A stretch of 36,319 nucleotides of DNA from a virus. Below the pieces are notes generated by a model, which saw only the letters and a list, made by a program, of their open reading frames with translations, was not told where the DNA came from and did no database searches. The stretch lies in IMG/VR virus record IMGVR_UViG_3300022920_000297, positions 1 to 36,319 of that record; one strand, given 5' to 3'. The position numbers were made by a program, and so were the translations under genes. Shown here piece after piece: positions 1 to 36,319 of this stretch (position 1 is its first letter; every line of letters begins with the position of its first letter).

Positions 1-135
1 ACGAAACGCATCTTCGTCGCCTTCTTCTACCCATTTCTTCATTAGAGTTTTAATAACACGATTAATATCGCCAATCTCCGAACCAATGTATAGCCCAGGC
101 GCAACTTCATATTTTTCTACCCGTAATTCTTTCAT
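1..135 (-). CDS. Partial hypothetical protein (N-terminal 45 residues)
   Basis: An open frame starts at an ATG whose first base is 135 and runs to the window edge without a stop, giving 45 residues that begin MKELRVEKYEVAPGLYIGSE and end DEDAFR. The rest lies outside the window. A sigma-70-like promoter sits 36 nt upstream of the ATG, and this is the first gene after it. The visible part is charged, with no signal peptide or membrane segment. I do not recognise the family and suggest no function. Confidence 0.6.
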   Translation of the reverse strand, partial: MKELRVEKYEVAPGLYIGSEIGDINRVIKTLMKKWVEEGDEDAFR

Positions 136-170
136 CTAATTGTCCTGTTCACTTCAAATATTATTGTCTT

Positions 171-199
171 AATCTAACATGATCTTTATTTGTTGTCAA
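171..199 (-). promoter_or_regulatory. Sigma-70-like promoter for the partial gene at the window edge
   Basis: On the minus strand TTGACA (194-199) is followed after exactly 17 nt by TAGATT (171-176), and the next ATG is at 135. The -35 box is perfect and the -10 box has two mismatches to TATAAT. It lies in the gap below the ParB-like gene that ends at 205. Confidence 0.6.
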
Positions 200-204
200 C
201 TTGT

Positions 205-597
205 TTATATTGTATTTGTTAAAAGACTCATTACATCTAGTACATCACTTGGCTTGGCATAATATTCTTCTTCAAGCCATTCTTTCTTAGCAGATATGTA
301 CTGACAATCATATGCATGGTCTCCATTGCTGTTTGTAAAACTACAATAATTCCATACACGAGCAACTACTGGCAAATGAGTTAATCCAAGTCTAGGTGCT
401 AAGTATATTCTATGATTTCCGGTGTCTAATCTGACACGGCCGCTCCAAACACCAACTCCTAATATAATAGGATCAGTAACGCCATTCTCCATAATGTCGT
501 TCATAAGTGCTAAATCATCATTGGGGCGGTATGATGGGTTTGCCCAACGCCTGATTAATACAATGGGCATTTGTTGTATAAGTGATGGATCGATCAT
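205..597 (-). CDS. ParB/sulfiredoxin-like domain protein
   Basis: A 130-residue protein. The segment NGVTDPIILGVG, followed some residues later by LDTGNHRIYLA, matches the ParB N-terminal/sulfiredoxin-like fold, in which G-x-H-R contacts a nucleotide phosphate. The family includes CTP-binding partition proteins, nucleases and many phage proteins of unknown role. No helix-turn-helix or C-terminal partition domain is present, so a partition role is unlikely. The last 40 residues are acidic and unassigned. It starts 3 nt after the stop of the ClpP-like gene and is probably co-transcribed with it. The ribosome site (AGTGG next to the ATG) is poor, so coupling to the upstream gene is likely. Confidence 0.65.
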   Translation of the reverse strand: MIDPSLIQQMPIVLIRRWANPSYRPNDDLALMNDIMENGVTDPIILGVGVWSGRVRLDTGNHRIYLAPRLGLTHLPVVARVWNYCSFTNSNGDHAYDCQYISAKKEWLEEEYYAKPSDVLDVMSLLTNTI

Positions 598-600
598 CCA

Positions 601-1275
601 CTAATAAGTTTGGATAACGTGATCCGCAATACCATGTTTGATTGTTTCTTCTGTTGTTAACCAACAGTCACTTTCAGGTAATAGGTTTTTACGGATGTAA
701 CTTACATTTTTACCTGTACATTTTACATAGTGATCCATCATACGATCTGTTGACAATTCAAATTCTTTAACAATTGACATTAGTTCATGTTCTTTGCCTT
801 TTGAGCCCCATGAATATTGATGTGACATTACACTAGTATTTTGTGTAATATAACGATGTCCTTTTTCTCCTGCCATCATTAGTAGTACGCCGCAACTAGC
901 AATCATTCCCATACCATATGTGTATACTGGGATTTCACTTTGCTTGATTACATCAATTAGATGGAATGCACTGTTTACTGCGCCGCCTGGAGAATTAATG
1001 TACAAGTGAATAACTTCTGGTCTTGTTTCTGCTGGCATCATGTTATATTCCATAATCATTCTGACTAATGGCATACAGTTTTCTTGATTAAACTCTTTAT
1101 CCATGAATAGGACACCGTTATCATATAATGCTTCACCAGGTTTCTTGGGCGGCATTGGTGGCTGTGGCATTGCTACTTGTGGAGGAGTTGGAGTTGTCTT
1201 AGGTGTTGGAATAATTCCAGTGTCTAAGGCTTTTTCTTTAGTTTTTTTCTTTTTTGTGACTGGTTTTTTAGCCAT
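601..1275 (-). CDS. ClpP-like serine protease (S14 family) with Lys/Pro-rich N-terminal extension
   Basis: A 224-residue protein with a ClpP/crotonase-fold core from about residue 50. INSPGGAVNSA matches the oxyanion-hole glycine strand; GMIASCG carries the nucleophile Ser127; VMSHQ carries His152; and ESDCWLTTEE followed by HGIADHV gives the acid, Asp203, and the usual end of the fold. The triad is therefore complete. The first 50 residues are a Lys- then Pro-rich tail absent from cellular ClpP. Roles known for phage S14 proteases are prohead maturation and work with host Clp ATPases; the sequence does not decide between them. A T4-late-like box lies upstream (1336-1343) with a tail-fibre-type gene just before it, which favours late expression and a virion-maturation role. 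Confidence 0.85.
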   Translation of the reverse strand: MAKKPVTKKKKTKEKALDTGIIPTPKTTPTPPQVAMPQPPMPPKKPGEALYDNGVLFMDKEFNQENCMPLVRMIMEYNMMPAETRPEVIHLYINSPGGAVNSAFHLIDVIKQSEIPVYTYGMGMIASCGVLLMMAGEKGHRYITQNTSVMSHQYSWGSKGKEHELMSIVKEFELSTDRMMDHYVKCTGKNVSYIRKNLLPESDCWLTTEETIKHGIADHVIQTY

Positions 1276-1335
1276 AATTTTTATAGTTCCTTTGTTTATA
1301 CTGATATGATAAACGTATCAGGTGTTCCTTGTTTA

Positions 1336-1343
1336 TATTTATA
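1336..1343 (-). promoter_or_regulatory. T4-late-type promoter box TATAAATA before the ClpP-like gene
   Basis: The minus strand reads TATAAATA, identical to the T4 late (gp55-dependent) -10 consensus, 60 nt upstream of the ClpP-like start. Between box and gene, a hairpin with arms CTGATA and TATCAG (1301-1321) would lie in the 5' leader. No -35 box is seen, as expected for late promoters. Confidence 0.55.
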
Positions 1344-1352
1344 TTGCTTTGA

Positions 1353-1802
1353 TTATGGAGTTTGTACAAATGTAGATGGCACAAATTGAACCCAATCAGT
1401 TCCGTTATATCCTTCAAACATGTTTGTTGCTTCGTTAAAATACATCATTCCAGCTGTAGCTGGAGATGGGCGAGCTGCTGTTAAGCCTTTTGGTAATTGG
1501 AATACAGTTACATTAATTGTATCAGCTGTAAGAGTACCTACAGTGATATTACCTTTAATGATGGTACCATCCAAGGCATTAACATCATTAACTGTTTTGT
1601 CTGTTAAGCTTATACTATCGAGAAGTAAAAACTCACTAGTTTCAGCATCTCTAACTAGCCCTGAATATTGTGTAGGTCCAATCTTGCCCAAGAACCCCAC
1701 ATCAGTTGGATTAGCACCATCTTTATTAGTAACGATAATTGGATCAGTAAATCCAACAGTTGTACTGATAATATTAGTTGCTTGAATTCCTCTGAAAGCC
1801 AT
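1353..1802 (-). CDS. Tail-fibre / virion surface type protein
   Basis: A 149-residue protein rich in Thr, Val, Asn and Gly, in a beta-repeat style (DGTIIKGNITVGTLTADTIN). The C-terminal stretch PATAGMMYFNEATNMFEGYN then GTDWVQF is the short motif seen at the ends of many phage tail-fibre and structural proteins, where it appears as 'MYFNxxTxxFEGYNGTxWV'. It is much shorter than a full fibre, so it may be a tip, a collar piece or a decoration protein. The start has a strong ribosome site (AAGGAGAT, 5-6 nt before ATG), and a perfect TATAAATA late box lies 21 nt upstream of the ATG. Late, virion-associated expression is thus well supported; the exact position in the particle is not. Confidence 0.7.
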   Translation of the reverse strand: MAFRGIQATNIISTTVGFTDPIIVTNKDGANPTDVGFLGKIGPTQYSGLVRDAETSEFLLLDSISLTDKTVNDVNALDGTIIKGNITVGTLTADTINVTVFQLPKGLTAARPSPATAGMMYFNEATNMFEGYNGTDWVQFVPSTFVQTP

Positions 1803-1823
1803 AACTATCTCCTTGCTTACATC

Positions 1824-1831
1824 TATTTATA
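1824..1831 (-). promoter_or_regulatory. T4-late-type promoter box TATAAATA before the fibre-type gene
   Basis: A perfect TATAAATA on the minus strand sits about 10 nt before the ribosome site AAGGAGAT of the fibre-type gene. The implied leader of 10-15 nt is typical for T4 late transcripts. It lies in the 43-nt gap after the co-chaperonin gene. Confidence 0.7.
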
Positions 1832-1845
1832 CATTTTGTAAGTAG

Positions 1846-2157
1846 TTAATCAATTACTGGGTATTCGTCAGAGACTGCTAAAATTTCTTTATTATCCAGT
1901 AGCCATAGACCAGGGTCATCACTGGACATTTTTACTTGATTACTCCAACGTCCATGTGCAACGTATACATAATCACCTTCTTTAACAAAGTCGACTTTTT
2001 CGCCAATGCTTTCAATTTGGAACCAACGTGGGCGGATGCCACTTGTGTCTCTATCTTTATCTGCAAGTAATAATCCACTTGCTAGCTTTCTGTGGCCACC
2101 AGGACGTTCTAGCATAGTAGCTAAAATACGTTCTCCAAATGCTGTAACTTTAGTCAT
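1846..2157 (-). CDS. GroES/gp31-like co-chaperonin
   Basis: About 103 residues with the Cpn10 layout: an N-terminal FGERIL strand (cpn10 'GDRVLV' position), a central SGLLLADKDRD loop, IGEKVDFVKEGDYVYVAHG matching the 'V.VGDxVLF' region, and a terminal DNKEILAV matching 'EExDILAI'. In T4, gp31 replaces host GroES so that GroEL can fold the major capsid protein; the same job is inferred here. The frame opens six bases earlier at a TTG; I prefer the ATG at 2157, which overlaps the upstream stop by 8 nt and has GGAAG 9 nt upstream. Sequence similarity to bacterial GroES is modest, as is usual for phage versions. Confidence 0.75.
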   Translation of the reverse strand: MTKVTAFGERILATMLERPGGHRKLASGLLLADKDRDTSGIRPRWFQIESIGEKVDFVKEGDYVYVAHGRWSNQVKMSSDDPGLWLLDNKEILAVSDEYPVID

Positions 2158-2512
2158 TTTCAATTTCTTCCATGCTTCCGTCGCTATATTCTACTTCATA
2201 GTACTCAGTACCATCTTTGCGTGTACGTAGTTCGCGACTAATTTCAACCGTGCCTGTTTCTTCTTCTGTTGCTTCTGGTGTTTCTGCAACTGGCTCAGGA
2301 TTGCTAAATGATACTTGCTCCTGTTCTACAACTGGTGCTTCATATATTGCCTTAGCTTTTTTTTCTGCTGTTACTTTAACATTTCCGCGGCTGTCGATAA
2401 TGTCGCCACGGGCATTTACTGATTTGTTTCCAACTGCTCTAGCAGTCTCATTTTGCGATGCAAGAGCTTGCATGTTAATAGCTTTTCCTCTTGCTGTTGT
2501 TACTGATTTCAT
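2150..2512 (-). CDS. Hypothetical protein with acidic C-terminal half
   Basis: A 120-residue soluble protein. The first half is basic and small-residue rich (MKSVTTARGKAINMQALASQ, then NARGDIIDSRGNVKVTAEKK). The second half is strongly acidic with a Glu/Thr/Pro run and ends DGTEYYEVEYSDGSMEEIE. I believe similar proteins occur in other T4-like marine phages without a known role. It overlaps its upstream neighbour by 4 nt (ATGA) and the co-chaperonin start by 8 nt, so it belongs to the FkbM-to-co-chaperonin operon. The segment DxxGNVKV is a beta-hairpin pattern; no catalytic motif is visible. Confidence 0.65.
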   Translation of the reverse strand: MKSVTTARGKAINMQALASQNETARAVGNKSVNARGDIIDSRGNVKVTAEKKAKAIYEAPVVEQEQVSFSNPEPVAETPEATEEETGTVEISRELRTRKDGTEYYEVEYSDGSMEEIEND

Positions 2513-3027
2513 TTTAAGAACTCCTTAATGTCCAATTCGTATTTGATACTGTCTACTTTATGTATGCCTATCAAATATAGTATATAACTTGCAACACTTG
2601 ATCCTCGACCAACTCCCAATACAATATTATTTTCTTGGCAGACGTCAGTTAAAAAGATCAAAAATTGCAAAACTGGCATCATGCCACGTTTTTTGTATTC
2701 TGTTAATTCTTGTTCTACCCGTATCCATTTGCTAGAGTTACTTACAAAATCGCTTTTTGCCATTTGTAACTCTTGGCAAACTTTTGTATAAAGATGATCT
2801 ATAAGATCTAATGTTTTATATTCTTCTGGCATGTGCCAGGTGTTTACACATTGCTCATGATAGTCTTCAGCATTGTTTTCAGGGATAGCTTCAATATGGC
2901 TATCAATGTCAAACTGGTTACACCAGTTATTATATATATTTATAGGATCTATTTCAGTGAATACTGCTGGGCCAATGTCTTCATCTCGAAGCCACGTCTG
3001 CACTAGCGATTCATCACTCAAAATCAT
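2509..3027 (-). CDS. Stand-alone fragment of DNA polymerase III alpha subunit (DnaE-like), catalytic residues absent
   Basis: The C-terminal 70 residues match one stretch of the bacterial C-family polymerase: RVEQELTEYKKRGMMPVLQF fits 'RLeyEL..I..mGF.gYFLi', then LTDVCQENNIVLGVGRGSSV and ASYILYLIGIHKVDSIKY fit 'A...gI.VGPGRGSaAGSLVaY.L.IT..DPi.y', and DIKEFLK fits 'LlFERFLN'. In DnaE the catalytic PDFDIDF follows directly, but this protein stops after EFLK. It therefore keeps the GRGS nucleotide-triphosphate loop and has no metal-binding aspartates. The first 65 residues are unassigned. The start is uncertain: ATG at 3027 overlaps the upstream gene by 14 nt, and ATG 3045 or GTG 3054 are alternatives. 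Its role is unknown; it cannot be an active polymerase by itself. Confidence 0.75.
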   Translation of the reverse strand: MILSDESLVQTWLRDEDIGPAVFTEIDPINIYNNWCNQFDIDSHIEAIPENNAEDYHEQCVNTWHMPEEYKTLDLIDHLYTKVCQELQMAKSDFVSNSSKWIRVEQELTEYKKRGMMPVLQFLIFLTDVCQENNIVLGVGRGSSVASYILYLIGIHKVDSIKYELDIKEFLK

Positions 3028-3301
3028 CTGATGGTTGTGGTTCATCTTCACCAATTAACAAACTCCCTGATGGTTTTTCATCTTTGTCATTTTTCTTTAC
3101 ACTACTACTAATAAACTCTTGTATTCTTATCTGTTTATGAGCTCTAATTTTTACTAAAAACCCATCAATCTGATCAATTATCTCTTGACTCATACCTGCT
3201 GAATGTGCAGCCAAGATACGTTTAAGTACACTTTTTTCGAACTCAATTGTTTCTTCCATAGTTAAGCTATCAAGTGGTTTATTATTAAATTGTAGTGACA
3301 T
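3014..3301 (-). CDS. Hypothetical protein
   Basis: A 95-residue protein. Residues 10-65 look helical (MEETIEFEKSVLKRILAAHS, then IIDQIDGFLVKIRAHKQIRI) and the tail is acidic and Ser/Pro-rich (DEPQPSDDFE). No known motif. Its start codon overlaps the MazG stop (TAATG), and it precedes the DnaE-like fragment with a small overlap, so the two are translationally coupled. A small adaptor or structural role would fit the helical pattern, but I have no evidence for either. Confidence 0.6.
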   Translation of the reverse strand: MSLQFNNKPLDSLTMEETIEFEKSVLKRILAAHSAGMSQEIIDQIDGFLVKIRAHKQIRIQEFISSSVKKNDKDEKPSGSLLIGEDEPQPSDDFE

Positions 3302-3657
3302 TATTCTACAAACTTTGCTAGTTCAGGTGCTTTCCAACCCTCTGGCTTTAGTACTTTACCGTCTTCACGCTTAATTACTTTTCCAGTTGTTGGATCAATC
3401 TTAGCAAAGTTAGTGTTCATTACTTCACGCCATGCAGCTTCGCCATCCCATCCTGCGGCACGAATAGCACCTACAGTTACAACTAGAATGTCTACTAATG
3501 CGTCTAATTGCTCTACTTTATCATTTGCAGCTACTGCTTCTACAAGCTCGTCAACTTCTTCGTCAATAAGACCAAGATACATTTTATAGTTTGCTTCGCT
3601 TGCAGGCTGATCACATGCTGTTCCAAACTTGTTTACGTCTTCAAAAACGTTTGTCAT
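3301..3657 (-). CDS. MazG-like nucleotide pyrophosphohydrolase
   Basis: A 118-residue all-alpha protein with the MazG/dUTPase-like metal motif: EEVDE near residue 33, followed by EQLDALVD, which together give the EExxE...ExxxD set that binds Mg. The rest, VGAIRAAGWDGEAAWREVMN followed by TNFAKIDPTTGKVIKREDGK, matches the single-domain phage family, whose C-terminal half carries the 'N.sKfd..tGk...reDGKv.Kp.gw..P' pattern. Family members hydrolyse nucleoside triphosphates or alarmone-like substrates; in phages they are proposed to tune nucleotide pools or ppGpp. The gene follows FkbM by 3 nt in the operon starting at the 4349-4377 promoter. Confidence 0.8.
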   Translation of the reverse strand: MTNVFEDVNKFGTACDQPASEANYKMYLGLIDEEVDELVEAVAANDKVEQLDALVDILVVTVGAIRAAGWDGEAAWREVMNTNFAKIDPTTGKVIKREDGKVLKPEGWKAPELAKFVE

Positions 3658-3660
3658 TAT

Positions 3661-4320
3661 TTAATCTCCTTTATAATCATAATATTCGCTTCCTTGTCTG
3701 AAGGAATCATATTTTGGATATTCGTTAATCTTAGGCATTATAAAATCTTGCTTTTTAAAAATTAAATCAACTTGATGTAAATTACCATACGCATAATCCA
3801 TGTTTACTACATCCCATAGTTCAAAATCCATGTCTTGAATACGATTTATAAGTTGTCCCATACATGGTGTCTGTGCTTCTATTATTACTAAATCAAACTC
3901 ACGGCAAGCATTAACTCCACCCTGTAGAATATCTAGTTCATAACCATCAACATCAATTTTAATTAAACTGTTTCCAGCATAAGCCTTAGGATTTATATCC
4001 AGGCTGTCCAGTGTTGTTATTTTACTTTCATACTTGTAGCTTTCGCCTTCATGTATTAAAGATAACTTTGCACTCTTGTTTTCTTCATTTCCTAATGCTA
4101 CGTTTATAAGTTCATAGCTAAAGTTTTTATAGTTTTTATGTATTAGATCATTATGATTTGCATCTGGTTCGATTAATACATAATGTGCATCTGGAAGAGT
4201 GCGTTGCAACCAAGGCGTACCACTATGCACGCCAATGTCCAATACATAGTTTATATCATACCCACATTGCTTGAGAAATTGCAAGCTATCTTTTATTCTG
4301 GGTAGACGATGTCTAATCAT
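3661..4320 (-). CDS. FkbM-family SAM-dependent methyltransferase
   Basis: A 219-residue Rossmann methyltransferase. VLDIGVHSG (about residues 26-34) is the SAM glycine loop, VLIEPD the acidic loop contacting the ribose, and LIKIDVDGYELDILQGG (about 140-156) is the hallmark FkbM motif 'lIKIDVEGfE..VL.G'. FkbM enzymes O-methylate sugars and polyketides, so a target on a glycan, possibly on the virion or host surface, is reasonable but inferred. First gene of an operon: the promoter at 4349-4377 ends about 29 nt upstream of the ATG, and the MazG gene follows after 3 nt. Confidence 0.85.
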   Translation of the reverse strand: MIRHRLPRIKDSLQFLKQCGYDINYVLDIGVHSGTPWLQRTLPDAHYVLIEPDANHNDLIHKNYKNFSYELINVALGNEENKSAKLSLIHEGESYKYESKITTLDSLDINPKAYAGNSLIKIDVDGYELDILQGGVNACREFDLVIIEAQTPCMGQLINRIQDMDFELWDVVNMDYAYGNLHQVDLIFKKQDFIMPKINEYPKYDSFRQGSEYYDYKGD

Positions 4321-4348
4321 TACATTAACCTTTTGTGTTACTTGATTT

Positions 4349-4377
4349 ATAGTAACATATAAAGTTGAGTATGTCTA
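4349..4377 (-). promoter_or_regulatory. Sigma-70-like promoter for the FkbM-MazG-DnaE fragment operon
   Basis: On the minus strand TAGACA (4372-4377), 17 nt, then TACTAT (4349-4354). Both boxes have one or two mismatches to consensus. It falls between the stop of the IscA-like gene and the FkbM start. Confidence 0.5.
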
Positions 4378-4382
4378 GTATT

Positions 4383-4769
4383 TTATTCAGGAAGTTTGAA
4401 GCCACCTGGATTAGCCATATTAGCCTCAACCAAGTCCATGTCAAAATTGACACTTTCACCACAGCCACATCCTGCTTGTGCTTGTGGATTAACAATTTCA
4501 AGGGTTGTTCCAAATAATGTCTTACTTAGTTGTAACTCTGTACCAAATAAGAACATAACACTCATACCGTCAAGCACAAGTGTACCGCCATTCCCTAGTG
4601 GAATAACCTCGTCAACCATATCATCGATTTCACCTTCAGCTACCAATTGCCAGTCATACTTAAATCCTGCGCAACCGCCTCCTGTTACTCCAAGGCGTGG
4701 GAATTTTCCTTCGTTAGCATCTTGAATGCCTTTTAGGTGATGTTCTGCTTCTTCTGTAATTTTAATCAT
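4383..4769 (-). CDS. IscA/ErpA/SufA-type iron-sulfur cluster carrier
   Basis: A 128-residue A-type carrier. The three cluster-binding cysteines are present in their usual contexts: GGGCAGFKYD (Cys33) and GCGCGES (Cys101 and Cys103). The opening ITEEAEHHLKGI matches the family start, and LVLDGMSVMFLFGTEL the 'vvvD..S...l.G..iD' region. After the CGCG motif it has about 25 extra residues rich in Asn, Pro and Gly. A-type carriers pass 2Fe-2S or 4Fe-4S clusters to apo-proteins in the cytosol. Last gene of the cassette that also encodes a ferredoxin, an iron permease and a MIP18-like factor. It is separated from apt by 84 nt containing the inverted repeat AGAACTAAGTTCT, so it may also have its own control. 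Confidence 0.92.
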   Translation of the reverse strand: MIKITEEAEHHLKGIQDANEGKFPRLGVTGGGCAGFKYDWQLVAEGEIDDMVDEVIPLGNGGTLVLDGMSVMFLFGTELQLSKTLFGTTLEIVNPQAQAGCGCGESVNFDMDLVEANMANPGGFKLPE

Positions 4770-4852
4770 TACATTTCTCCTAGATATGCTTTATAAAGAA
4801 CTTAGTTCTCTACTGTATTTAACCAGTTTTTGATAGGTTAATCCTTGTGTTA

Positions 4853-5386
4853 TTATTTTTGTGCATCATATGCACTAGTAATATCAAAGTATAACAAGTC
4901 ATCATCATTTATATATTTTAAATTAACAACTGCAACACCACCAACCGCCTTGGCGCCAGTTTGTTCTACTAATTTTTTAGTTGCTAACATACTTCCACCA
5001 GTTGCTACTAGATCGTCTGCAATTAATACTCTGCTTGTATGGCCTAATAGGCCTGTTTGCAATGTTAAGGTAGCACTACCATATTCCAAATCGTAACTTT
5101 GTTCCATAAGTGTTCCAGGATACTTGGCACCAGCTTTACGTACCATTACAAAGGGCTTCTGCATTTCATGCGCCAATGCTGCACCTAAAACAAATCCTCT
5201 ACTCTCAATACCTACAATGTGTGTTACATGACCATATTTTGATCCCCAGTCCATATCACGGGCTAGTTGTTCAACACACAACCCCCATATTTCACTAGCA
5301 AATAAGCTATTCATGTCGTAAAAGTTTACACCTTTAATAGGATAGTCTGGTACTGTTCTAATATAGTCTTTAACGTCTAGCTTCAT
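4853..5386 (-). CDS. apt: Adenine phosphoribosyltransferase
   Basis: A 177-residue type I PRTase. The opening DYIRTVPDYPIKGVNFYD is the characteristic Apt start (family 'i...pdfPkpGi.F.Di'). VGIESRGFVLGAALA and VRKAGAKYPG are Apt signature segments, and VLIADDLVATGGS (residues 120-132) is the PRPP-binding loop. It converts adenine plus PRPP to AMP. I start at the ATG at 5386, which has GGAGG 9 nt upstream, rather than the longer frame opening at 5452; the remaining overlap with the ABM gene is 17 nt. In a phage it could salvage adenine from host nucleic acid breakdown. Its link to the surrounding iron genes is not obvious. Confidence 0.92.
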   Translation of the reverse strand: MKLDVKDYIRTVPDYPIKGVNFYDMNSLFASEIWGLCVEQLARDMDWGSKYGHVTHIVGIESRGFVLGAALAHEMQKPFVMVRKAGAKYPGTLMEQSYDLEYGSATLTLQTGLLGHTSRVLIADDLVATGGSMLATKKLVEQTGAKAVGGVAVVNLKYINDDDLLYFDITSAYDAQK

Positions 5387-5660
5387 CGTCTGTAACCTCC
5401 ATGTGTATTCCTTTGACCCAATGATACCATTCACGCCACTTAGCTTTGGCACTCATATGAGTTGGATTCATTGCCCAATCTTGAACATCTTCTTTACTAC
5501 GCCATGTGCTAATAGTAATTTCAGTTTCACCTATTTCTTCACTTGTTAAACTAATAAATCCAGGGTGTTGTTCTCCAAGGTCTCTAACTCGTGTAACATA
5601 GTCTCGATATTCGTCGTTAAACTCTTTAATATGAGCTATAAAGATTACTTTGATTGGCAT
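5370..5660 (-). CDS. ABM-fold (antibiotic biosynthesis monooxygenase-like) small protein
   Basis: A 96-residue ferredoxin-like alpha/beta protein matching the ABM/dimeric barrel family. HPGFISLTSEEIG sits at the 'hPGFl.....' position, and ISTWRSKEDVQDWAMNPTHM followed by SAKAKWREWY gives the 'W.s.e....W..s..H..a' pattern. The family includes IsdG heme-degrading enzymes, which would suit an iron cassette. However, the IsdG Asn near residue 7 is not visible and the His spacing after the Trp differs, so heme oxygenase activity is only a possibility. It sits directly after the iron permease gene (0 nt gap). Confidence 0.75.
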   Translation of the reverse strand: MPIKVIFIAHIKEFNDEYRDYVTRVRDLGEQHPGFISLTSEEIGETEITISTWRSKEDVQDWAMNPTHMSAKAKWREWYHWVKGIHMEVTDDEARR

Positions 5661-6209
5661 TTAGTGACCTTCCAAGTGTTCCCAAGCCTCGTAACCAAAC
5701 CACAAACCAAACACTAGGAATGCATAACGTGTTACCATAAACAATGTTGCTGGTTTTACGTTTGCTTTGATAACTGGAAAGCTACCAAACACTAATGCAC
5801 TTGCTAGTGCGGCACTTAACCAACTTGTTGGATTATTGTTTGCAGCTTGGAACATGAATACAAAGATTTCCATGCTTTCTCTTGCATAGATAAACCAAAT
5901 TGTAAATAGTCCTGCAATAACACCTGTTTGCTTCGCAGCAATTGCATCTACGTGGCTCTTGATATGCTTTGCCATTCCTTTACTTGTAAAGAACAACCAA
6001 AACATCAATGCACTTAGCAATGCATACATTACTACTTCATATGGTTCTAGTAGTTCTCCTGCGTAGTAGCCTACTACAATACCTGATAATACACCAACAA
6101 TAGCTGAGCCATAAACTCGCCATGATGCTGTAATAGCTGTCATTACCATCAATGTTAAAAACATCATCTCTAAAGCTTCACGCCCTACGTATACAAAACT
6201 TGTAATCAT
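5661..6209 (-). CDS. FTR1/EfeU-like iron permease, short form
   Basis: A 182-residue integral membrane protein with about six hydrophobic segments (approximately residues 2-24, 32-52, 58-75, 95-120, 130-146, 155-174). It carries two R-E-x-x-E motifs, REALE at 10-14 in the first segment and RESME at 110-114 in the fourth. This pair is the defining iron-binding signature of the FTR1/EfeU permeases, which move Fe(III) across the inner membrane with an oxidase or periplasmic partner. At 182 residues it is clearly shorter than bacterial EfeU (about 270), with no periplasmic EfeO-like domain. The neighbours (ferredoxin 3 nt upstream, ABM directly downstream) support an iron role. Most likely inserted in the host inner membrane during infection. 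Confidence 0.75.
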   Translation of the reverse strand: MITSFVYVGREALEMMFLTLMVMTAITASWRVYGSAIVGVLSGIVVGYYAGELLEPYEVVMYALLSALMFWLFFTSKGMAKHIKSHVDAIAAKQTGVIAGLFTIWFIYARESMEIFVFMFQAANNNPTSWLSAALASALVFGSFPVIKANVKPATLFMVTRYAFLVFGLWFGYEAWEHLEGH

Positions 6210-6212
6210 TTA

Positions 6213-6563
6213 TTAATTTCCTTCTCCGGGTTCTTCGCTAAGTAGTTCTAGTTTACTGCCGCCAGTGTATCCTTTGGCAGGGTTAAATTCGTCAGCGTCT
6301 GGTAATGGATCTCGTTGTTCTGAAATTACCGGCCAAATCTCGCTGTATTTTTGATTAAAATCTACCCATTTTTTACCTTCTTCATTGTTGTCTGGTAAAA
6401 TAGCATCAGCTGGGCATTCTGGTTCACATACTCCACAGTCAATGCATTCATCTGGATGAATAACTAAAGTATTTTCTCCTTCATAAAAACAGTCTACTGG
6501 GCATACTGCTACACAATCTGTATATTTGCACTTAATGCAAGCATCTGTTACTACAAATGTCAT
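6213..6563 (-). CDS. fdxA: FdxA-type 7Fe-8S ferredoxin
   Basis: A 116-residue protein that follows bacterial FdxA closely over its full length. Cysteines lie at 9, 12, 17, 21 and 25 ([20 protein letters not shown]) and at 40, 43, 46 and 50 ([14 protein letters not shown]), the arrangement that holds one 3Fe-4S and one 4Fe-4S cluster. The C-terminal extension with [17 protein letters not shown] matches the FdxA-specific tail. It transfers electrons at low potential in the cytosol. The likeness to alphaproteobacterial proteins suggests recent acquisition from a host. In the operon it could donate electrons for Fe-S assembly, iron reduction or an oxygenase; this is inference. Confidence 0.93.
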
Positions 6564-7582
6564 ACTTCTCTCCTTGGGTTTACTTCTATATGTTTAATAA
6601 CGTGGTTCTTTACAAACTCTTGTACTGGACGTCTGTAGTGTCCGCAATCGCAAGTTGGTAAATCAAGTTGACTATCTATTTTTTGTCCATCCAAACCCAT
6701 AGTTTTTATGTATGCAATAATCATACCTTCTGGGCATCCTTTTACTTGGTGTTCTACTAGATAAGGATAATGTTTTTCTAGCATTAGATTTAATTCTGTT
6801 ACAACCTGAGGTTTTAATATTTTTCCTCTGTACTTAAGATCCCAACAAAACCAATTAAATTTTATACCTCTGCCTAATACTGATTCTTGTAACGATAGTA
6901 TTTCAGTATGACTTTTCATAACATGATTTAATGTATTAAACTTTAACTTTCCATGACTATACAAGTACTCTTCCATCGCGTCAACAATATTTTTGTCATC
7001 ACCCATTGCAGCATTCACTCGAGAAAGATAGGGTTCTAGCATTTGACGTGGAGATTTTCCGTGTTTTCCAAAGACAAATCTGTTATTGGATATCTCCATT
7101 ATAGTATGTGCATCTTTTACTTGGCTAAATTTAGATGACGCCAATGTTCCATGCATAATGCATCCTTGTTCAAGACTGATGCTTTTATAAAATTGGGGCA
7201 TTTCATGGTCGAATTGGAGAGGCATATCATGACTAAAACTAAACGAAGCTTCATTAAATCTAATTTCAGTAATTACATGTATGCAGTTAGCACTTCTTTC
7301 TAAACGAAAAAACTCAGCAAGCATCATGATCATCGTCTGATTATCAATACCAGGTTTGCCAAAGTTAACAACAGGATATCCTGAATCTCTTTGCAACATA
7401 TGTGTCCATTGATGTTGGACAGGCAATTCAGTACGTTCTTCACCATCAACAACATGTTTACAACTTCCCCAAGTATGACTACTGCCAAATACTGCAATAA
7501 ACGGTTCTTCAGGTAACTGATTGTTAAAGTATTCGATTCCCTGCTCTGGGCTGAGTTTATTAAATTGCTTTTGATTCATCAT
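6560..7582 (-). CDS. SGNH-like hydrolase family protein, paralogue 1
   Basis: A 340-residue protein. [12 protein letters not shown] (residues 28-39) resembles SGNH block I with the serine in [14 protein letters not shown] fits the block with Gly and Asn; and the end [15 protein letters not shown] contains D-x-x-H like block V 'DxxHP'. SGNH enzymes remove acyl groups from lipids or glycans. A paralogue of the same build lies at 7877-8833, sharing LPEE.FIAVFG.SHT, FNWFCWD and C.CGHY. The family is divergent, so activity is unproven. No signal peptide. The start overlaps nothing upstream (1 nt gap from the MIP18-like gene), and the end overlaps fdxA by 4 nt (ATGA). Its job among the Fe-S genes is unknown. 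Confidence 0.65.
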
Positions 7583-7583
7583 T

Positions 7584-7877
7584 TTAGTCGAATCCCAACA
7601 TCATTTTCGCATCGTCACTCATCATATCAGGACTAAATTGTGGACTGAATGTTACATCAACATCGCAAGTTTTTACAACGTTGGTTACTGCTTCATGAAC
7701 ATCTGCAATAATCTCATCTGCGGCTGGACAAAATGCACTAGTTAGCGTCATTAAAATGTCACAGTGATCTTCTTTAATTGTAATATCATATATCAATCCC
7801 AAGTTGTAGATGTCCACACTAATCTCTGGGTCATATACTTCTTTTAATTGTTCAATGATTTTGTCTTTTGTATCCAT
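7584..7877 (-). CDS. MIP18/SufT/PaaD-like (DUF59) Fe-S maturation factor
   Basis: A 97-residue protein that is the MIP18 domain alone. YDPEISVDIYNLGLIYDI is the conserved N-terminal segment ('v.DPEi.vdIvdLGLiydi'), and ILMTLTSAFCPAAD carries the conserved Thr and the functional Cys ('mTLT.p.CP'). Bacterial SufT and PaaD help deliver or mature Fe-S clusters in target enzymes. The start codon overlaps the stop of the preceding SGNH gene (TAATG), and the second SGNH paralogue follows after 1 nt. With IscA and FdxA in the same operon, Fe-S maturation is the most economical reading. Confidence 0.88.
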   Translation of the reverse strand: MDTKDKIIEQLKEVYDPEISVDIYNLGLIYDITIKEDHCDILMTLTSAFCPAADEIIADVHEAVTNVVKTCDVDVTFSPQFSPDMMSDDAKMMLGFD

Positions 7878-8833
7878 TATGTGCCAATACTTTCTAATAC
7901 GGCATTTGCAATGAACTGATGTACTTCTTCAGTGTAGTGGCCGCATTCACATTTATATTTAGTGACATCTGTACTATTAATACTGTCTTTAAATTTTCTA
8001 ATTGCACTTTCTTCTAGACCAGATATCTCACTATCGAAAATATCTGATGTTTGAATAAATGCTCTCTTAACAACACGATAGTCAACATCTTTATTGCTAA
8101 TTAAACTATGGTCGTCCCAACAGAACCAATTAAATTTTACACCACGTAGTTTACATAAACTAGCCATTGTCTTGATTTGCTGATAATCTTCAATTACAAG
8201 TTTCATTGTAACAATAGTATGTTTGTCAAATTGTTCTATCTGTTCTACAATCTTATCAAATACCTCAGGATCAATATCATAACGCTGGCTTGGATTCAAT
8301 TTTGTCACATAGTTTTTTAAATAATCAAAGCCCATTTTAAGTAGGCTATTTGGCAAACGTAGCATAAGTTTATCATCAACTGTATTACGTTTGTATTTTA
8401 CTTGGGTAATATCTGGATCATTCCAATCATAACCACTTGTCAATTGTTGCTCAAATGCATTACGTCTAAGATCAGTAAAATCATTAAGCAAATCTCTACT
8501 AATTCTAAACGCAGGCTGTGCCAATCTAGTTTCGCATACCACTTGTGTACAATTACTACTACCTGGTAGCAACAAAAAGTCAATCATTTGTTGAATCATA
8601 TTTGGATTATCGTTTCCTGACACACTAAAATTAATAACAGGCGTACCCATTATGTCTCCAACATGTGTTGTCCAGAAATCAGACTTTTCAAGTGATATCT
8701 TATCGCCACGCACACAATTGCCACTAGTATGGCTTGTTCCAAATACTGCAATAAACTTTTCTTCAGGTAATTGCTTGTTTAGCTCTGCAAGAGTATCTGC
8801 ATACTTTGCATGTATGCGTCTAAGATTCATCAT
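7877..8833 (-). CDS. SGNH-like hydrolase family protein, paralogue 2
   Basis: A 318-residue paralogue of the protein at 6560-7582. It shows FIAVFGTSHTSG (block I, Ser34), NFSVSGNDNP (Gly/Asn block), VVCETRLAQPAF matching [13 protein letters not shown] in the other copy, FNWFCWDD, and a C-terminal KCECGHYTEEVHQFIANAVL where E-x-x-H replaces D-x-x-H. Four nucleotides overlap the QueD-like gene (ATGA) and one overlaps the MIP18-like gene, so all three are coupled. The acidic member of the triad differs between the two copies, which suggests split functions or loss of activity in one. Confidence 0.65.
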   Translation of the reverse strand: MMNLRRIHAKYADTLAELNKQLPEEKFIAVFGTSHTSGNCVRGDKISLEKSDFWTTHVGDIMGTPVINFSVSGNDNPNMIQQMIDFLLLPGSSNCTQVVCETRLAQPAFRISRDLLNDFTDLRRNAFEQQLTSGYDWNDPDITQVKYKRNTVDDKLMLRLPNSLLKMGFDYLKNYVTKLNPSQRYDIDPEVFDKIVEQIEQFDKHTIVTMKLVIEDYQQIKTMASLCKLRGVKFNWFCWDDHSLISNKDVDYRVVKRAFIQTSDIFDSEISGLEESAIRKFKDSINSTDVTKYKCECGHYTEEVHQFIANAVLESIGT

Positions 8834-9309
8834 TTATCGCTTGTCCGTATTTTTTGTACTGTAAATGGTGTATAGATAGCACTATTAGAACCATGCTCTG
8901 CACATTCTGCTGACTCACACCAACAACGTCCATCTGACATCTCACGTACTAAGTTATCTGCAAAACGCCATGCATGCTCTGCAAACTTTTCTGCGCCAAC
9001 ACCATCAAACACTCTCATTTCAATAATGTCTTTCTTTTGCAACTCAATAAAAGTGTCCATGTGCGGATCGTTTCTATCAATAGCAGTCTTATGATCAAAG
9101 TGATCTTCTAGCCATGCTTTAAGTGGCTTTAGTCCGCCAAAATCTACTGCCCAGTTTTTATTATCTAGATCATTACAACCAAATGTAAATTTAAATTGCA
9201 AACTATATCCATGCAGTAAATGACAATGTGAATGATCTGCGTTAGGTTGACGGAACACCGCTGATAGTCCGATGTTATGTCCGTATGTTTTTGTACTATA
9301 ATAAGCCAT
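8830..9309 (-). CDS. QueD / 6-pyruvoyl-tetrahydropterin synthase-like protein, divergent
   Basis: A 159-residue T-fold protein. CHLLHGYSL matches the 'C...HGH.y' active-site region; NWAVDFGGLKPLKAWLEDHF followed by DHKTAIDRNDP matches 'GmviDFg.lK......l..lDH..LN'; and VGAEKFAEHAWRFADNLV fits the C-terminal 'pT.En.A..i...l'. The zinc site is unusual: the first His appears replaced (AVFRQ) and HGH is HGY, so at least two of the three canonical ligands are missing. I recall a bacterial QueD-like family with this same FRQ...HC..LHGY pattern. QueD makes carboxytetrahydropterin for 7-deazaguanine; no other gene of that pathway is in the window. First gene of the iron cassette operon. Confidence 0.75.
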   Translation of the reverse strand: MAYYSTKTYGHNIGLSAVFRQPNADHSHCHLLHGYSLQFKFTFGCNDLDNKNWAVDFGGLKPLKAWLEDHFDHKTAIDRNDPHMDTFIELQKKDIIEMRVFDGVGAEKFAEHAWRFADNLVREMSDGRCWCESAECAEHGSNSAIYTPFTVQKIRTSDK

Positions 9310-9332
9310 GATATTCTCCTATATTAGTTTTA

Positions 9333-9360
9333 AGTATAACAAATATGTGTTATATGTCAA
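9333..9360 (-). promoter_or_regulatory. Promoter with internal inverted repeat, upstream of the iron/Fe-S cassette
   Basis: TTGACA (9355-9360), 16 nt, TATACT (9333-9338) on the minus strand, 24 nt before the QueD-like ATG. The spacer holds an inverted repeat with 7-nt arms TATAACA and TGTTATA separated by 6 nt (9335-9354), overlapping the -10 box. A repressor bound there would block RNA polymerase. Whether it is iron-responsive cannot be judged; it does not obviously match a Fur box. Confidence 0.65.
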
Positions 9361-9368
9361 GTAAAGTA

Positions 9369-10004
9369 TTACTGGATAGCTACATTTTTACTCACGTATG
9401 TAAACATCTCTGGACATAGTCTGGCATTGATAACCAACCAAAGACTGTCCTTTGTGCCTGCATTAAATAACGTGTGTTCTAGTGTAGTGTTCACCGCATA
9501 TAGATTTCCATTGTCCCAATTTAAAGTTCGATCTTCTATCATGAAACGAAACCAAGGTGATGCAGAATTACTGAGAGGCATAATTAATCTAAATGCTTCT
9601 TGGTGTAGCTTTCTGCTATCGCGGTGAGGTGGAAAATAACCTCCTGGAGGTATTCTCAATATATGTGTACGATTGATATATGGTAAAATTGGAGTTAACA
9701 AGTTTTGTAGATCTTGACACTTATGAAACACTGGTGTTGGTACAGTAAAATCACTTTCTTGCCAGTTAGCATCGTGAATACGATTCCATTCCTTTAAACT
9801 ACTAATAGCAGGACCAGCTTTGTTTACTCCGTCTTCATTTAGGATACATAATCCCTGACGTGGAATATATGATTTAAATTCGTTATACTGATACCAGTCG
9901 TTGTCAAACTGTTTAAGGTCTTCTAGTAAGCGGCTAACTTTTACACTGCCATTAAGTAGAATCTGATTACCAAATTGAAATATATGGTATGGTGTTATTT
10001 CCAT
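9369..10004 (-). CDS. 2OG-Fe(II) oxygenase (aspartyl/asparaginyl beta-hydroxylase-like)
   Basis: A 211-residue double-stranded beta-helix protein. RIPPGGYFPPHRDS gives the iron ligands His127 and Asp129, LEHTLFNAG gives the distal His177, and WLVINAR provides Arg195 for 2-oxoglutarate. This is the layout of the aspartyl/asparaginyl hydroxylase branch ('i.pG..i..HrD', '..H...N.....R..l'). The substrate is unknown; phage members are common in marine T4-like viruses. It follows an unknown gene at 10025-10684 and precedes the iron operon promoter. It needs Fe(II), which connects it in a loose way to the cassette next door. Confidence 0.8.
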   Translation of the reverse strand: MEITPYHIFQFGNQILLNGSVKVSRLLEDLKQFDNDWYQYNEFKSYIPRQGLCILNEDGVNKAGPAISSLKEWNRIHDANWQESDFTVPTPVFHKCQDLQNLLTPILPYINRTHILRIPPGGYFPPHRDSRKLHQEAFRLIMPLSNSASPWFRFMIEDRTLNWDNGNLYAVNTTLEHTLFNAGTKDSLWLVINARLCPEMFTYVSKNVAIQ

Positions 10005-10024
10005 TTTATTGCTCCTACTAGTAC

Positions 10025-10684
10025 TTAGTCATTTAATTGCAACCAAAGATCAACAGCTGATTGTCTCCAGTTTTGTTTATGTTGTGTAAAATACTTGCCT
10101 TCAGTGTATCGTAAGAACTGCCAATCATACTTAAATTGTGTATTAGGGTTCCATTCTCCATCACGTTCATTTTCAGAATTTGCTGAGTAAGTGGTAAAAT
10201 CTATTTCATCTACATATTGAAATGTTAAGTGTGATATTACGTCTTCAACTGGCAAGTCTGTTATGTCAATAGTATCGTCTGGTATATCAAACACTGGCTC
10301 ATTAAAATAAATGTATACGCCAGGTATGGGCTGATTTATTCTACACAATGCAGCATACCGCCCGCTTCCTGGATGTACTCTATATCTATTAAACCAAGGC
10401 TCATGTACTAACTGTGGTAAAAATTGAATACTGCTATTGGCCAAGTGGTATATTTTACTTGCATCTTCTAATACATCACGATGCGGCATAGAGTTATCAG
10501 TTGCATCACTACCAGCAAAATATTCTACATCACTTAGTGGTATTTTTGAATACTTTTTATATAAATCCAATACCATAGGAGTAGGATCTGTACATAGTTT
10601 TCGAAGCTCTGGTATAATTAATAATTTACCACCTTGCTTGGAATGTCTATCTCTCCAGTCTTCAAATACGTCATAATTTATCAT
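10025..10684 (-). CDS. Hypothetical protein
   Basis: A 219-residue soluble protein. The central stretch WFNRYRVHPGSGRYAALC followed by PGVYIYFNEP is the most conserved-looking part, and I have an impression of similar sequences in marine phages, but I cannot name a family. It begins within the last 14 nt of the SGNH gene when that gene is read through its frameshift. The 20 nt before the oxygenase gene contain a weak ribosome site. The aromatic-rich ends (WRQSAVDLWLQL) suggest a globular domain. A position between an SGNH hydrolase and a hydroxylase might point to glycan or small-molecule modification; that is a guess. Confidence 0.6.
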   Translation of the reverse strand: MINYDVFEDWRDRHSKQGGKLLIIPELRKLCTDPTPMVLDLYKKYSKIPLSDVEYFAGSDATDNSMPHRDVLEDASKIYHLANSSIQFLPQLVHEPWFNRYRVHPGSGRYAALCRINQPIPGVYIYFNEPVFDIPDDTIDITDLPVEDVISHLTFQYVDEIDFTTYSANSENERDGEWNPNTQFKYDWQFLRYTEGKYFTQHKQNWRQSAVDLWLQLND

Positions 10685-11320
10685 CTAGTATCCTCGATGC
10701 CATATTGATATGCCAAACAGCACCAGGATGTAATCCGTCCCGTGCCTGAAAATCATTATCTTCAAACAAATACTGCTGAAGATTAATATTGTTAACCACA
10801 CAATACTGAGTTAAGAATAATGAATTTTTAATATAGTTATATTCGTCAACTTTATCATTTTGTAAACTTGTGTAGTCAATACTGGTTGGTCTGTATTTTT
10901 TCTTTCATACCGATATCCAGTTAGTTGCCCATCTTCTGTAACATGTTCACGACGACTTGGAATTGTCCACAATACTACAATATTTTTAGGTTTAAATGCT
11001 TCGCAATATGTGTATGCCATACGAACAATTGCATCGTTACTAATGCCACATATTCCTAAATTGGCATATTCGATAATATCAGCATATGGAGTTTGAACAC
11101 CATAGCCCATCGCATGACTACATCCAAAGCTGGCATCAACACCTAGCCCTGGACAAATTGTTCCACGATATCTGTATTCGTTAAAATAGTATAGTACTTC
11201 ATTACTATCCCCGCCAAGTGATTGCTCAGTTTCATCTAACCAATTACGCTGTCCAGGTTCTTCGTGCCCAAGGTGAAACTGGCTAAACCAGTCTCCCTTG
11301 ATGTCACGTAGTTCTTTCAT
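10671..11320 (-). CDS. SGNH hydrolase interrupted by a -1 frameshift at an A6 run
   Basis: From the ATG at 11320 (TAATG overlap with the upstream stop, GGTGGA ribosome site) the frame encodes block I ASFGCSHAMG (about residue 68) and the Gly/Asn block NLGICGISND. It ends at 10811 after an unrelated-looking tail. Shifting by -1 at the A6 run (10896-10901) opens another 75 codons ending at 10671, which contain RDGLHPGAVWHINMA, a textbook SGNH block V with the Asp-x-x-His pair. The joined protein would be 216 residues. The span is 650 nt and needs 651, so exactly one base is missing. In the zero frame the site reads A AAA AAT, a possible slippery heptamer. Mutation, sequencing error in the homopolymer or programmed frameshifting are all possible. 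Confidence 0.75.
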
Positions 11321-11880
11321 TAATTCCACCGATAAAAAATGTGAGTGCCAATCTGGCCTACACGAGTAATACTCCATCCACGTTTGCTACGACTCCAAGC
11401 TGGATTAACATAAGTTGTATGATAATGTGTTGCGCCTTCTGTGATACCACGATATGTATCCATAATAATCACATCCCAAGCAATACTGCGAGCTTTGTAG
11501 AATGCATCCATCTCATGTGGGGTATCTGCCTTACCGTCGCAATACCAACTGAACTGACACTTATTTCGTCTCATGTTGCCGTCGCTGTCCTGCATACCTT
11601 GCTTGACTACATCACAGATTGTATTTGGGTAACGTGTATCTTGCACACGATTAAGTACCACATCAGCAACCGCATATTGATCAGCATTACTACTACTACG
11701 TGCTTCGTAATAGATATTTAGCGCCATACATTCAATCTGTGGATATGTATTTGGGTCGTACTTAACTTGTTCATTTAGATCTTCGACTCCTTGTTTATAG
11801 AATGGAGTTCCAGTATCTGCATCTGCCTGAGCGCCAGATGCAATTACCATAGCTGTCATTACTGCTAGAAACTTTTTCAT
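11320..11880 (-). CDS. SleB/CwlJ-family cell wall hydrolase with signal peptide
   Basis: A 186-residue protein with a Sec signal peptide (MKKFLAVMTAMVIASGAQA, cleavage near residue 19). From residue 48 it follows the Hydrolase_2 (SleB/CwlJ) domain: ECMALNIYYEARS with catalytic Glu59, QYAVADVVLNRVQDTRYPNT, CQFSWYCDGK, and GATHYHTTYVNPAWS. Family members cleave peptidoglycan glycan strands. With its own signal peptide the protein reaches the periplasm without a holin, so it is a good endolysin candidate. It follows the glycine-zipper gene by 22 nt in the unit that starts at the 12437-12465 promoter. Confidence 0.88.
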   Translation of the reverse strand: MKKFLAVMTAMVIASGAQADADTGTPFYKQGVEDLNEQVKYDPNTYPQIECMALNIYYEARSSSNADQYAVADVVLNRVQDTRYPNTICDVVKQGMQDSDGNMRRNKCQFSWYCDGKADTPHEMDAFYKARSIAWDVIIMDTYRGITEGATHYHTTYVNPAWSRSKRGWSITRVGQIGTHIFYRWN

Positions 11881-11902
11881 CGTTTATATCTACTCTTTTT
11901 TA

Positions 11903-12406
11903 TTACAATGATGCGTTAAGATATACAGTGGTGCCTTTGCGGTACCATTGTTGAGTATTAAATGTAACTGTTTGGTTACCAACACGTACTGTAACGATGT
12001 TATCGCCACGTACTGATCGAGCTTTGTCTTGGTATACTGTAGTACACTGACGTTGATTGCGATAGCCTACAATAACAGTTTGTGTTGTACCTTGCGCTTT
12101 ATCAGCGCCAACAATACCACCAAGGATAGCACCTGCGGCGGCACCTTTGTCATTACCACCAATTACTTTGCCAAGTACGCCGCCAATGATCATACCACCA
12201 AGGGCACCTTCACCAGCATTGCCTCCGCCAGTACGGCGTTCTTCATAAATTGGTACTTCTACAGTCTTACAACTTTCAACTGGTGTTGAACTTACAACAT
12301 CACGATATGTTTCTTGCATTTTAACAACAGTGCCGCGAAGCTCTGCTGCTGATAGAGCAGAAGATGCAAGTGCAAAAACTGCTGTTAGTGTCAATACTTT
12401 ATTCAT
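11903..12406 (-). CDS. Secreted glycine-zipper (2TM) protein
   Basis: A 167-residue protein with a signal peptide (MNKVLTLTAVFALASSALSA; no lipobox Cys, so probably a soluble or outer-membrane-inserted protein). Residues 62-100 hold a glycine zipper: GEGALGGMIIGGVLGKVIGG followed by KGAAAGAILGGIVGADK, as in the Rickettsia 17-kDa antigen family. After it comes VIVGYRNQRQCTTVYQDKA and a beta-rich end. Such proteins insert in, or destabilise, the outer membrane. Placed before a peptidoglycan hydrolase, a lysis or outer-membrane disruption role is a reasonable inference. Strong leader: AAAGGAATACAAA before ATG, with a promoter about 30-60 nt upstream. Confidence 0.8.
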   Translation of the reverse strand: MNKVLTLTAVFALASSALSAAELRGTVVKMQETYRDVVSSTPVESCKTVEVPIYEERRTGGGNAGEGALGGMIIGGVLGKVIGGNDKGAAAGAILGGIVGADKAQGTTQTVIVGYRNQRQCTTVYQDKARSVRGDNIVTVRVGNQTVTFNTQQWYRKGTTVYLNASL

Positions 12407-12436
12407 TTTGTATTCCTTTGTTTAACTTGTCCATAC

Positions 12437-12465
12437 TTTATACAGTAAGACGTATTGGTTGTCAA
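12437..12465 (-). promoter_or_regulatory. Sigma-70-like promoter for the glycine-zipper / SleB unit
   Basis: TTGACA (12460-12465), 17 nt, TATAAA (12437-12442) on the minus strand. It follows a hairpin terminator by 5 nt. The leader GTATGGACAAGTTAAACAAA is closely similar to those before the genes at 13646 and 16002. Confidence 0.75.
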
Positions 12466-12470
12466 GTAAA

Positions 12471-12491
12471 AAGCGGCAAATAATGCCACTT
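12471..12491 (-). terminator. Rho-independent-like terminator after the HD hydrolase gene
   Basis: On the minus strand, arm AAGTGGCA, a 5-nt loop, then TGCCGCTT followed by TTT. One T-G wobble pair. With A-rich sequence upstream and T-rich sequence downstream it could work in both directions. It separates the HD gene from the next promoter. Confidence 0.7.
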
Positions 12492-12497
12492 TTATTT

Positions 12498-12998
12498 TTA
12501 TATGGCTACACTTTTAAGTGCAGCTTTGTAAATAGGTGTTCCCTTAACTTTGGTCATAACGTCAAGAAGCAATTGCATTTCTTTACGATATACAATGTTA
12601 AAGTTAGGATCGTTTTCGCCAATATCTGAAGCGTTATCAATAATATCAGCACACTTTACAAATTGCGCTTCGTATGAAGCATCTGCACTATGTTGACGAT
12701 CCAATGCTTTACGAACAGCACGATTGCCATCTGTTGGGACACTTACATCAGTAAGCCCATCAACAATAACTGCAATGTCAGAACCAAAGTTACTTTGGAT
12801 ATCTTCCATAGTTACATTGGTATCTTCCACTGTATCGTGCAAGTATGCCGCAGCAATCATATCTTTTGTGCCACGAAACTCATGTACTAGATTAGCAACA
12901 CGAATTGGGTGAACAATGTAAGACTCGCCTGTGTATTTGCGTTTTTGATTAACTGCTTCATGTGCAATTGTTGCAAAATGTAGGGCTTGATTTGACAT
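12498..12998 (-). CDS. SpoT/MESH1-like HD-domain (p)ppGpp hydrolase
   Basis: A 166-residue protein that is essentially the RelA/SpoT hydrolase domain alone. YIVHPIRVANLV gives His30, YLHDTVEDTNVT gives the His54-Asp55 pair with Glu58-Asp59, and FVKCADIIDNASDI gives the late Asp118 in the 'vKlADrlhN' position. These are the metal- and substrate-binding residues of SpoT and of small alarmone hydrolases. No synthetase, TGS or ACT domain is present. It could clear ppGpp and keep host transcription and translation running during infection; other nucleotide substrates are possible. It follows a small unknown gene by 1 nt in the unit from the 13678-13706 promoter and ends at a clear terminator. Confidence 0.85.
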   Translation of the reverse strand: MSNQALHFATIAHEAVNQKRKYTGESYIVHPIRVANLVHEFRGTKDMIAAAYLHDTVEDTNVTMEDIQSNFGSDIAVIVDGLTDVSVPTDGNRAVRKALDRQHSADASYEAQFVKCADIIDNASDIGENDPNFNIVYRKEMQLLLDVMTKVKGTPIYKAALKSVAI

Positions 12999-12999
12999 A

Positions 13000-13389
13000 T
13001 TAACTTCCTGTTACTAATAGTAAAGAACCATCATCTTGCATTTCAAAATCTTCAATGTAAGAATGATGCGTTCCGCTTTGTTTGATGCATGACTCTGCAG
13101 CGGCCCATAAAGAAGCAACAGTGCCATTTACTGCAAAAGAACTAACTTGTGCCATTGCAGTGTTAGTACCATCTTTCAAATCATTGTAAATTTCTTCACA
13201 TGTTGCATCAGTACGAACAAATGTATAAACAACTTTACGCATTTTGTTAGTAAAGATAGCATGCTCTGATTTCACAGGACCTGTTTCATATATTGACCAA
13301 ACAGTTGTCATACCAAGTTCTTTTTGCATTGCAAAGAAGTGATCCATTGAGATAGTAAATTCATCGATTTGTGTTTGTGAATTTGTCAT
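13000..13389 (-). CDS. Hypothetical protein
   Basis: A 129-residue soluble alpha/beta protein. Segments such as VWSIYETGPVKSEHAIFTNK followed by KVVYTFVRTDATCEEIYNDL look like a compact fold with alternating strands and helices. No recognisable motif and no signal peptide. It lies between an 79-residue unknown gene and the HD hydrolase in one short operon, with an ordinary ribosome site (TAGGAGATTATATA before ATG). Function not assignable. Confidence 0.65.
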   Translation of the reverse strand: MTNSQTQIDEFTISMDHFFAMQKELGMTTVWSIYETGPVKSEHAIFTNKMRKVVYTFVRTDATCEEIYNDLKDGTNTAMAQVSSFAVNGTVASLWAAAESCIKQSGTHHSYIEDFEMQDDGSLLLVTGS

Positions 13390-13406
13390 TATATAATCTC
13401 CTAAAA

Positions 13407-13646
13407 TTAAACTTTAGCTACAGATTTGCCATTTGCAAATGATGCTTCACAGTATACAAAAACTTCTTCACGTACTGCTGTATCAGTTGCTTCTTCAAAT
13501 ACTTGACAATTTGACAAACTATCCAAGTCACCCATTACACAGTTGAAAAGCTCTTCTAAATCAGTAAAGCCACGTCCGATAAATTCATCTGCGATTGCTT
13601 TAACTGCTGCGTTTCCTGCGTCTGTGAACATTGCAAAGTTTGTCAT
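13407..13646 (-). CDS. Hypothetical acidic small protein
   Basis: A 79-residue acidic protein (MTNFAMFTDAGNAAVKAIAD, later FTDLEELFNCVMGDLDSLSN). Two Cys residues lie in the middle and one near the end, without a metal-binding spacing. It is the first gene after the 13678-13706 promoter and has the leader GAGGAATACAAA before its ATG, nearly the same as the leader of the glycine-zipper gene at 12406. The helical pattern might allow a small regulator, but there is no evidence for one. Confidence 0.65.
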   Translation of the reverse strand: MTNFAMFTDAGNAAVKAIADEFIGRGFTDLEELFNCVMGDLDSLSNCQVFEEATDTAVREEVFVYCEASFANGKSVAKV

Positions 13647-13677
13647 TTTGTATTCCTCTGTTTTAACTTATACATAC

Positions 13678-13706
13678 TTTCTAGCAGTTCCAGACCAAGA
13701 TGTCAA
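13678..13706 (-). promoter_or_regulatory. Sigma-70-like promoter before the 13646 gene
   Basis: TTGACA (13701-13706), 17 nt, TAGAAA (13678-13683), with a poor -10 box. The same arrangement and an almost identical following leader (GTATGTATAAGTTAAAAC) recur at 16035-16063, which argues that the element is maintained. Confidence 0.55.
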
Positions 13707-13715
13707 CAGAAAACA

Positions 13716-13737
13716 GAAACTAAGTTTCCTTAGTTTC
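13716..13737 (-). terminator. Hairpin terminator after the phosphomannomutase gene
   Basis: A perfect 9-bp stem GAAACTAAG / CTTAGTTTC closed by a GAAA tetraloop on the minus strand, followed by TGTTTTCTG. The T-run is weak, so it may also act as an RNA stability element. It lies 20 nt after the stop of the HAD-family gene and 10 nt before the next promoter. Confidence 0.65.
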
Positions 13738-13756
13738 CAATAGGTTACAAAATAAT

Positions 13757-14470
13757 TTAATAAAGATCAGTAATTAGTTGTTGTGTTTCCTGCCATTCAT
13801 ACACTTGATGTACACGTCCATGCTGTTGTTTAATGATGCGATCAGCTAATGAAAAGTCATTGCCACCAGGCATTGTTTTATCTCCAAAAAAGATAAACTC
13901 ATCATATCCATCCAGGCTGTCTAAAACTTGCGCTTTATCAGCACCAATAACGCTGATATCTAAACCAGTTTCTCCACCAATATGTGCTTCGATAAGATAT
14001 TTCTTTCCAAAATTTTCATTAAATGCACGGGCAATAGCATTACGTTCACTATTTAAACTATCATAATCAACATATGCCTGTCGTTGTTCAGTATTGGCGC
14101 CTCGCCCTAGTACACTAAAATTTACCATACCTGGCCGTTCTTCAATATGTGTACCTGTGCGAATAGAAAATGGACTATTTGTTACACGATCCATTAGCCA
14201 CTGATGAGGCTCTAGTGGCAGAGTCCACGAGTTAGTGTTGATATTTTTATCCTGTTCCCAAACGTCATTGCCACTACACTGATATGCACGTTTGCAGGTA
14301 TCATAAATTACTTTTCCAATCTGTTCAATTGTTTTAGGCTTGTCACTACCAGTAACGAGAAAGACATCATTATTTTGCGCAAACTTTTTAAACTGTACAC
14401 TGAATCGTTTATCGATTGCCTGCCTACTCACAGTTAAGGTTCCGTCTACATCAAATAAAAATGCTTTCAT
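13757..14470 (-). CDS. Eukaryotic-type phosphomannomutase (HAD superfamily)
   Basis: A 237-residue HAD-IIB protein. FLFDVDGTLTVSR carries the nucleophile Asp7 and acid/base Asp9, LVTGSD is motif II, ERPGMVNFSVLGRGAN and GGETGLDISVIGADKAQVL line the cap and substrate site, and FFGDKTMPGGNDFSLAD is motif IV. The last two are diagnostic of the eukaryotic PMM1/PMM2 family, also found in some bacteria and phages. The enzyme interconverts mannose-6-phosphate and mannose-1-phosphate (and glucose-phosphates), feeding GDP-mannose and sugar-nucleotide synthesis. It starts 4 nt inside the preceding small gene (ATGA). With FkbM and SGNH genes in the same genome a glycan-modifying role is plausible but inferred. 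Confidence 0.85.
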   Translation of the reverse strand: MKAFLFDVDGTLTVSRQAIDKRFSVQFKKFAQNNDVFLVTGSDKPKTIEQIGKVIYDTCKRAYQCSGNDVWEQDKNINTNSWTLPLEPHQWLMDRVTNSPFSIRTGTHIEERPGMVNFSVLGRGANTEQRQAYVDYDSLNSERNAIARAFNENFGKKYLIEAHIGGETGLDISVIGADKAQVLDSLDGYDEFIFFGDKTMPGGNDFSLADRIIKQQHGRVHQVYEWQETQQLITDLY

Positions 14471-14628
14471 GATTCTGATTGAGCCTCAAACTCTGCTACT
14501 AAATCTTTTTTAGCGAGTAGCATTTTTTCCAAACTCCATAGTGCGGCGTATTTTTCATCGCTTGCACCTTCATTGAATGCAATAAGTGCGTTTTCCAATG
14601 TTTCAATATCTTTAAGTTCATCGATCAT
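14467..14628 (-). CDS. Hypothetical small acidic helical protein
   Basis: A 53-residue protein, MIDELKDIETLENALIAFNE then YAALWSLEKMLLAKKDLVAE, almost entirely helix-forming with a heptad-like spacing of Leu. The ATG at 14628 is chosen because AAGGAG lies 6 nt upstream; a longer reading from 14658 has no ribosome site and would begin inside the promoter. It is the leader gene of the phosphomannomutase unit. No function can be given. Confidence 0.6.
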   Translation of the reverse strand: MIDELKDIETLENALIAFNEGASDEKYAALWSLEKMLLAKKDLVAEFEAQSES

Positions 14629-14648
14629 ATCGTTCTCCTTTATACAGT

Positions 14649-14677
14649 ATAGTAACATTATTAAGATAGACAGTCAA
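14649..14677 (-). promoter_or_regulatory. Sigma-70-like promoter for the phosphomannomutase unit
   Basis: TTGACT (14672-14677), 17 nt, TACTAT (14649-14654), 21 nt before the ATG at 14628. It begins directly after the nuclease-fold gene that ends at 14681; no terminator hairpin is evident between them. Confidence 0.6.
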
Positions 14678-14680
14678 GTA

Positions 14681-15043
14681 TTAATCACACCAACTTTCAC
14701 GAGTACCGCCATCATATGGTTTGGCATACCCTGTTTCAATCAAATGCTTTTGTAGCTTTGGTGCTGTTACCAACAAGCGTCCGTATTTGCCACGTTTGCC
14801 AGATGCATTAAGTTTACCCACTTGTGTCATGTATGCAATTGTGACACGTTTAGCAACTTTTGCTTTTTCCTTTTCGCTTTCACATTTTCCACGAAGTTCA
14901 GGAGTATCAAATCCTTCAAAACGCAATGTTTGTACTTCTAAAATTTTAGGTGTGTCTTCAAAACGTACCTTACATGTGTCGCCATCATAGCAACCCAATA
15001 ATGCAGCTGTATAAATTACACCGCCTACAATAATCTCAATCAT
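14681..15043 (-). CDS. Staphylococcal-nuclease-fold (SNase/thermonuclease) protein
   Basis: A 120-residue OB-fold nuclease. The full active-site set is visible by alignment to micrococcal nuclease: CYDGDT (Asp20, Asp22), LRFEGFDTPE (Arg41, Asp46, Thr47, Glu49) and KYGRLLV (Arg89). The C-terminal helix LQKHLIETGYAKPYDGG corresponds to 'n..Lv..GlA.v'. No signal peptide, so it should act in the cytosol, where it could degrade host DNA or RNA or process phage DNA. The start overlaps the stop of the SWIM gene (TAATG... shared base at 15043), giving translational coupling. Confidence 0.85.
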   Translation of the reverse strand: MIEIIVGGVIYTAALLGCYDGDTCKVRFEDTPKILEVQTLRFEGFDTPELRGKCESEKEKAKVAKRVTIAYMTQVGKLNASGKRGKYGRLLVTAPKLQKHLIETGYAKPYDGGTRESWCD

Positions 15044-15252
15044 TATTCTTCTCCTATAAAGCCTACTTCGACTTGTTTAATGTGTTTACATTTTCTAAAT
15101 GATGGGCAATCACATGTGAACCCGTTGTTGAGCATTTTAATGGTGTACTCGTCACCGTTACTTCCAATAGCAGGCCATTCCGTGTCAACTGCCCAATGCC
15201 CTTTAGTTATAATTTCTTCACTTGCAAAAATTCGAGGACCATATTTACTCAT
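15043..15252 (-). CDS. SWIM zinc-finger small protein
   Basis: A 69-residue protein. FTCDCPSFRKCKHI contains the SWIM pattern C-x-C-x5-C-x-H (Cys47, Cys49, Cys55, His57), which binds zinc and usually DNA or protein. The sequence before it (EYTIKMLNNG) is the usual beta-hairpin that precedes SWIM fingers. It is coupled to the nuclease gene, so it may act as a DNA-binding partner of that nuclease; this is inferred from position only. Confidence 0.75.
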   Translation of the reverse strand: MSKYGPRIFASEEIITKGHWAVDTEWPAIGSNGDEYTIKMLNNGFTCDCPSFRKCKHIKQVEVGFIGEE

Positions 15253-15257
15253 TGGAA

Positions 15258-15416
15258 TTATTTCCTATTTTGATACATTTGTTTCAGGAACCATTTGTGT
15301 TTATTGAACCAATATGCCATATCATATTCGACTGGTTTGCCTTCCCAATCTTTAACTTCAGTTTGATGGTCTTGCCATAAATCTTGCAACCATGCTCTAA
15401 ATGCGCTATTCTTCAT
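15258..15416 (-). CDS. Hypothetical small protein (52 residues)
   Basis: A 52-residue frame found by reading the gap: MKNSAFRAWLQDLWQDHQTE, then VKDWEGKPVEYDMAYWFNKH and KWFLKQMYQNRK. Very rich in Trp and other aromatics, with a basic end. It overlaps its upstream neighbour by 11 nt (the ATG lies inside GATGAAGAATAG) and ends 5 nt before the SWIM gene, so it fits the operon without gaps. The pattern suggests a folded mini-protein that may bind nucleic acid. No known family. Confidence 0.65.
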   Translation of the reverse strand: MKNSAFRAWLQDLWQDHQTEVKDWEGKPVEYDMAYWFNKHKWFLKQMYQNRK

Positions 15417-15567
15417 CGTAGCCTTTTCCTTTATGTTTAGGTTTTCGTGTATACTTATTTTTAAGTTTAATAACTCTTTGGCGAAAAGGACCAGTAGGAT
15501 CTAAAACTTCTTTAGCGATAAAATTACGGGTCTTTGGCTTTTGAGGGCGTTTAAAACTCCTGCCCAT
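15406..15567 (-). CDS. Hypothetical small basic protein (53 residues)
   Basis: A 53-residue strongly basic frame: MGRSFKRPQKPKTRNFIAKE, then VLDPTGPFRQRVIKLKNKYT and RKPKHKGKGYDEE. The ribosome site GGAGAAAG lies 4 nt before the ATG. It has the look of a nucleic-acid-binding tail; the segment VLDPTGPFRQRVIK could be a small beta element. It fills the gap between the 15583-16002 gene and the next small gene without leaving non-coding sequence. Confidence 0.65.
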   Translation of the reverse strand: MGRSFKRPQKPKTRNFIAKEVLDPTGPFRQRVIKLKNKYTRKPKHKGKGYDEE

Positions 15568-15582
15568 TGACTTTCTCCTCTA

Positions 15583-16002
15583 TTAAAGTCCTACAAATGC
15601 ACTATATACATAAGGCTTATTCCATTTACCAACATTAATGCTAGTATAGTGTGAACGATGAAAGTAATCAGTCATTGAATCATCATCGTTAAAGTAATCT
15701 GGGCCTTTCATAGCCGCCACTAACTCTACTAAAAAGTCTTCTCCATCACCATATTGCTCTGGATAGTATTCATTAACTTGAATATAACCGTCACTCTCAT
15801 AAAAAGGTGTACCACGGCGGCTAGCAATTTCCATATTCTTTTTATTCTGTTCACCAATGAAGTCGATAGCACCTTCTTTGATGTTTACGCAAAGTGTTGA
15901 ATGGTTATCTACACTGATAGTAGCTTTTACACGATGCTTCTTTAGCACTGCTTTAATAGCTGGTGTAAGTGCTTTTTTCATTTCTTGTGATACATATGCC
16001 AT
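15583..16002 (-). CDS. Hypothetical protein
   Basis: A 139-residue protein starting MAYVSQEMKKALTPAIKAVL. The start at 16002 has AAGGA 9 nt upstream and follows the conserved leader; a longer reading from 16032 would begin inside that leader. The first 40 residues look helical then beta (KATISVDNHSTLCVNIKEGA), and the end YHRSHYTSINVGK-like segment (FHRSHYTSINVGKWNKPYVY) is aromatic. I recall relatives in phages and plasmids but no function. First gene of the unit that also encodes the SWIM and SNase proteins. Confidence 0.65.
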   Translation of the reverse strand: MAYVSQEMKKALTPAIKAVLKKHRVKATISVDNHSTLCVNIKEGAIDFIGEQNKKNMEIASRRGTPFYESDGYIQVNEYYPEQYGDGEDFLVELVAAMKGPDYFNDDDSMTDYFHRSHYTSINVGKWNKPYVYSAFVGL

Positions 16003-16034
16003 TTTTAACGTCCTTTGTTTTAACTTATACATAC

Positions 16035-16063
16035 TTTCTAACAGTTCTAGACCAATATGTCAA
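16035..16063 (-). promoter_or_regulatory. Sigma-70-like promoter before the 16002 gene
   Basis: TTGACA (16058-16063), 17 nt, TAGAAA (16035-16040). Near-duplicate of the promoter at 13678-13706, including the spacer segment TTGGTCT-GAACTG and the leader GTATGTATAAGTTAAAAC. Confidence 0.55.
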
Positions 16064-16066
16064 GCA

Positions 16067-16094
16067 AAAACACACGAAAGGTTTCCTGTGTTTT
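16067..16094 (-). terminator. Hairpin terminator after the 16114-16422 gene
   Basis: Arms AAAACACA and TGTGTTTT with a 12-nt loop, then further T on the minus strand. It sits immediately before the 16035-16063 promoter, the same compact terminator-promoter arrangement as at 12.45 and 13.7 kb. Confidence 0.65.
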
Positions 16095-16113
16095 CAATAA
16101 GTTACAAAATAAT

Positions 16114-16422
16114 TTAAGATGAATATGTGTTAAGGGCGTGTCTATCCATAATGAACTTAACCCAGTTTTCTGCGGCGCTTTCTACATATGAAATATCTTT
16201 GTGTGGATAAACAATGCGCCCATTAGGAAAGCCCCGCTCTTTAAACACTACACTGAATGCGTTATTGGGCTCTTGTACAATAACAACTCTCTCTTTGTTA
16301 TGCTTGGTGGTTATCTTTGTTTCACGATCCAGATAGAAAATAGTAGCTTCACGTGAATCACATTCACTTGAATAGATACTTACAACTTCAGGATCTTTAC
16401 TGTTTCTGTTTTGAATTGGCAT
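16114..16422 (-). CDS. Hypothetical protein
   Basis: A 102-residue alpha/beta protein (ATIFYLDRETKITTKHNKER, then VVIVQEPNNAFSVVFKERGF and PNGRIVYPHKDISYVESAAE). A strand-rich core is followed by a C-terminal helix. No signal peptide and no known motif. Its start codon shares a base with the stop of the P-loop kinase gene (TAATG), so it is translated with that kinase and ends at a hairpin terminator. Confidence 0.65.
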   Translation of the reverse strand: MPIQNRNSKDPEVVSIYSSECDSREATIFYLDRETKITTKHNKERVVIVQEPNNAFSVVFKERGFPNGRIVYPHKDISYVESAAENWVKFIMDRHALNTYSS

Positions 16423-16931
16423 TACAATTTTGACTCCAAGTGATTCATTAGTGTCCTAACATTAAATCCTAGTTCCATTAAGTCGCTGTTGTTATCAATA
16501 GTATAGTCAGCCATCCATTGCTCCAAGCTCATACTGTCTTTAGACTCACTTGGTAAATGATCACTTCTGTCTACCCAAATACAGTAGTCAAATACCCCAG
16601 TATTTTGCATTGCAAAAAATTCACGCTTGTTGCGGAGCCCGCAATAGATATCATAAGCGTCAAACATTTCTCTGCCTAGAGTCGCTGCATCAGGTACATT
16701 ATAATCGCAGATAGCATTATACCATTCTGCTCTGTGATTATGCCGGTCAGCATAACACTCTTCTTCATTAGCGTATCCATACTTTTCCTTTAGATCGTTG
16801 TAAATGAATAACTTTGAGCAAAATTGGCTACTACTTTCAAATGTGTAGCCATATTCGTCACGCAACATTTCACACACAGTATCTTTGCCGTGCCGCCCGT
16901 GTCCAATGACGAGTAGTTTATGTTTTTTCAA
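16422..16931 (-). CDS. Deoxynucleoside monophosphate kinase-like P-loop protein
   Basis: A 169-residue P-loop protein. KLLVIGHGRHGKDTVCEML holds the Walker A loop GHGRHGKDT (residues 10-18) of the dNMP-kinase type. LGREMFDAYDIYCGLRNKRE and FDYCIWVDRSDHLP correspond to the substrate-binding and LID regions of the T4 gp1-like family, in which a phage enzyme phosphorylates dNMPs to feed DNA synthesis. It is shorter than T4 gp1 (241 residues). The start is TTG at 16931, supported by AAGGAG 6 nt upstream. Probably expressed early from the promoter at 17053-17081. Confidence 0.75.
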   Translation of the reverse strand: MKKHKLLVIGHGRHGKDTVCEMLRDEYGYTFESSSQFCSKLFIYNDLKEKYGYANEEECYADRHNHRAEWYNAICDYNVPDAATLGREMFDAYDIYCGLRNKREFFAMQNTGVFDYCIWVDRSDHLPSESKDSMSLEQWMADYTIDNNSDLMELGFNVRTLMNHLESKL

Positions 16932-16932
16932 A

Positions 16933-17046
16933 TTAGTTCTCCTTGAGCAGCCTTATAAGACTCGTTAGTACAGATCGCACTGTTCCTTTAATAATACCAA
17001 TGATTACCCAAAATACTAAAACTCCAAATATAACATCTAATATCAT
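16933..17046 (-). CDS. Small single-pass membrane peptide (37 residues), possibly leaderless
   Basis: A 37-codon frame: MILDVIFGVLVFWVIIGIIK then GTVRSVLTSLIRLLKEN. One hydrophobic segment (residues 2-19) is followed by a basic amphipathic helix, a common plan for small phage membrane proteins. It lies exactly between a promoter and the kinase gene, with its stop 1 nt before the TTG start of the kinase. The -10 box ends only 6 nt before the ATG, so the transcript would start at or near the ATG; this implies a leaderless message or that this reading is not translated. Moderate to low support. Confidence 0.4.
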   Translation of the reverse strand: MILDVIFGVLVFWVIIGIIKGTVRSVLTSLIRLLKEN

Positions 17047-17052
17047 ATTTTT

Positions 17053-17081
17053 ATAATAGCGCCTTCAATTAGGATTGTCAA
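17053..17081 (-). promoter_or_regulatory. Strong sigma-70-like promoter before the kinase unit
   Basis: TTGACA (17076-17081), 17 nt, TATTAT (17053-17058), only one mismatch in total to the sigma-70 consensus. It overlaps the end of the tiny membrane-peptide frame at 17078. Confidence 0.75.
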
Positions 17082-17155
17082 TAGTTAATTAGATTGATGT
17101 AGAATATAAAAAATATTATGACTATAATCATTAATATCTTATCTTTGGTGGTCAT
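17078..17155 (-). CDS. Possible tiny membrane peptide (25 residues)
   Basis: MTTKDKILMIIVIIFFIFYI followed by NLINY, a single hydrophobic helix. The ATG lies 1 nt after the stop of the preceding gene (TAACATG) and the stop is inside the next promoter. The ribosome site is weak (GAAG). Its compact placement and membrane character favour a real gene, but a random AT-rich frame of this size is also possible. Confidence 0.35.
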   Translation of the reverse strand: MTTKDKILMIIVIIFFIFYINLINY

Positions 17156-17156
17156 G

Positions 17157-17333
17157 TTATTTCTTCTTTAGCAGAGCTATTTGACTTAATGGTGAACTTG
17201 TAAGTCTCCACCAAAGTGCTTCATCTTTACTTAGCTCTAATACACCCATGTCGTGTGTCTTGCCATCTTTAGTTGTGGCTGTCCATTTATATAAACGTTT
17301 GCGAGTAACTAGTCTACGCAACCTTGATTGCAT
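17157..17333 (-). CDS. Hypothetical small basic protein
   Basis: A 58-residue protein from the ATG at 17333: MQSRLRRLVTRKRLYKWTAT, then TKDGKTHDMGVLELSKDEAL and WWRLTSSPLSQIALLKKK. Basic N-terminus with a probable small beta sheet. A longer reading from 17375 overlaps the upstream gene by 38 nt; the shorter one has AAGG about 9 nt upstream and a 4-nt gap to the previous stop. No family recognised. Confidence 0.6.
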   Translation of the reverse strand: MQSRLRRLVTRKRLYKWTATTKDGKTHDMGVLELSKDEALWWRLTSSPLSQIALLKKK

Positions 17334-17337
17334 ACGC

Positions 17338-17580
17338 TCAAACCTTGAACTTATCAAAGTCTTCTCCCCATCCAAATAATTGGATCACTGTCCATTCTGG
17401 ATGTATTGTTTGAGCAGCATTATCGCCAGATGCTAACTGTAGTAGCCCCTCGATGTCTGCTTTGGCACTTTCATATGTAGGATAAAATGTAGCAAACCAA
17501 GGCTTACCATCTAACTCAGCGTTAGGTGTAACGAAGCCACTATTAGTGACTTCTTTAACTTGGAATACTTCTATCATCAT
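17338..17580 (-). CDS. Hypothetical protein
   Basis: An 80-residue soluble protein (MMIEVFQVKEVTNSGFVTPN, later WFATFYPTYESAKADIEGLL and PEWTVIQLFGWGEDFDKF). It looks like a small alpha/beta fold with a central helix. Its start shares bases with the upstream stop (TAATGATG), so ATG 1 or 2 may be used. Co-transcribed with the 17580-18092 gene from the 18125-18153 promoter. No function assignable. Confidence 0.65.
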   Translation of the reverse strand: MMIEVFQVKEVTNSGFVTPNAELDGKPWFATFYPTYESAKADIEGLLQLASGDNAAQTIHPEWTVIQLFGWGEDFDKFKV

Positions 17581-18092
17581 TATTTTGAAACCCTAACTAG
17601 TGTTCTGTAGTGCATACGTTGAATGTTGTAACCACCAGCAACAATAGTTTCAATATCAATATGCTTTGTACCAACTTCAGTTTCAACAGTAAAGTAACCA
17701 TGAAAGCCATCTGAACTACGCTTTACATCACCAGTAGTAACTTCTGTGATATCCAACTTTGTTAGTTTAGCAGCAATAGTTGCGTTGCGGTTGGCAATTT
17801 TACCGTCTACATATTTGTTAGCCTTTTCAGTAATACCTGCATCGTTGTAGTAGCCTGGCTGAACGATGTTGTACATGCCTTTACCACCAGCTACACTCCA
17901 AACCTCTTCGTACCAAGTCCATTCATCTGTCTTTGCACGGTATTCTTTGTCTGCATAAAATTCAGCAACGGCAGCTTTACGTGCAAAAAAGTAAGCAATT
18001 TCAGCTTCACGAAACTTAGCATCAAACTCTGCAAATGTAGTTTCAAGTGTTTTAGTAATTGCTTCAAAAGTGTTGTAAGTTGCTATTGTCAT
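17580..18092 (-). CDS. Hypothetical protein
   Basis: A 170-residue protein, helix-rich for its first 65 residues (FEAITKTLETTFAEFDAKFR, then AEIAYFFARKAAVAEFYADK) and beta-rich at the end (GFHGYFTVETEVGTKHIDIE, then TIVAGGYNIQRMHYRTLVRV). I start at the ATG at 18092 with AAGG 7-8 nt upstream; another ATG three codons earlier sits on the ribosome site itself. It is the first gene behind a strong promoter with a palindromic spacer, which suggests tight timing of expression. I recall plasmid and phage proteins of this build but no function. Confidence 0.65.
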   Translation of the reverse strand: MTIATYNTFEAITKTLETTFAEFDAKFREAEIAYFFARKAAVAEFYADKEYRAKTDEWTWYEEVWSVAGGKGMYNIVQPGYYNDAGITEKANKYVDGKIANRNATIAAKLTKLDITEVTTGDVKRSSDGFHGYFTVETEVGTKHIDIETIVAGGYNIQRMHYRTLVRVSK

Positions 18093-18124
18093 TTGGTACA
18101 TCCTTTGTTTGTTGCTATACCACT

Positions 18125-18153
18125 AATATAACACCAAGACGTCTTGGTGTCAA
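18125..18153 (-). promoter_or_regulatory. Promoter with a perfect 20-bp palindrome in its spacer
   Basis: TTGACA (18148-18153), 17 nt, TATATT (18125-18130). The spacer and part of the -35 box form ACACCAAGACGTCTTGGTGT (18131-18150), a perfect 20-bp palindrome. A dimeric repressor bound here would occlude RNA polymerase, so this is a strong operator candidate. A related imperfect palindrome lies at the same place in the promoter at 34494-34522. Confidence 0.8.
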
Positions 18154-18161
18154 CCCCTAAA

Positions 18162-18902
18162 TTAACTTTTTTCTGAATTTTCTGAAGATTCTTCACGCTT
18201 TTTAATTAGCTTTTTCCAATCCTTGCATATAAAGGCAGTACGATAATGGTTTACATGATCTTCCCATTTAGGTAATGGCTCTTCACCAAGAAAACTACAC
18301 AGATCTAAATACTCACGTTCTTCACACATAAGCAATGCATGTAAATTAAGATAAAGAGTTTTAGCATATGAGTTAACATAATTCATCTTTCCGGCTGTCA
18401 TATCTCTTCTAGCGTTAGTAATTGCAAGTGTCCAAAATTCTTCAACAGTTTCGTCTTCTCCATGTGGCATATCTGGCCACATAAAGCAATTGCGTAGTGC
18501 AAGCATGTTGACAAACGGGCTATCATGAGGCAAATACGGAATGATAACTCCTGTAAATGGCTTAAGAACCTTTTGTCTTACTTCAGTTGATTGATGTTCG
18601 TCCCAACCTAAGTCATGATCTGGCAAAACCTTAATACAGTTTTTAGTAGCTTTTGGATTCTGACTATACGGGATCATCCATCGTTTTTGATATTCATCAA
18701 ATGTCATTGCCTTGTCAGGTGCATTATCCTCTGTGTCAGGGGCAAAGCACCATGTGGCGCCATGTACTGCTAAGTCAGTTATTGTACCGTCTGTTGTAAT
18801 TGTCTCTTTTTCAAATTTATGAAAGTTATTGTGTTGCGATGCAAACCATGTGATCCAGGTGCCACATAATCCACTAGTATACAGTGTTAAAAAATGTTCC
18901 AT
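18162..18902 (-). CDS. Sulfotransferase-like P-loop protein
   Basis: A 246-residue protein. It starts MEHFLTLYTSGLCGTWITWF, where SGLCGT follows a hydrophobic strand in the manner of the PAPS-binding loop of sulfotransferases. The middle is all alpha/beta, and the end YLDLCSFLGEEPLPKWEDHV NHY-type segment resembles the sulfotransferase C-terminal 'l..Fl.....' helix and loop. No canonical Walker A. It follows the polymerase gene by 3 nt, so it is a late member of the replication operon. The ATG sits directly behind AAAGG. Two other proteins with a comparable N-terminal Gly/Ser loop occur at 32707-33435 and 34526-35509. Function uncertain. Confidence 0.5.
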   Translation of the reverse strand: MEHFLTLYTSGLCGTWITWFASQHNNFHKFEKETITTDGTITDLAVHGATWCFAPDTEDNAPDKAMTFDEYQKRWMIPYSQNPKATKNCIKVLPDHDLGWDEHQSTEVRQKVLKPFTGVIIPYLPHDSPFVNMLALRNCFMWPDMPHGEDETVEEFWTLAITNARRDMTAGKMNYVNSYAKTLYLNLHALLMCEEREYLDLCSFLGEEPLPKWEDHVNHYRTAFICKDWKKLIKKREESSENSEKS

Positions 18903-18905
18903 CCT

Positions 18906-21593
18906 TTATTTATCAAGCTCAAACAAATCTGAGAATGTATTCTTGCTTTCAGCACTCTTCAAGTCCCAATGTAGCACACCAATAAGGTTGTCAATTTTCT
19001 TAGTAATGATAGCTTCTTCCATTGCATCGTCATCAAATGGCAAGTCTTTAAGCCAATCAGGAATACGCTTCTCATCTGTTGGATACCCAATACTAGTAAT
19101 TTGCATAGGGTTTTGTTTTAGTTTGCATACAATAGTTTTCATACCATCTGTAATTTCCATACTATATGCATCACTATTCATTTCACGTAACCGATTCCAA
19201 TTTATAGCTGCCAATGCATGTCCTACTCCACACTTTCCAGTCTTTTTAAACTTAGTAGTATGATTGGTTAAGTTGTTAACACGTTTGGGAGTACCCTTTA
19301 GCCAGCTTGGCATTTCTCTAAACTCCTTGCGGAATTCAACAATACGATCCAAAATGTCCTGTTCTTTAACTCCAGTTAGTACCATTTTGAGTACTTCACT
19401 TAAAAACTCCTGCATAAATGCTGGTGTGTCACTACGCTTTAAGTCCAATCCCATTGCTTTAATTTTACCAGGCTTGCCGTCTACATCCATACGATTGCCT
19501 TCATCATCAATAACAAGAATTGCATAACGCTTCTTCTTGATAAAGATTCCAGCTTCGCCTACAATCTCTCTGCCAGTTACAATAATCTCACCAAGATCTT
19601 GTGGAGCATGAAACGCTTCATTCATATACTGTGGGAAAGTTGCGTTAACTTCTTCTGCTACTGCATCATAATATGCAATAACTGTATCTTTATCCCAACT
19701 AATCTCATTGTTATCAATTTGATCTTTGAGTGTTGTATATGCGCTAAAGTAAGTAGAGTCAGTATCACCATAAACAATACTCTCGCCTAAGTGATCATAT
19801 GTTCCTGCAATTACTTTGTTAAGTTGGGCCGCCATGTGCCTAGCAATGCATCTACCTGTTAGTGTTGTTGATTGTCCTAGGCGGGGATCATTAAATCGAC
19901 TGCCTGGATTAAGTAACGCACCATACAAACTGTTTAGGTTAATCTTCTTAACCAACTGTCGCTTATCCCAATAGTCAAACTTATCTCCACCTTCTTCGCG
20001 AGCATCTCTTGCTTTGCCTTGTAACACTTTACGTTCAGCATACCAACGTTCTAATAGTCCAGGAATAACACCTTTTTTCTCGTAAGTAAAGATAGTTCCG
20101 TTAGCACTAATAATCCAAGGTTGTCCACTATCAAAGATAAGTTCGTGTATCTCTGCACCAGTTAAATCATAACTTTGTCCATCTTCAAAATCGAGATGTA
20201 GCATTACCTTTTTATCTTTTGCCATTACAAGTTCATATTCTTCAGTAGCGAACTTGCCCTCCCAAAACTTTGGAACAGGACCGTCTTTGTATTTTGCAAA
20301 ACTTTTCTCAATACCATCTGCTGTAAAAATATGTCGCACTTGCCCAACAATAGTTTCAGTACTCATATTGCCTGCACGTAAAATACTAGGATAAAGTGAG
20401 TTAAGGTCAACACTGCCAATATCACGATGTACACCCTTTTTAGGGTTTGCTACATACGCACCAGCCGCCGCTACACTGCGCTCATAACCTTTCTGAAAGT
20501 TACGATCGCCACGCTTTTTATCTGGAACAATAAGTCCAATGCTGTGTGCGTGGTTAACAATAGCCATGTCTGTTTGTGCAACCGCACCCATTGTTGTTTG
20601 TAGAAGCACTGTGTTAGAGTGTGCTAGTACGTTTGCTAAATCAATAAACTGTAGTTTAGCATCTAGTCTTACAAGCAATTCAACGTCTTGTCTGTTATAT
20701 TCAATAAACGTTTCATAATCATGATTGTATAATTGATCTAGCGTACCTTCATATTCAGTTTTCTTTTCGCCAAGCTCATATTCAGCAATAGCGTTTAGTG
20801 CATAACTGTGCATCTCATGGTATGTATACTTGCGATATAATTCCAAGTAATCCAAATGCACACGGCCCATTAGTTCAAATGTTTCGCTTTCTTTGCCGTA
20901 CTTTGTAACCATCTTACTTTTGGGAAGTTGATCCCACAAACACCAGCCGCGATTGTGACTTTTACTCAATACACGGCTAATACGATTAACCATGTATGGA
21001 ATATCAAAGCCTTCACTGTTCCAACCACTTAATACATCAGCATCACCAATCAATGCCAAGAACGCTTCAAGTAGTTCTTCCTCAGTATCAAATAGTAGTG
21101 TGTCAGGAAATCTATCACAAATTTCCTGTGCTTTTTCCTTTGTAAGTGTATCTGGTTTAATAGTTAAGCAGAATGTACGTTTTAGATGACTCAAGTGTAA
21201 TGCAACCGCTGTAACTGCATTAAACGGATCTTCAGGAGGGGCAAATCCAAATTCTTTGTTAAAGTCAACTTCGATATCGAAAAAACACACGTTAAGCTCT
21301 GGTGCTTCAGCATCGATATAATTGTCAGCTAGACAACGGAATACTGGATTAATATCACTTTCAAAAAGTGTTTTTCCTGAATAAGCTTTCTTCTCAGCCG
21401 CAAACTTTCTACCACTGTTAGACACTACACGCTCTAACTTGTCGCCAAAGATACTTGTAAACTTACCACGATTGTCTGGATAGTAAAATGTATATTTCGC
21501 AGGGTATTGTTTATATATTCTCTCGCCGTTAATACGTTCTACTAAGTGTATTTTATCTTCACTGCGATCAATATAGGCGTCAATATAACTCAA
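18906..21593 (-). CDS. Family B replicative DNA polymerase with 3'-5' exonuclease (T4 gp43-like)
   Basis: An 895-residue polymerase, full length for T4 gp43-type enzymes. Exonuclease motifs: CFFDIEVD (Asp106, Glu108), SGWNSEGFDIPY (Asn192, Asp197) and YNRQD (Tyr299, Asp303). Polymerase motifs: A, SVDLNSLYPS (Asp396); B, KKINLNSLYGA (about 549-559); C, YGDTDS (608-613, catalytic Asp610 and Asp612). All catalytic residues are intact, so it should both synthesise and proofread. It replicates the phage genome with a clamp, clamp loader and helicase not in this window. The start overlaps the DsbA-like gene by 4 nt (ATGA); both are served by the promoter at 21876-21904. Confidence 0.98.
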   Translation of the reverse strand: MSYIDAYIDRSEDKIHLVERINGERIYKQYPAKYTFYYPDNRGKFTSIFGDKLERVVSNSGRKFAAEKKAYSGKTLFESDINPVFRCLADNYIDAEAPELNVCFFDIEVDFNKEFGFAPPEDPFNAVTAVALHLSHLKRTFCLTIKPDTLTKEKAQEICDRFPDTLLFDTEEELLEAFLALIGDADVLSGWNSEGFDIPYMVNRISRVLSKSHNRGWCLWDQLPKSKMVTKYGKESETFELMGRVHLDYLELYRKYTYHEMHSYALNAIAEYELGEKKTEYEGTLDQLYNHDYETFIEYNRQDVELLVRLDAKLQFIDLANVLAHSNTVLLQTTMGAVAQTDMAIVNHAHSIGLIVPDKKRGDRNFQKGYERSVAAAGAYVANPKKGVHRDIGSVDLNSLYPSILRAGNMSTETIVGQVRHIFTADGIEKSFAKYKDGPVPKFWEGKFATEEYELVMAKDKKVMLHLDFEDGQSYDLTGAEIHELIFDSGQPWIISANGTIFTYEKKGVIPGLLERWYAERKVLQGKARDAREEGGDKFDYWDKRQLVKKINLNSLYGALLNPGSRFNDPRLGQSTTLTGRCIARHMAAQLNKVIAGTYDHLGESIVYGDTDSTYFSAYTTLKDQIDNNEISWDKDTVIAYYDAVAEEVNATFPQYMNEAFHAPQDLGEIIVTGREIVGEAGIFIKKKRYAILVIDDEGNRMDVDGKPGKIKAMGLDLKRSDTPAFMQEFLSEVLKMVLTGVKEQDILDRIVEFRKEFREMPSWLKGTPKRVNNLTNHTTKFKKTGKCGVGHALAAINWNRLREMNSDAYSMEITDGMKTIVCKLKQNPMQITSIGYPTDEKRIPDWLKDLPFDDDAMEEAIITKKIDNLIGVLHWDLKSAESKNTFSDLFELDK

Positions 21594-21844
21594 ATTTTGC
21601 GTCCTGTTGCGTCCAAGATACTTTCTAGTTCATCAAAGTCTTCACGTTCTTTATCAAACTCAGCTTTGTATGCAATACGAATTGCTTTGTTTAGTACTGC
21701 TGGTTTAATATTCATTTCTTCTGCTACTGCTTTCACAGTATCACGCAACCCTTCTTTTAGGGTGTTTACTTCTTCAGTAACTTGAATGCCTTCTTGTACG
21801 ATACGTTTCAGCTTATTACTGTCTTGCTCAGAAAATACTGTCAT
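21590..21844 (-). CDS. DsbA-like small double-stranded DNA-binding protein
   Basis: An 84-residue helical protein. The region LKEGLRDTVKAVAEEMNIKP followed by LNKAIRIAYKAEFDKERED and ELESIL matches the layout of T4 DsbA ('i...RirakdElG.d.k.fNrLl.lyhk.nRd.fEaE.eEv..lYD'). T4 DsbA binds dsDNA and stimulates late transcription. Similarity is moderate, so another small helical DNA-binding protein is possible. It is the first gene of the polymerase operon, with GGAGACTAACT before ATG, and it overlaps the polymerase start. Confidence 0.6.
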   Translation of the reverse strand: MTVFSEQDSNKLKRIVQEGIQVTEEVNTLKEGLRDTVKAVAEEMNIKPAVLNKAIRIAYKAEFDKEREDFDELESILDATGRKI

Positions 21845-21875
21845 AGTTAGTCTCCATTAATTGTTGTATAATATT

Positions 21876-21904
21876 ATATTACTTTGTTTTGATGTGAAAG
21901 TCAA
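21876..21904 (-). promoter_or_regulatory. Sigma-70-like promoter for the DsbA-like / DNA polymerase operon
   Basis: TTGACT (21899-21904), 17 nt, TAATAT (21876-21881), 31 nt before the ATG at 21844. A TATAAT follows 3 nt later, so the exact -10 is ambiguous. The -35 box lies inside the last codons of the upstream gene. Confidence 0.55.
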
Positions 21905-22151
21905 CAAGTTTTTCCAACTTGTTTATTTTTGTTTCTAGTTGATCAAGTCTTGAAGGCTGTGGTTTGAACCAAGTCCAACCCCAACGTTCTACTAGAAAAT
22001 CCAATAAGGATGCCCATTTGTTATATGTCCATATCCCTATGTTTGTTTTTCTTATCCATGTAATGAATAGTGCGCCAAATATACTACCAACAATAGCTGT
22101 GTAAATCCACAGTCTATCTGTAGCCATACGCTCGATCATATCCCAGATCAT
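21879..22151 (-). CDS. Small membrane protein with C-terminal coiled coil
   Basis: A 90-residue protein. One transmembrane helix (about residues 15-33, LWIYTAIVGSIFGALFITWI), then a Trp-rich stretch (DFLVERWGWTWFKPQP) and a C-terminal amphipathic helix LDQLETKINKLEKLVDFHIK with heptad Leu/Ile/Val. The build is like that of small phage inner-membrane proteins. It overlaps the 453-residue gene by 4 nt and ends 35 nt before the DsbA-like gene, at the tail of the tagged-protein block. A role in lysis, membrane attachment or ejection cannot be decided. Confidence 0.65.
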   Translation of the reverse strand: MIWDMIERMATDRLWIYTAIVGSIFGALFITWIRKTNIGIWTYNKWASLLDFLVERWGWTWFKPQPSRLDQLETKINKLEKLVDFHIKTK

Positions 22152-23509
22152 TTTAGTTTAAAACCAATACGTCCTTTTTGTCCAGTTGCAAAGTAAACTT
22201 TATTTACTAGCTGTGGAGCACCGTCAAATACTGCTGGGAATTTTGTATAATAGCTTAATGCAAGATTGTCACCTTGTTTACTACCTTTGGTTAGTAGTTG
22301 TACATATTGGTTGTTGTTTAGTGCCGCCATCATTGCTGCTTTAAATTCTTCATCAGCATTAACTGCTGGAATTACTTGATTCATTATTGCTGCTAGTGTG
22401 TGGAAGAATACTCTATACTCAGGACGTTCTAAAGTTCCGGCTCCAACACCTTGCTGTGCTGTCATATTACGCAAACGTTCACTTTGCAAGTCTTGAATAT
22501 TTTGACTGCTTCTTTCTAAGTTAGATAACGCTTGTACGTCATTCTGATCAATTAAGTTGAACATACGTGCAACTTTAAGTGGACCATTAACCGCACTTTC
22601 TGTCGCCAACAAGTCGATAATTTTTGTACCATTTGGATACTTGCTTCTATGTTCGTCAGTTAATTGTTTTGCAACGCCACTTAAACTACTGGCCGCTCCG
22701 CCACTTTTACTAATTTTGCTACTAATTTGAATTTGCTGTCCATCTGGAGTTTCAATAATACTGTCAATAAGTTCCATAGCTGTATCTTGAGGGAACATAA
22801 CCTTGGAACCTTTTAATGATGACAAGTTAAAGTGTTTTAGCATTTCTGTAGTATTACCGGTTACACTTGCTGTTGCATCAATAAGTGCTAGTGGACCTAA
22901 ATATTCGCCACCATACTTTTGTAATACACCTGTGTATTCCTGTGCGCCGTCAATATATTGACTTTGTCCAGAACGTGCTTGCTTTACTGCTGAAGCCATT
23001 GTTGCAATTAATGCTTCGTGTTCACTACCACTTAATTGATTTTTGATACCTGACATAACATCATTTGCTAATTGCTCTGTTGAACGATAATTTTCATCTG
23101 TAACAAGATCACTTGGCTTGATTGGCATGCTTTCTTCTTTAGCACCTTTGCCATACTTGTAACCACGCAATGTTTTCCAAAGTCCTGTAACGCCAGCTGC
23201 TGGTATTTGTTTTAGATAGCGTACCCAATATTGTGCATTTCCATCTGCATCTGTTACTGATGCTAATGCTGCTGCTCTCATTCCTGCATTACTATTATTG
23301 TCGTTTACACGTAAACCTTTGTCAGGAATAGCTTGGCCAATTGCTTCCTCTAATTCTTCTAATGTTTCGTATCCTTCACCTTCTGATGGAAGTGTTACAA
23401 TTTCGCCAATGGTTAATACATCGCTTGGATCAGCAACATTGACATATGTTTCTCCAGGTGCTCTTGCTGTTACACCTCTTGATTCGTATAATATTTCATC
23501 AGCTCTCAT
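22148..23509 (-). CDS. Large unknown protein with capsid-targeting-like N-terminal tag
   Basis: A 453-residue protein starting MRADEILYESRGVTARAPGE. The first nine residues fit the M-K/R-x-x-E/D-I-L-x-E tag seen repeatedly in this block, with a possible prohead-protease site after ILYE. The body is helical and Ala/Gln/Ser-rich. A recognisable segment, LSGSEHEALIATMASAVKQA followed by GAQEYTGVLQKYGGEYLGPL, recurs in structural proteins of other T4-like marine phages, as I recall. No enzymatic motif is seen. Likely an internal head or ejection protein; inferred from tag, size and neighbours. Confidence 0.65.
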   Translation of the reverse strand: MRADEILYESRGVTARAPGETYVNVADPSDVLTIGEIVTLPSEGEGYETLEELEEAIGQAIPDKGLRVNDNNSNAGMRAAALASVTDADGNAQYWVRYLKQIPAAGVTGLWKTLRGYKYGKGAKEESMPIKPSDLVTDENYRSTEQLANDVMSGIKNQLSGSEHEALIATMASAVKQARSGQSQYIDGAQEYTGVLQKYGGEYLGPLALIDATASVTGNTTEMLKHFNLSSLKGSKVMFPQDTAMELIDSIIETPDGQQIQISSKISKSGGAASSLSGVAKQLTDEHRSKYPNGTKIIDLLATESAVNGPLKVARMFNLIDQNDVQALSNLERSSQNIQDLQSERLRNMTAQQGVGAGTLERPEYRVFFHTLAAIMNQVIPAVNADEEFKAAMMAALNNNQYVQLLTKGSKQGDNLALSYYTKFPAVFDGAPQLVNKVYFATGQKGRIGFKLK

Positions 23510-23511
23510 TT

Positions 23512-23769
23512 TTATTCTTCCTTAGTGCATTTACTACAAATCCAAACTTGGCCTCTAAGTCTGTCTCTGTTATTCCTATAGTCTACTAGTTTGACATCTA
23601 ATGCCTTATTTCTACATTTGTGGCACGTTTTTCCACTACATTCTGTACATACACAATGACTGCAAATCTTTGCCTCAAATGGCATTTGGTTTGTTCCAAA
23701 TTGAAATTCGCTAGCCGTTAATGTTGTTCCACAATGGCTTTCACGACCACAGTTATTGCAATATGCCAA
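23512..23769 (-). CDS. Multi-zinc-ribbon small protein
   Basis: An 85-residue protein with 13 cysteines. Pairs CNNC, CSHCVC, CSGKTCHKC and CSKC, plus the His of ESHC, suggest three or four zinc ribbons (CxxC...CxxC). No catalytic domain. Such proteins bind nucleic acid or partner proteins. It lies between two tagged large proteins with gaps of 2 and 0 nt, so it is part of the same operon, but it has no tag itself. Confidence 0.7.
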   Translation of the reverse strand: MAYCNNCGRESHCGTTLTASEFQFGTNQMPFEAKICSHCVCTECSGKTCHKCRNKALDVKLVDYRNNRDRLRGQVWICSKCTKEE

Positions 23770-24954
23770 TTAGGTATATCCTTTTGATACTGCCGCAGCA
23801 TCAGCTGAACCTAGACCAGATACATCTGCTCCGCCACTGCCACTACGATTAGTTAAATTCAAATCTCCATAATTTCTGTTACCGCCGATATCAGCACCCA
23901 TTGCCGCACTGCGAGCAGTTTTGCCACGATTACCACGCTTGAATGCATTTCTAACTTTTGACCCTAAACGTTTTGCACCTTGGATTGCTCCACGCTTTAA
24001 TGCTTGGCCTGCAGCGGTTCTCAAAGCTGCGCCTGCAGCTGCTCGTGCGCCAGTCCATGCTAATGCTGCTAATGGTAATACTTCATCCAATCTTTCTTCA
24101 GTTATCTCGCCTGATTCAAGTTGTTCATATATTTCCATTATCTCATTATGTTGGTTGATTAATTGATCTTTGTGTGCTGATAGCAATTGTTTTTCGTTGA
24201 TATCATATTGCATACTTAAAAGTATATTTTCCAACTGTTCTTTTTGCATGCCAACTTGGCTTTCGCTTACTGCTTCATTTGTAGTAAGCAATGCTAATGA
24301 TCTATCAATATGTTTGATGTTACTTTCTGGATTCTTGTTCAAGTTTTCCGTATCTGCATCCATAACTTCTTTTTGGTTGTTACGCATAATTTTTAGTTCT
24401 TGTGTTAGATCTTTTACATTTTTGATACCGTACGGCTCAACATTGCTCCAGGCACGGTCAGCCCATTTTGGATCTTGTAGCATTTTGGCAGTACGTGCCA
24501 TAGCTAATACTTGATCACTAATAGCTCGTTGTTCTGGACCAAATGTTGCATCAATTGATGCAAGTGCTTTGTCCATTGCTGCTTTTTGTTTTGGATCTTG
24601 TGGCTTTGGTGTTACTGGCTTAAACTCACGTGGCTTATACTCTGGTGCTGGACCAGCTTTAACTTCAGTCTTTTTACCTTTGGCAGCAATAGTAGCTGCT
24701 GCTTTATTGGCAGTTTCTTCTTTGTAAAACGCTTTCCATTTTTTGCCGTTAATATATACTGTATATACTTGCTTGCTTTCATCTTCGTTCATACTGTCGT
24801 CATTATCAAAAATGTCGTCAACCACTTTGGCATGAATGCCCATCTTTTTAGCGTTAAAATGAGCTTCTGCTTTGCCCATTCCTTCAGCTTTCATAGCTTT
24901 AACACGTCTAATAGCACCTGCTAAACTGCCTTCATCTAAGTGGTTAAGTCTCAT
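23770..24954 (-). CDS. Large unknown virion-type protein with repeat-like domain and protease sites
   Basis: A 394-residue protein. The start MRLNHLDEGSLAGAIRR fits the block's tag form with a possible cut after HLDE. Residues 65-95 (YTVYINGKKWKAFYKEETAN then AAATIAAKGKK) form a small alpha/beta unit. A second candidate cut, RLDE, is followed by a hydrophobic and Ala-rich segment (VLPLAALAWTGARAAAGAAL), which could be a membrane-active peptide released by proteolysis. The Ala/Gly/Arg-rich tail (SKVRNAFKRGNRGKTARSAA) should bind DNA. It overlaps the following gene by 1 nt. An ejection or internal head protein is a reasonable inference. Confidence 0.6.
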   Translation of the reverse strand: MRLNHLDEGSLAGAIRRVKAMKAEGMGKAEAHFNAKKMGIHAKVVDDIFDNDDSMNEDESKQVYTVYINGKKWKAFYKEETANKAAATIAAKGKKTEVKAGPAPEYKPREFKPVTPKPQDPKQKAAMDKALASIDATFGPEQRAISDQVLAMARTAKMLQDPKWADRAWSNVEPYGIKNVKDLTQELKIMRNNQKEVMDADTENLNKNPESNIKHIDRSLALLTTNEAVSESQVGMQKEQLENILLSMQYDINEKQLLSAHKDQLINQHNEIMEIYEQLESGEITEERLDEVLPLAALAWTGARAAAGAALRTAAGQALKRGAIQGAKRLGSKVRNAFKRGNRGKTARSAAMGADIGGNRNYGDLNLTNRSGSGGADVSGLGSADAAAVSKGYT

Positions 24955-26285
24955 TATCTCTTCACCTTATTCTTAGCAGCTTTTTTTGCTTTGCTGAACA
25001 TATCGCCTGCAATAGTTTTTAAATCACTGTCTTGTTTATCATCAAAGCTCATAGCTTCGTTTGCTGTTTCTGCTTTTGATGCATGTACTGCTTTACGTTG
25101 TGCATGTGACTTGTACTTGCCTTCGTACATCGCCTCTTCTGCACACTCATCACATGTATCAATATCGCCGTCTGTTTCTTTAGAGATCCATTCACAGTCT
25201 GCACAACCTGCTGTGCCTTCATCTAAATCTGCACGTTGTAAAAAACTTTGAATAACATCTGCGTCTAATGATGTTAATAGTTTGTGCATTACTTTTGGAT
25301 AACCATGTTGTTTAATCATGGCATATACTGGTTGAGTGTAGTATCCACCTGCTTCATTAATTGATTGATCTGCTGTGCCTTCATCTAGTTCTTTCCATTC
25401 ATCATATGATAGATAAATGTCTGTGTCTGGATCGTAGTAACTACCTTCTTTTGGATCGTAATAAACTACTTTTCCTGATTTTGTAGGAAATGGTCCTTCT
25501 AGTCCATCACGTTCAATATATTTTGGATCCATAGGTGGTAAAACTGTATACCCTTCGTCTACCTGGATATCTACTAATGTTGCTGCCATATCGCCAATAG
25601 CCATAGTCACTTTGCCGTTACGCTTATAAAGTACACGCTTAACACTTGTTGGACTATCTGCTCTTGCTAGTGTTGCTTTTCCAACACCATTCTTTAAAAC
25701 ATTGTTTGCTTTAACTACGTACTCGATATAATCAGTACCTTTTTCTAATGCACTGTCATGCTTAATTTTAACTTTATCGCCACGCTTTAAGTTATCAAAG
25801 ATTTTAGCTAGTTCAGGTGATGCTGGATCCATTGCTTCAGGAACCATTTCTGGCTCAACTGTTGCTGGTAATTGTGGTTCCATTTCTGGCTCTTGTGTTT
25901 TGTTATATTCAATATAACGTCCAACTGCATTAATATCTTTACTTGCTTGTGCAATTTTACTTTGAACCCACGGCTCTAAGTTATCTCTGTCATCAATTGC
26001 ACCATGTAATTTAATTGAATCTTGTGCTAGGAAATATAATTGGCTACGTGCCATAAATCCATCTTCGTCATCTCCGTCTAGTACACCTTCGGTAAGTGTA
26101 GTAGTAGTTAATGCGTTAATGGCTTTTGAAATATTTTCTCTTACAATAGCTAATACTGCTGTGTCACCACGTGATTCTAAAACTGCGGCGTCTAATTTGC
26201 CATTCTCAGCAAATGCTTTTTCTAATTTAGCAAGCTCTGTTGCGGCTCTGCTAAATGTATTATCAATTTTTTGTGTGTTACTCAT
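24954..26285 (-). CDS. Large acidic unknown protein with zinc-binding Cys motifs
   Basis: A 443-residue acidic protein. The N-terminal 90 residues are helical (RAATELAKLEKAFAENGKLD); GDKVKIKHDSALEKGTDYIE starts a small beta domain; SYYDPDTDIYLSYDEWKELD follows; and near the end GCADCEW...TCDECAEEA contains two CxxC pairs that should bind one zinc. Several (L/I)-x-E motifs (LTE-G, LDE-G twice, INE-A) look like T4-type prohead-protease cut sites. The C-terminus is basic (KAKKAAKNKVKR). Unlike its neighbours the N-terminus is not the tag. Likely a structural or scaffold-type protein; not certain. Confidence 0.6.
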   Translation of the reverse strand: MSNTQKIDNTFSRAATELAKLEKAFAENGKLDAAVLESRGDTAVLAIVRENISKAINALTTTTLTEGVLDGDDEDGFMARSQLYFLAQDSIKLHGAIDDRDNLEPWVQSKIAQASKDINAVGRYIEYNKTQEPEMEPQLPATVEPEMVPEAMDPASPELAKIFDNLKRGDKVKIKHDSALEKGTDYIEYVVKANNVLKNGVGKATLARADSPTSVKRVLYKRNGKVTMAIGDMAATLVDIQVDEGYTVLPPMDPKYIERDGLEGPFPTKSGKVVYYDPKEGSYYDPDTDIYLSYDEWKELDEGTADQSINEAGGYYTQPVYAMIKQHGYPKVMHKLLTSLDADVIQSFLQRADLDEGTAGCADCEWISKETDGDIDTCDECAEEAMYEGKYKSHAQRKAVHASKAETANEAMSFDDKQDSDLKTIAGDMFSKAKKAAKNKVKR

Positions 26286-26479
26286 TTGTTTTTTACCTTT
26301 ACTGGGTTAGCATAGCCAACACTTTTTATTTTTCCTGCGCCTAAATATCCCTTGGGATCTACGGCTCTTCGTACCATTTTCTTTTTTCCAAACAAAGGAA
26401 ACACAACTGTCGCCATATCAGCACTCGCTGTGGCGCCTGCGTCAGCATCTTCGTTTATTATGATATCGATTATCTTCAT
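26282..26479 (-). CDS. Small protein with capsid-targeting-like tag
   Basis: A 65-residue protein. MKIIDIIINEDADAGATASA shows the tag with a possible cut after INE, leaving an acidic-then-basic mature peptide (FPLFGKKKMVRRAVDPKGYL, ending VKVKNK). The basic peptide could bind DNA inside the head. No ribosome site is visible before ATG, and a CATAAATA box lies only 5 nt upstream, so a leaderless or read-through transcript is implied. It overlaps the downstream gene by 4 nt. Confidence 0.6.
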   Translation of the reverse strand: MKIIDIIINEDADAGATASADMATVVFPLFGKKKMVRRAVDPKGYLGAGKIKSVGYANPVKVKNK

Positions 26480-26484
26480 ATATG

Positions 26485-26492
26485 TATTTATG
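26485..26492 (-). promoter_or_regulatory. Late-promoter-like box CATAAATA, close to the 26479 start
   Basis: The minus strand reads CATAAATAC 5 nt before the ATG. It matches T4-late boxes except in the first position. The distance is short, so transcripts would start at about the ATG. It could also serve downstream genes. Weak support. Confidence 0.35.
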
Positions 26493-26500
26493 TTATTCGT

Positions 26501-26725
26501 TCATTTGTCTAAGTTTCGAATAATGTTCTTACTGTTACGTCTGTTGGCTTTATTTGTACTATTTTTAATTTGTTGCTTTTTGGCGACTACAATACGTTTT
26601 CGTTTGTTATCCATTGGTCTATTTGGGTCAGCTTTTGCATATACCATTGCATCAGCTTTTGCAACATCATTCATAGGACCGTCAGTTTCTTGCAATTCTT
26701 CAGGGTTAAATTTTTTTCTAGCCAT
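26501..26725 (-). CDS. Small basic protein
   Basis: A 74-residue protein, MARKKFNPEELQETDGPMND then ADPNRPMDNKRKRIVVAKKQ and a Lys/Arg/Asn-rich end (NRRNSKNIIRNLDK). The N-terminal LQE-T may be a protease site, but the tag is absent. The strongly basic C-terminal half suggests DNA binding or packaging with DNA. It lies between the tagged 65-residue gene and a GNAT gene, with 5-nt and 21-nt gaps. Confidence 0.6.
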   Translation of the reverse strand: MARKKFNPEELQETDGPMNDVAKADAMVYAKADPNRPMDNKRKRIVVAKKQQIKNSTNKANRRNSKNIIRNLDK

Positions 26726-26730
26726 TGGTT

Positions 26731-27111
26731 TTATCCATTATAATAAGTTATACGCATTGCTGCTTTTTGTGCTACTCTTAAACTAGCACGATTTTCTGGA
26801 TTAATCAAGCACCAAAGTTGTTTATCTGCAAATTTTTCTTTAATTAATTTTACTGCGTGTGTTGCTATTCCTTTACCACGCCATTGTCTACCTACTAAAT
26901 ATGCTGTCTCTAAATTGCTTCTTATCTCAATTGCACCTAGTAAAACTTCACTGTGATATATACCCCATGTATTATATTCACATATAAATGACATAGCACT
27001 TTCGCGATCGAATGGCCAAGTTAATCCTGCTGCAATAGCTGTATCTTTATCAATTATTGCTGTTAATTTATAGAAGTCTTTAGATTGAAATCTACGTAGT
27101 TCGATCTTCAT
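26731..27111 (-). CDS. GNAT-family acetyltransferase
   Basis: A 126-residue protein with the RimI/RimJ-type GNAT fold. MKIELRRFQSKDFYKLTAII is strand 1/helix 1; GIYHSEVLLGAIEIR gives strands 2-4; VGRQWRGKGIATHAVKLI contains the acetyl-CoA pyrophosphate loop (RGKGIA = R/Q-x-x-G-x-A); and LWCLINPENRASLRVAQKAA holds the conserved Asn and the helix after it. It acetylates an amine on a protein or small molecule; the target is unknown. Its position among tagged proteins raises the possibility of packaging, but its own N-terminus is the fold, not a tag. Confidence 0.8.
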   Translation of the reverse strand: MKIELRRFQSKDFYKLTAIIDKDTAIAAGLTWPFDRESAMSFICEYNTWGIYHSEVLLGAIEIRSNLETAYLVGRQWRGKGIATHAVKLIKEKFADKQLWCLINPENRASLRVAQKAAMRITYYNG

Positions 27112-27120
27112 TATACTTAC

Positions 27121-27324
27121 CTATTGGTGATTGTCGAGCCTTTTTGCTAGTTCTTTAATTTTTTTACTTGCATATGTTTCACAGCAACGTGGAACAAACA
27201 TGTGTACCAGTAAGGCTAGCTCTGCTTTTTTAAGTTCTACTAAGAACCCAAATGCAAACTTAAAGTGTTCCCATCTTGACATTTTTACGTTTGCTAAGTG
27301 TGCTTTGCATTGTTTACTAAACAT
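27121..27324 (-). CDS. Small DUF6356-like hypothetical protein
   Basis: A 67-residue protein: MFSKQCKAHLANVKMSRWEH then FKFAFGFLVELKKAELALLV and HMFVPRCCETYASKKIKELA. The pattern C-x-x-HL...M-x-x-W-x-H-F-x-F-A...H-x-x-x-P is one I associate with a short bacterial and phage family of unknown function (DUF6356). It has a half-hydrophobic central helix, perhaps membrane-associated. The start codon follows the stop of the tagged 64-residue gene directly. Confidence 0.6.
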   Translation of the reverse strand: MFSKQCKAHLANVKMSRWEHFKFAFGFLVELKKAELALLVHMFVPRCCETYASKKIKELAKRLDNHQ

Positions 27325-27519
27325 TTATTCGTCTTTCATTAATTTTACTATTCTTGGTTTGAACAGTTTTTGATCGCCTTTGGTTGTTTTTAACACAGGC
27401 TGATTATTCTCATCTTTTCCGAAGCCAGTTACAGTAGCTTTACGATTTTTAAATTTGCCAACGAGTATCTCGTCTCCAATTTCAATACTAGGCAACTTTA
27501 GTATGTCTTTAATTCGCAT
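27325..27519 (-). CDS. Small tagged beta-barrel-like protein
   Basis: A 64-residue protein. MRIKDILKLPSIEIGDEILV begins with the tag; the rest (GKFKNRKATVTGFGKDENNQ then PVLKTTKGDQKLFKPRIVKL) looks like a small SH3/KOW-type beta barrel. A candidate cut is after SIE. It is separated by 2 nt from the next tagged gene. Relatives that I recall in T4-like phages have no known function. Probably a virion or internal head protein. Confidence 0.65.
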   Translation of the reverse strand: MRIKDILKLPSIEIGDEILVGKFKNRKATVTGFGKDENNQPVLKTTKGDQKLFKPRIVKLMKDE

Positions 27520-27521
27520 CG

Positions 27522-27644
27522 TTAATTCTTTACATTCTTTGCTTTTTTAATACAGTTGGGTACACGTTTTCCAAACATGGTTTTCATACCATCTTTTTTG
27601 TAGCCCTTCCAACACTTTTCTGTTAAGATATCTTGTATTTTCAT
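27522..27644 (-). CDS. Tagged small Cys/Lys-rich protein (40 residues)
   Basis: Found by translating the gap: MKIQDILTEKCWKGYKKDGM then KTMFGKRVPNCIKKAKNVKN. The tag ends in ILTE, a perfect (L/I)-x-E candidate cut, leaving a 31-residue basic peptide with two Cys. The KCWKGYKKxGMKxxFGKRVPNC pattern is one I recall from other marine T4-like phages. It overlaps its upstream neighbour by 3 nt (ATGA). Likely a packaged DNA-binding peptide; function unproven. Confidence 0.75.
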   Translation of the reverse strand: MKIQDILTEKCWKGYKKDGMKTMFGKRVPNCIKKAKNVKN

Positions 27645-27808
27645 TTCTTAGAGTTTTCCCAATTGGATGCACCAACTTTACTACACTTAGTGTCGTCTGT
27701 TACAAAGTGCTTTTGACCATTGGTAGTCTTTTTGCGCATACCATAGGCTTTCATAGTACTATACATAGGTACTAATCCGTGTTCATTTAAAATGTCATTT
27801 ATTTTCAT
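27641..27808 (-). CDS. Tagged small protein (55 residues)
   Basis: Found by translating the gap: MKINDILNEHGLVPMYSTMK then AYGMRKKTTNGQKHFVTDDT and KCSKVGASNWENSKK. The tag ends in ILNE, a perfect candidate cut. Strong ribosome site AAGGAGTC 7 nt before ATG, and a GATAAATA late-like box 20 nt upstream. The mature part is basic with one Cys and Trp. No family is known to me. It heads a cluster of three tagged small genes. Confidence 0.75.
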   Translation of the reverse strand: MKINDILNEHGLVPMYSTMKAYGMRKKTTNGQKHFVTDDTKCSKVGASNWENSKK

Positions 27809-27827
27809 GATGATGACTCCTTAAAAG

Positions 27828-27835
27828 TATTTATC
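27828..27835 (-). promoter_or_regulatory. Late-promoter-like box GATAAATA before the tagged gene at 27808
   Basis: GATAAATAC on the minus strand, overlapping the stop codon of the preceding gene and about 6 nt before the ribosome site AAGGAGTC. The distance to the ribosome site is close to that at 1824-1831 and 32478-32485. One mismatch to TATAAATA, in the first position. Confidence 0.5.
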
Positions 27836-28631
27836 GTTTGCCAGCTTTCATATTGGCGCACCAGTGATACATTTTTGCTTTCTCACCGCTTGCCTTTTTT
27901 GCTTTGGATCTTAGTTCTGTTACGCTACCGTTACAACTTGCACCTGACTTTTTTACTCTGCCTGGTCTGCTTTTGCCTTTTACTTTACCGTCAGCAAAGT
28001 TTTCTTCTACATCAGTCTGTGGATAACGGATCATAGTTTCTCTAAAGCGAAAGTCTTTGTTACGACCTTTGTTTGGTACGAAACCAAAACGCTTATAGAA
28101 CTTAATTAGTCTGTTTTTGTTCCCACCAAACGCACTGTCTGGGGTTAGTGCGATAATAGCACCTTCGCTATCCATTCTGTCAACAATATCTTGCATTGCT
28201 TTTGTACCTTGACCAGCATTACGCTCATCGCCTGATACTTTAATCTTAGATAGCGTATAACCTTTTTTAGCATCTCCGTGTAATGATACTTCAACTTCTT
28301 CGTTAAACTGTTTACCGTATACTTCTTCGTTAAACTGTTTACCGTATATGATATCTTGTTCACGTTCTTGTTTCCAAAGTATTTCTACTTTTTCATATGG
28401 AACATATTCTACTGATACAGTATCTTTGCCAGCCTGTATAGCATCTACCAATCTATGATACCCATTTACAAGATATACATGACCTGATGGGAGTTTTGTA
28501 ACTGCCAACGGAGCATCTGTTCTACTTCCGCCACCTACTGATTGTGCGATTGCCATACCAGCATCACTGATAGTCAAATCGCTAATTTTCATTTCTATTG
28601 CTTTGTTTTCGGTAATCTCTCTAATGAACAT
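27831..28631 (-). CDS. ParB-like / GNAT fusion protein with conserved basic C-terminal domain
   Basis: 266 residues from the ATG at 28631 (AGTGG ribosome site, 4 nt after the upstream stop; a GTG at 28691 would add 20 residues). Three parts: a ParB-like fold (KISDLTISDAG to GHVYLVNGYHRLVDA, G-Y-H-R at 57-60), a linker with the duplicated YGKQFNEEV, a GNAT domain (SGDERNAGQGTKAMQDIVDR is the acetyl-CoA loop; NRLIKFYKRFGFVPN the end), then a basic Cys domain (KSRPGRVKKSGASCNGSVTE ... MYHWCANMK). The chosen start reads MFIREITEN, a tag-like sequence with a possible cut after ITE. ParB-GNAT fusions are rare. The ParB part may supply a nucleotide-binding site; the substrate is unknown. Confidence 0.75.
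   Translation of the reverse strand: MFIREITENKAIEMKISDLTISDAGMAIAQSVGGGSRTDAPLAVTKLPSGHVYLVNGYHRLVDAIQAGKDTVSVEYVPYEKVEILWKQEREQDIIYGKQFNEEVYGKQFNEEVEVSLHGDAKKGYTLSKIKVSGDERNAGQGTKAMQDIVDRMDSEGAIIALTPDSAFGGNKNRLIKFYKRFGFVPNKGRNKDFRFRETMIRYPQTDVEENFADGKVKGKSRPGRVKKSGASCNGSVTELRSKAKKASGEKAKMYHWCANMKAGKR
28294..28347 (-). repeat. Tandem 27-bp exact duplication in the ParB-GNAT linker
   Basis: The 27-nt unit at 28294-28320 is repeated exactly at 28321-28347, in frame, doubling the nine residues YGKQFNEEV between the ParB-like and GNAT domains. Perfect identity points to a recent duplication by slippage, or to an assembly artefact. Confidence 0.9.
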
Positions 28632-28635
28632 GGGA

Positions 28636-29016
28636 TTACCACTTACGGCATGACCAGTAACGTGCTTTATGCTTCGGTCCTGGACTATCACAGTTGTGTC
28701 TTGCTCTAAAGCTCTTGCGGGCTTTTGGATTATTTTTGCGGATCTTCATTGCTTTGCCTTTAACACTTGTACCACCGTGACCAAAGTTAACTTTAACTAC
28801 ATTGCCTTTTGGATTCTTTACATATACTTTAAACTTTTTAACATCGCCTTGCATTGGCTTGTTTAGCTTAACAGTACGTCCTTGATATTCTGCTTCAAAT
28901 AAACCATTTTCGCAGTATGCAAGATAACCAAAATGCTCATGAAAGTCTTCATGCTCTTCTAATGTGATATCTTCAGTTAAGGTAATTTCTTCGCTTACAA
29001 TATCTTCAACTAGCAT
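28636..29016 (-). CDS. Tagged protein with conserved Cys/Trp C-terminal domain (DUF5872-like)
   Basis: A 126-residue protein. The start MLVEDIVSEEITLTEDITLE has three candidate (I/L/V)-x-E cuts in a row, an exaggerated form of the tag. The C-terminal two thirds (GDVKKFKVYVKNPKGNVVKV then NFGHGGTSVKGKAMKIRKNN, RKSFRARHNCDSPGPKHKAR and YWSCRKW) match a domain widespread in T4-like marine phages, which I would compare with DUF5872: 'FGdp..........R..FraRH.Cd.pgpk..arYWsC..W'. Likely a virion or packaged protein. It overlaps the upstream gene by 11 nt. Confidence 0.75.
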   Translation of the reverse strand: MLVEDIVSEEITLTEDITLEEHEDFHEHFGYLAYCENGLFEAEYQGRTVKLNKPMQGDVKKFKVYVKNPKGNVVKVNFGHGGTSVKGKAMKIRKNNPKARKSFRARHNCDSPGPKHKARYWSCRKW

Positions 29017-29794
29017 TTAGTTTTTCCTTTTCATAATGTGCGGCTAATGTACGTGCGTCTGGTTTTCCACCAAATACACGACTTACTTCATATGCGTATC
29101 CTGATACACTTTGTTTATTACCGTCTTGTTTAATCATATGTTCTATGGCCTTCATTGCTGCATCTAACATTTTGCTATTTGCATCTTCCATTACATCGTC
29201 TTGATTAAAGTTGTGTGCATCAATATACTGCATTACAGGATATAATGTAGTTACAATTTGATTACCAAAGCGACTATTCTTGCCTGAACCTGGCTTAGTT
29301 TCTAACTTCTTTGCTTCGCTACGTAGTGTCATCATGTCATCGATTGCAGACTTGAACTTTGGATCTATATTTTGGAACCTATTAGTTCTTGCTTCGATCC
29401 AAGAATATACATCCCATGTATCGCTTGCATATTGGTTTGCTAAGTTGCCCTGATCATCGTCTTGTCCACGTTCAATCTTTTTGCCTTTGCCACGCAATAC
29501 CCCTAGTGCATCACTTGCATCTTTGCTAGTTTTAATATATGCTTCCATTACTTCATCTTCGTCATCATAGTACATGTCTGGATTGATTTTTGCATCTAGT
29601 GCAACGCCTGCTGCTTTTGCAAGCTTTCTAATTTTGTTAAGACCTTTACCAGTCTTGTATGCTGTTTTTACCATCATCTTTAATGCAGCAAACGATGTTT
29701 GCGCTACTACTGCCATGACAATAAGCTCAGCCATGCTAGGCAAAGCTCCCATGTCTTCATTTAATTTACTTTCGTATAAATCTGTTATTCTCAT
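29006..29794 (-). CDS. Tagged unknown protein (262 residues)
   Basis: The ATG at 29794 is chosen over an in-frame start at 29914 because it has GGGAAAG upstream, lies 1 nt after the preceding stop, and restores the tag MRITDLYESKLNEDMGALP. Two candidate cuts (LYE-S, LNE-D) follow each other. Then comes one hydrophobic segment (about 17-36, MAELIVMAVVAQTSFAALKM) and a helical, charged body. After cleavage the hydrophobic segment would lie near the mature N-terminus, suitable for membrane interaction on ejection; this is inference. No enzymatic motif. Confidence 0.65.
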   Translation of the reverse strand: MRITDLYESKLNEDMGALPSMAELIVMAVVAQTSFAALKMMVKTAYKTGKGLNKIRKLAKAAGVALDAKINPDMYYDDEDEVMEAYIKTSKDASDALGVLRGKGKKIERGQDDDQGNLANQYASDTWDVYSWIEARTNRFQNIDPKFKSAIDDMMTLRSEAKKLETKPGSGKNSRFGNQIVTTLYPVMQYIDAHNFNQDDVMEDANSKMLDAAMKAIEHMIKQDGNKQSVSGYAYEVSRVFGGKPDARTLAAHYEKEKLNAS

Positions 29795-29795
29795 T

Positions 29796-29966
29796 TTAAA
29801 ACTTTCCCATATCAAAGCTAGTTTCACTTCTTGATGGTGTAAAATAGCTACGCCAGTATTTATTACGATCGTTGGTACTAGTACGGTTCTTTTCATGTTC
29901 TTTATATTTTTCAATATAATGTTTAAGTTGTGTTGGTGTTAACTCCCTTTGTATTACTTTATTCAT
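29796..29966 (-). CDS. Small hypothetical protein (56 residues)
   Basis: Found in the gap upstream of the tagged 262-residue gene: MNKVIQRELTPTQLKHYIEK, then YKEHEKNRTSTNDRNKYWRS and YFTPSRSETSFDMGKF. Basic and helical at first, aromatic towards the end. The ribosome site AAAGGATTGGAT is upstream of ATG, with a 10-nt gap to the oxygenase stop. No tag and no known family. An AATAAATAC sequence inside it might start a late transcript for the next gene. Confidence 0.65.
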   Translation of the reverse strand: MNKVIQRELTPTQLKHYIEKYKEHEKNRTSTNDRNKYWRSYFTPSRSETSFDMGKF

Positions 29967-29976
29967 ATCCAATCCT

Positions 29977-30600
29977 TTATATTTTAAATAACTCAGTATT
30001 ACAACAATACCTTATTAATAGACTATGTCTATCTGTTGTACATTTTTCTACACTGTGCCATGTACTATTATTACATTTAAACATCCATGCTGTATTGGGT
30101 TTGTTTTCTATGTAATTCTGAATTGTCCCGCCGTTGTTGCGGTCATCGTCCCATAAACTTACGCCATTATCAGGATCATTTTCTGTAACATACAATTGAA
30201 AACTTACCATGTCCTTAAAGGTGGGTTTATTATCAGTATGAGTGTTTAATGTATATCCTGGTTGACTTTTGTGTATATGGAATTGGGTAAACTCAATATC
30301 ATCAATACCAAAAATATTCTTTAATGTATCTATTACTTCATCGCTTTCAAATACATTATACCATTCCTTCCAGAATTCTGGATGGTCTTTAGATTTTCTA
30401 GTATCATATTGCAATTGATGAGCTAAAAGAAATCTATCGTCTTTAGCCCCAGTGTGTGTATTTTTTATAACATCAGCTAATTGATCAAATATTTCCTGTG
30501 GTAGAAAATTTTCAATTACTATATGCTCAAACGGATTAGTATGCATTGTTGCCTGTTGGAATGCTGATACCACATGACTTATCAATTGCTGTTGTTGCAT
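29977..30600 (-). CDS. 2OG-Fe(II) oxygenase
   Basis: A 207-residue protein of the prolyl-4-hydroxylase-like 2OG-Fe(II) family. HIVIENFLPQEIFDQLADVI is the usual N-terminal segment; TLNTHTDNKPTF gives His121 and Asp123; NGVSLWDDD is the 'GG.l.ly' strand; and TWHSVEKCTTDRHSLLIRY supplies the distal His182 and the 2OG-binding Arg. Substrate unknown. Phages often carry several such enzymes; this one lies inside the tagged block and 4 nt from a tagged gene but has no tag. Confidence 0.82.
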   Translation of the reverse strand: MQQQQLISHVVSAFQQATMHTNPFEHIVIENFLPQEIFDQLADVIKNTHTGAKDDRFLLAHQLQYDTRKSKDHPEFWKEWYNVFESDEVIDTLKNIFGIDDIEFTQFHIHKSQPGYTLNTHTDNKPTFKDMVSFQLYVTENDPDNGVSLWDDDRNNGGTIQNYIENKPNTAWMFKCNNSTWHSVEKCTTDRHSLLIRYCCNTELFKI

Positions 30601-30604
30601 ACTG

Positions 30605-30802
30605 TTACCCTCTGTCTGATAATCCCATATTGAATAGAGTATTTGGGTTGCTGTTCTTACGTGCCTTAGGCATTAGTTCTTTTATTTTGCCATTACCAAA
30701 TTTCGCTGCTTGTCGTTCAGTTTCGCCAGGTTTGACGTCTACTGTGGTGTTAACACCAGGAACAATAACTCCATCTTCATTTAAAATATCACGTATCTTC
30801 AT
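30605..30802 (-). CDS. Small tagged protein (65 residues)
   Basis: MKIRDILNEDGVIVPGVNTT is the clearest form of the tag, with a candidate cut after ILNE. The remainder (VDVKPGETERQAAKFGNGKI then KELMPKARKNSNPNTLFNMG) is basic and resembles a short conserved motif (VKPGET.RQ..KFGN) that I recall from other T4-like phages. One nt separates it from the next upstream gene. Likely a packaged or internal head peptide. Confidence 0.75.
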   Translation of the reverse strand: MKIRDILNEDGVIVPGVNTTVDVKPGETERQAAKFGNGKIKELMPKARKNSNPNTLFNMGLSDRG

Positions 30803-30803
30803 T

Positions 30804-31010
30804 TTAATCCCAAATTACTTCTTTACATATTACTTTTACTTCTTTTATGCCTTCTGGCAAATCATATGCGTTATTAACATAATCTATTAGAAATTCTTTT
30901 CTCTGATTACAAATTTCCAATGTTGGCTGTTGCGTTGGGCTCCAACCATCTAGTGTTACTTCTTCGTTAGCTGTAGTTACAAAAAGAACTACTAATAGCC
31001 AAAATTTCAT
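30804..31010 (-). CDS. Small secreted or membrane-anchored protein
   Basis: A 68-residue protein with a hydrophobic N-terminus (MKFWLLVVLFVTTANEEVTL) that fits a short signal peptide or anchor, then a soluble part with two cysteines (IC...VIC) that could pair in the periplasm. Its start overlaps the nucleotidyltransferase stop (TAATG). No known family; a spanin-like or superinfection-related role is possible but unsupported. Confidence 0.6.
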   Translation of the reverse strand: MKFWLLVVLFVTTANEEVTLDGWSPTQQPTLEICNQRKEFLIDYVNNAYDLPEGIKEVKVICKEVIWD

Positions 31011-32230
31011 TATACATACTCCAGTACCTCCTCAGGAATACCAATATCCTGAATGACGTGGTTGCGAGCAAAGTTTGTGAAGATTTTCTTTTGTGCATCA
31101 CTGCTAAAGTTTTTCTTAACTGCGTCAAACAATGTCTCGAAACTATATAATGCTTCTGCATCACCTAGGCTTAGGACTTCAGCAATCTCATCTGCTGTTT
31201 TCCATGGTCCTTGTTTTATTACGTTCTTATTCTTCTTTGTGTATGCCGTTCCAGCCTTATTAAGTACTGGTGTACGTTCTACACGTATCAAACCATCTGT
31301 TGGGCTCCACATGAAACGTTCAACTTTCATACTTCTTCCATCATCTAGCTTGTCCTCACTTGCAACAGGATCTTTGTTTGCTGCAATAGCTGAAAGCATA
31401 ATATTACGGAACACACCTTTGTACTTACTGTGCTTACCGTCTGTACTCATGCCTTTTTCGTGCGGAGCATGGTAGAACGTTTTCATCCAACCTGGATCGC
31501 CTGGCATAAAGTCAATTTGTACTTTGCCTGTTCTTACCATACCTTCTTTATTTTTGTCTCGATCATATCCAACAATATCAACTGATGTCATAAACACACT
31601 TGATTTTTTAACATCCAAAATGCTAGGTGCTTTTTCTAGTTTACTCATAAACTCTGGTAAATCTTCTGGCTGTAAGTTAATAGCAATATCAATGTCTCCA
31701 CTGTATTCTTTTTTGCCTACGCTACCAAGAGTAAACCCTTTAAGATCTATGCCTAATTCTTTCTCTAGTTTATCAAGTGTTGGTTCAATTTCGCTGTGAT
31801 GGATAACTCCAACACCTGGCATACTGCCGCCTTCCATAATTACGCTTTCAACAGCAAACTCTTTGTTTGATGTACTGAAGTTCTTTTTACGCATTACAGT
31901 TTTAGCAATTAGCTCTAGCATACCAGTTTGTGAATTCCAATCTAATGCAAAAGGAATGTTGATATCTGATGACATATCTTTCATTACTGCCTGTGCATCT
32001 GGACCCATTTGTGCAATTGGTTTACCAAATTTGATAAACTCTTTCTTAAACAACTGTCCTAATTCACTAAGTGTAATTTGTTTTATATTACGTTCGTCAT
32101 TTACACGATCTAAAAAGTGACGGGTAAATTCTACATCAATACCTACTTGTGCAAATACCTTATCAAGTGCCTTTTCAAGTGCATCTATTTGTATTTGTGA
32201 TACTGGCTGGTCTACTTCTGTAATTCTCAT
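31010..32230 (-). CDS. Nucleotidyltransferase-fold protein (Pol-beta superfamily)
   Basis: A 406-residue protein. FTLGSVGKKEYSGDIDIAIN is the Pol-beta-type nucleotidyltransferase motif GS-x(n)-DxD (Gly169, Ser170, Asp179, Asp181), and GKVQIDFMPGDP provides the third carboxylate, Asp240, so catalysis is possible. Residues 1-115 form a separate domain (VEFTRHFLDRVNDERNIKQI then LSELGQLFKKEFIKFG). The start MRITEVDQPV is like the tag in its first five residues but lacks the I-L-x-E site. Such enzymes add nucleotides to RNA, proteins or small molecules; a packaged host-modifying enzyme is one possibility. It overlaps the tagged 76-residue gene by 4 nt. Confidence 0.75.
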   Translation of the reverse strand: MRITEVDQPVSQIQIDALEKALDKVFAQVGIDVEFTRHFLDRVNDERNIKQITLSELGQLFKKEFIKFGKPIAQMGPDAQAVMKDMSSDINIPFALDWNSQTGMLELIAKTVMRKKNFSTSNKEFAVESVIMEGGSMPGVGVIHHSEIEPTLDKLEKELGIDLKGFTLGSVGKKEYSGDIDIAINLQPEDLPEFMSKLEKAPSILDVKKSSVFMTSVDIVGYDRDKNKEGMVRTGKVQIDFMPGDPGWMKTFYHAPHEKGMSTDGKHSKYKGVFRNIMLSAIAANKDPVASEDKLDDGRSMKVERFMWSPTDGLIRVERTPVLNKAGTAYTKKNKNVIKQGPWKTADEIAEVLSLGDAEALYSFETLFDAVKKNFSSDAQKKIFTNFARNHVIQDIGIPEEVLEYV

Positions 32231-32457
32231 TTTTTATCCTTTGGCATCGATTTTTCACCAGTTAAGTGTGGTCTTGAAAACCATAATTTAAACCATTCAT
32301 CTGTGCCAGGTCTAACTTTGTGTTTTGTTTGATACTGTGATTTTTCTGTGCCGATATTGCTAATATTAGGTGTACCTGATTCGCTCTGAATATCATTGCC
32401 ATTTTTGTCAATAATACCAGCCAATCGTTTCAGTTCGTAGATTTCATCTATTTTCAT
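32227..32457 (-). CDS. Small tagged protein (76 residues)
   Basis: MKIDEIYELKRLAGIIDKNG starts with the tag in the form I-Y-E. The C-terminal PGTDEWFKLWFSRPHLTGEK followed by SMPKDKK is a striking motif (DEWFKLWFSxPxLTGExPM) that I recall from several marine T4-like phage proteins. It has AGAGGA 8-9 nt before ATG and a CATAAATA late-like box upstream. Function unknown; virion-type by tag and promoter. Confidence 0.72.
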   Translation of the reverse strand: MKIDEIYELKRLAGIIDKNGNDIQSESGTPNISNIGTEKSQYQTKHKVRPGTDEWFKLWFSRPHLTGEKSMPKDKK

Positions 32458-32477
32458 AATATTAGTCCTCTTATAGA

Positions 32478-32485
32478 TATTTATG
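32478..32485 (-). promoter_or_regulatory. Late-promoter-like box CATAAATA before the tagged gene at 32457
   Basis: CATAAATAT on the minus strand, overlapping the stop codon of the preceding gene, 6 nt before the ribosome site AGAGGA. Same geometry as the box at 27828-27835. It marks the start of the tagged-protein block. Confidence 0.5.
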
Positions 32486-32699
32486 CAATTGAGTAGTTTT
32501 GAAAGTTTAATTTAAACAACATTGCATCAGCAGGATCGCTCAGCGTTATTTCAGCACATTCATCACCACCTTGGTAATGAATACGGCTTTCATAGTAACC
32601 TGAGGTATTATTCTGTAACCATTCAAGTATTACTTGATTGGGTATTGCGCTATCATATACAAAACAATGATAGCCATTTTGGCGTTTAGTCCAGTGCAT
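32481..32699 (-). CDS. Hypothetical protein (72 residues)
   Basis: From the ATG at 32699: MHWTKRQNGYHCFVYDSAIP, then NQVILEWLQNNTSGYYESRI and HYQGGDECAEITLSDPADAM. A small alpha/beta protein ending FKLNFQNYSIA. Alternating strands and one helix suggest a complete domain. A TTG-initiated reading from 32729 would overlap the preceding gene by 23 nt and lacks a spaced ribosome site, so the shorter start is preferred. No family recognised. Confidence 0.6.
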   Translation of the reverse strand: MHWTKRQNGYHCFVYDSAIPNQVILEWLQNNTSGYYESRIHYQGGDECAEITLSDPADAMLFKLNFQNYSIA

Positions 32700-32706
32700 C
32701 AAGGGG

Positions 32707-33435
32707 TTAATTCCTGTCAAAGTATTCAATCCCCTGGACTATCTTACGTTGCTCATCAATAGTTGCACGAGCAGGTGTTTCTAAACAGAAACGTATACTA
32801 TCACGTCTATGCATATATGCATATTGCGCCCCAGTACGATCAACTTCGTCTTCGTAAAATACTTTTCTTATAATGCGATCGTTCTTATCAGTATATGCTT
32901 TAAGTAGCATTTGTATTTCATTTATATCAAAATCAGTAATATTATATACATTAAACAATTGATTAATAGTATCTGGGTCTTGATCAATAAACAATTTGTT
33001 ATAAGATATATTATGCATATTTTTAGAGTTAGGTAATTTGCCGTTCATGTTAACCATACCTTGAAAATCATCATGCGGCAAAGTTACTGTTTTCATTTTG
33101 TACAATACATGACAATATGCTTCAACAAAAATATCCTCAAAGAATATGTTAACTACCTGTACATCATCATCGTATCTTAATGGATCGTGATTTGCAATAC
33201 TATGTGTCTGTAATGTACACATATCAGGCATATTGTCTAGAATTTCTTGCTGCTTTTCAGGTTGATCAAAGTATTTAAAAGTACGATATCCTTCAGTGTA
33301 CTTGTTTTGTACACTCCACAAATTAAGTCTTGGATTGCTATAAAATGATCCGTCATGGTCGTAGTAAGTGTATAGCAGGGCTAGTAAAAAATCTCCCCCT
33401 GCTCCACTTGGCCAATTAAAAACAAATCTAGTCAT
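32707..33435 (-). CDS. P-loop/sulfotransferase-like protein
   Basis: A 242-residue protein starting MTRFVFNWPSGAGGDFLLAL, where SGAGGDFL follows a short strand and may bind a phosphate or PAPS, although it is not a standard Walker A. Residues 75-115 (DMCTLQTHSIANHD and VQVVNIFFEDIFVEAY) look like the second strand region, and NDRIIRKVFYEDEVDRTGAQ lies near the end. Overall length and order resemble the sulfotransferase-like genes at 18162 and 34526. It abuts the UvdE gene (0 nt gap). Low certainty on function. Confidence 0.45.
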   Translation of the reverse strand: MTRFVFNWPSGAGGDFLLALLYTYYDHDGSFYSNPRLNLWSVQNKYTEGYRTFKYFDQPEKQQEILDNMPDMCTLQTHSIANHDPLRYDDDVQVVNIFFEDIFVEAYCHVLYKMKTVTLPHDDFQGMVNMNGKLPNSKNMHNISYNKLFIDQDPDTINQLFNVYNITDFDINEIQMLLKAYTDKNDRIIRKVFYEDEVDRTGAQYAYMHRRDSIRFCLETPARATIDEQRKIVQGIEYFDRN

Positions 33436-34470
33436 TTATCGTGTCACTTCCTCGAATGGTATACTTGCTAAGTTCTTAGCCTTTGCTTCGACCATAATGT
33501 CGAAGTCCTTGCGAAATGTACCAGCCCATTCATTAACTGCTGTATTCCACATAAAGTCACTATGCGCTCGTAACTTACCTTTTTTGTATCCTGTCTCATA
33601 TAGCTCTACAAAATCTGGTCGTACATCTGTGCCATGCTCCAGTAATATATCTTCACGTGACTGACTATAATGCATTGCAGGACGTACACCACGCCAACTA
33701 TCAATAACACGTTTGATACGATCATCATTTGCATTAATATATTCGCCTTCGCGGCACAAGTGGTGGTGTATGTCGATAACAAGAGCAACATCATTTTCAA
33801 GCTCTAAGCTATCAGCCAAACCCCACTTGTTTTCGTCGTTTTCAATAGTAATAGTGTTTCTTGCTTCTGTAGACAGTCTTGGAAGGATGGCTTTGATACC
33901 GGCTGGACCTTGTCTACCGCTGATGTGGACGTTACACTTGAAGTCTTGCCAAGTTTTACCATAGCCCATCCACCTGATGATATCCGCATGATACTCGAAC
34001 TCCTCTAAACTACGTTCAACAATGTCAGGATTGTCACTTGCTAGTACTGTAAACTGTCCTGGATGCATACTAAGACGTACATCTAAGCTAGCAGCTACTT
34101 CGCCAGTCTTACTCCATTCACGCTCTGCTACGTCACGAACATCGTTACGAGCATAAAAATGCTTCCAGTTTGGATGTGTATATGCAGGCATCATATTGCT
34201 ACCTAAACGTACCATACGTTGTTGCTCAGGTAAATTACCTACGTATTCAATAAGTCGCCTTGCATTACGTGCATTAGTTACAAGGCAATCCCATAGCTTT
34301 TCTTCTGCTACATCTGGAGTTTGTCTATCTAGCCATGTAATGGTAGTACTACGCTCACTGTATTGGCCTTGTATTTCTTTAAGGATTTTTGGCTTTTGCG
34401 TCTGGTCTGGGTGCATGTATTTGCATGCAAATCCTACACGTTGTAATTCATGATTGAACATAGTATACAT
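33436..34470 (-). CDS. uvsE: UV damage endonuclease (UvdE/UvsE)
   Basis: A 344-residue TIM-barrel enzyme of the UvdE family. Signatures: RVGFACKYMHP at the start; VRLGSNMMPAYTHP; VRLSMHPGQFTVLASDNPDI, carrying a metal-binding His; TITIENDENKWGLADSL with metal Glu and Asp; VIDIHHHLCREGE; and MHYSQSRED with a further ligand. The enzyme nicks DNA 5' to UV photoproducts and other lesions, starting alternative excision repair. For a surface-water phage, repair of sunlight damage makes sense. The ATG at 34470 is used because AGGAG lies 5 nt upstream; the longer frame begins inside the promoter. Confidence 0.92.
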   Translation of the reverse strand: MYTMFNHELQRVGFACKYMHPDQTQKPKILKEIQGQYSERSTTITWLDRQTPDVAEEKLWDCLVTNARNARRLIEYVGNLPEQQRMVRLGSNMMPAYTHPNWKHFYARNDVRDVAEREWSKTGEVAASLDVRLSMHPGQFTVLASDNPDIVERSLEEFEYHADIIRWMGYGKTWQDFKCNVHISGRQGPAGIKAILPRLSTEARNTITIENDENKWGLADSLELENDVALVIDIHHHLCREGEYINANDDRIKRVIDSWRGVRPAMHYSQSREDILLEHGTDVRPDFVELYETGYKKGKLRAHSDFMWNTAVNEWAGTFRKDFDIMVEAKAKNLASIPFEEVTR

Positions 34471-34493
34471 TTGTCTCCTAACAATATAGATAT

Positions 34494-34522
34494 AATATAG
34501 CACCAATGCATCTTGATGTCAA
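34494..34522 (-). promoter_or_regulatory. Promoter with palindromic spacer, before uvsE
   Basis: TTGACA (34517-34522), 17 nt, TATATT (34494-34499). The spacer contains CAAGATGCATTGGTG, an imperfect version of the CCAAGACGTCTTGG palindrome of the promoter at 18125-18153, in the same position. The two promoters may be controlled by one repressor. Confidence 0.75.
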
Positions 34523-34525
34523 TAG

Positions 34526-35509
34526 CTAATTTGGTGCTAGTTCATTTATTTTTTCTCGCACACACGCCTTTTCAAAATCTGATAAGTGGTCACTTTCATT
34601 GTCTAACTTGTTTATTAGAGATATACGAGTTAACTCTTTTATGTCGTCTAAACTAGGATTGTATCCTACTTTACTATAATTTGACTTTTCTCTAAACATG
34701 TTTAACCATTTGGTTACCCATTCATTTGTTGGAGGGGTTAAGTTAAGCAACTTATATAAATCCATAACTGTTTCATGATTCATGAAATCATCAATTGATA
34801 TAAACTTAACTCCTTTGGGTTGTAACTTTACCCATAATGACATGTTTGCTAAAATATGTTTTGAATATGCATGTGATATAGATTCCATATCTTGTTCAGG
34901 TATATATCCATTGCTACTATTGCCTGTTTCAGGAGGCCAATTTATTGTATTAAATTTTTCATTTGTAAGCAACCCTTTGCCAAGTCCATTTTCCATGTTT
35001 GCTCTTACTGACATATCAGTCCAGTTGTATATAACAGTAGGGTTATTAATACTCCAAGCACTTGCCCATATTGCTCTGCTGCCAGGAACCCATTGTAACG
35101 CACTATCTAGATTAGCTGTTCTAATTTGCATGCCATGAAATCGTTGCCTTGGAGGCAATAGTGAACACTTTTCAGCATAATGCTCATAGTGTTCTCTACG
35201 ACCTATCATTTCTACATCATTTTTTAATAAGCTTGCTAGTTTAGTGGCGTCGTCAAATTCATGACGTAGGTCTATGTATTCAGGATCAGTACTAGCAATT
35301 AACGGATTCCAAAATTTCTTTCTGCCTAGAATTTTATAATCTTCAAGATCTGCTTCTCCAGGTGCATCCCACATACCACCAAGATCGTTATCAAATGTAT
35401 CGAAACAGTTACTTAGTTCAGGACAACACTCAGGGCTTCCATTGATTAACCATGCCAGAGCGTCTGGCATGCTTCCTGTAAATCCTGATATCCATATTGG
35501 AAGTGCCAC
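34526..35509 (-). CDS. Sulfotransferase-like P-loop protein
   Basis: A 327-residue protein. MALPIWISGFTGSMPDALAW has the strand-loop-helix start of sulfotransferases, with SGFTGS as the probable phosphosulfate loop. GVKFISIDDFMNHETVMDLY followed by KLLNLTPPTNEWVTKWLNMF matches the sulfotransferase end, where a loop binds the 3'-phosphate and 'dF..n......l..fLgl' follows. The middle (HGMQIRTANLDSALQWVPGS) is unassigned. The gene starts 1 nt after the RyR-like gene. If a true sulfotransferase it would modify a glycan or lipid; family membership is tentative. Confidence 0.5.
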   Translation of the reverse strand: MALPIWISGFTGSMPDALAWLINGSPECCPELSNCFDTFDNDLGGMWDAPGEADLEDYKILGRKKFWNPLIASTDPEYIDLRHEFDDATKLASLLKNDVEMIGRREHYEHYAEKCSLLPPRQRFHGMQIRTANLDSALQWVPGSRAIWASAWSINNPTVIYNWTDMSVRANMENGLGKGLLTNEKFNTINWPPETGNSSNGYIPEQDMESISHAYSKHILANMSLWVKLQPKGVKFISIDDFMNHETVMDLYKLLNLTPPTNEWVTKWLNMFREKSNYSKVGYNPSLDDIKELTRISLINKLDNESDHLSDFEKACVREKINELAPN

Positions 35510-35510
35510 T

Positions 35511-36083
35511 TTATTTAATTACTTGACTCTTCTTTAGCCATTCTAAAATTTCCATATCAGTATATTCATTAGAACGCCTGTGGCTTTCCGTTAAATTATC
35601 CCAATCTTTTAGAGCTGGATGTGTCTTTTCTGTGCTATTATAGTATGCACCATGTCTCCAGCCTTCAGTCATTTTTTGCTGGTACCAACGATTGTGTCTC
35701 CACTTTTGCATTTCACTAATTGCTTGTGTTCGAACTTCTTCATCAATACTGATTATGTTTTGCTCAATACCAGTTGATAACATTCCACTTTCAAATCCAC
35801 TGCTTAGTTCAATGTCAAAATCACCATCATACATATATTCCCAAGCAACAAGAACAAAACGTGCTTCTTCAGAAGTCATATCACGAGCTAGTGATATTAA
35901 GTATGTATGTGGAAACTCACAATCTTGACATAGTCCATATTCAACAGCAACGAAATGGTCGCCTTGTTGTCTATTATATACAATATTTTCAGGACCAAAT
36001 TCTTCTACTGATTTAAACCAGTTGATTGCATCTTCTGACGATAGTTTTTCTGGTGTTTTTAATTGGATGTGGTGTTGATACAT
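35511..36083 (-). CDS. Protein with RyR-like C-terminal domain
   Basis: 190 residues from the ATG at 36083 (AGG about 7 nt upstream; a longer frame from 36122 overlaps the upstream gene). The first 90 residues are alpha/beta (GDHFVAVEYGLCQDCEFPHT) with a paired CxxC. Residues 130-175 (WRHNRWYQQKMTEGWRHGAY then YNSTEKTHPALKDWDNLTES) fit the RyR domain pattern 'W...r...GW.yG...d...k.hP.l..y..L....r..n'. In bacteria and phages RyR domains occur near nucleotide-signalling or metal-related proteins and are thought to bind ligands. Its role here is unknown. Confidence 0.6.
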   Translation of the reverse strand: MYQHHIQLKTPEKLSSEDAINWFKSVEEFGPENIVYNRQQGDHFVAVEYGLCQDCEFPHTYLISLARDMTSEEARFVLVAWEYMYDGDFDIELSSGFESGMLSTGIEQNIISIDEEVRTQAISEMQKWRHNRWYQQKMTEGWRHGAYYNSTEKTHPALKDWDNLTESHRRSNEYTDMEILEWLKKSQVIK

Positions 36084-36087
36084 GTGC

Positions 36088-36318
36088 TTACCTAAATGGG
36101 TTGTCTTCTTGATTTTCTTCAAAATTAGTTACATCTACTCTTGATGTAGTCGATGGTGCAGTAGTTTGTACAATTACTTGCTTTTGATTTCCACTACTAC
36201 TATTTACATACAAACCAAACCATGCTGCACCTGCGCCTACTACTATACTAACTAATCCACTTTGTGCCATGTTTGGCTCTGGTAAAGTCATAAACCAGTC
36301 TACTACATTGTAGAACAT
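36088..36318 (-). CDS. Small single-pass membrane protein
   Basis: A 76-residue protein at the window edge. One transmembrane helix (about residues 18-38, MAQSGLVSIVVGAGAAWFGL), a Ser/Asn-rich link, and a Thr/Ser-rich then acidic tail (VDVTNFEENQEDNPFR). The ATG at 36318 may or may not be the true start because only one base precedes it. It leads into the RyR-like gene with a 4-nt gap. The plan (short N-terminus, helix, soluble tail) is compatible with a holin, spanin or membrane-localising protein, but nothing decides between them. Confidence 0.6.
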   Translation of the reverse strand: MFYNVVDWFMTLPEPNMAQSGLVSIVVGAGAAWFGLYVNSSSGNQKQVIVQTTAPSTTSRVDVTNFEENQEDNPFR

Positions 36319-36319
36319 A

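Follow-up and report, generated by a model that had tools for sequence, protein, structure and literature searches.

A shared N-terminal tag resembling the T4 capsid-targeting sequence in a block of phage genes

Tag-like starts, variants of M[KR]Ix[DE][IL][LYI]xE, open 12 of the 19 genes on the minus strand of a block at 22148-32457 of the window, the whole 36,319-nt stretch analysed; the other seven block genes are untagged. This shared N-terminus is very probably a T4-type capsid-targeting propeptide in a lineage-specific dialect, marking packed cargo that would be cut by the head protease. Because the 12 adjoining carriers are unrelated in their bodies and have T4-like spacing and a predicted cut site, the block probably represents the packed cargo of this uncultured, T4-related phage.

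The mechanism that we infer would involve: docking of the tagged proteins onto the prohead core late in infection; cleavage after (I/L)-x-E by a gp21-type S77 head protease, removing the 8-10-residue tag; retention of the mature proteins inside the head; and their passage, together with the DNA, into the next host, where some may act as effectors. The block would then be a cassette of packed cargo: enzymes (ParB/GNAT-like and Pol-beta-like nucleotidyltransferase), proteins that are small and basic, and a mini-protein resembling the capsid arm. The window is a 36-kb fragment free of head genes, and the protease is seen in a relative: G024, which has tagged genes and the D1 domain, also contains an S77 protease gene (PF03420, 2e-24).

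The shared N-terminus and its statistics

All N-termini listed in an earlier sequence-only reading of this DNA were found in place on the minus strand (Table 1); MRITEVDQ (32230), absent from that list, is an additional and looser member. The tags end in (I/L)-x-E in nine of the 12 cases and in V-x-E in MLVEDIVSE; the E is missing in MRIKDIL and MRITEVDQ. MRITDLYE (29794) and MFIREITE (28631) start at ATGs inside longer, mechanically called ORFs, and the choice of start matters for both. The MFIREITE start lacks a clear Shine-Dalgarno sequence, and its gene is probably translationally coupled. ATAAATA late-promoter-like sites lie 5' of some tagged genes; as they are few in the window, they were given no weight.

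Table 1. Tagged genes of the block and one of its untagged genes
Position	Strand	Product	Tag	Other features
32227..32457	-	76-aa protein	MKIDEIYE (32434-32457)	predicted cut after I-Y-E
31010..32230	-	406-aa protein	MRITEVDQ (loose)	D1 (residues ~10-130), then Pol-beta-like nucleotidyltransferase; internal I-M-E site followed by GGSMPG at 31832-31840
30605..30802	-	65-aa protein	MKIRDILNE (30776-30802)	
29006..29794	-	262-aa protein	MRITDLYE (29771-29794)	internal start in ORF 29006-29914
28636..29016	-	126-aa protein	MLVEDIVSE (28990-29016)	basic C-terminus with Cys
27831..28631	-	266-aa ParB-like + GNAT protein	MFIREITE (28608-28631)	
27641..27808	-	55-aa protein	MKINDILNE (27782-27808)	ATAAATA upstream
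27522..27644	-	40-aa protein	MKIQDILTE (27618-27644)	CWKGY module
27325..27519	-	64-aa protein	MRIKDIL (without E)	
26282..26479	-	65-aa family F1	MKIIDIIINE (26450-26479)	then major-capsid-protein N-arm-like stretch
24954..26285	-	443-aa protein	untagged	internal junction VLE followed by SRGDTAV, similar to that of the 22148 protein
23770..24954	-	394-aa protein	MRLNHLDE (24931-24954)	
22148..23509	-	453-aa protein	MRADEILYE (23483-23509)	

Over residues 2-9, the mean pairwise BLOSUM62 score is +0.35 among the block genes, as compared to -6.7 for genes outside the block and -6.9 for block residues 10-17. The similarity ends at residue 9 and is at background level from residue 10. The block score was reached by none of 20,000 random 19-gene sets and none of 2,000 residue-order shuffles. 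A heptad regex built from the T4 internal proteins and Alt, and therefore independent of the window, matched four of 19 block genes and none of 48 outside in its strict form (Fisher 0.005), and seven of 19 versus none of 48 when relaxed (Fisher 6e-5). Applied to T4 as a positive control, it retrieved nine annotated starts, including ipII, ipIII, alt, gp24 and gp2. An (I/L)xE within residues 6-11 occurs in 9/19 block genes versus 4/48 outside (p=8e-4). The spacing, the (I/L)-x-E ends and the clustering counts thus bear out the proposal that clustered genes share a capsid-targeting-like tag and, within it, a protease site of T4 type; the outcome named as speaking against it, a tag frequency just as high among unrelated genes of that genome, was looked for in the 36-kb record, and the frequencies there are unequal.

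A scan of 2.0 Mb of related contigs gave 41 unique motif matches versus 0-6 for most permuted motifs, and a milder control motif (K replacing E) gave 16 in the same contigs. With a motif this short and degenerate, and with tag-like starts on ~1% of genes elsewhere (a few strict tags in each whole jumbo relative), a chance likeness of short amphipathic N-termini has to be weighed; the random-set, T4-pattern and permuted-motif counts contradict it and leave it a nearly negligible prospect.

Synonymous codons in the tag are varied (same-codon pairs, 80 observed versus 75 expected), and conservation is therefore at the protein level. The position of the tag exactly at the start codon is also what a translation or stability signal, such as codon context or a degron, would produce in place of a location signal. 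That explanation is highly improbable, since residues are kept while codons vary as usage predicts, the tag MKISDIVNE is internal in a fused protein of G015, before the CWKGY module, and the same tags occur on virion proteins confirmed by mass spectrometry (MS).

Tagged proteins and tag dialects in relatives

The gene after the portal, the slot of T4 gene 67, begins with MKAKDLLVE followed by FYDPADD, or variants, in most jumbo head loci in which that gene is readable. In PA5oct this slot is filled by EST35_0150 (tag MKINDIITE), which is MS-positive and shares one PHROG family with the protein of that slot in G024. Other MS-positive tagged proteins of PA5oct are EST35_0230, 0238 (VKIKDILVE), 0380 and 0381. 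EST35_0231, the homologue of the 31010 nucleotidyltransferase protein, is MS-confirmed in virions; the 76-aa gene of the window lies directly before the nucleotidyltransferase gene, as does EST35_0230 (MRLDEIQ). It counts against the packaging reading that MS detection covers only some of the tag-like PA5oct starts: six of nine annotated ones under a relaxed pattern, versus ~21% overall, the patterns having been tuned by eye. In the portion of the RaK2 annotation examined, there are no MS flags.

In Agrobacterium phage Atu_ph07, eleven tagged genes stand in a row at 39.5-50.6 kb, ten of the form M[KR]Wx[DQ]L[NTI]E together with a GNAT homologue beginning MRLFQLLE. By counting, these are gp53-63, within the virion-protein cluster CDS 31-76, for which 29 MS-detected proteins are reported as a figure for the cluster as a whole (PMC6102473). 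By way of these relatives, packaging of the tagged proteins appears well supported. The suggestion that the tag can find such proteins elsewhere held in related contigs, in C48C1 and in Atu_ph07. No report of such a tag in marine or jumbo phages was found in the literature searched, most subscription papers lying outside the search.

The same bodies appear under different starts. D1 occurs under three dialects by lineage (MRITEVD, MSKWSWLRE and MITFKDFILKE), and the 28636 body has a T4-type start, MKKFKQYIDE, in C48C1. Relatives of the 22148 protein begin MRAFELLE, MRAFELLSE or MRAEQIIFE, and relatives of the 27325 protein have MKINEIVEP on the same body. Judged from these N-termini, no single fixed sequence serves as the tag in all phages; the dialect varies with lineage. 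The sequence-only reading is supported in part, as to tag type, clustering, enzymes and use as a search handle.

[ILV]-x-E sites are kept at the domain junctions of fused cargo: before the nucleotidyltransferase, before CWKGY and before the 22148 body. The 30605 body is likewise joined to other domains in relatives, for example in L020. Because [ILV]-x-E is kept between domains, fused cargo may be cut into separate pieces; these junction sites are new in this analysis. They also bear on whether the shared starts could be left over from a tandem gene family with diverged bodies, without any targeting role, as adjoining genes with similar tags and the recurrence of some small modules in relatives might suggest. 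This origin is very unlikely: junctions are kept in fused bodies, the same bodies carry other dialects in other lineages, tag similarity is at background by residue 10, and the bodies have different folds and no significant mutual similarity by blastp.

Bodies of the probable cargo and the capsid-arm-like mini-protein

Some tagged proteins had been proposed to be enzymatic, and the domain analysis agrees. The predicted fold of the 31010 C-terminal domain suggests a likeness to Pol-beta nucleotidyltransferases. The 27831 protein matches phrog_10691 (9e-25); its GNAT part matches DarB-like/PLxRFG proteins, members of packaged classes, and its ParB-like part is a motif called by eye. At 266 aa, with the GNAT part alone matching, it differs from polyvalent/DarB proteins, in which several effector domains share one long polypeptide. 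Most tagged proteins have no Pfam match. The 22148 protein gave no confident fold match (AF2 model weak, pLDDT 63; PDB matches not significant); the PDB comparison included faint endonuclease-fold hints, also not significant. A DNA-level comparison of window positions 15-36 kb with the annotated phage collection gave no match, and tblastn with the 22148 protein and with the 26282 mini-protein was likewise negative in that collection.

F1 (26282-26479) and T4 gp61.1 both appear to be tagged mini-proteins resembling the N-arm of the mature major capsid protein, a likeness that is new here. The match of the window F1 to the arm is marginal (2/300 shuffles), and, compared by eye, F1 of G015 and G020 bears little likeness to the capsid arm of its own genome. 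The nearest contigs contain no detectable major capsid gene, so the own-capsid comparison is confined to more distant jumbos. No described function of gp61.1 was found in the literature searched; the likeness points to a testable role.

With one tag family found in the prohead-core slot and with F1 capsid-arm-like, a subset of the tagged proteins may belong to the head core or the capsid lining. An extension to most carriers, with the tag targeting the prohead and its bearers retained in the head or aiding assembly rather than ejected as effectors, gains from these same two observations, from the tiny, basic character of many tagged proteins, and from T4 IPIII mutants, in which head assembly is affected (PMC9026906). 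We consider it rather unlikely, as several bodies are enzyme-like and match polyvalent/DarB-like packaged classes, and T4 IP1-3 are ejected anti-restriction proteins with only the leader in common (PMC12373910).

Within the preferred reading of packed, protease-cut cargo, a further proposal is offered tentatively, at somewhat less than an even prospect: lineage-specific head-entry dialects would make cargo interchangeable, fused cargo would be polyproteins cut at [ILV]-x-E by the head protease, and F1 and gp61.1 would be released with an N-terminus imitating the mature capsid arm, perhaps lining or locking the inner capsid wall.

If the capsid-targeting interpretation is true, sequence would reveal what uncultured T4-related phages pack into their heads: the dialect would be taken from the gene after the portal, and all proteins with the same tag then listed. 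Many hypothetical proteins would become testable candidates for a place in the head or for early effectors, anti-defence proteins among them, and proteins could be loaded into the heads of other phages by means of such short tags.

Comparison with known packaging signals

The T4 capsid-targeting sequence and its L/I-x-E cleavage rule are established (PMC9026906). The principle is thus already known, and the block tag is a further variant. In T4 IPI-III and Alt (MKTYQEFIAE, MELITELFDE), as in the block, a short N-terminal peptide is common to unrelated proteins, the spacing is hydrophobic-x-acid-hydrophobic-hydrophobic-x-E with a predicted cut after L/I-x-E, and the cargo takes in enzymes. In contrast, the block tag has a lead one residue shorter and I/L where T4 has aromatic residues; MKIIDIIINE and MRADEILYE are one residue off the IPII/IPIII/Alt spacing. 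The block also differs in its ~12 adjoining carriers and its marine-type, jumbo-related lineage, and its cleavage and packaging are predicted.

T4 gp24, a substrate of gp21, begins with MAKINELLRE, nearly the same peptide as MKINDILNE of the block; it serves as the vertex protein of the capsid, whereas the block carriers are read as internal cargo. T4 gp61.1 is, like F1, small, with a capsid-targeting-type start and then a capsid-N-arm-like stretch, but it uses the T4 dialect, and its match is to T4 gp23 rather than to the jumbo capsid protein. The PA5oct/RaK2-type gene after the portal (phrog_13986) lies in the slot of T4 gene 67 and codes for a virion protein with the same tag; it is a single conserved head gene, whereas the block is a cargo cluster. 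Atu_ph07 shares with the block a run of tagged genes, cleavable-looking L-x-E ends and adjacent GNAT and nucleotidyltransferase homologues, but has another tag dialect and bodies partly related to one another.

Outside this group, phage P1 DarB has an N-terminal packaging signal (PMC9024508), and the payload classes of polyvalent proteins include GNAT, ParB and nucleotidyltransferase domains (PMC5512222). Both features recall the block; unlike its proteins, DarB and the polyvalent proteins are giant and multidomain, and carry a different signal.

A shared N-terminal peptide in unrelated proteins

The tagged block holds 19 genes, here named by their lower coordinate, and 12 of them begin with a peptide of the type M[KR]Ix[DE][IL][LYI]xE; the N-termini listed in the sequence-only reading are all present in the window. 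Over residues 2-9, mean pairwise BLOSUM62 similarity is +0.35 among block genes versus -6.7 among the 48 genes outside, a similarity reached by 0/20,000 random 19-gene sets and 0/2,000 residue-order shuffles. Because similarity ends by residue 10 (the block mean is back at -6.9 over residues 10-17), synonymous codons of the tags vary as usage predicts, and blastp within the block found no relatedness among tagged protein bodies, the conserved unit is the 8-10-residue peptide.

The pattern was first noticed by eye, and an independent one was therefore built solely from T4 IPII, IPIII and Alt. It matches 4 (strict) or 7 (relaxed) of the 19 block genes versus 0/48 outside, bearing out the proposed clustering against other genes of the record. 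A search of 91 related contigs, 2.0 Mb in total, gave 41 unique matches to the window motif, against 0-6 for most permuted motifs. A control with K replacing E gives 16 matches in the same 2.0 Mb, so the motif core occurs to some extent without the glutamate.

The nearest named phages to the window's family B DNA polymerase are the T4-related jumbo phages Sinorhizobium Phosso (51%), Atu_ph07 (46%) and RaK2 (43%), and relatives of this polymerase are present in hundreds of environmental contigs. Nearly all window genes lie on the minus strand; head genes are absent from this 36,319-base IMG/VR virus fragment.

Features and their coordinates (a slash marks a predicted cut site)
Feature	Record	Coordinates	Sequence or content	Remark
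Tagged block	window	22148-32457	19 genes	minus strand
F1 mini-protein	window	26282-26479	tag, then DASAGATSAGNIASVN-type sequence	
gp61.1	T4 NC_000866 (L336)	18966-19130	CTS-type MKTFKEFIKE, then mature gp23 N-arm-like GDxGxNxxNIxxGxTSGAVxxxGP	adjoins primase gene 61
EST35_0203	PA5oct	127321-128817	start MFNINDILRLAG; capsid-arm-like junction VEE/TASAGASSAGGIASVAKPF near residue 42	MS-confirmed virion protein
Tagged run	Atu_ph07 (L243 9485-20593)	39.5-50.6 kb	ten tagged genes in succession, M[KR]Wx[DQ]L[NTI]E (MKWNDLNE, MRWEQLNE, MRWEQLTE etc.), then a GNAT homologue	
Small basic Cys-containing modules	window	27522-29016	CWKGYKKxGMK..PNC, GRVKKSGASCNGS..YHWCANM, FRARHNC..RYWSCRKW	
E[SA]RG[DV]TA proteins	window; L095	24954-26285, 22148-23509; 1621-3573	motif directly after predicted cut site	three proteins, otherwise different
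(T)ATAAATA	window	26491, 27834, 32484		T4-late-promoter-like
Clp-protease-like protein	window	601-1275		
Cell-wall hydrolase	window	11320-11880		
2OG-Fe(II) oxygenase	window	29977-30600		
UvdE UV endonuclease	window	33436-34470		

Tag dialects and virion proteins of relatives

One and the same body can bear different tags, depending on the lineage. Domain D1, the N-terminal part of 31010 (residues ~10-130), follows MRITEVD, MSKWSWLRE, MSNWSWLNE or MITFKDFILKE. In C48C1, the 28636 body starts MKKFKQYIDE, alongside other starts MLSFKQFVSE, MMLDFKNFITE and MITFKKYLEE; one 12-kb stretch of L276 holds MKTFKQFLKE, MITFKDFILKE, MILTFKQFLVE and MILTFKQYLNE. The tagged run of Atu_ph07, with a GNAT homologue (MRLFQLLE) next after it, corresponds to gp53-63 by CDS counting and lies within CDS 31-76, for which as a whole 29 proteins were detected by mass spectrometry (PMC6102473). 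A Zeta_toxin/AAA_33 kinase domain is present in the first protein of this run, and many bodies of the run carry a YRGM motif, ADP-ribosyltransferase-like by eye only. In Melnitz, HTVC008M, immuto, Atu_ph07 and PA5oct (L095, L159, L161, L243, L094), tag-like starts cluster close to the DNA primase gene, possibly marking a conserved cargo locus. As proposed, the tag can be used to find similar genes elsewhere: tag-like starts were met in PA5oct, Atu_ph07, C48C1, L276 and environmental jumbo contigs.

In environmental jumbo head loci, the slot immediately following the portal, where T4 has gene 67, is usually filled by a gene for a 70-80-aa protein that begins MKAKDLLVE/FYDPADD or with the variants MKFKDVLNE, MKKSDIINE or MKANELLFE. 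Other bodies in this slot begin MKLSEITE, MKIKDIIDE or MRLDELLN, and a minority of loci have another gene there or are unreadable. The PA5oct post-portal protein, EST35_0150 (MKINDIITE/GYY), is annotated as detected by ESI-MS/MS; it and the slot protein of contig G024 are both PHROG 13986. Further MS-positive PA5oct proteins with tag-like starts are EST35_0205, 0230, 0238, 0349, 0380 and 0381. Six of nine annotated tag-like starts (by a relaxed pattern) are MS-positive, versus 93 MS-flagged of roughly 446 CDS, a total estimated from annotation tables. EST35_0231, the homologue of the window nucleotidyltransferase, is MS-positive and lies directly behind 0230 (MRLDEIQ); likewise, the window gene lies behind the MKIDEIYE gene. 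G024 encodes an S77 (gp21-type) prohead protease (2e-24) together with tagged genes and a D1 domain.

Cargo domains and predicted junction sites

The nucleotidyltransferase suggested for the block is probably the C-terminal part of 31010: in an AF2 model of moderate quality, Foldseek aligns this part with structures of DNA polymerase beta/lambda (E 7e-5, probability 1.00), and the partial extent of the match keeps the TM low. The proposed ParB-GNAT fusion at 27831 holds for its GNAT part, with matches to DarB-like and PLxRFG proteins and phrog_10691 (9e-25); its ParB-like part rests on a motif picked out by eye. Domains like those of 27831 and 31010 occur among packaged polyvalent proteins (PMC5512222). 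No fold was assigned to 22148.

Where the nucleotidyltransferase is fused to differing upstream parts, (I/L)-x-E always precedes GG[AS]MPG, as IME (window), LME, IVE or LNE; solo forms begin MLTE/GG or MAVLSE/GG. The CWKGY module is preceded by LTE or VNE, in G015/L262 by a complete internal tag (MKISDIVNE), and in one context (L026) stands without a junction site. In L273, the 22148 body is part of a long protein, where it follows ITE at residue ~1130. Because [ILV]-x-E-type sites stand at domain junctions, these cases, few and partly homologous, suggest that fused cargo may be cut apart. The small basic Cys-containing modules are recurrent: many marine phage proteins have them at their ends, combined in varying order.

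A capsid-arm-like mini-protein and the T4 comparison

The jumbo major capsid protein has its own L/I-x-E, followed by SATAGATQAGNIAVLN. An HMM of 14 F1 bodies placed F1 members on top among 10,096 six-frame ORFs, then mostly major capsid proteins (ten contigs), the latter with individually weak E-values of 0.008 to 3.5; taken alone, the window F1 copy resembles the capsid arm marginally. T4 gp61.1 scores 69 against the mature gp23 N-arm (maximum of 2,000 shuffles, 46), and gp23 is its best match within T4. Annotation software has already met this resemblance, since it labels some relatives of gp61.1 major-capsid-domain proteins. In many F1 relatives (e.g. L062, L071, L074), (T)ATAAATA stands a few bases ahead of the start codon, a spacing that would yield almost leaderless late mRNAs.

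In T4, the relaxed pattern finds nine annotated starts (ipII, ipIII, alt, gp24, gp2, gp61.1, dda, modA.2 and rnlA), five of which are established head or packaged proteins. The gp24 start, MAKINELLRE, is almost identical to window MKINDILNE. Window tags keep the residue-type order of the T4 capsid-targeting sequence (I-x-D-I-L-x-E versus Y-Q-E-F-I-A-E and I-T-E-L-F-D-E) but have one residue fewer ahead of the first hydrophobic. The first 10 residues of IPIII (MKTYQEFI[AT]E) are enough for packaging in T4, targeting depending on positions 4 and 7 and processing on 8 and 10, and gp21 cleaves after L/I-x-E (PMC9026906).

The most likely reading overall is that the tag represents a lineage dialect of a capsid-targeting propeptide and that the block is a cargo cassette. 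The earlier proposal of a T4-type tag with a predicted protease site is supported by the residue-type order and by the L/I-x-E ends of most tags; packaging of the tagged proteins we infer, with good support. The predicted propeptide cleavage would be followed by ejection of the candidate cargo, which may then act as effectors. To the capsid-targeting principle, already known from T4 and P1, the present analysis adds a system of dialects, a marine-type cluster, sites at domain junctions and a mini-protein resembling the capsid arm.
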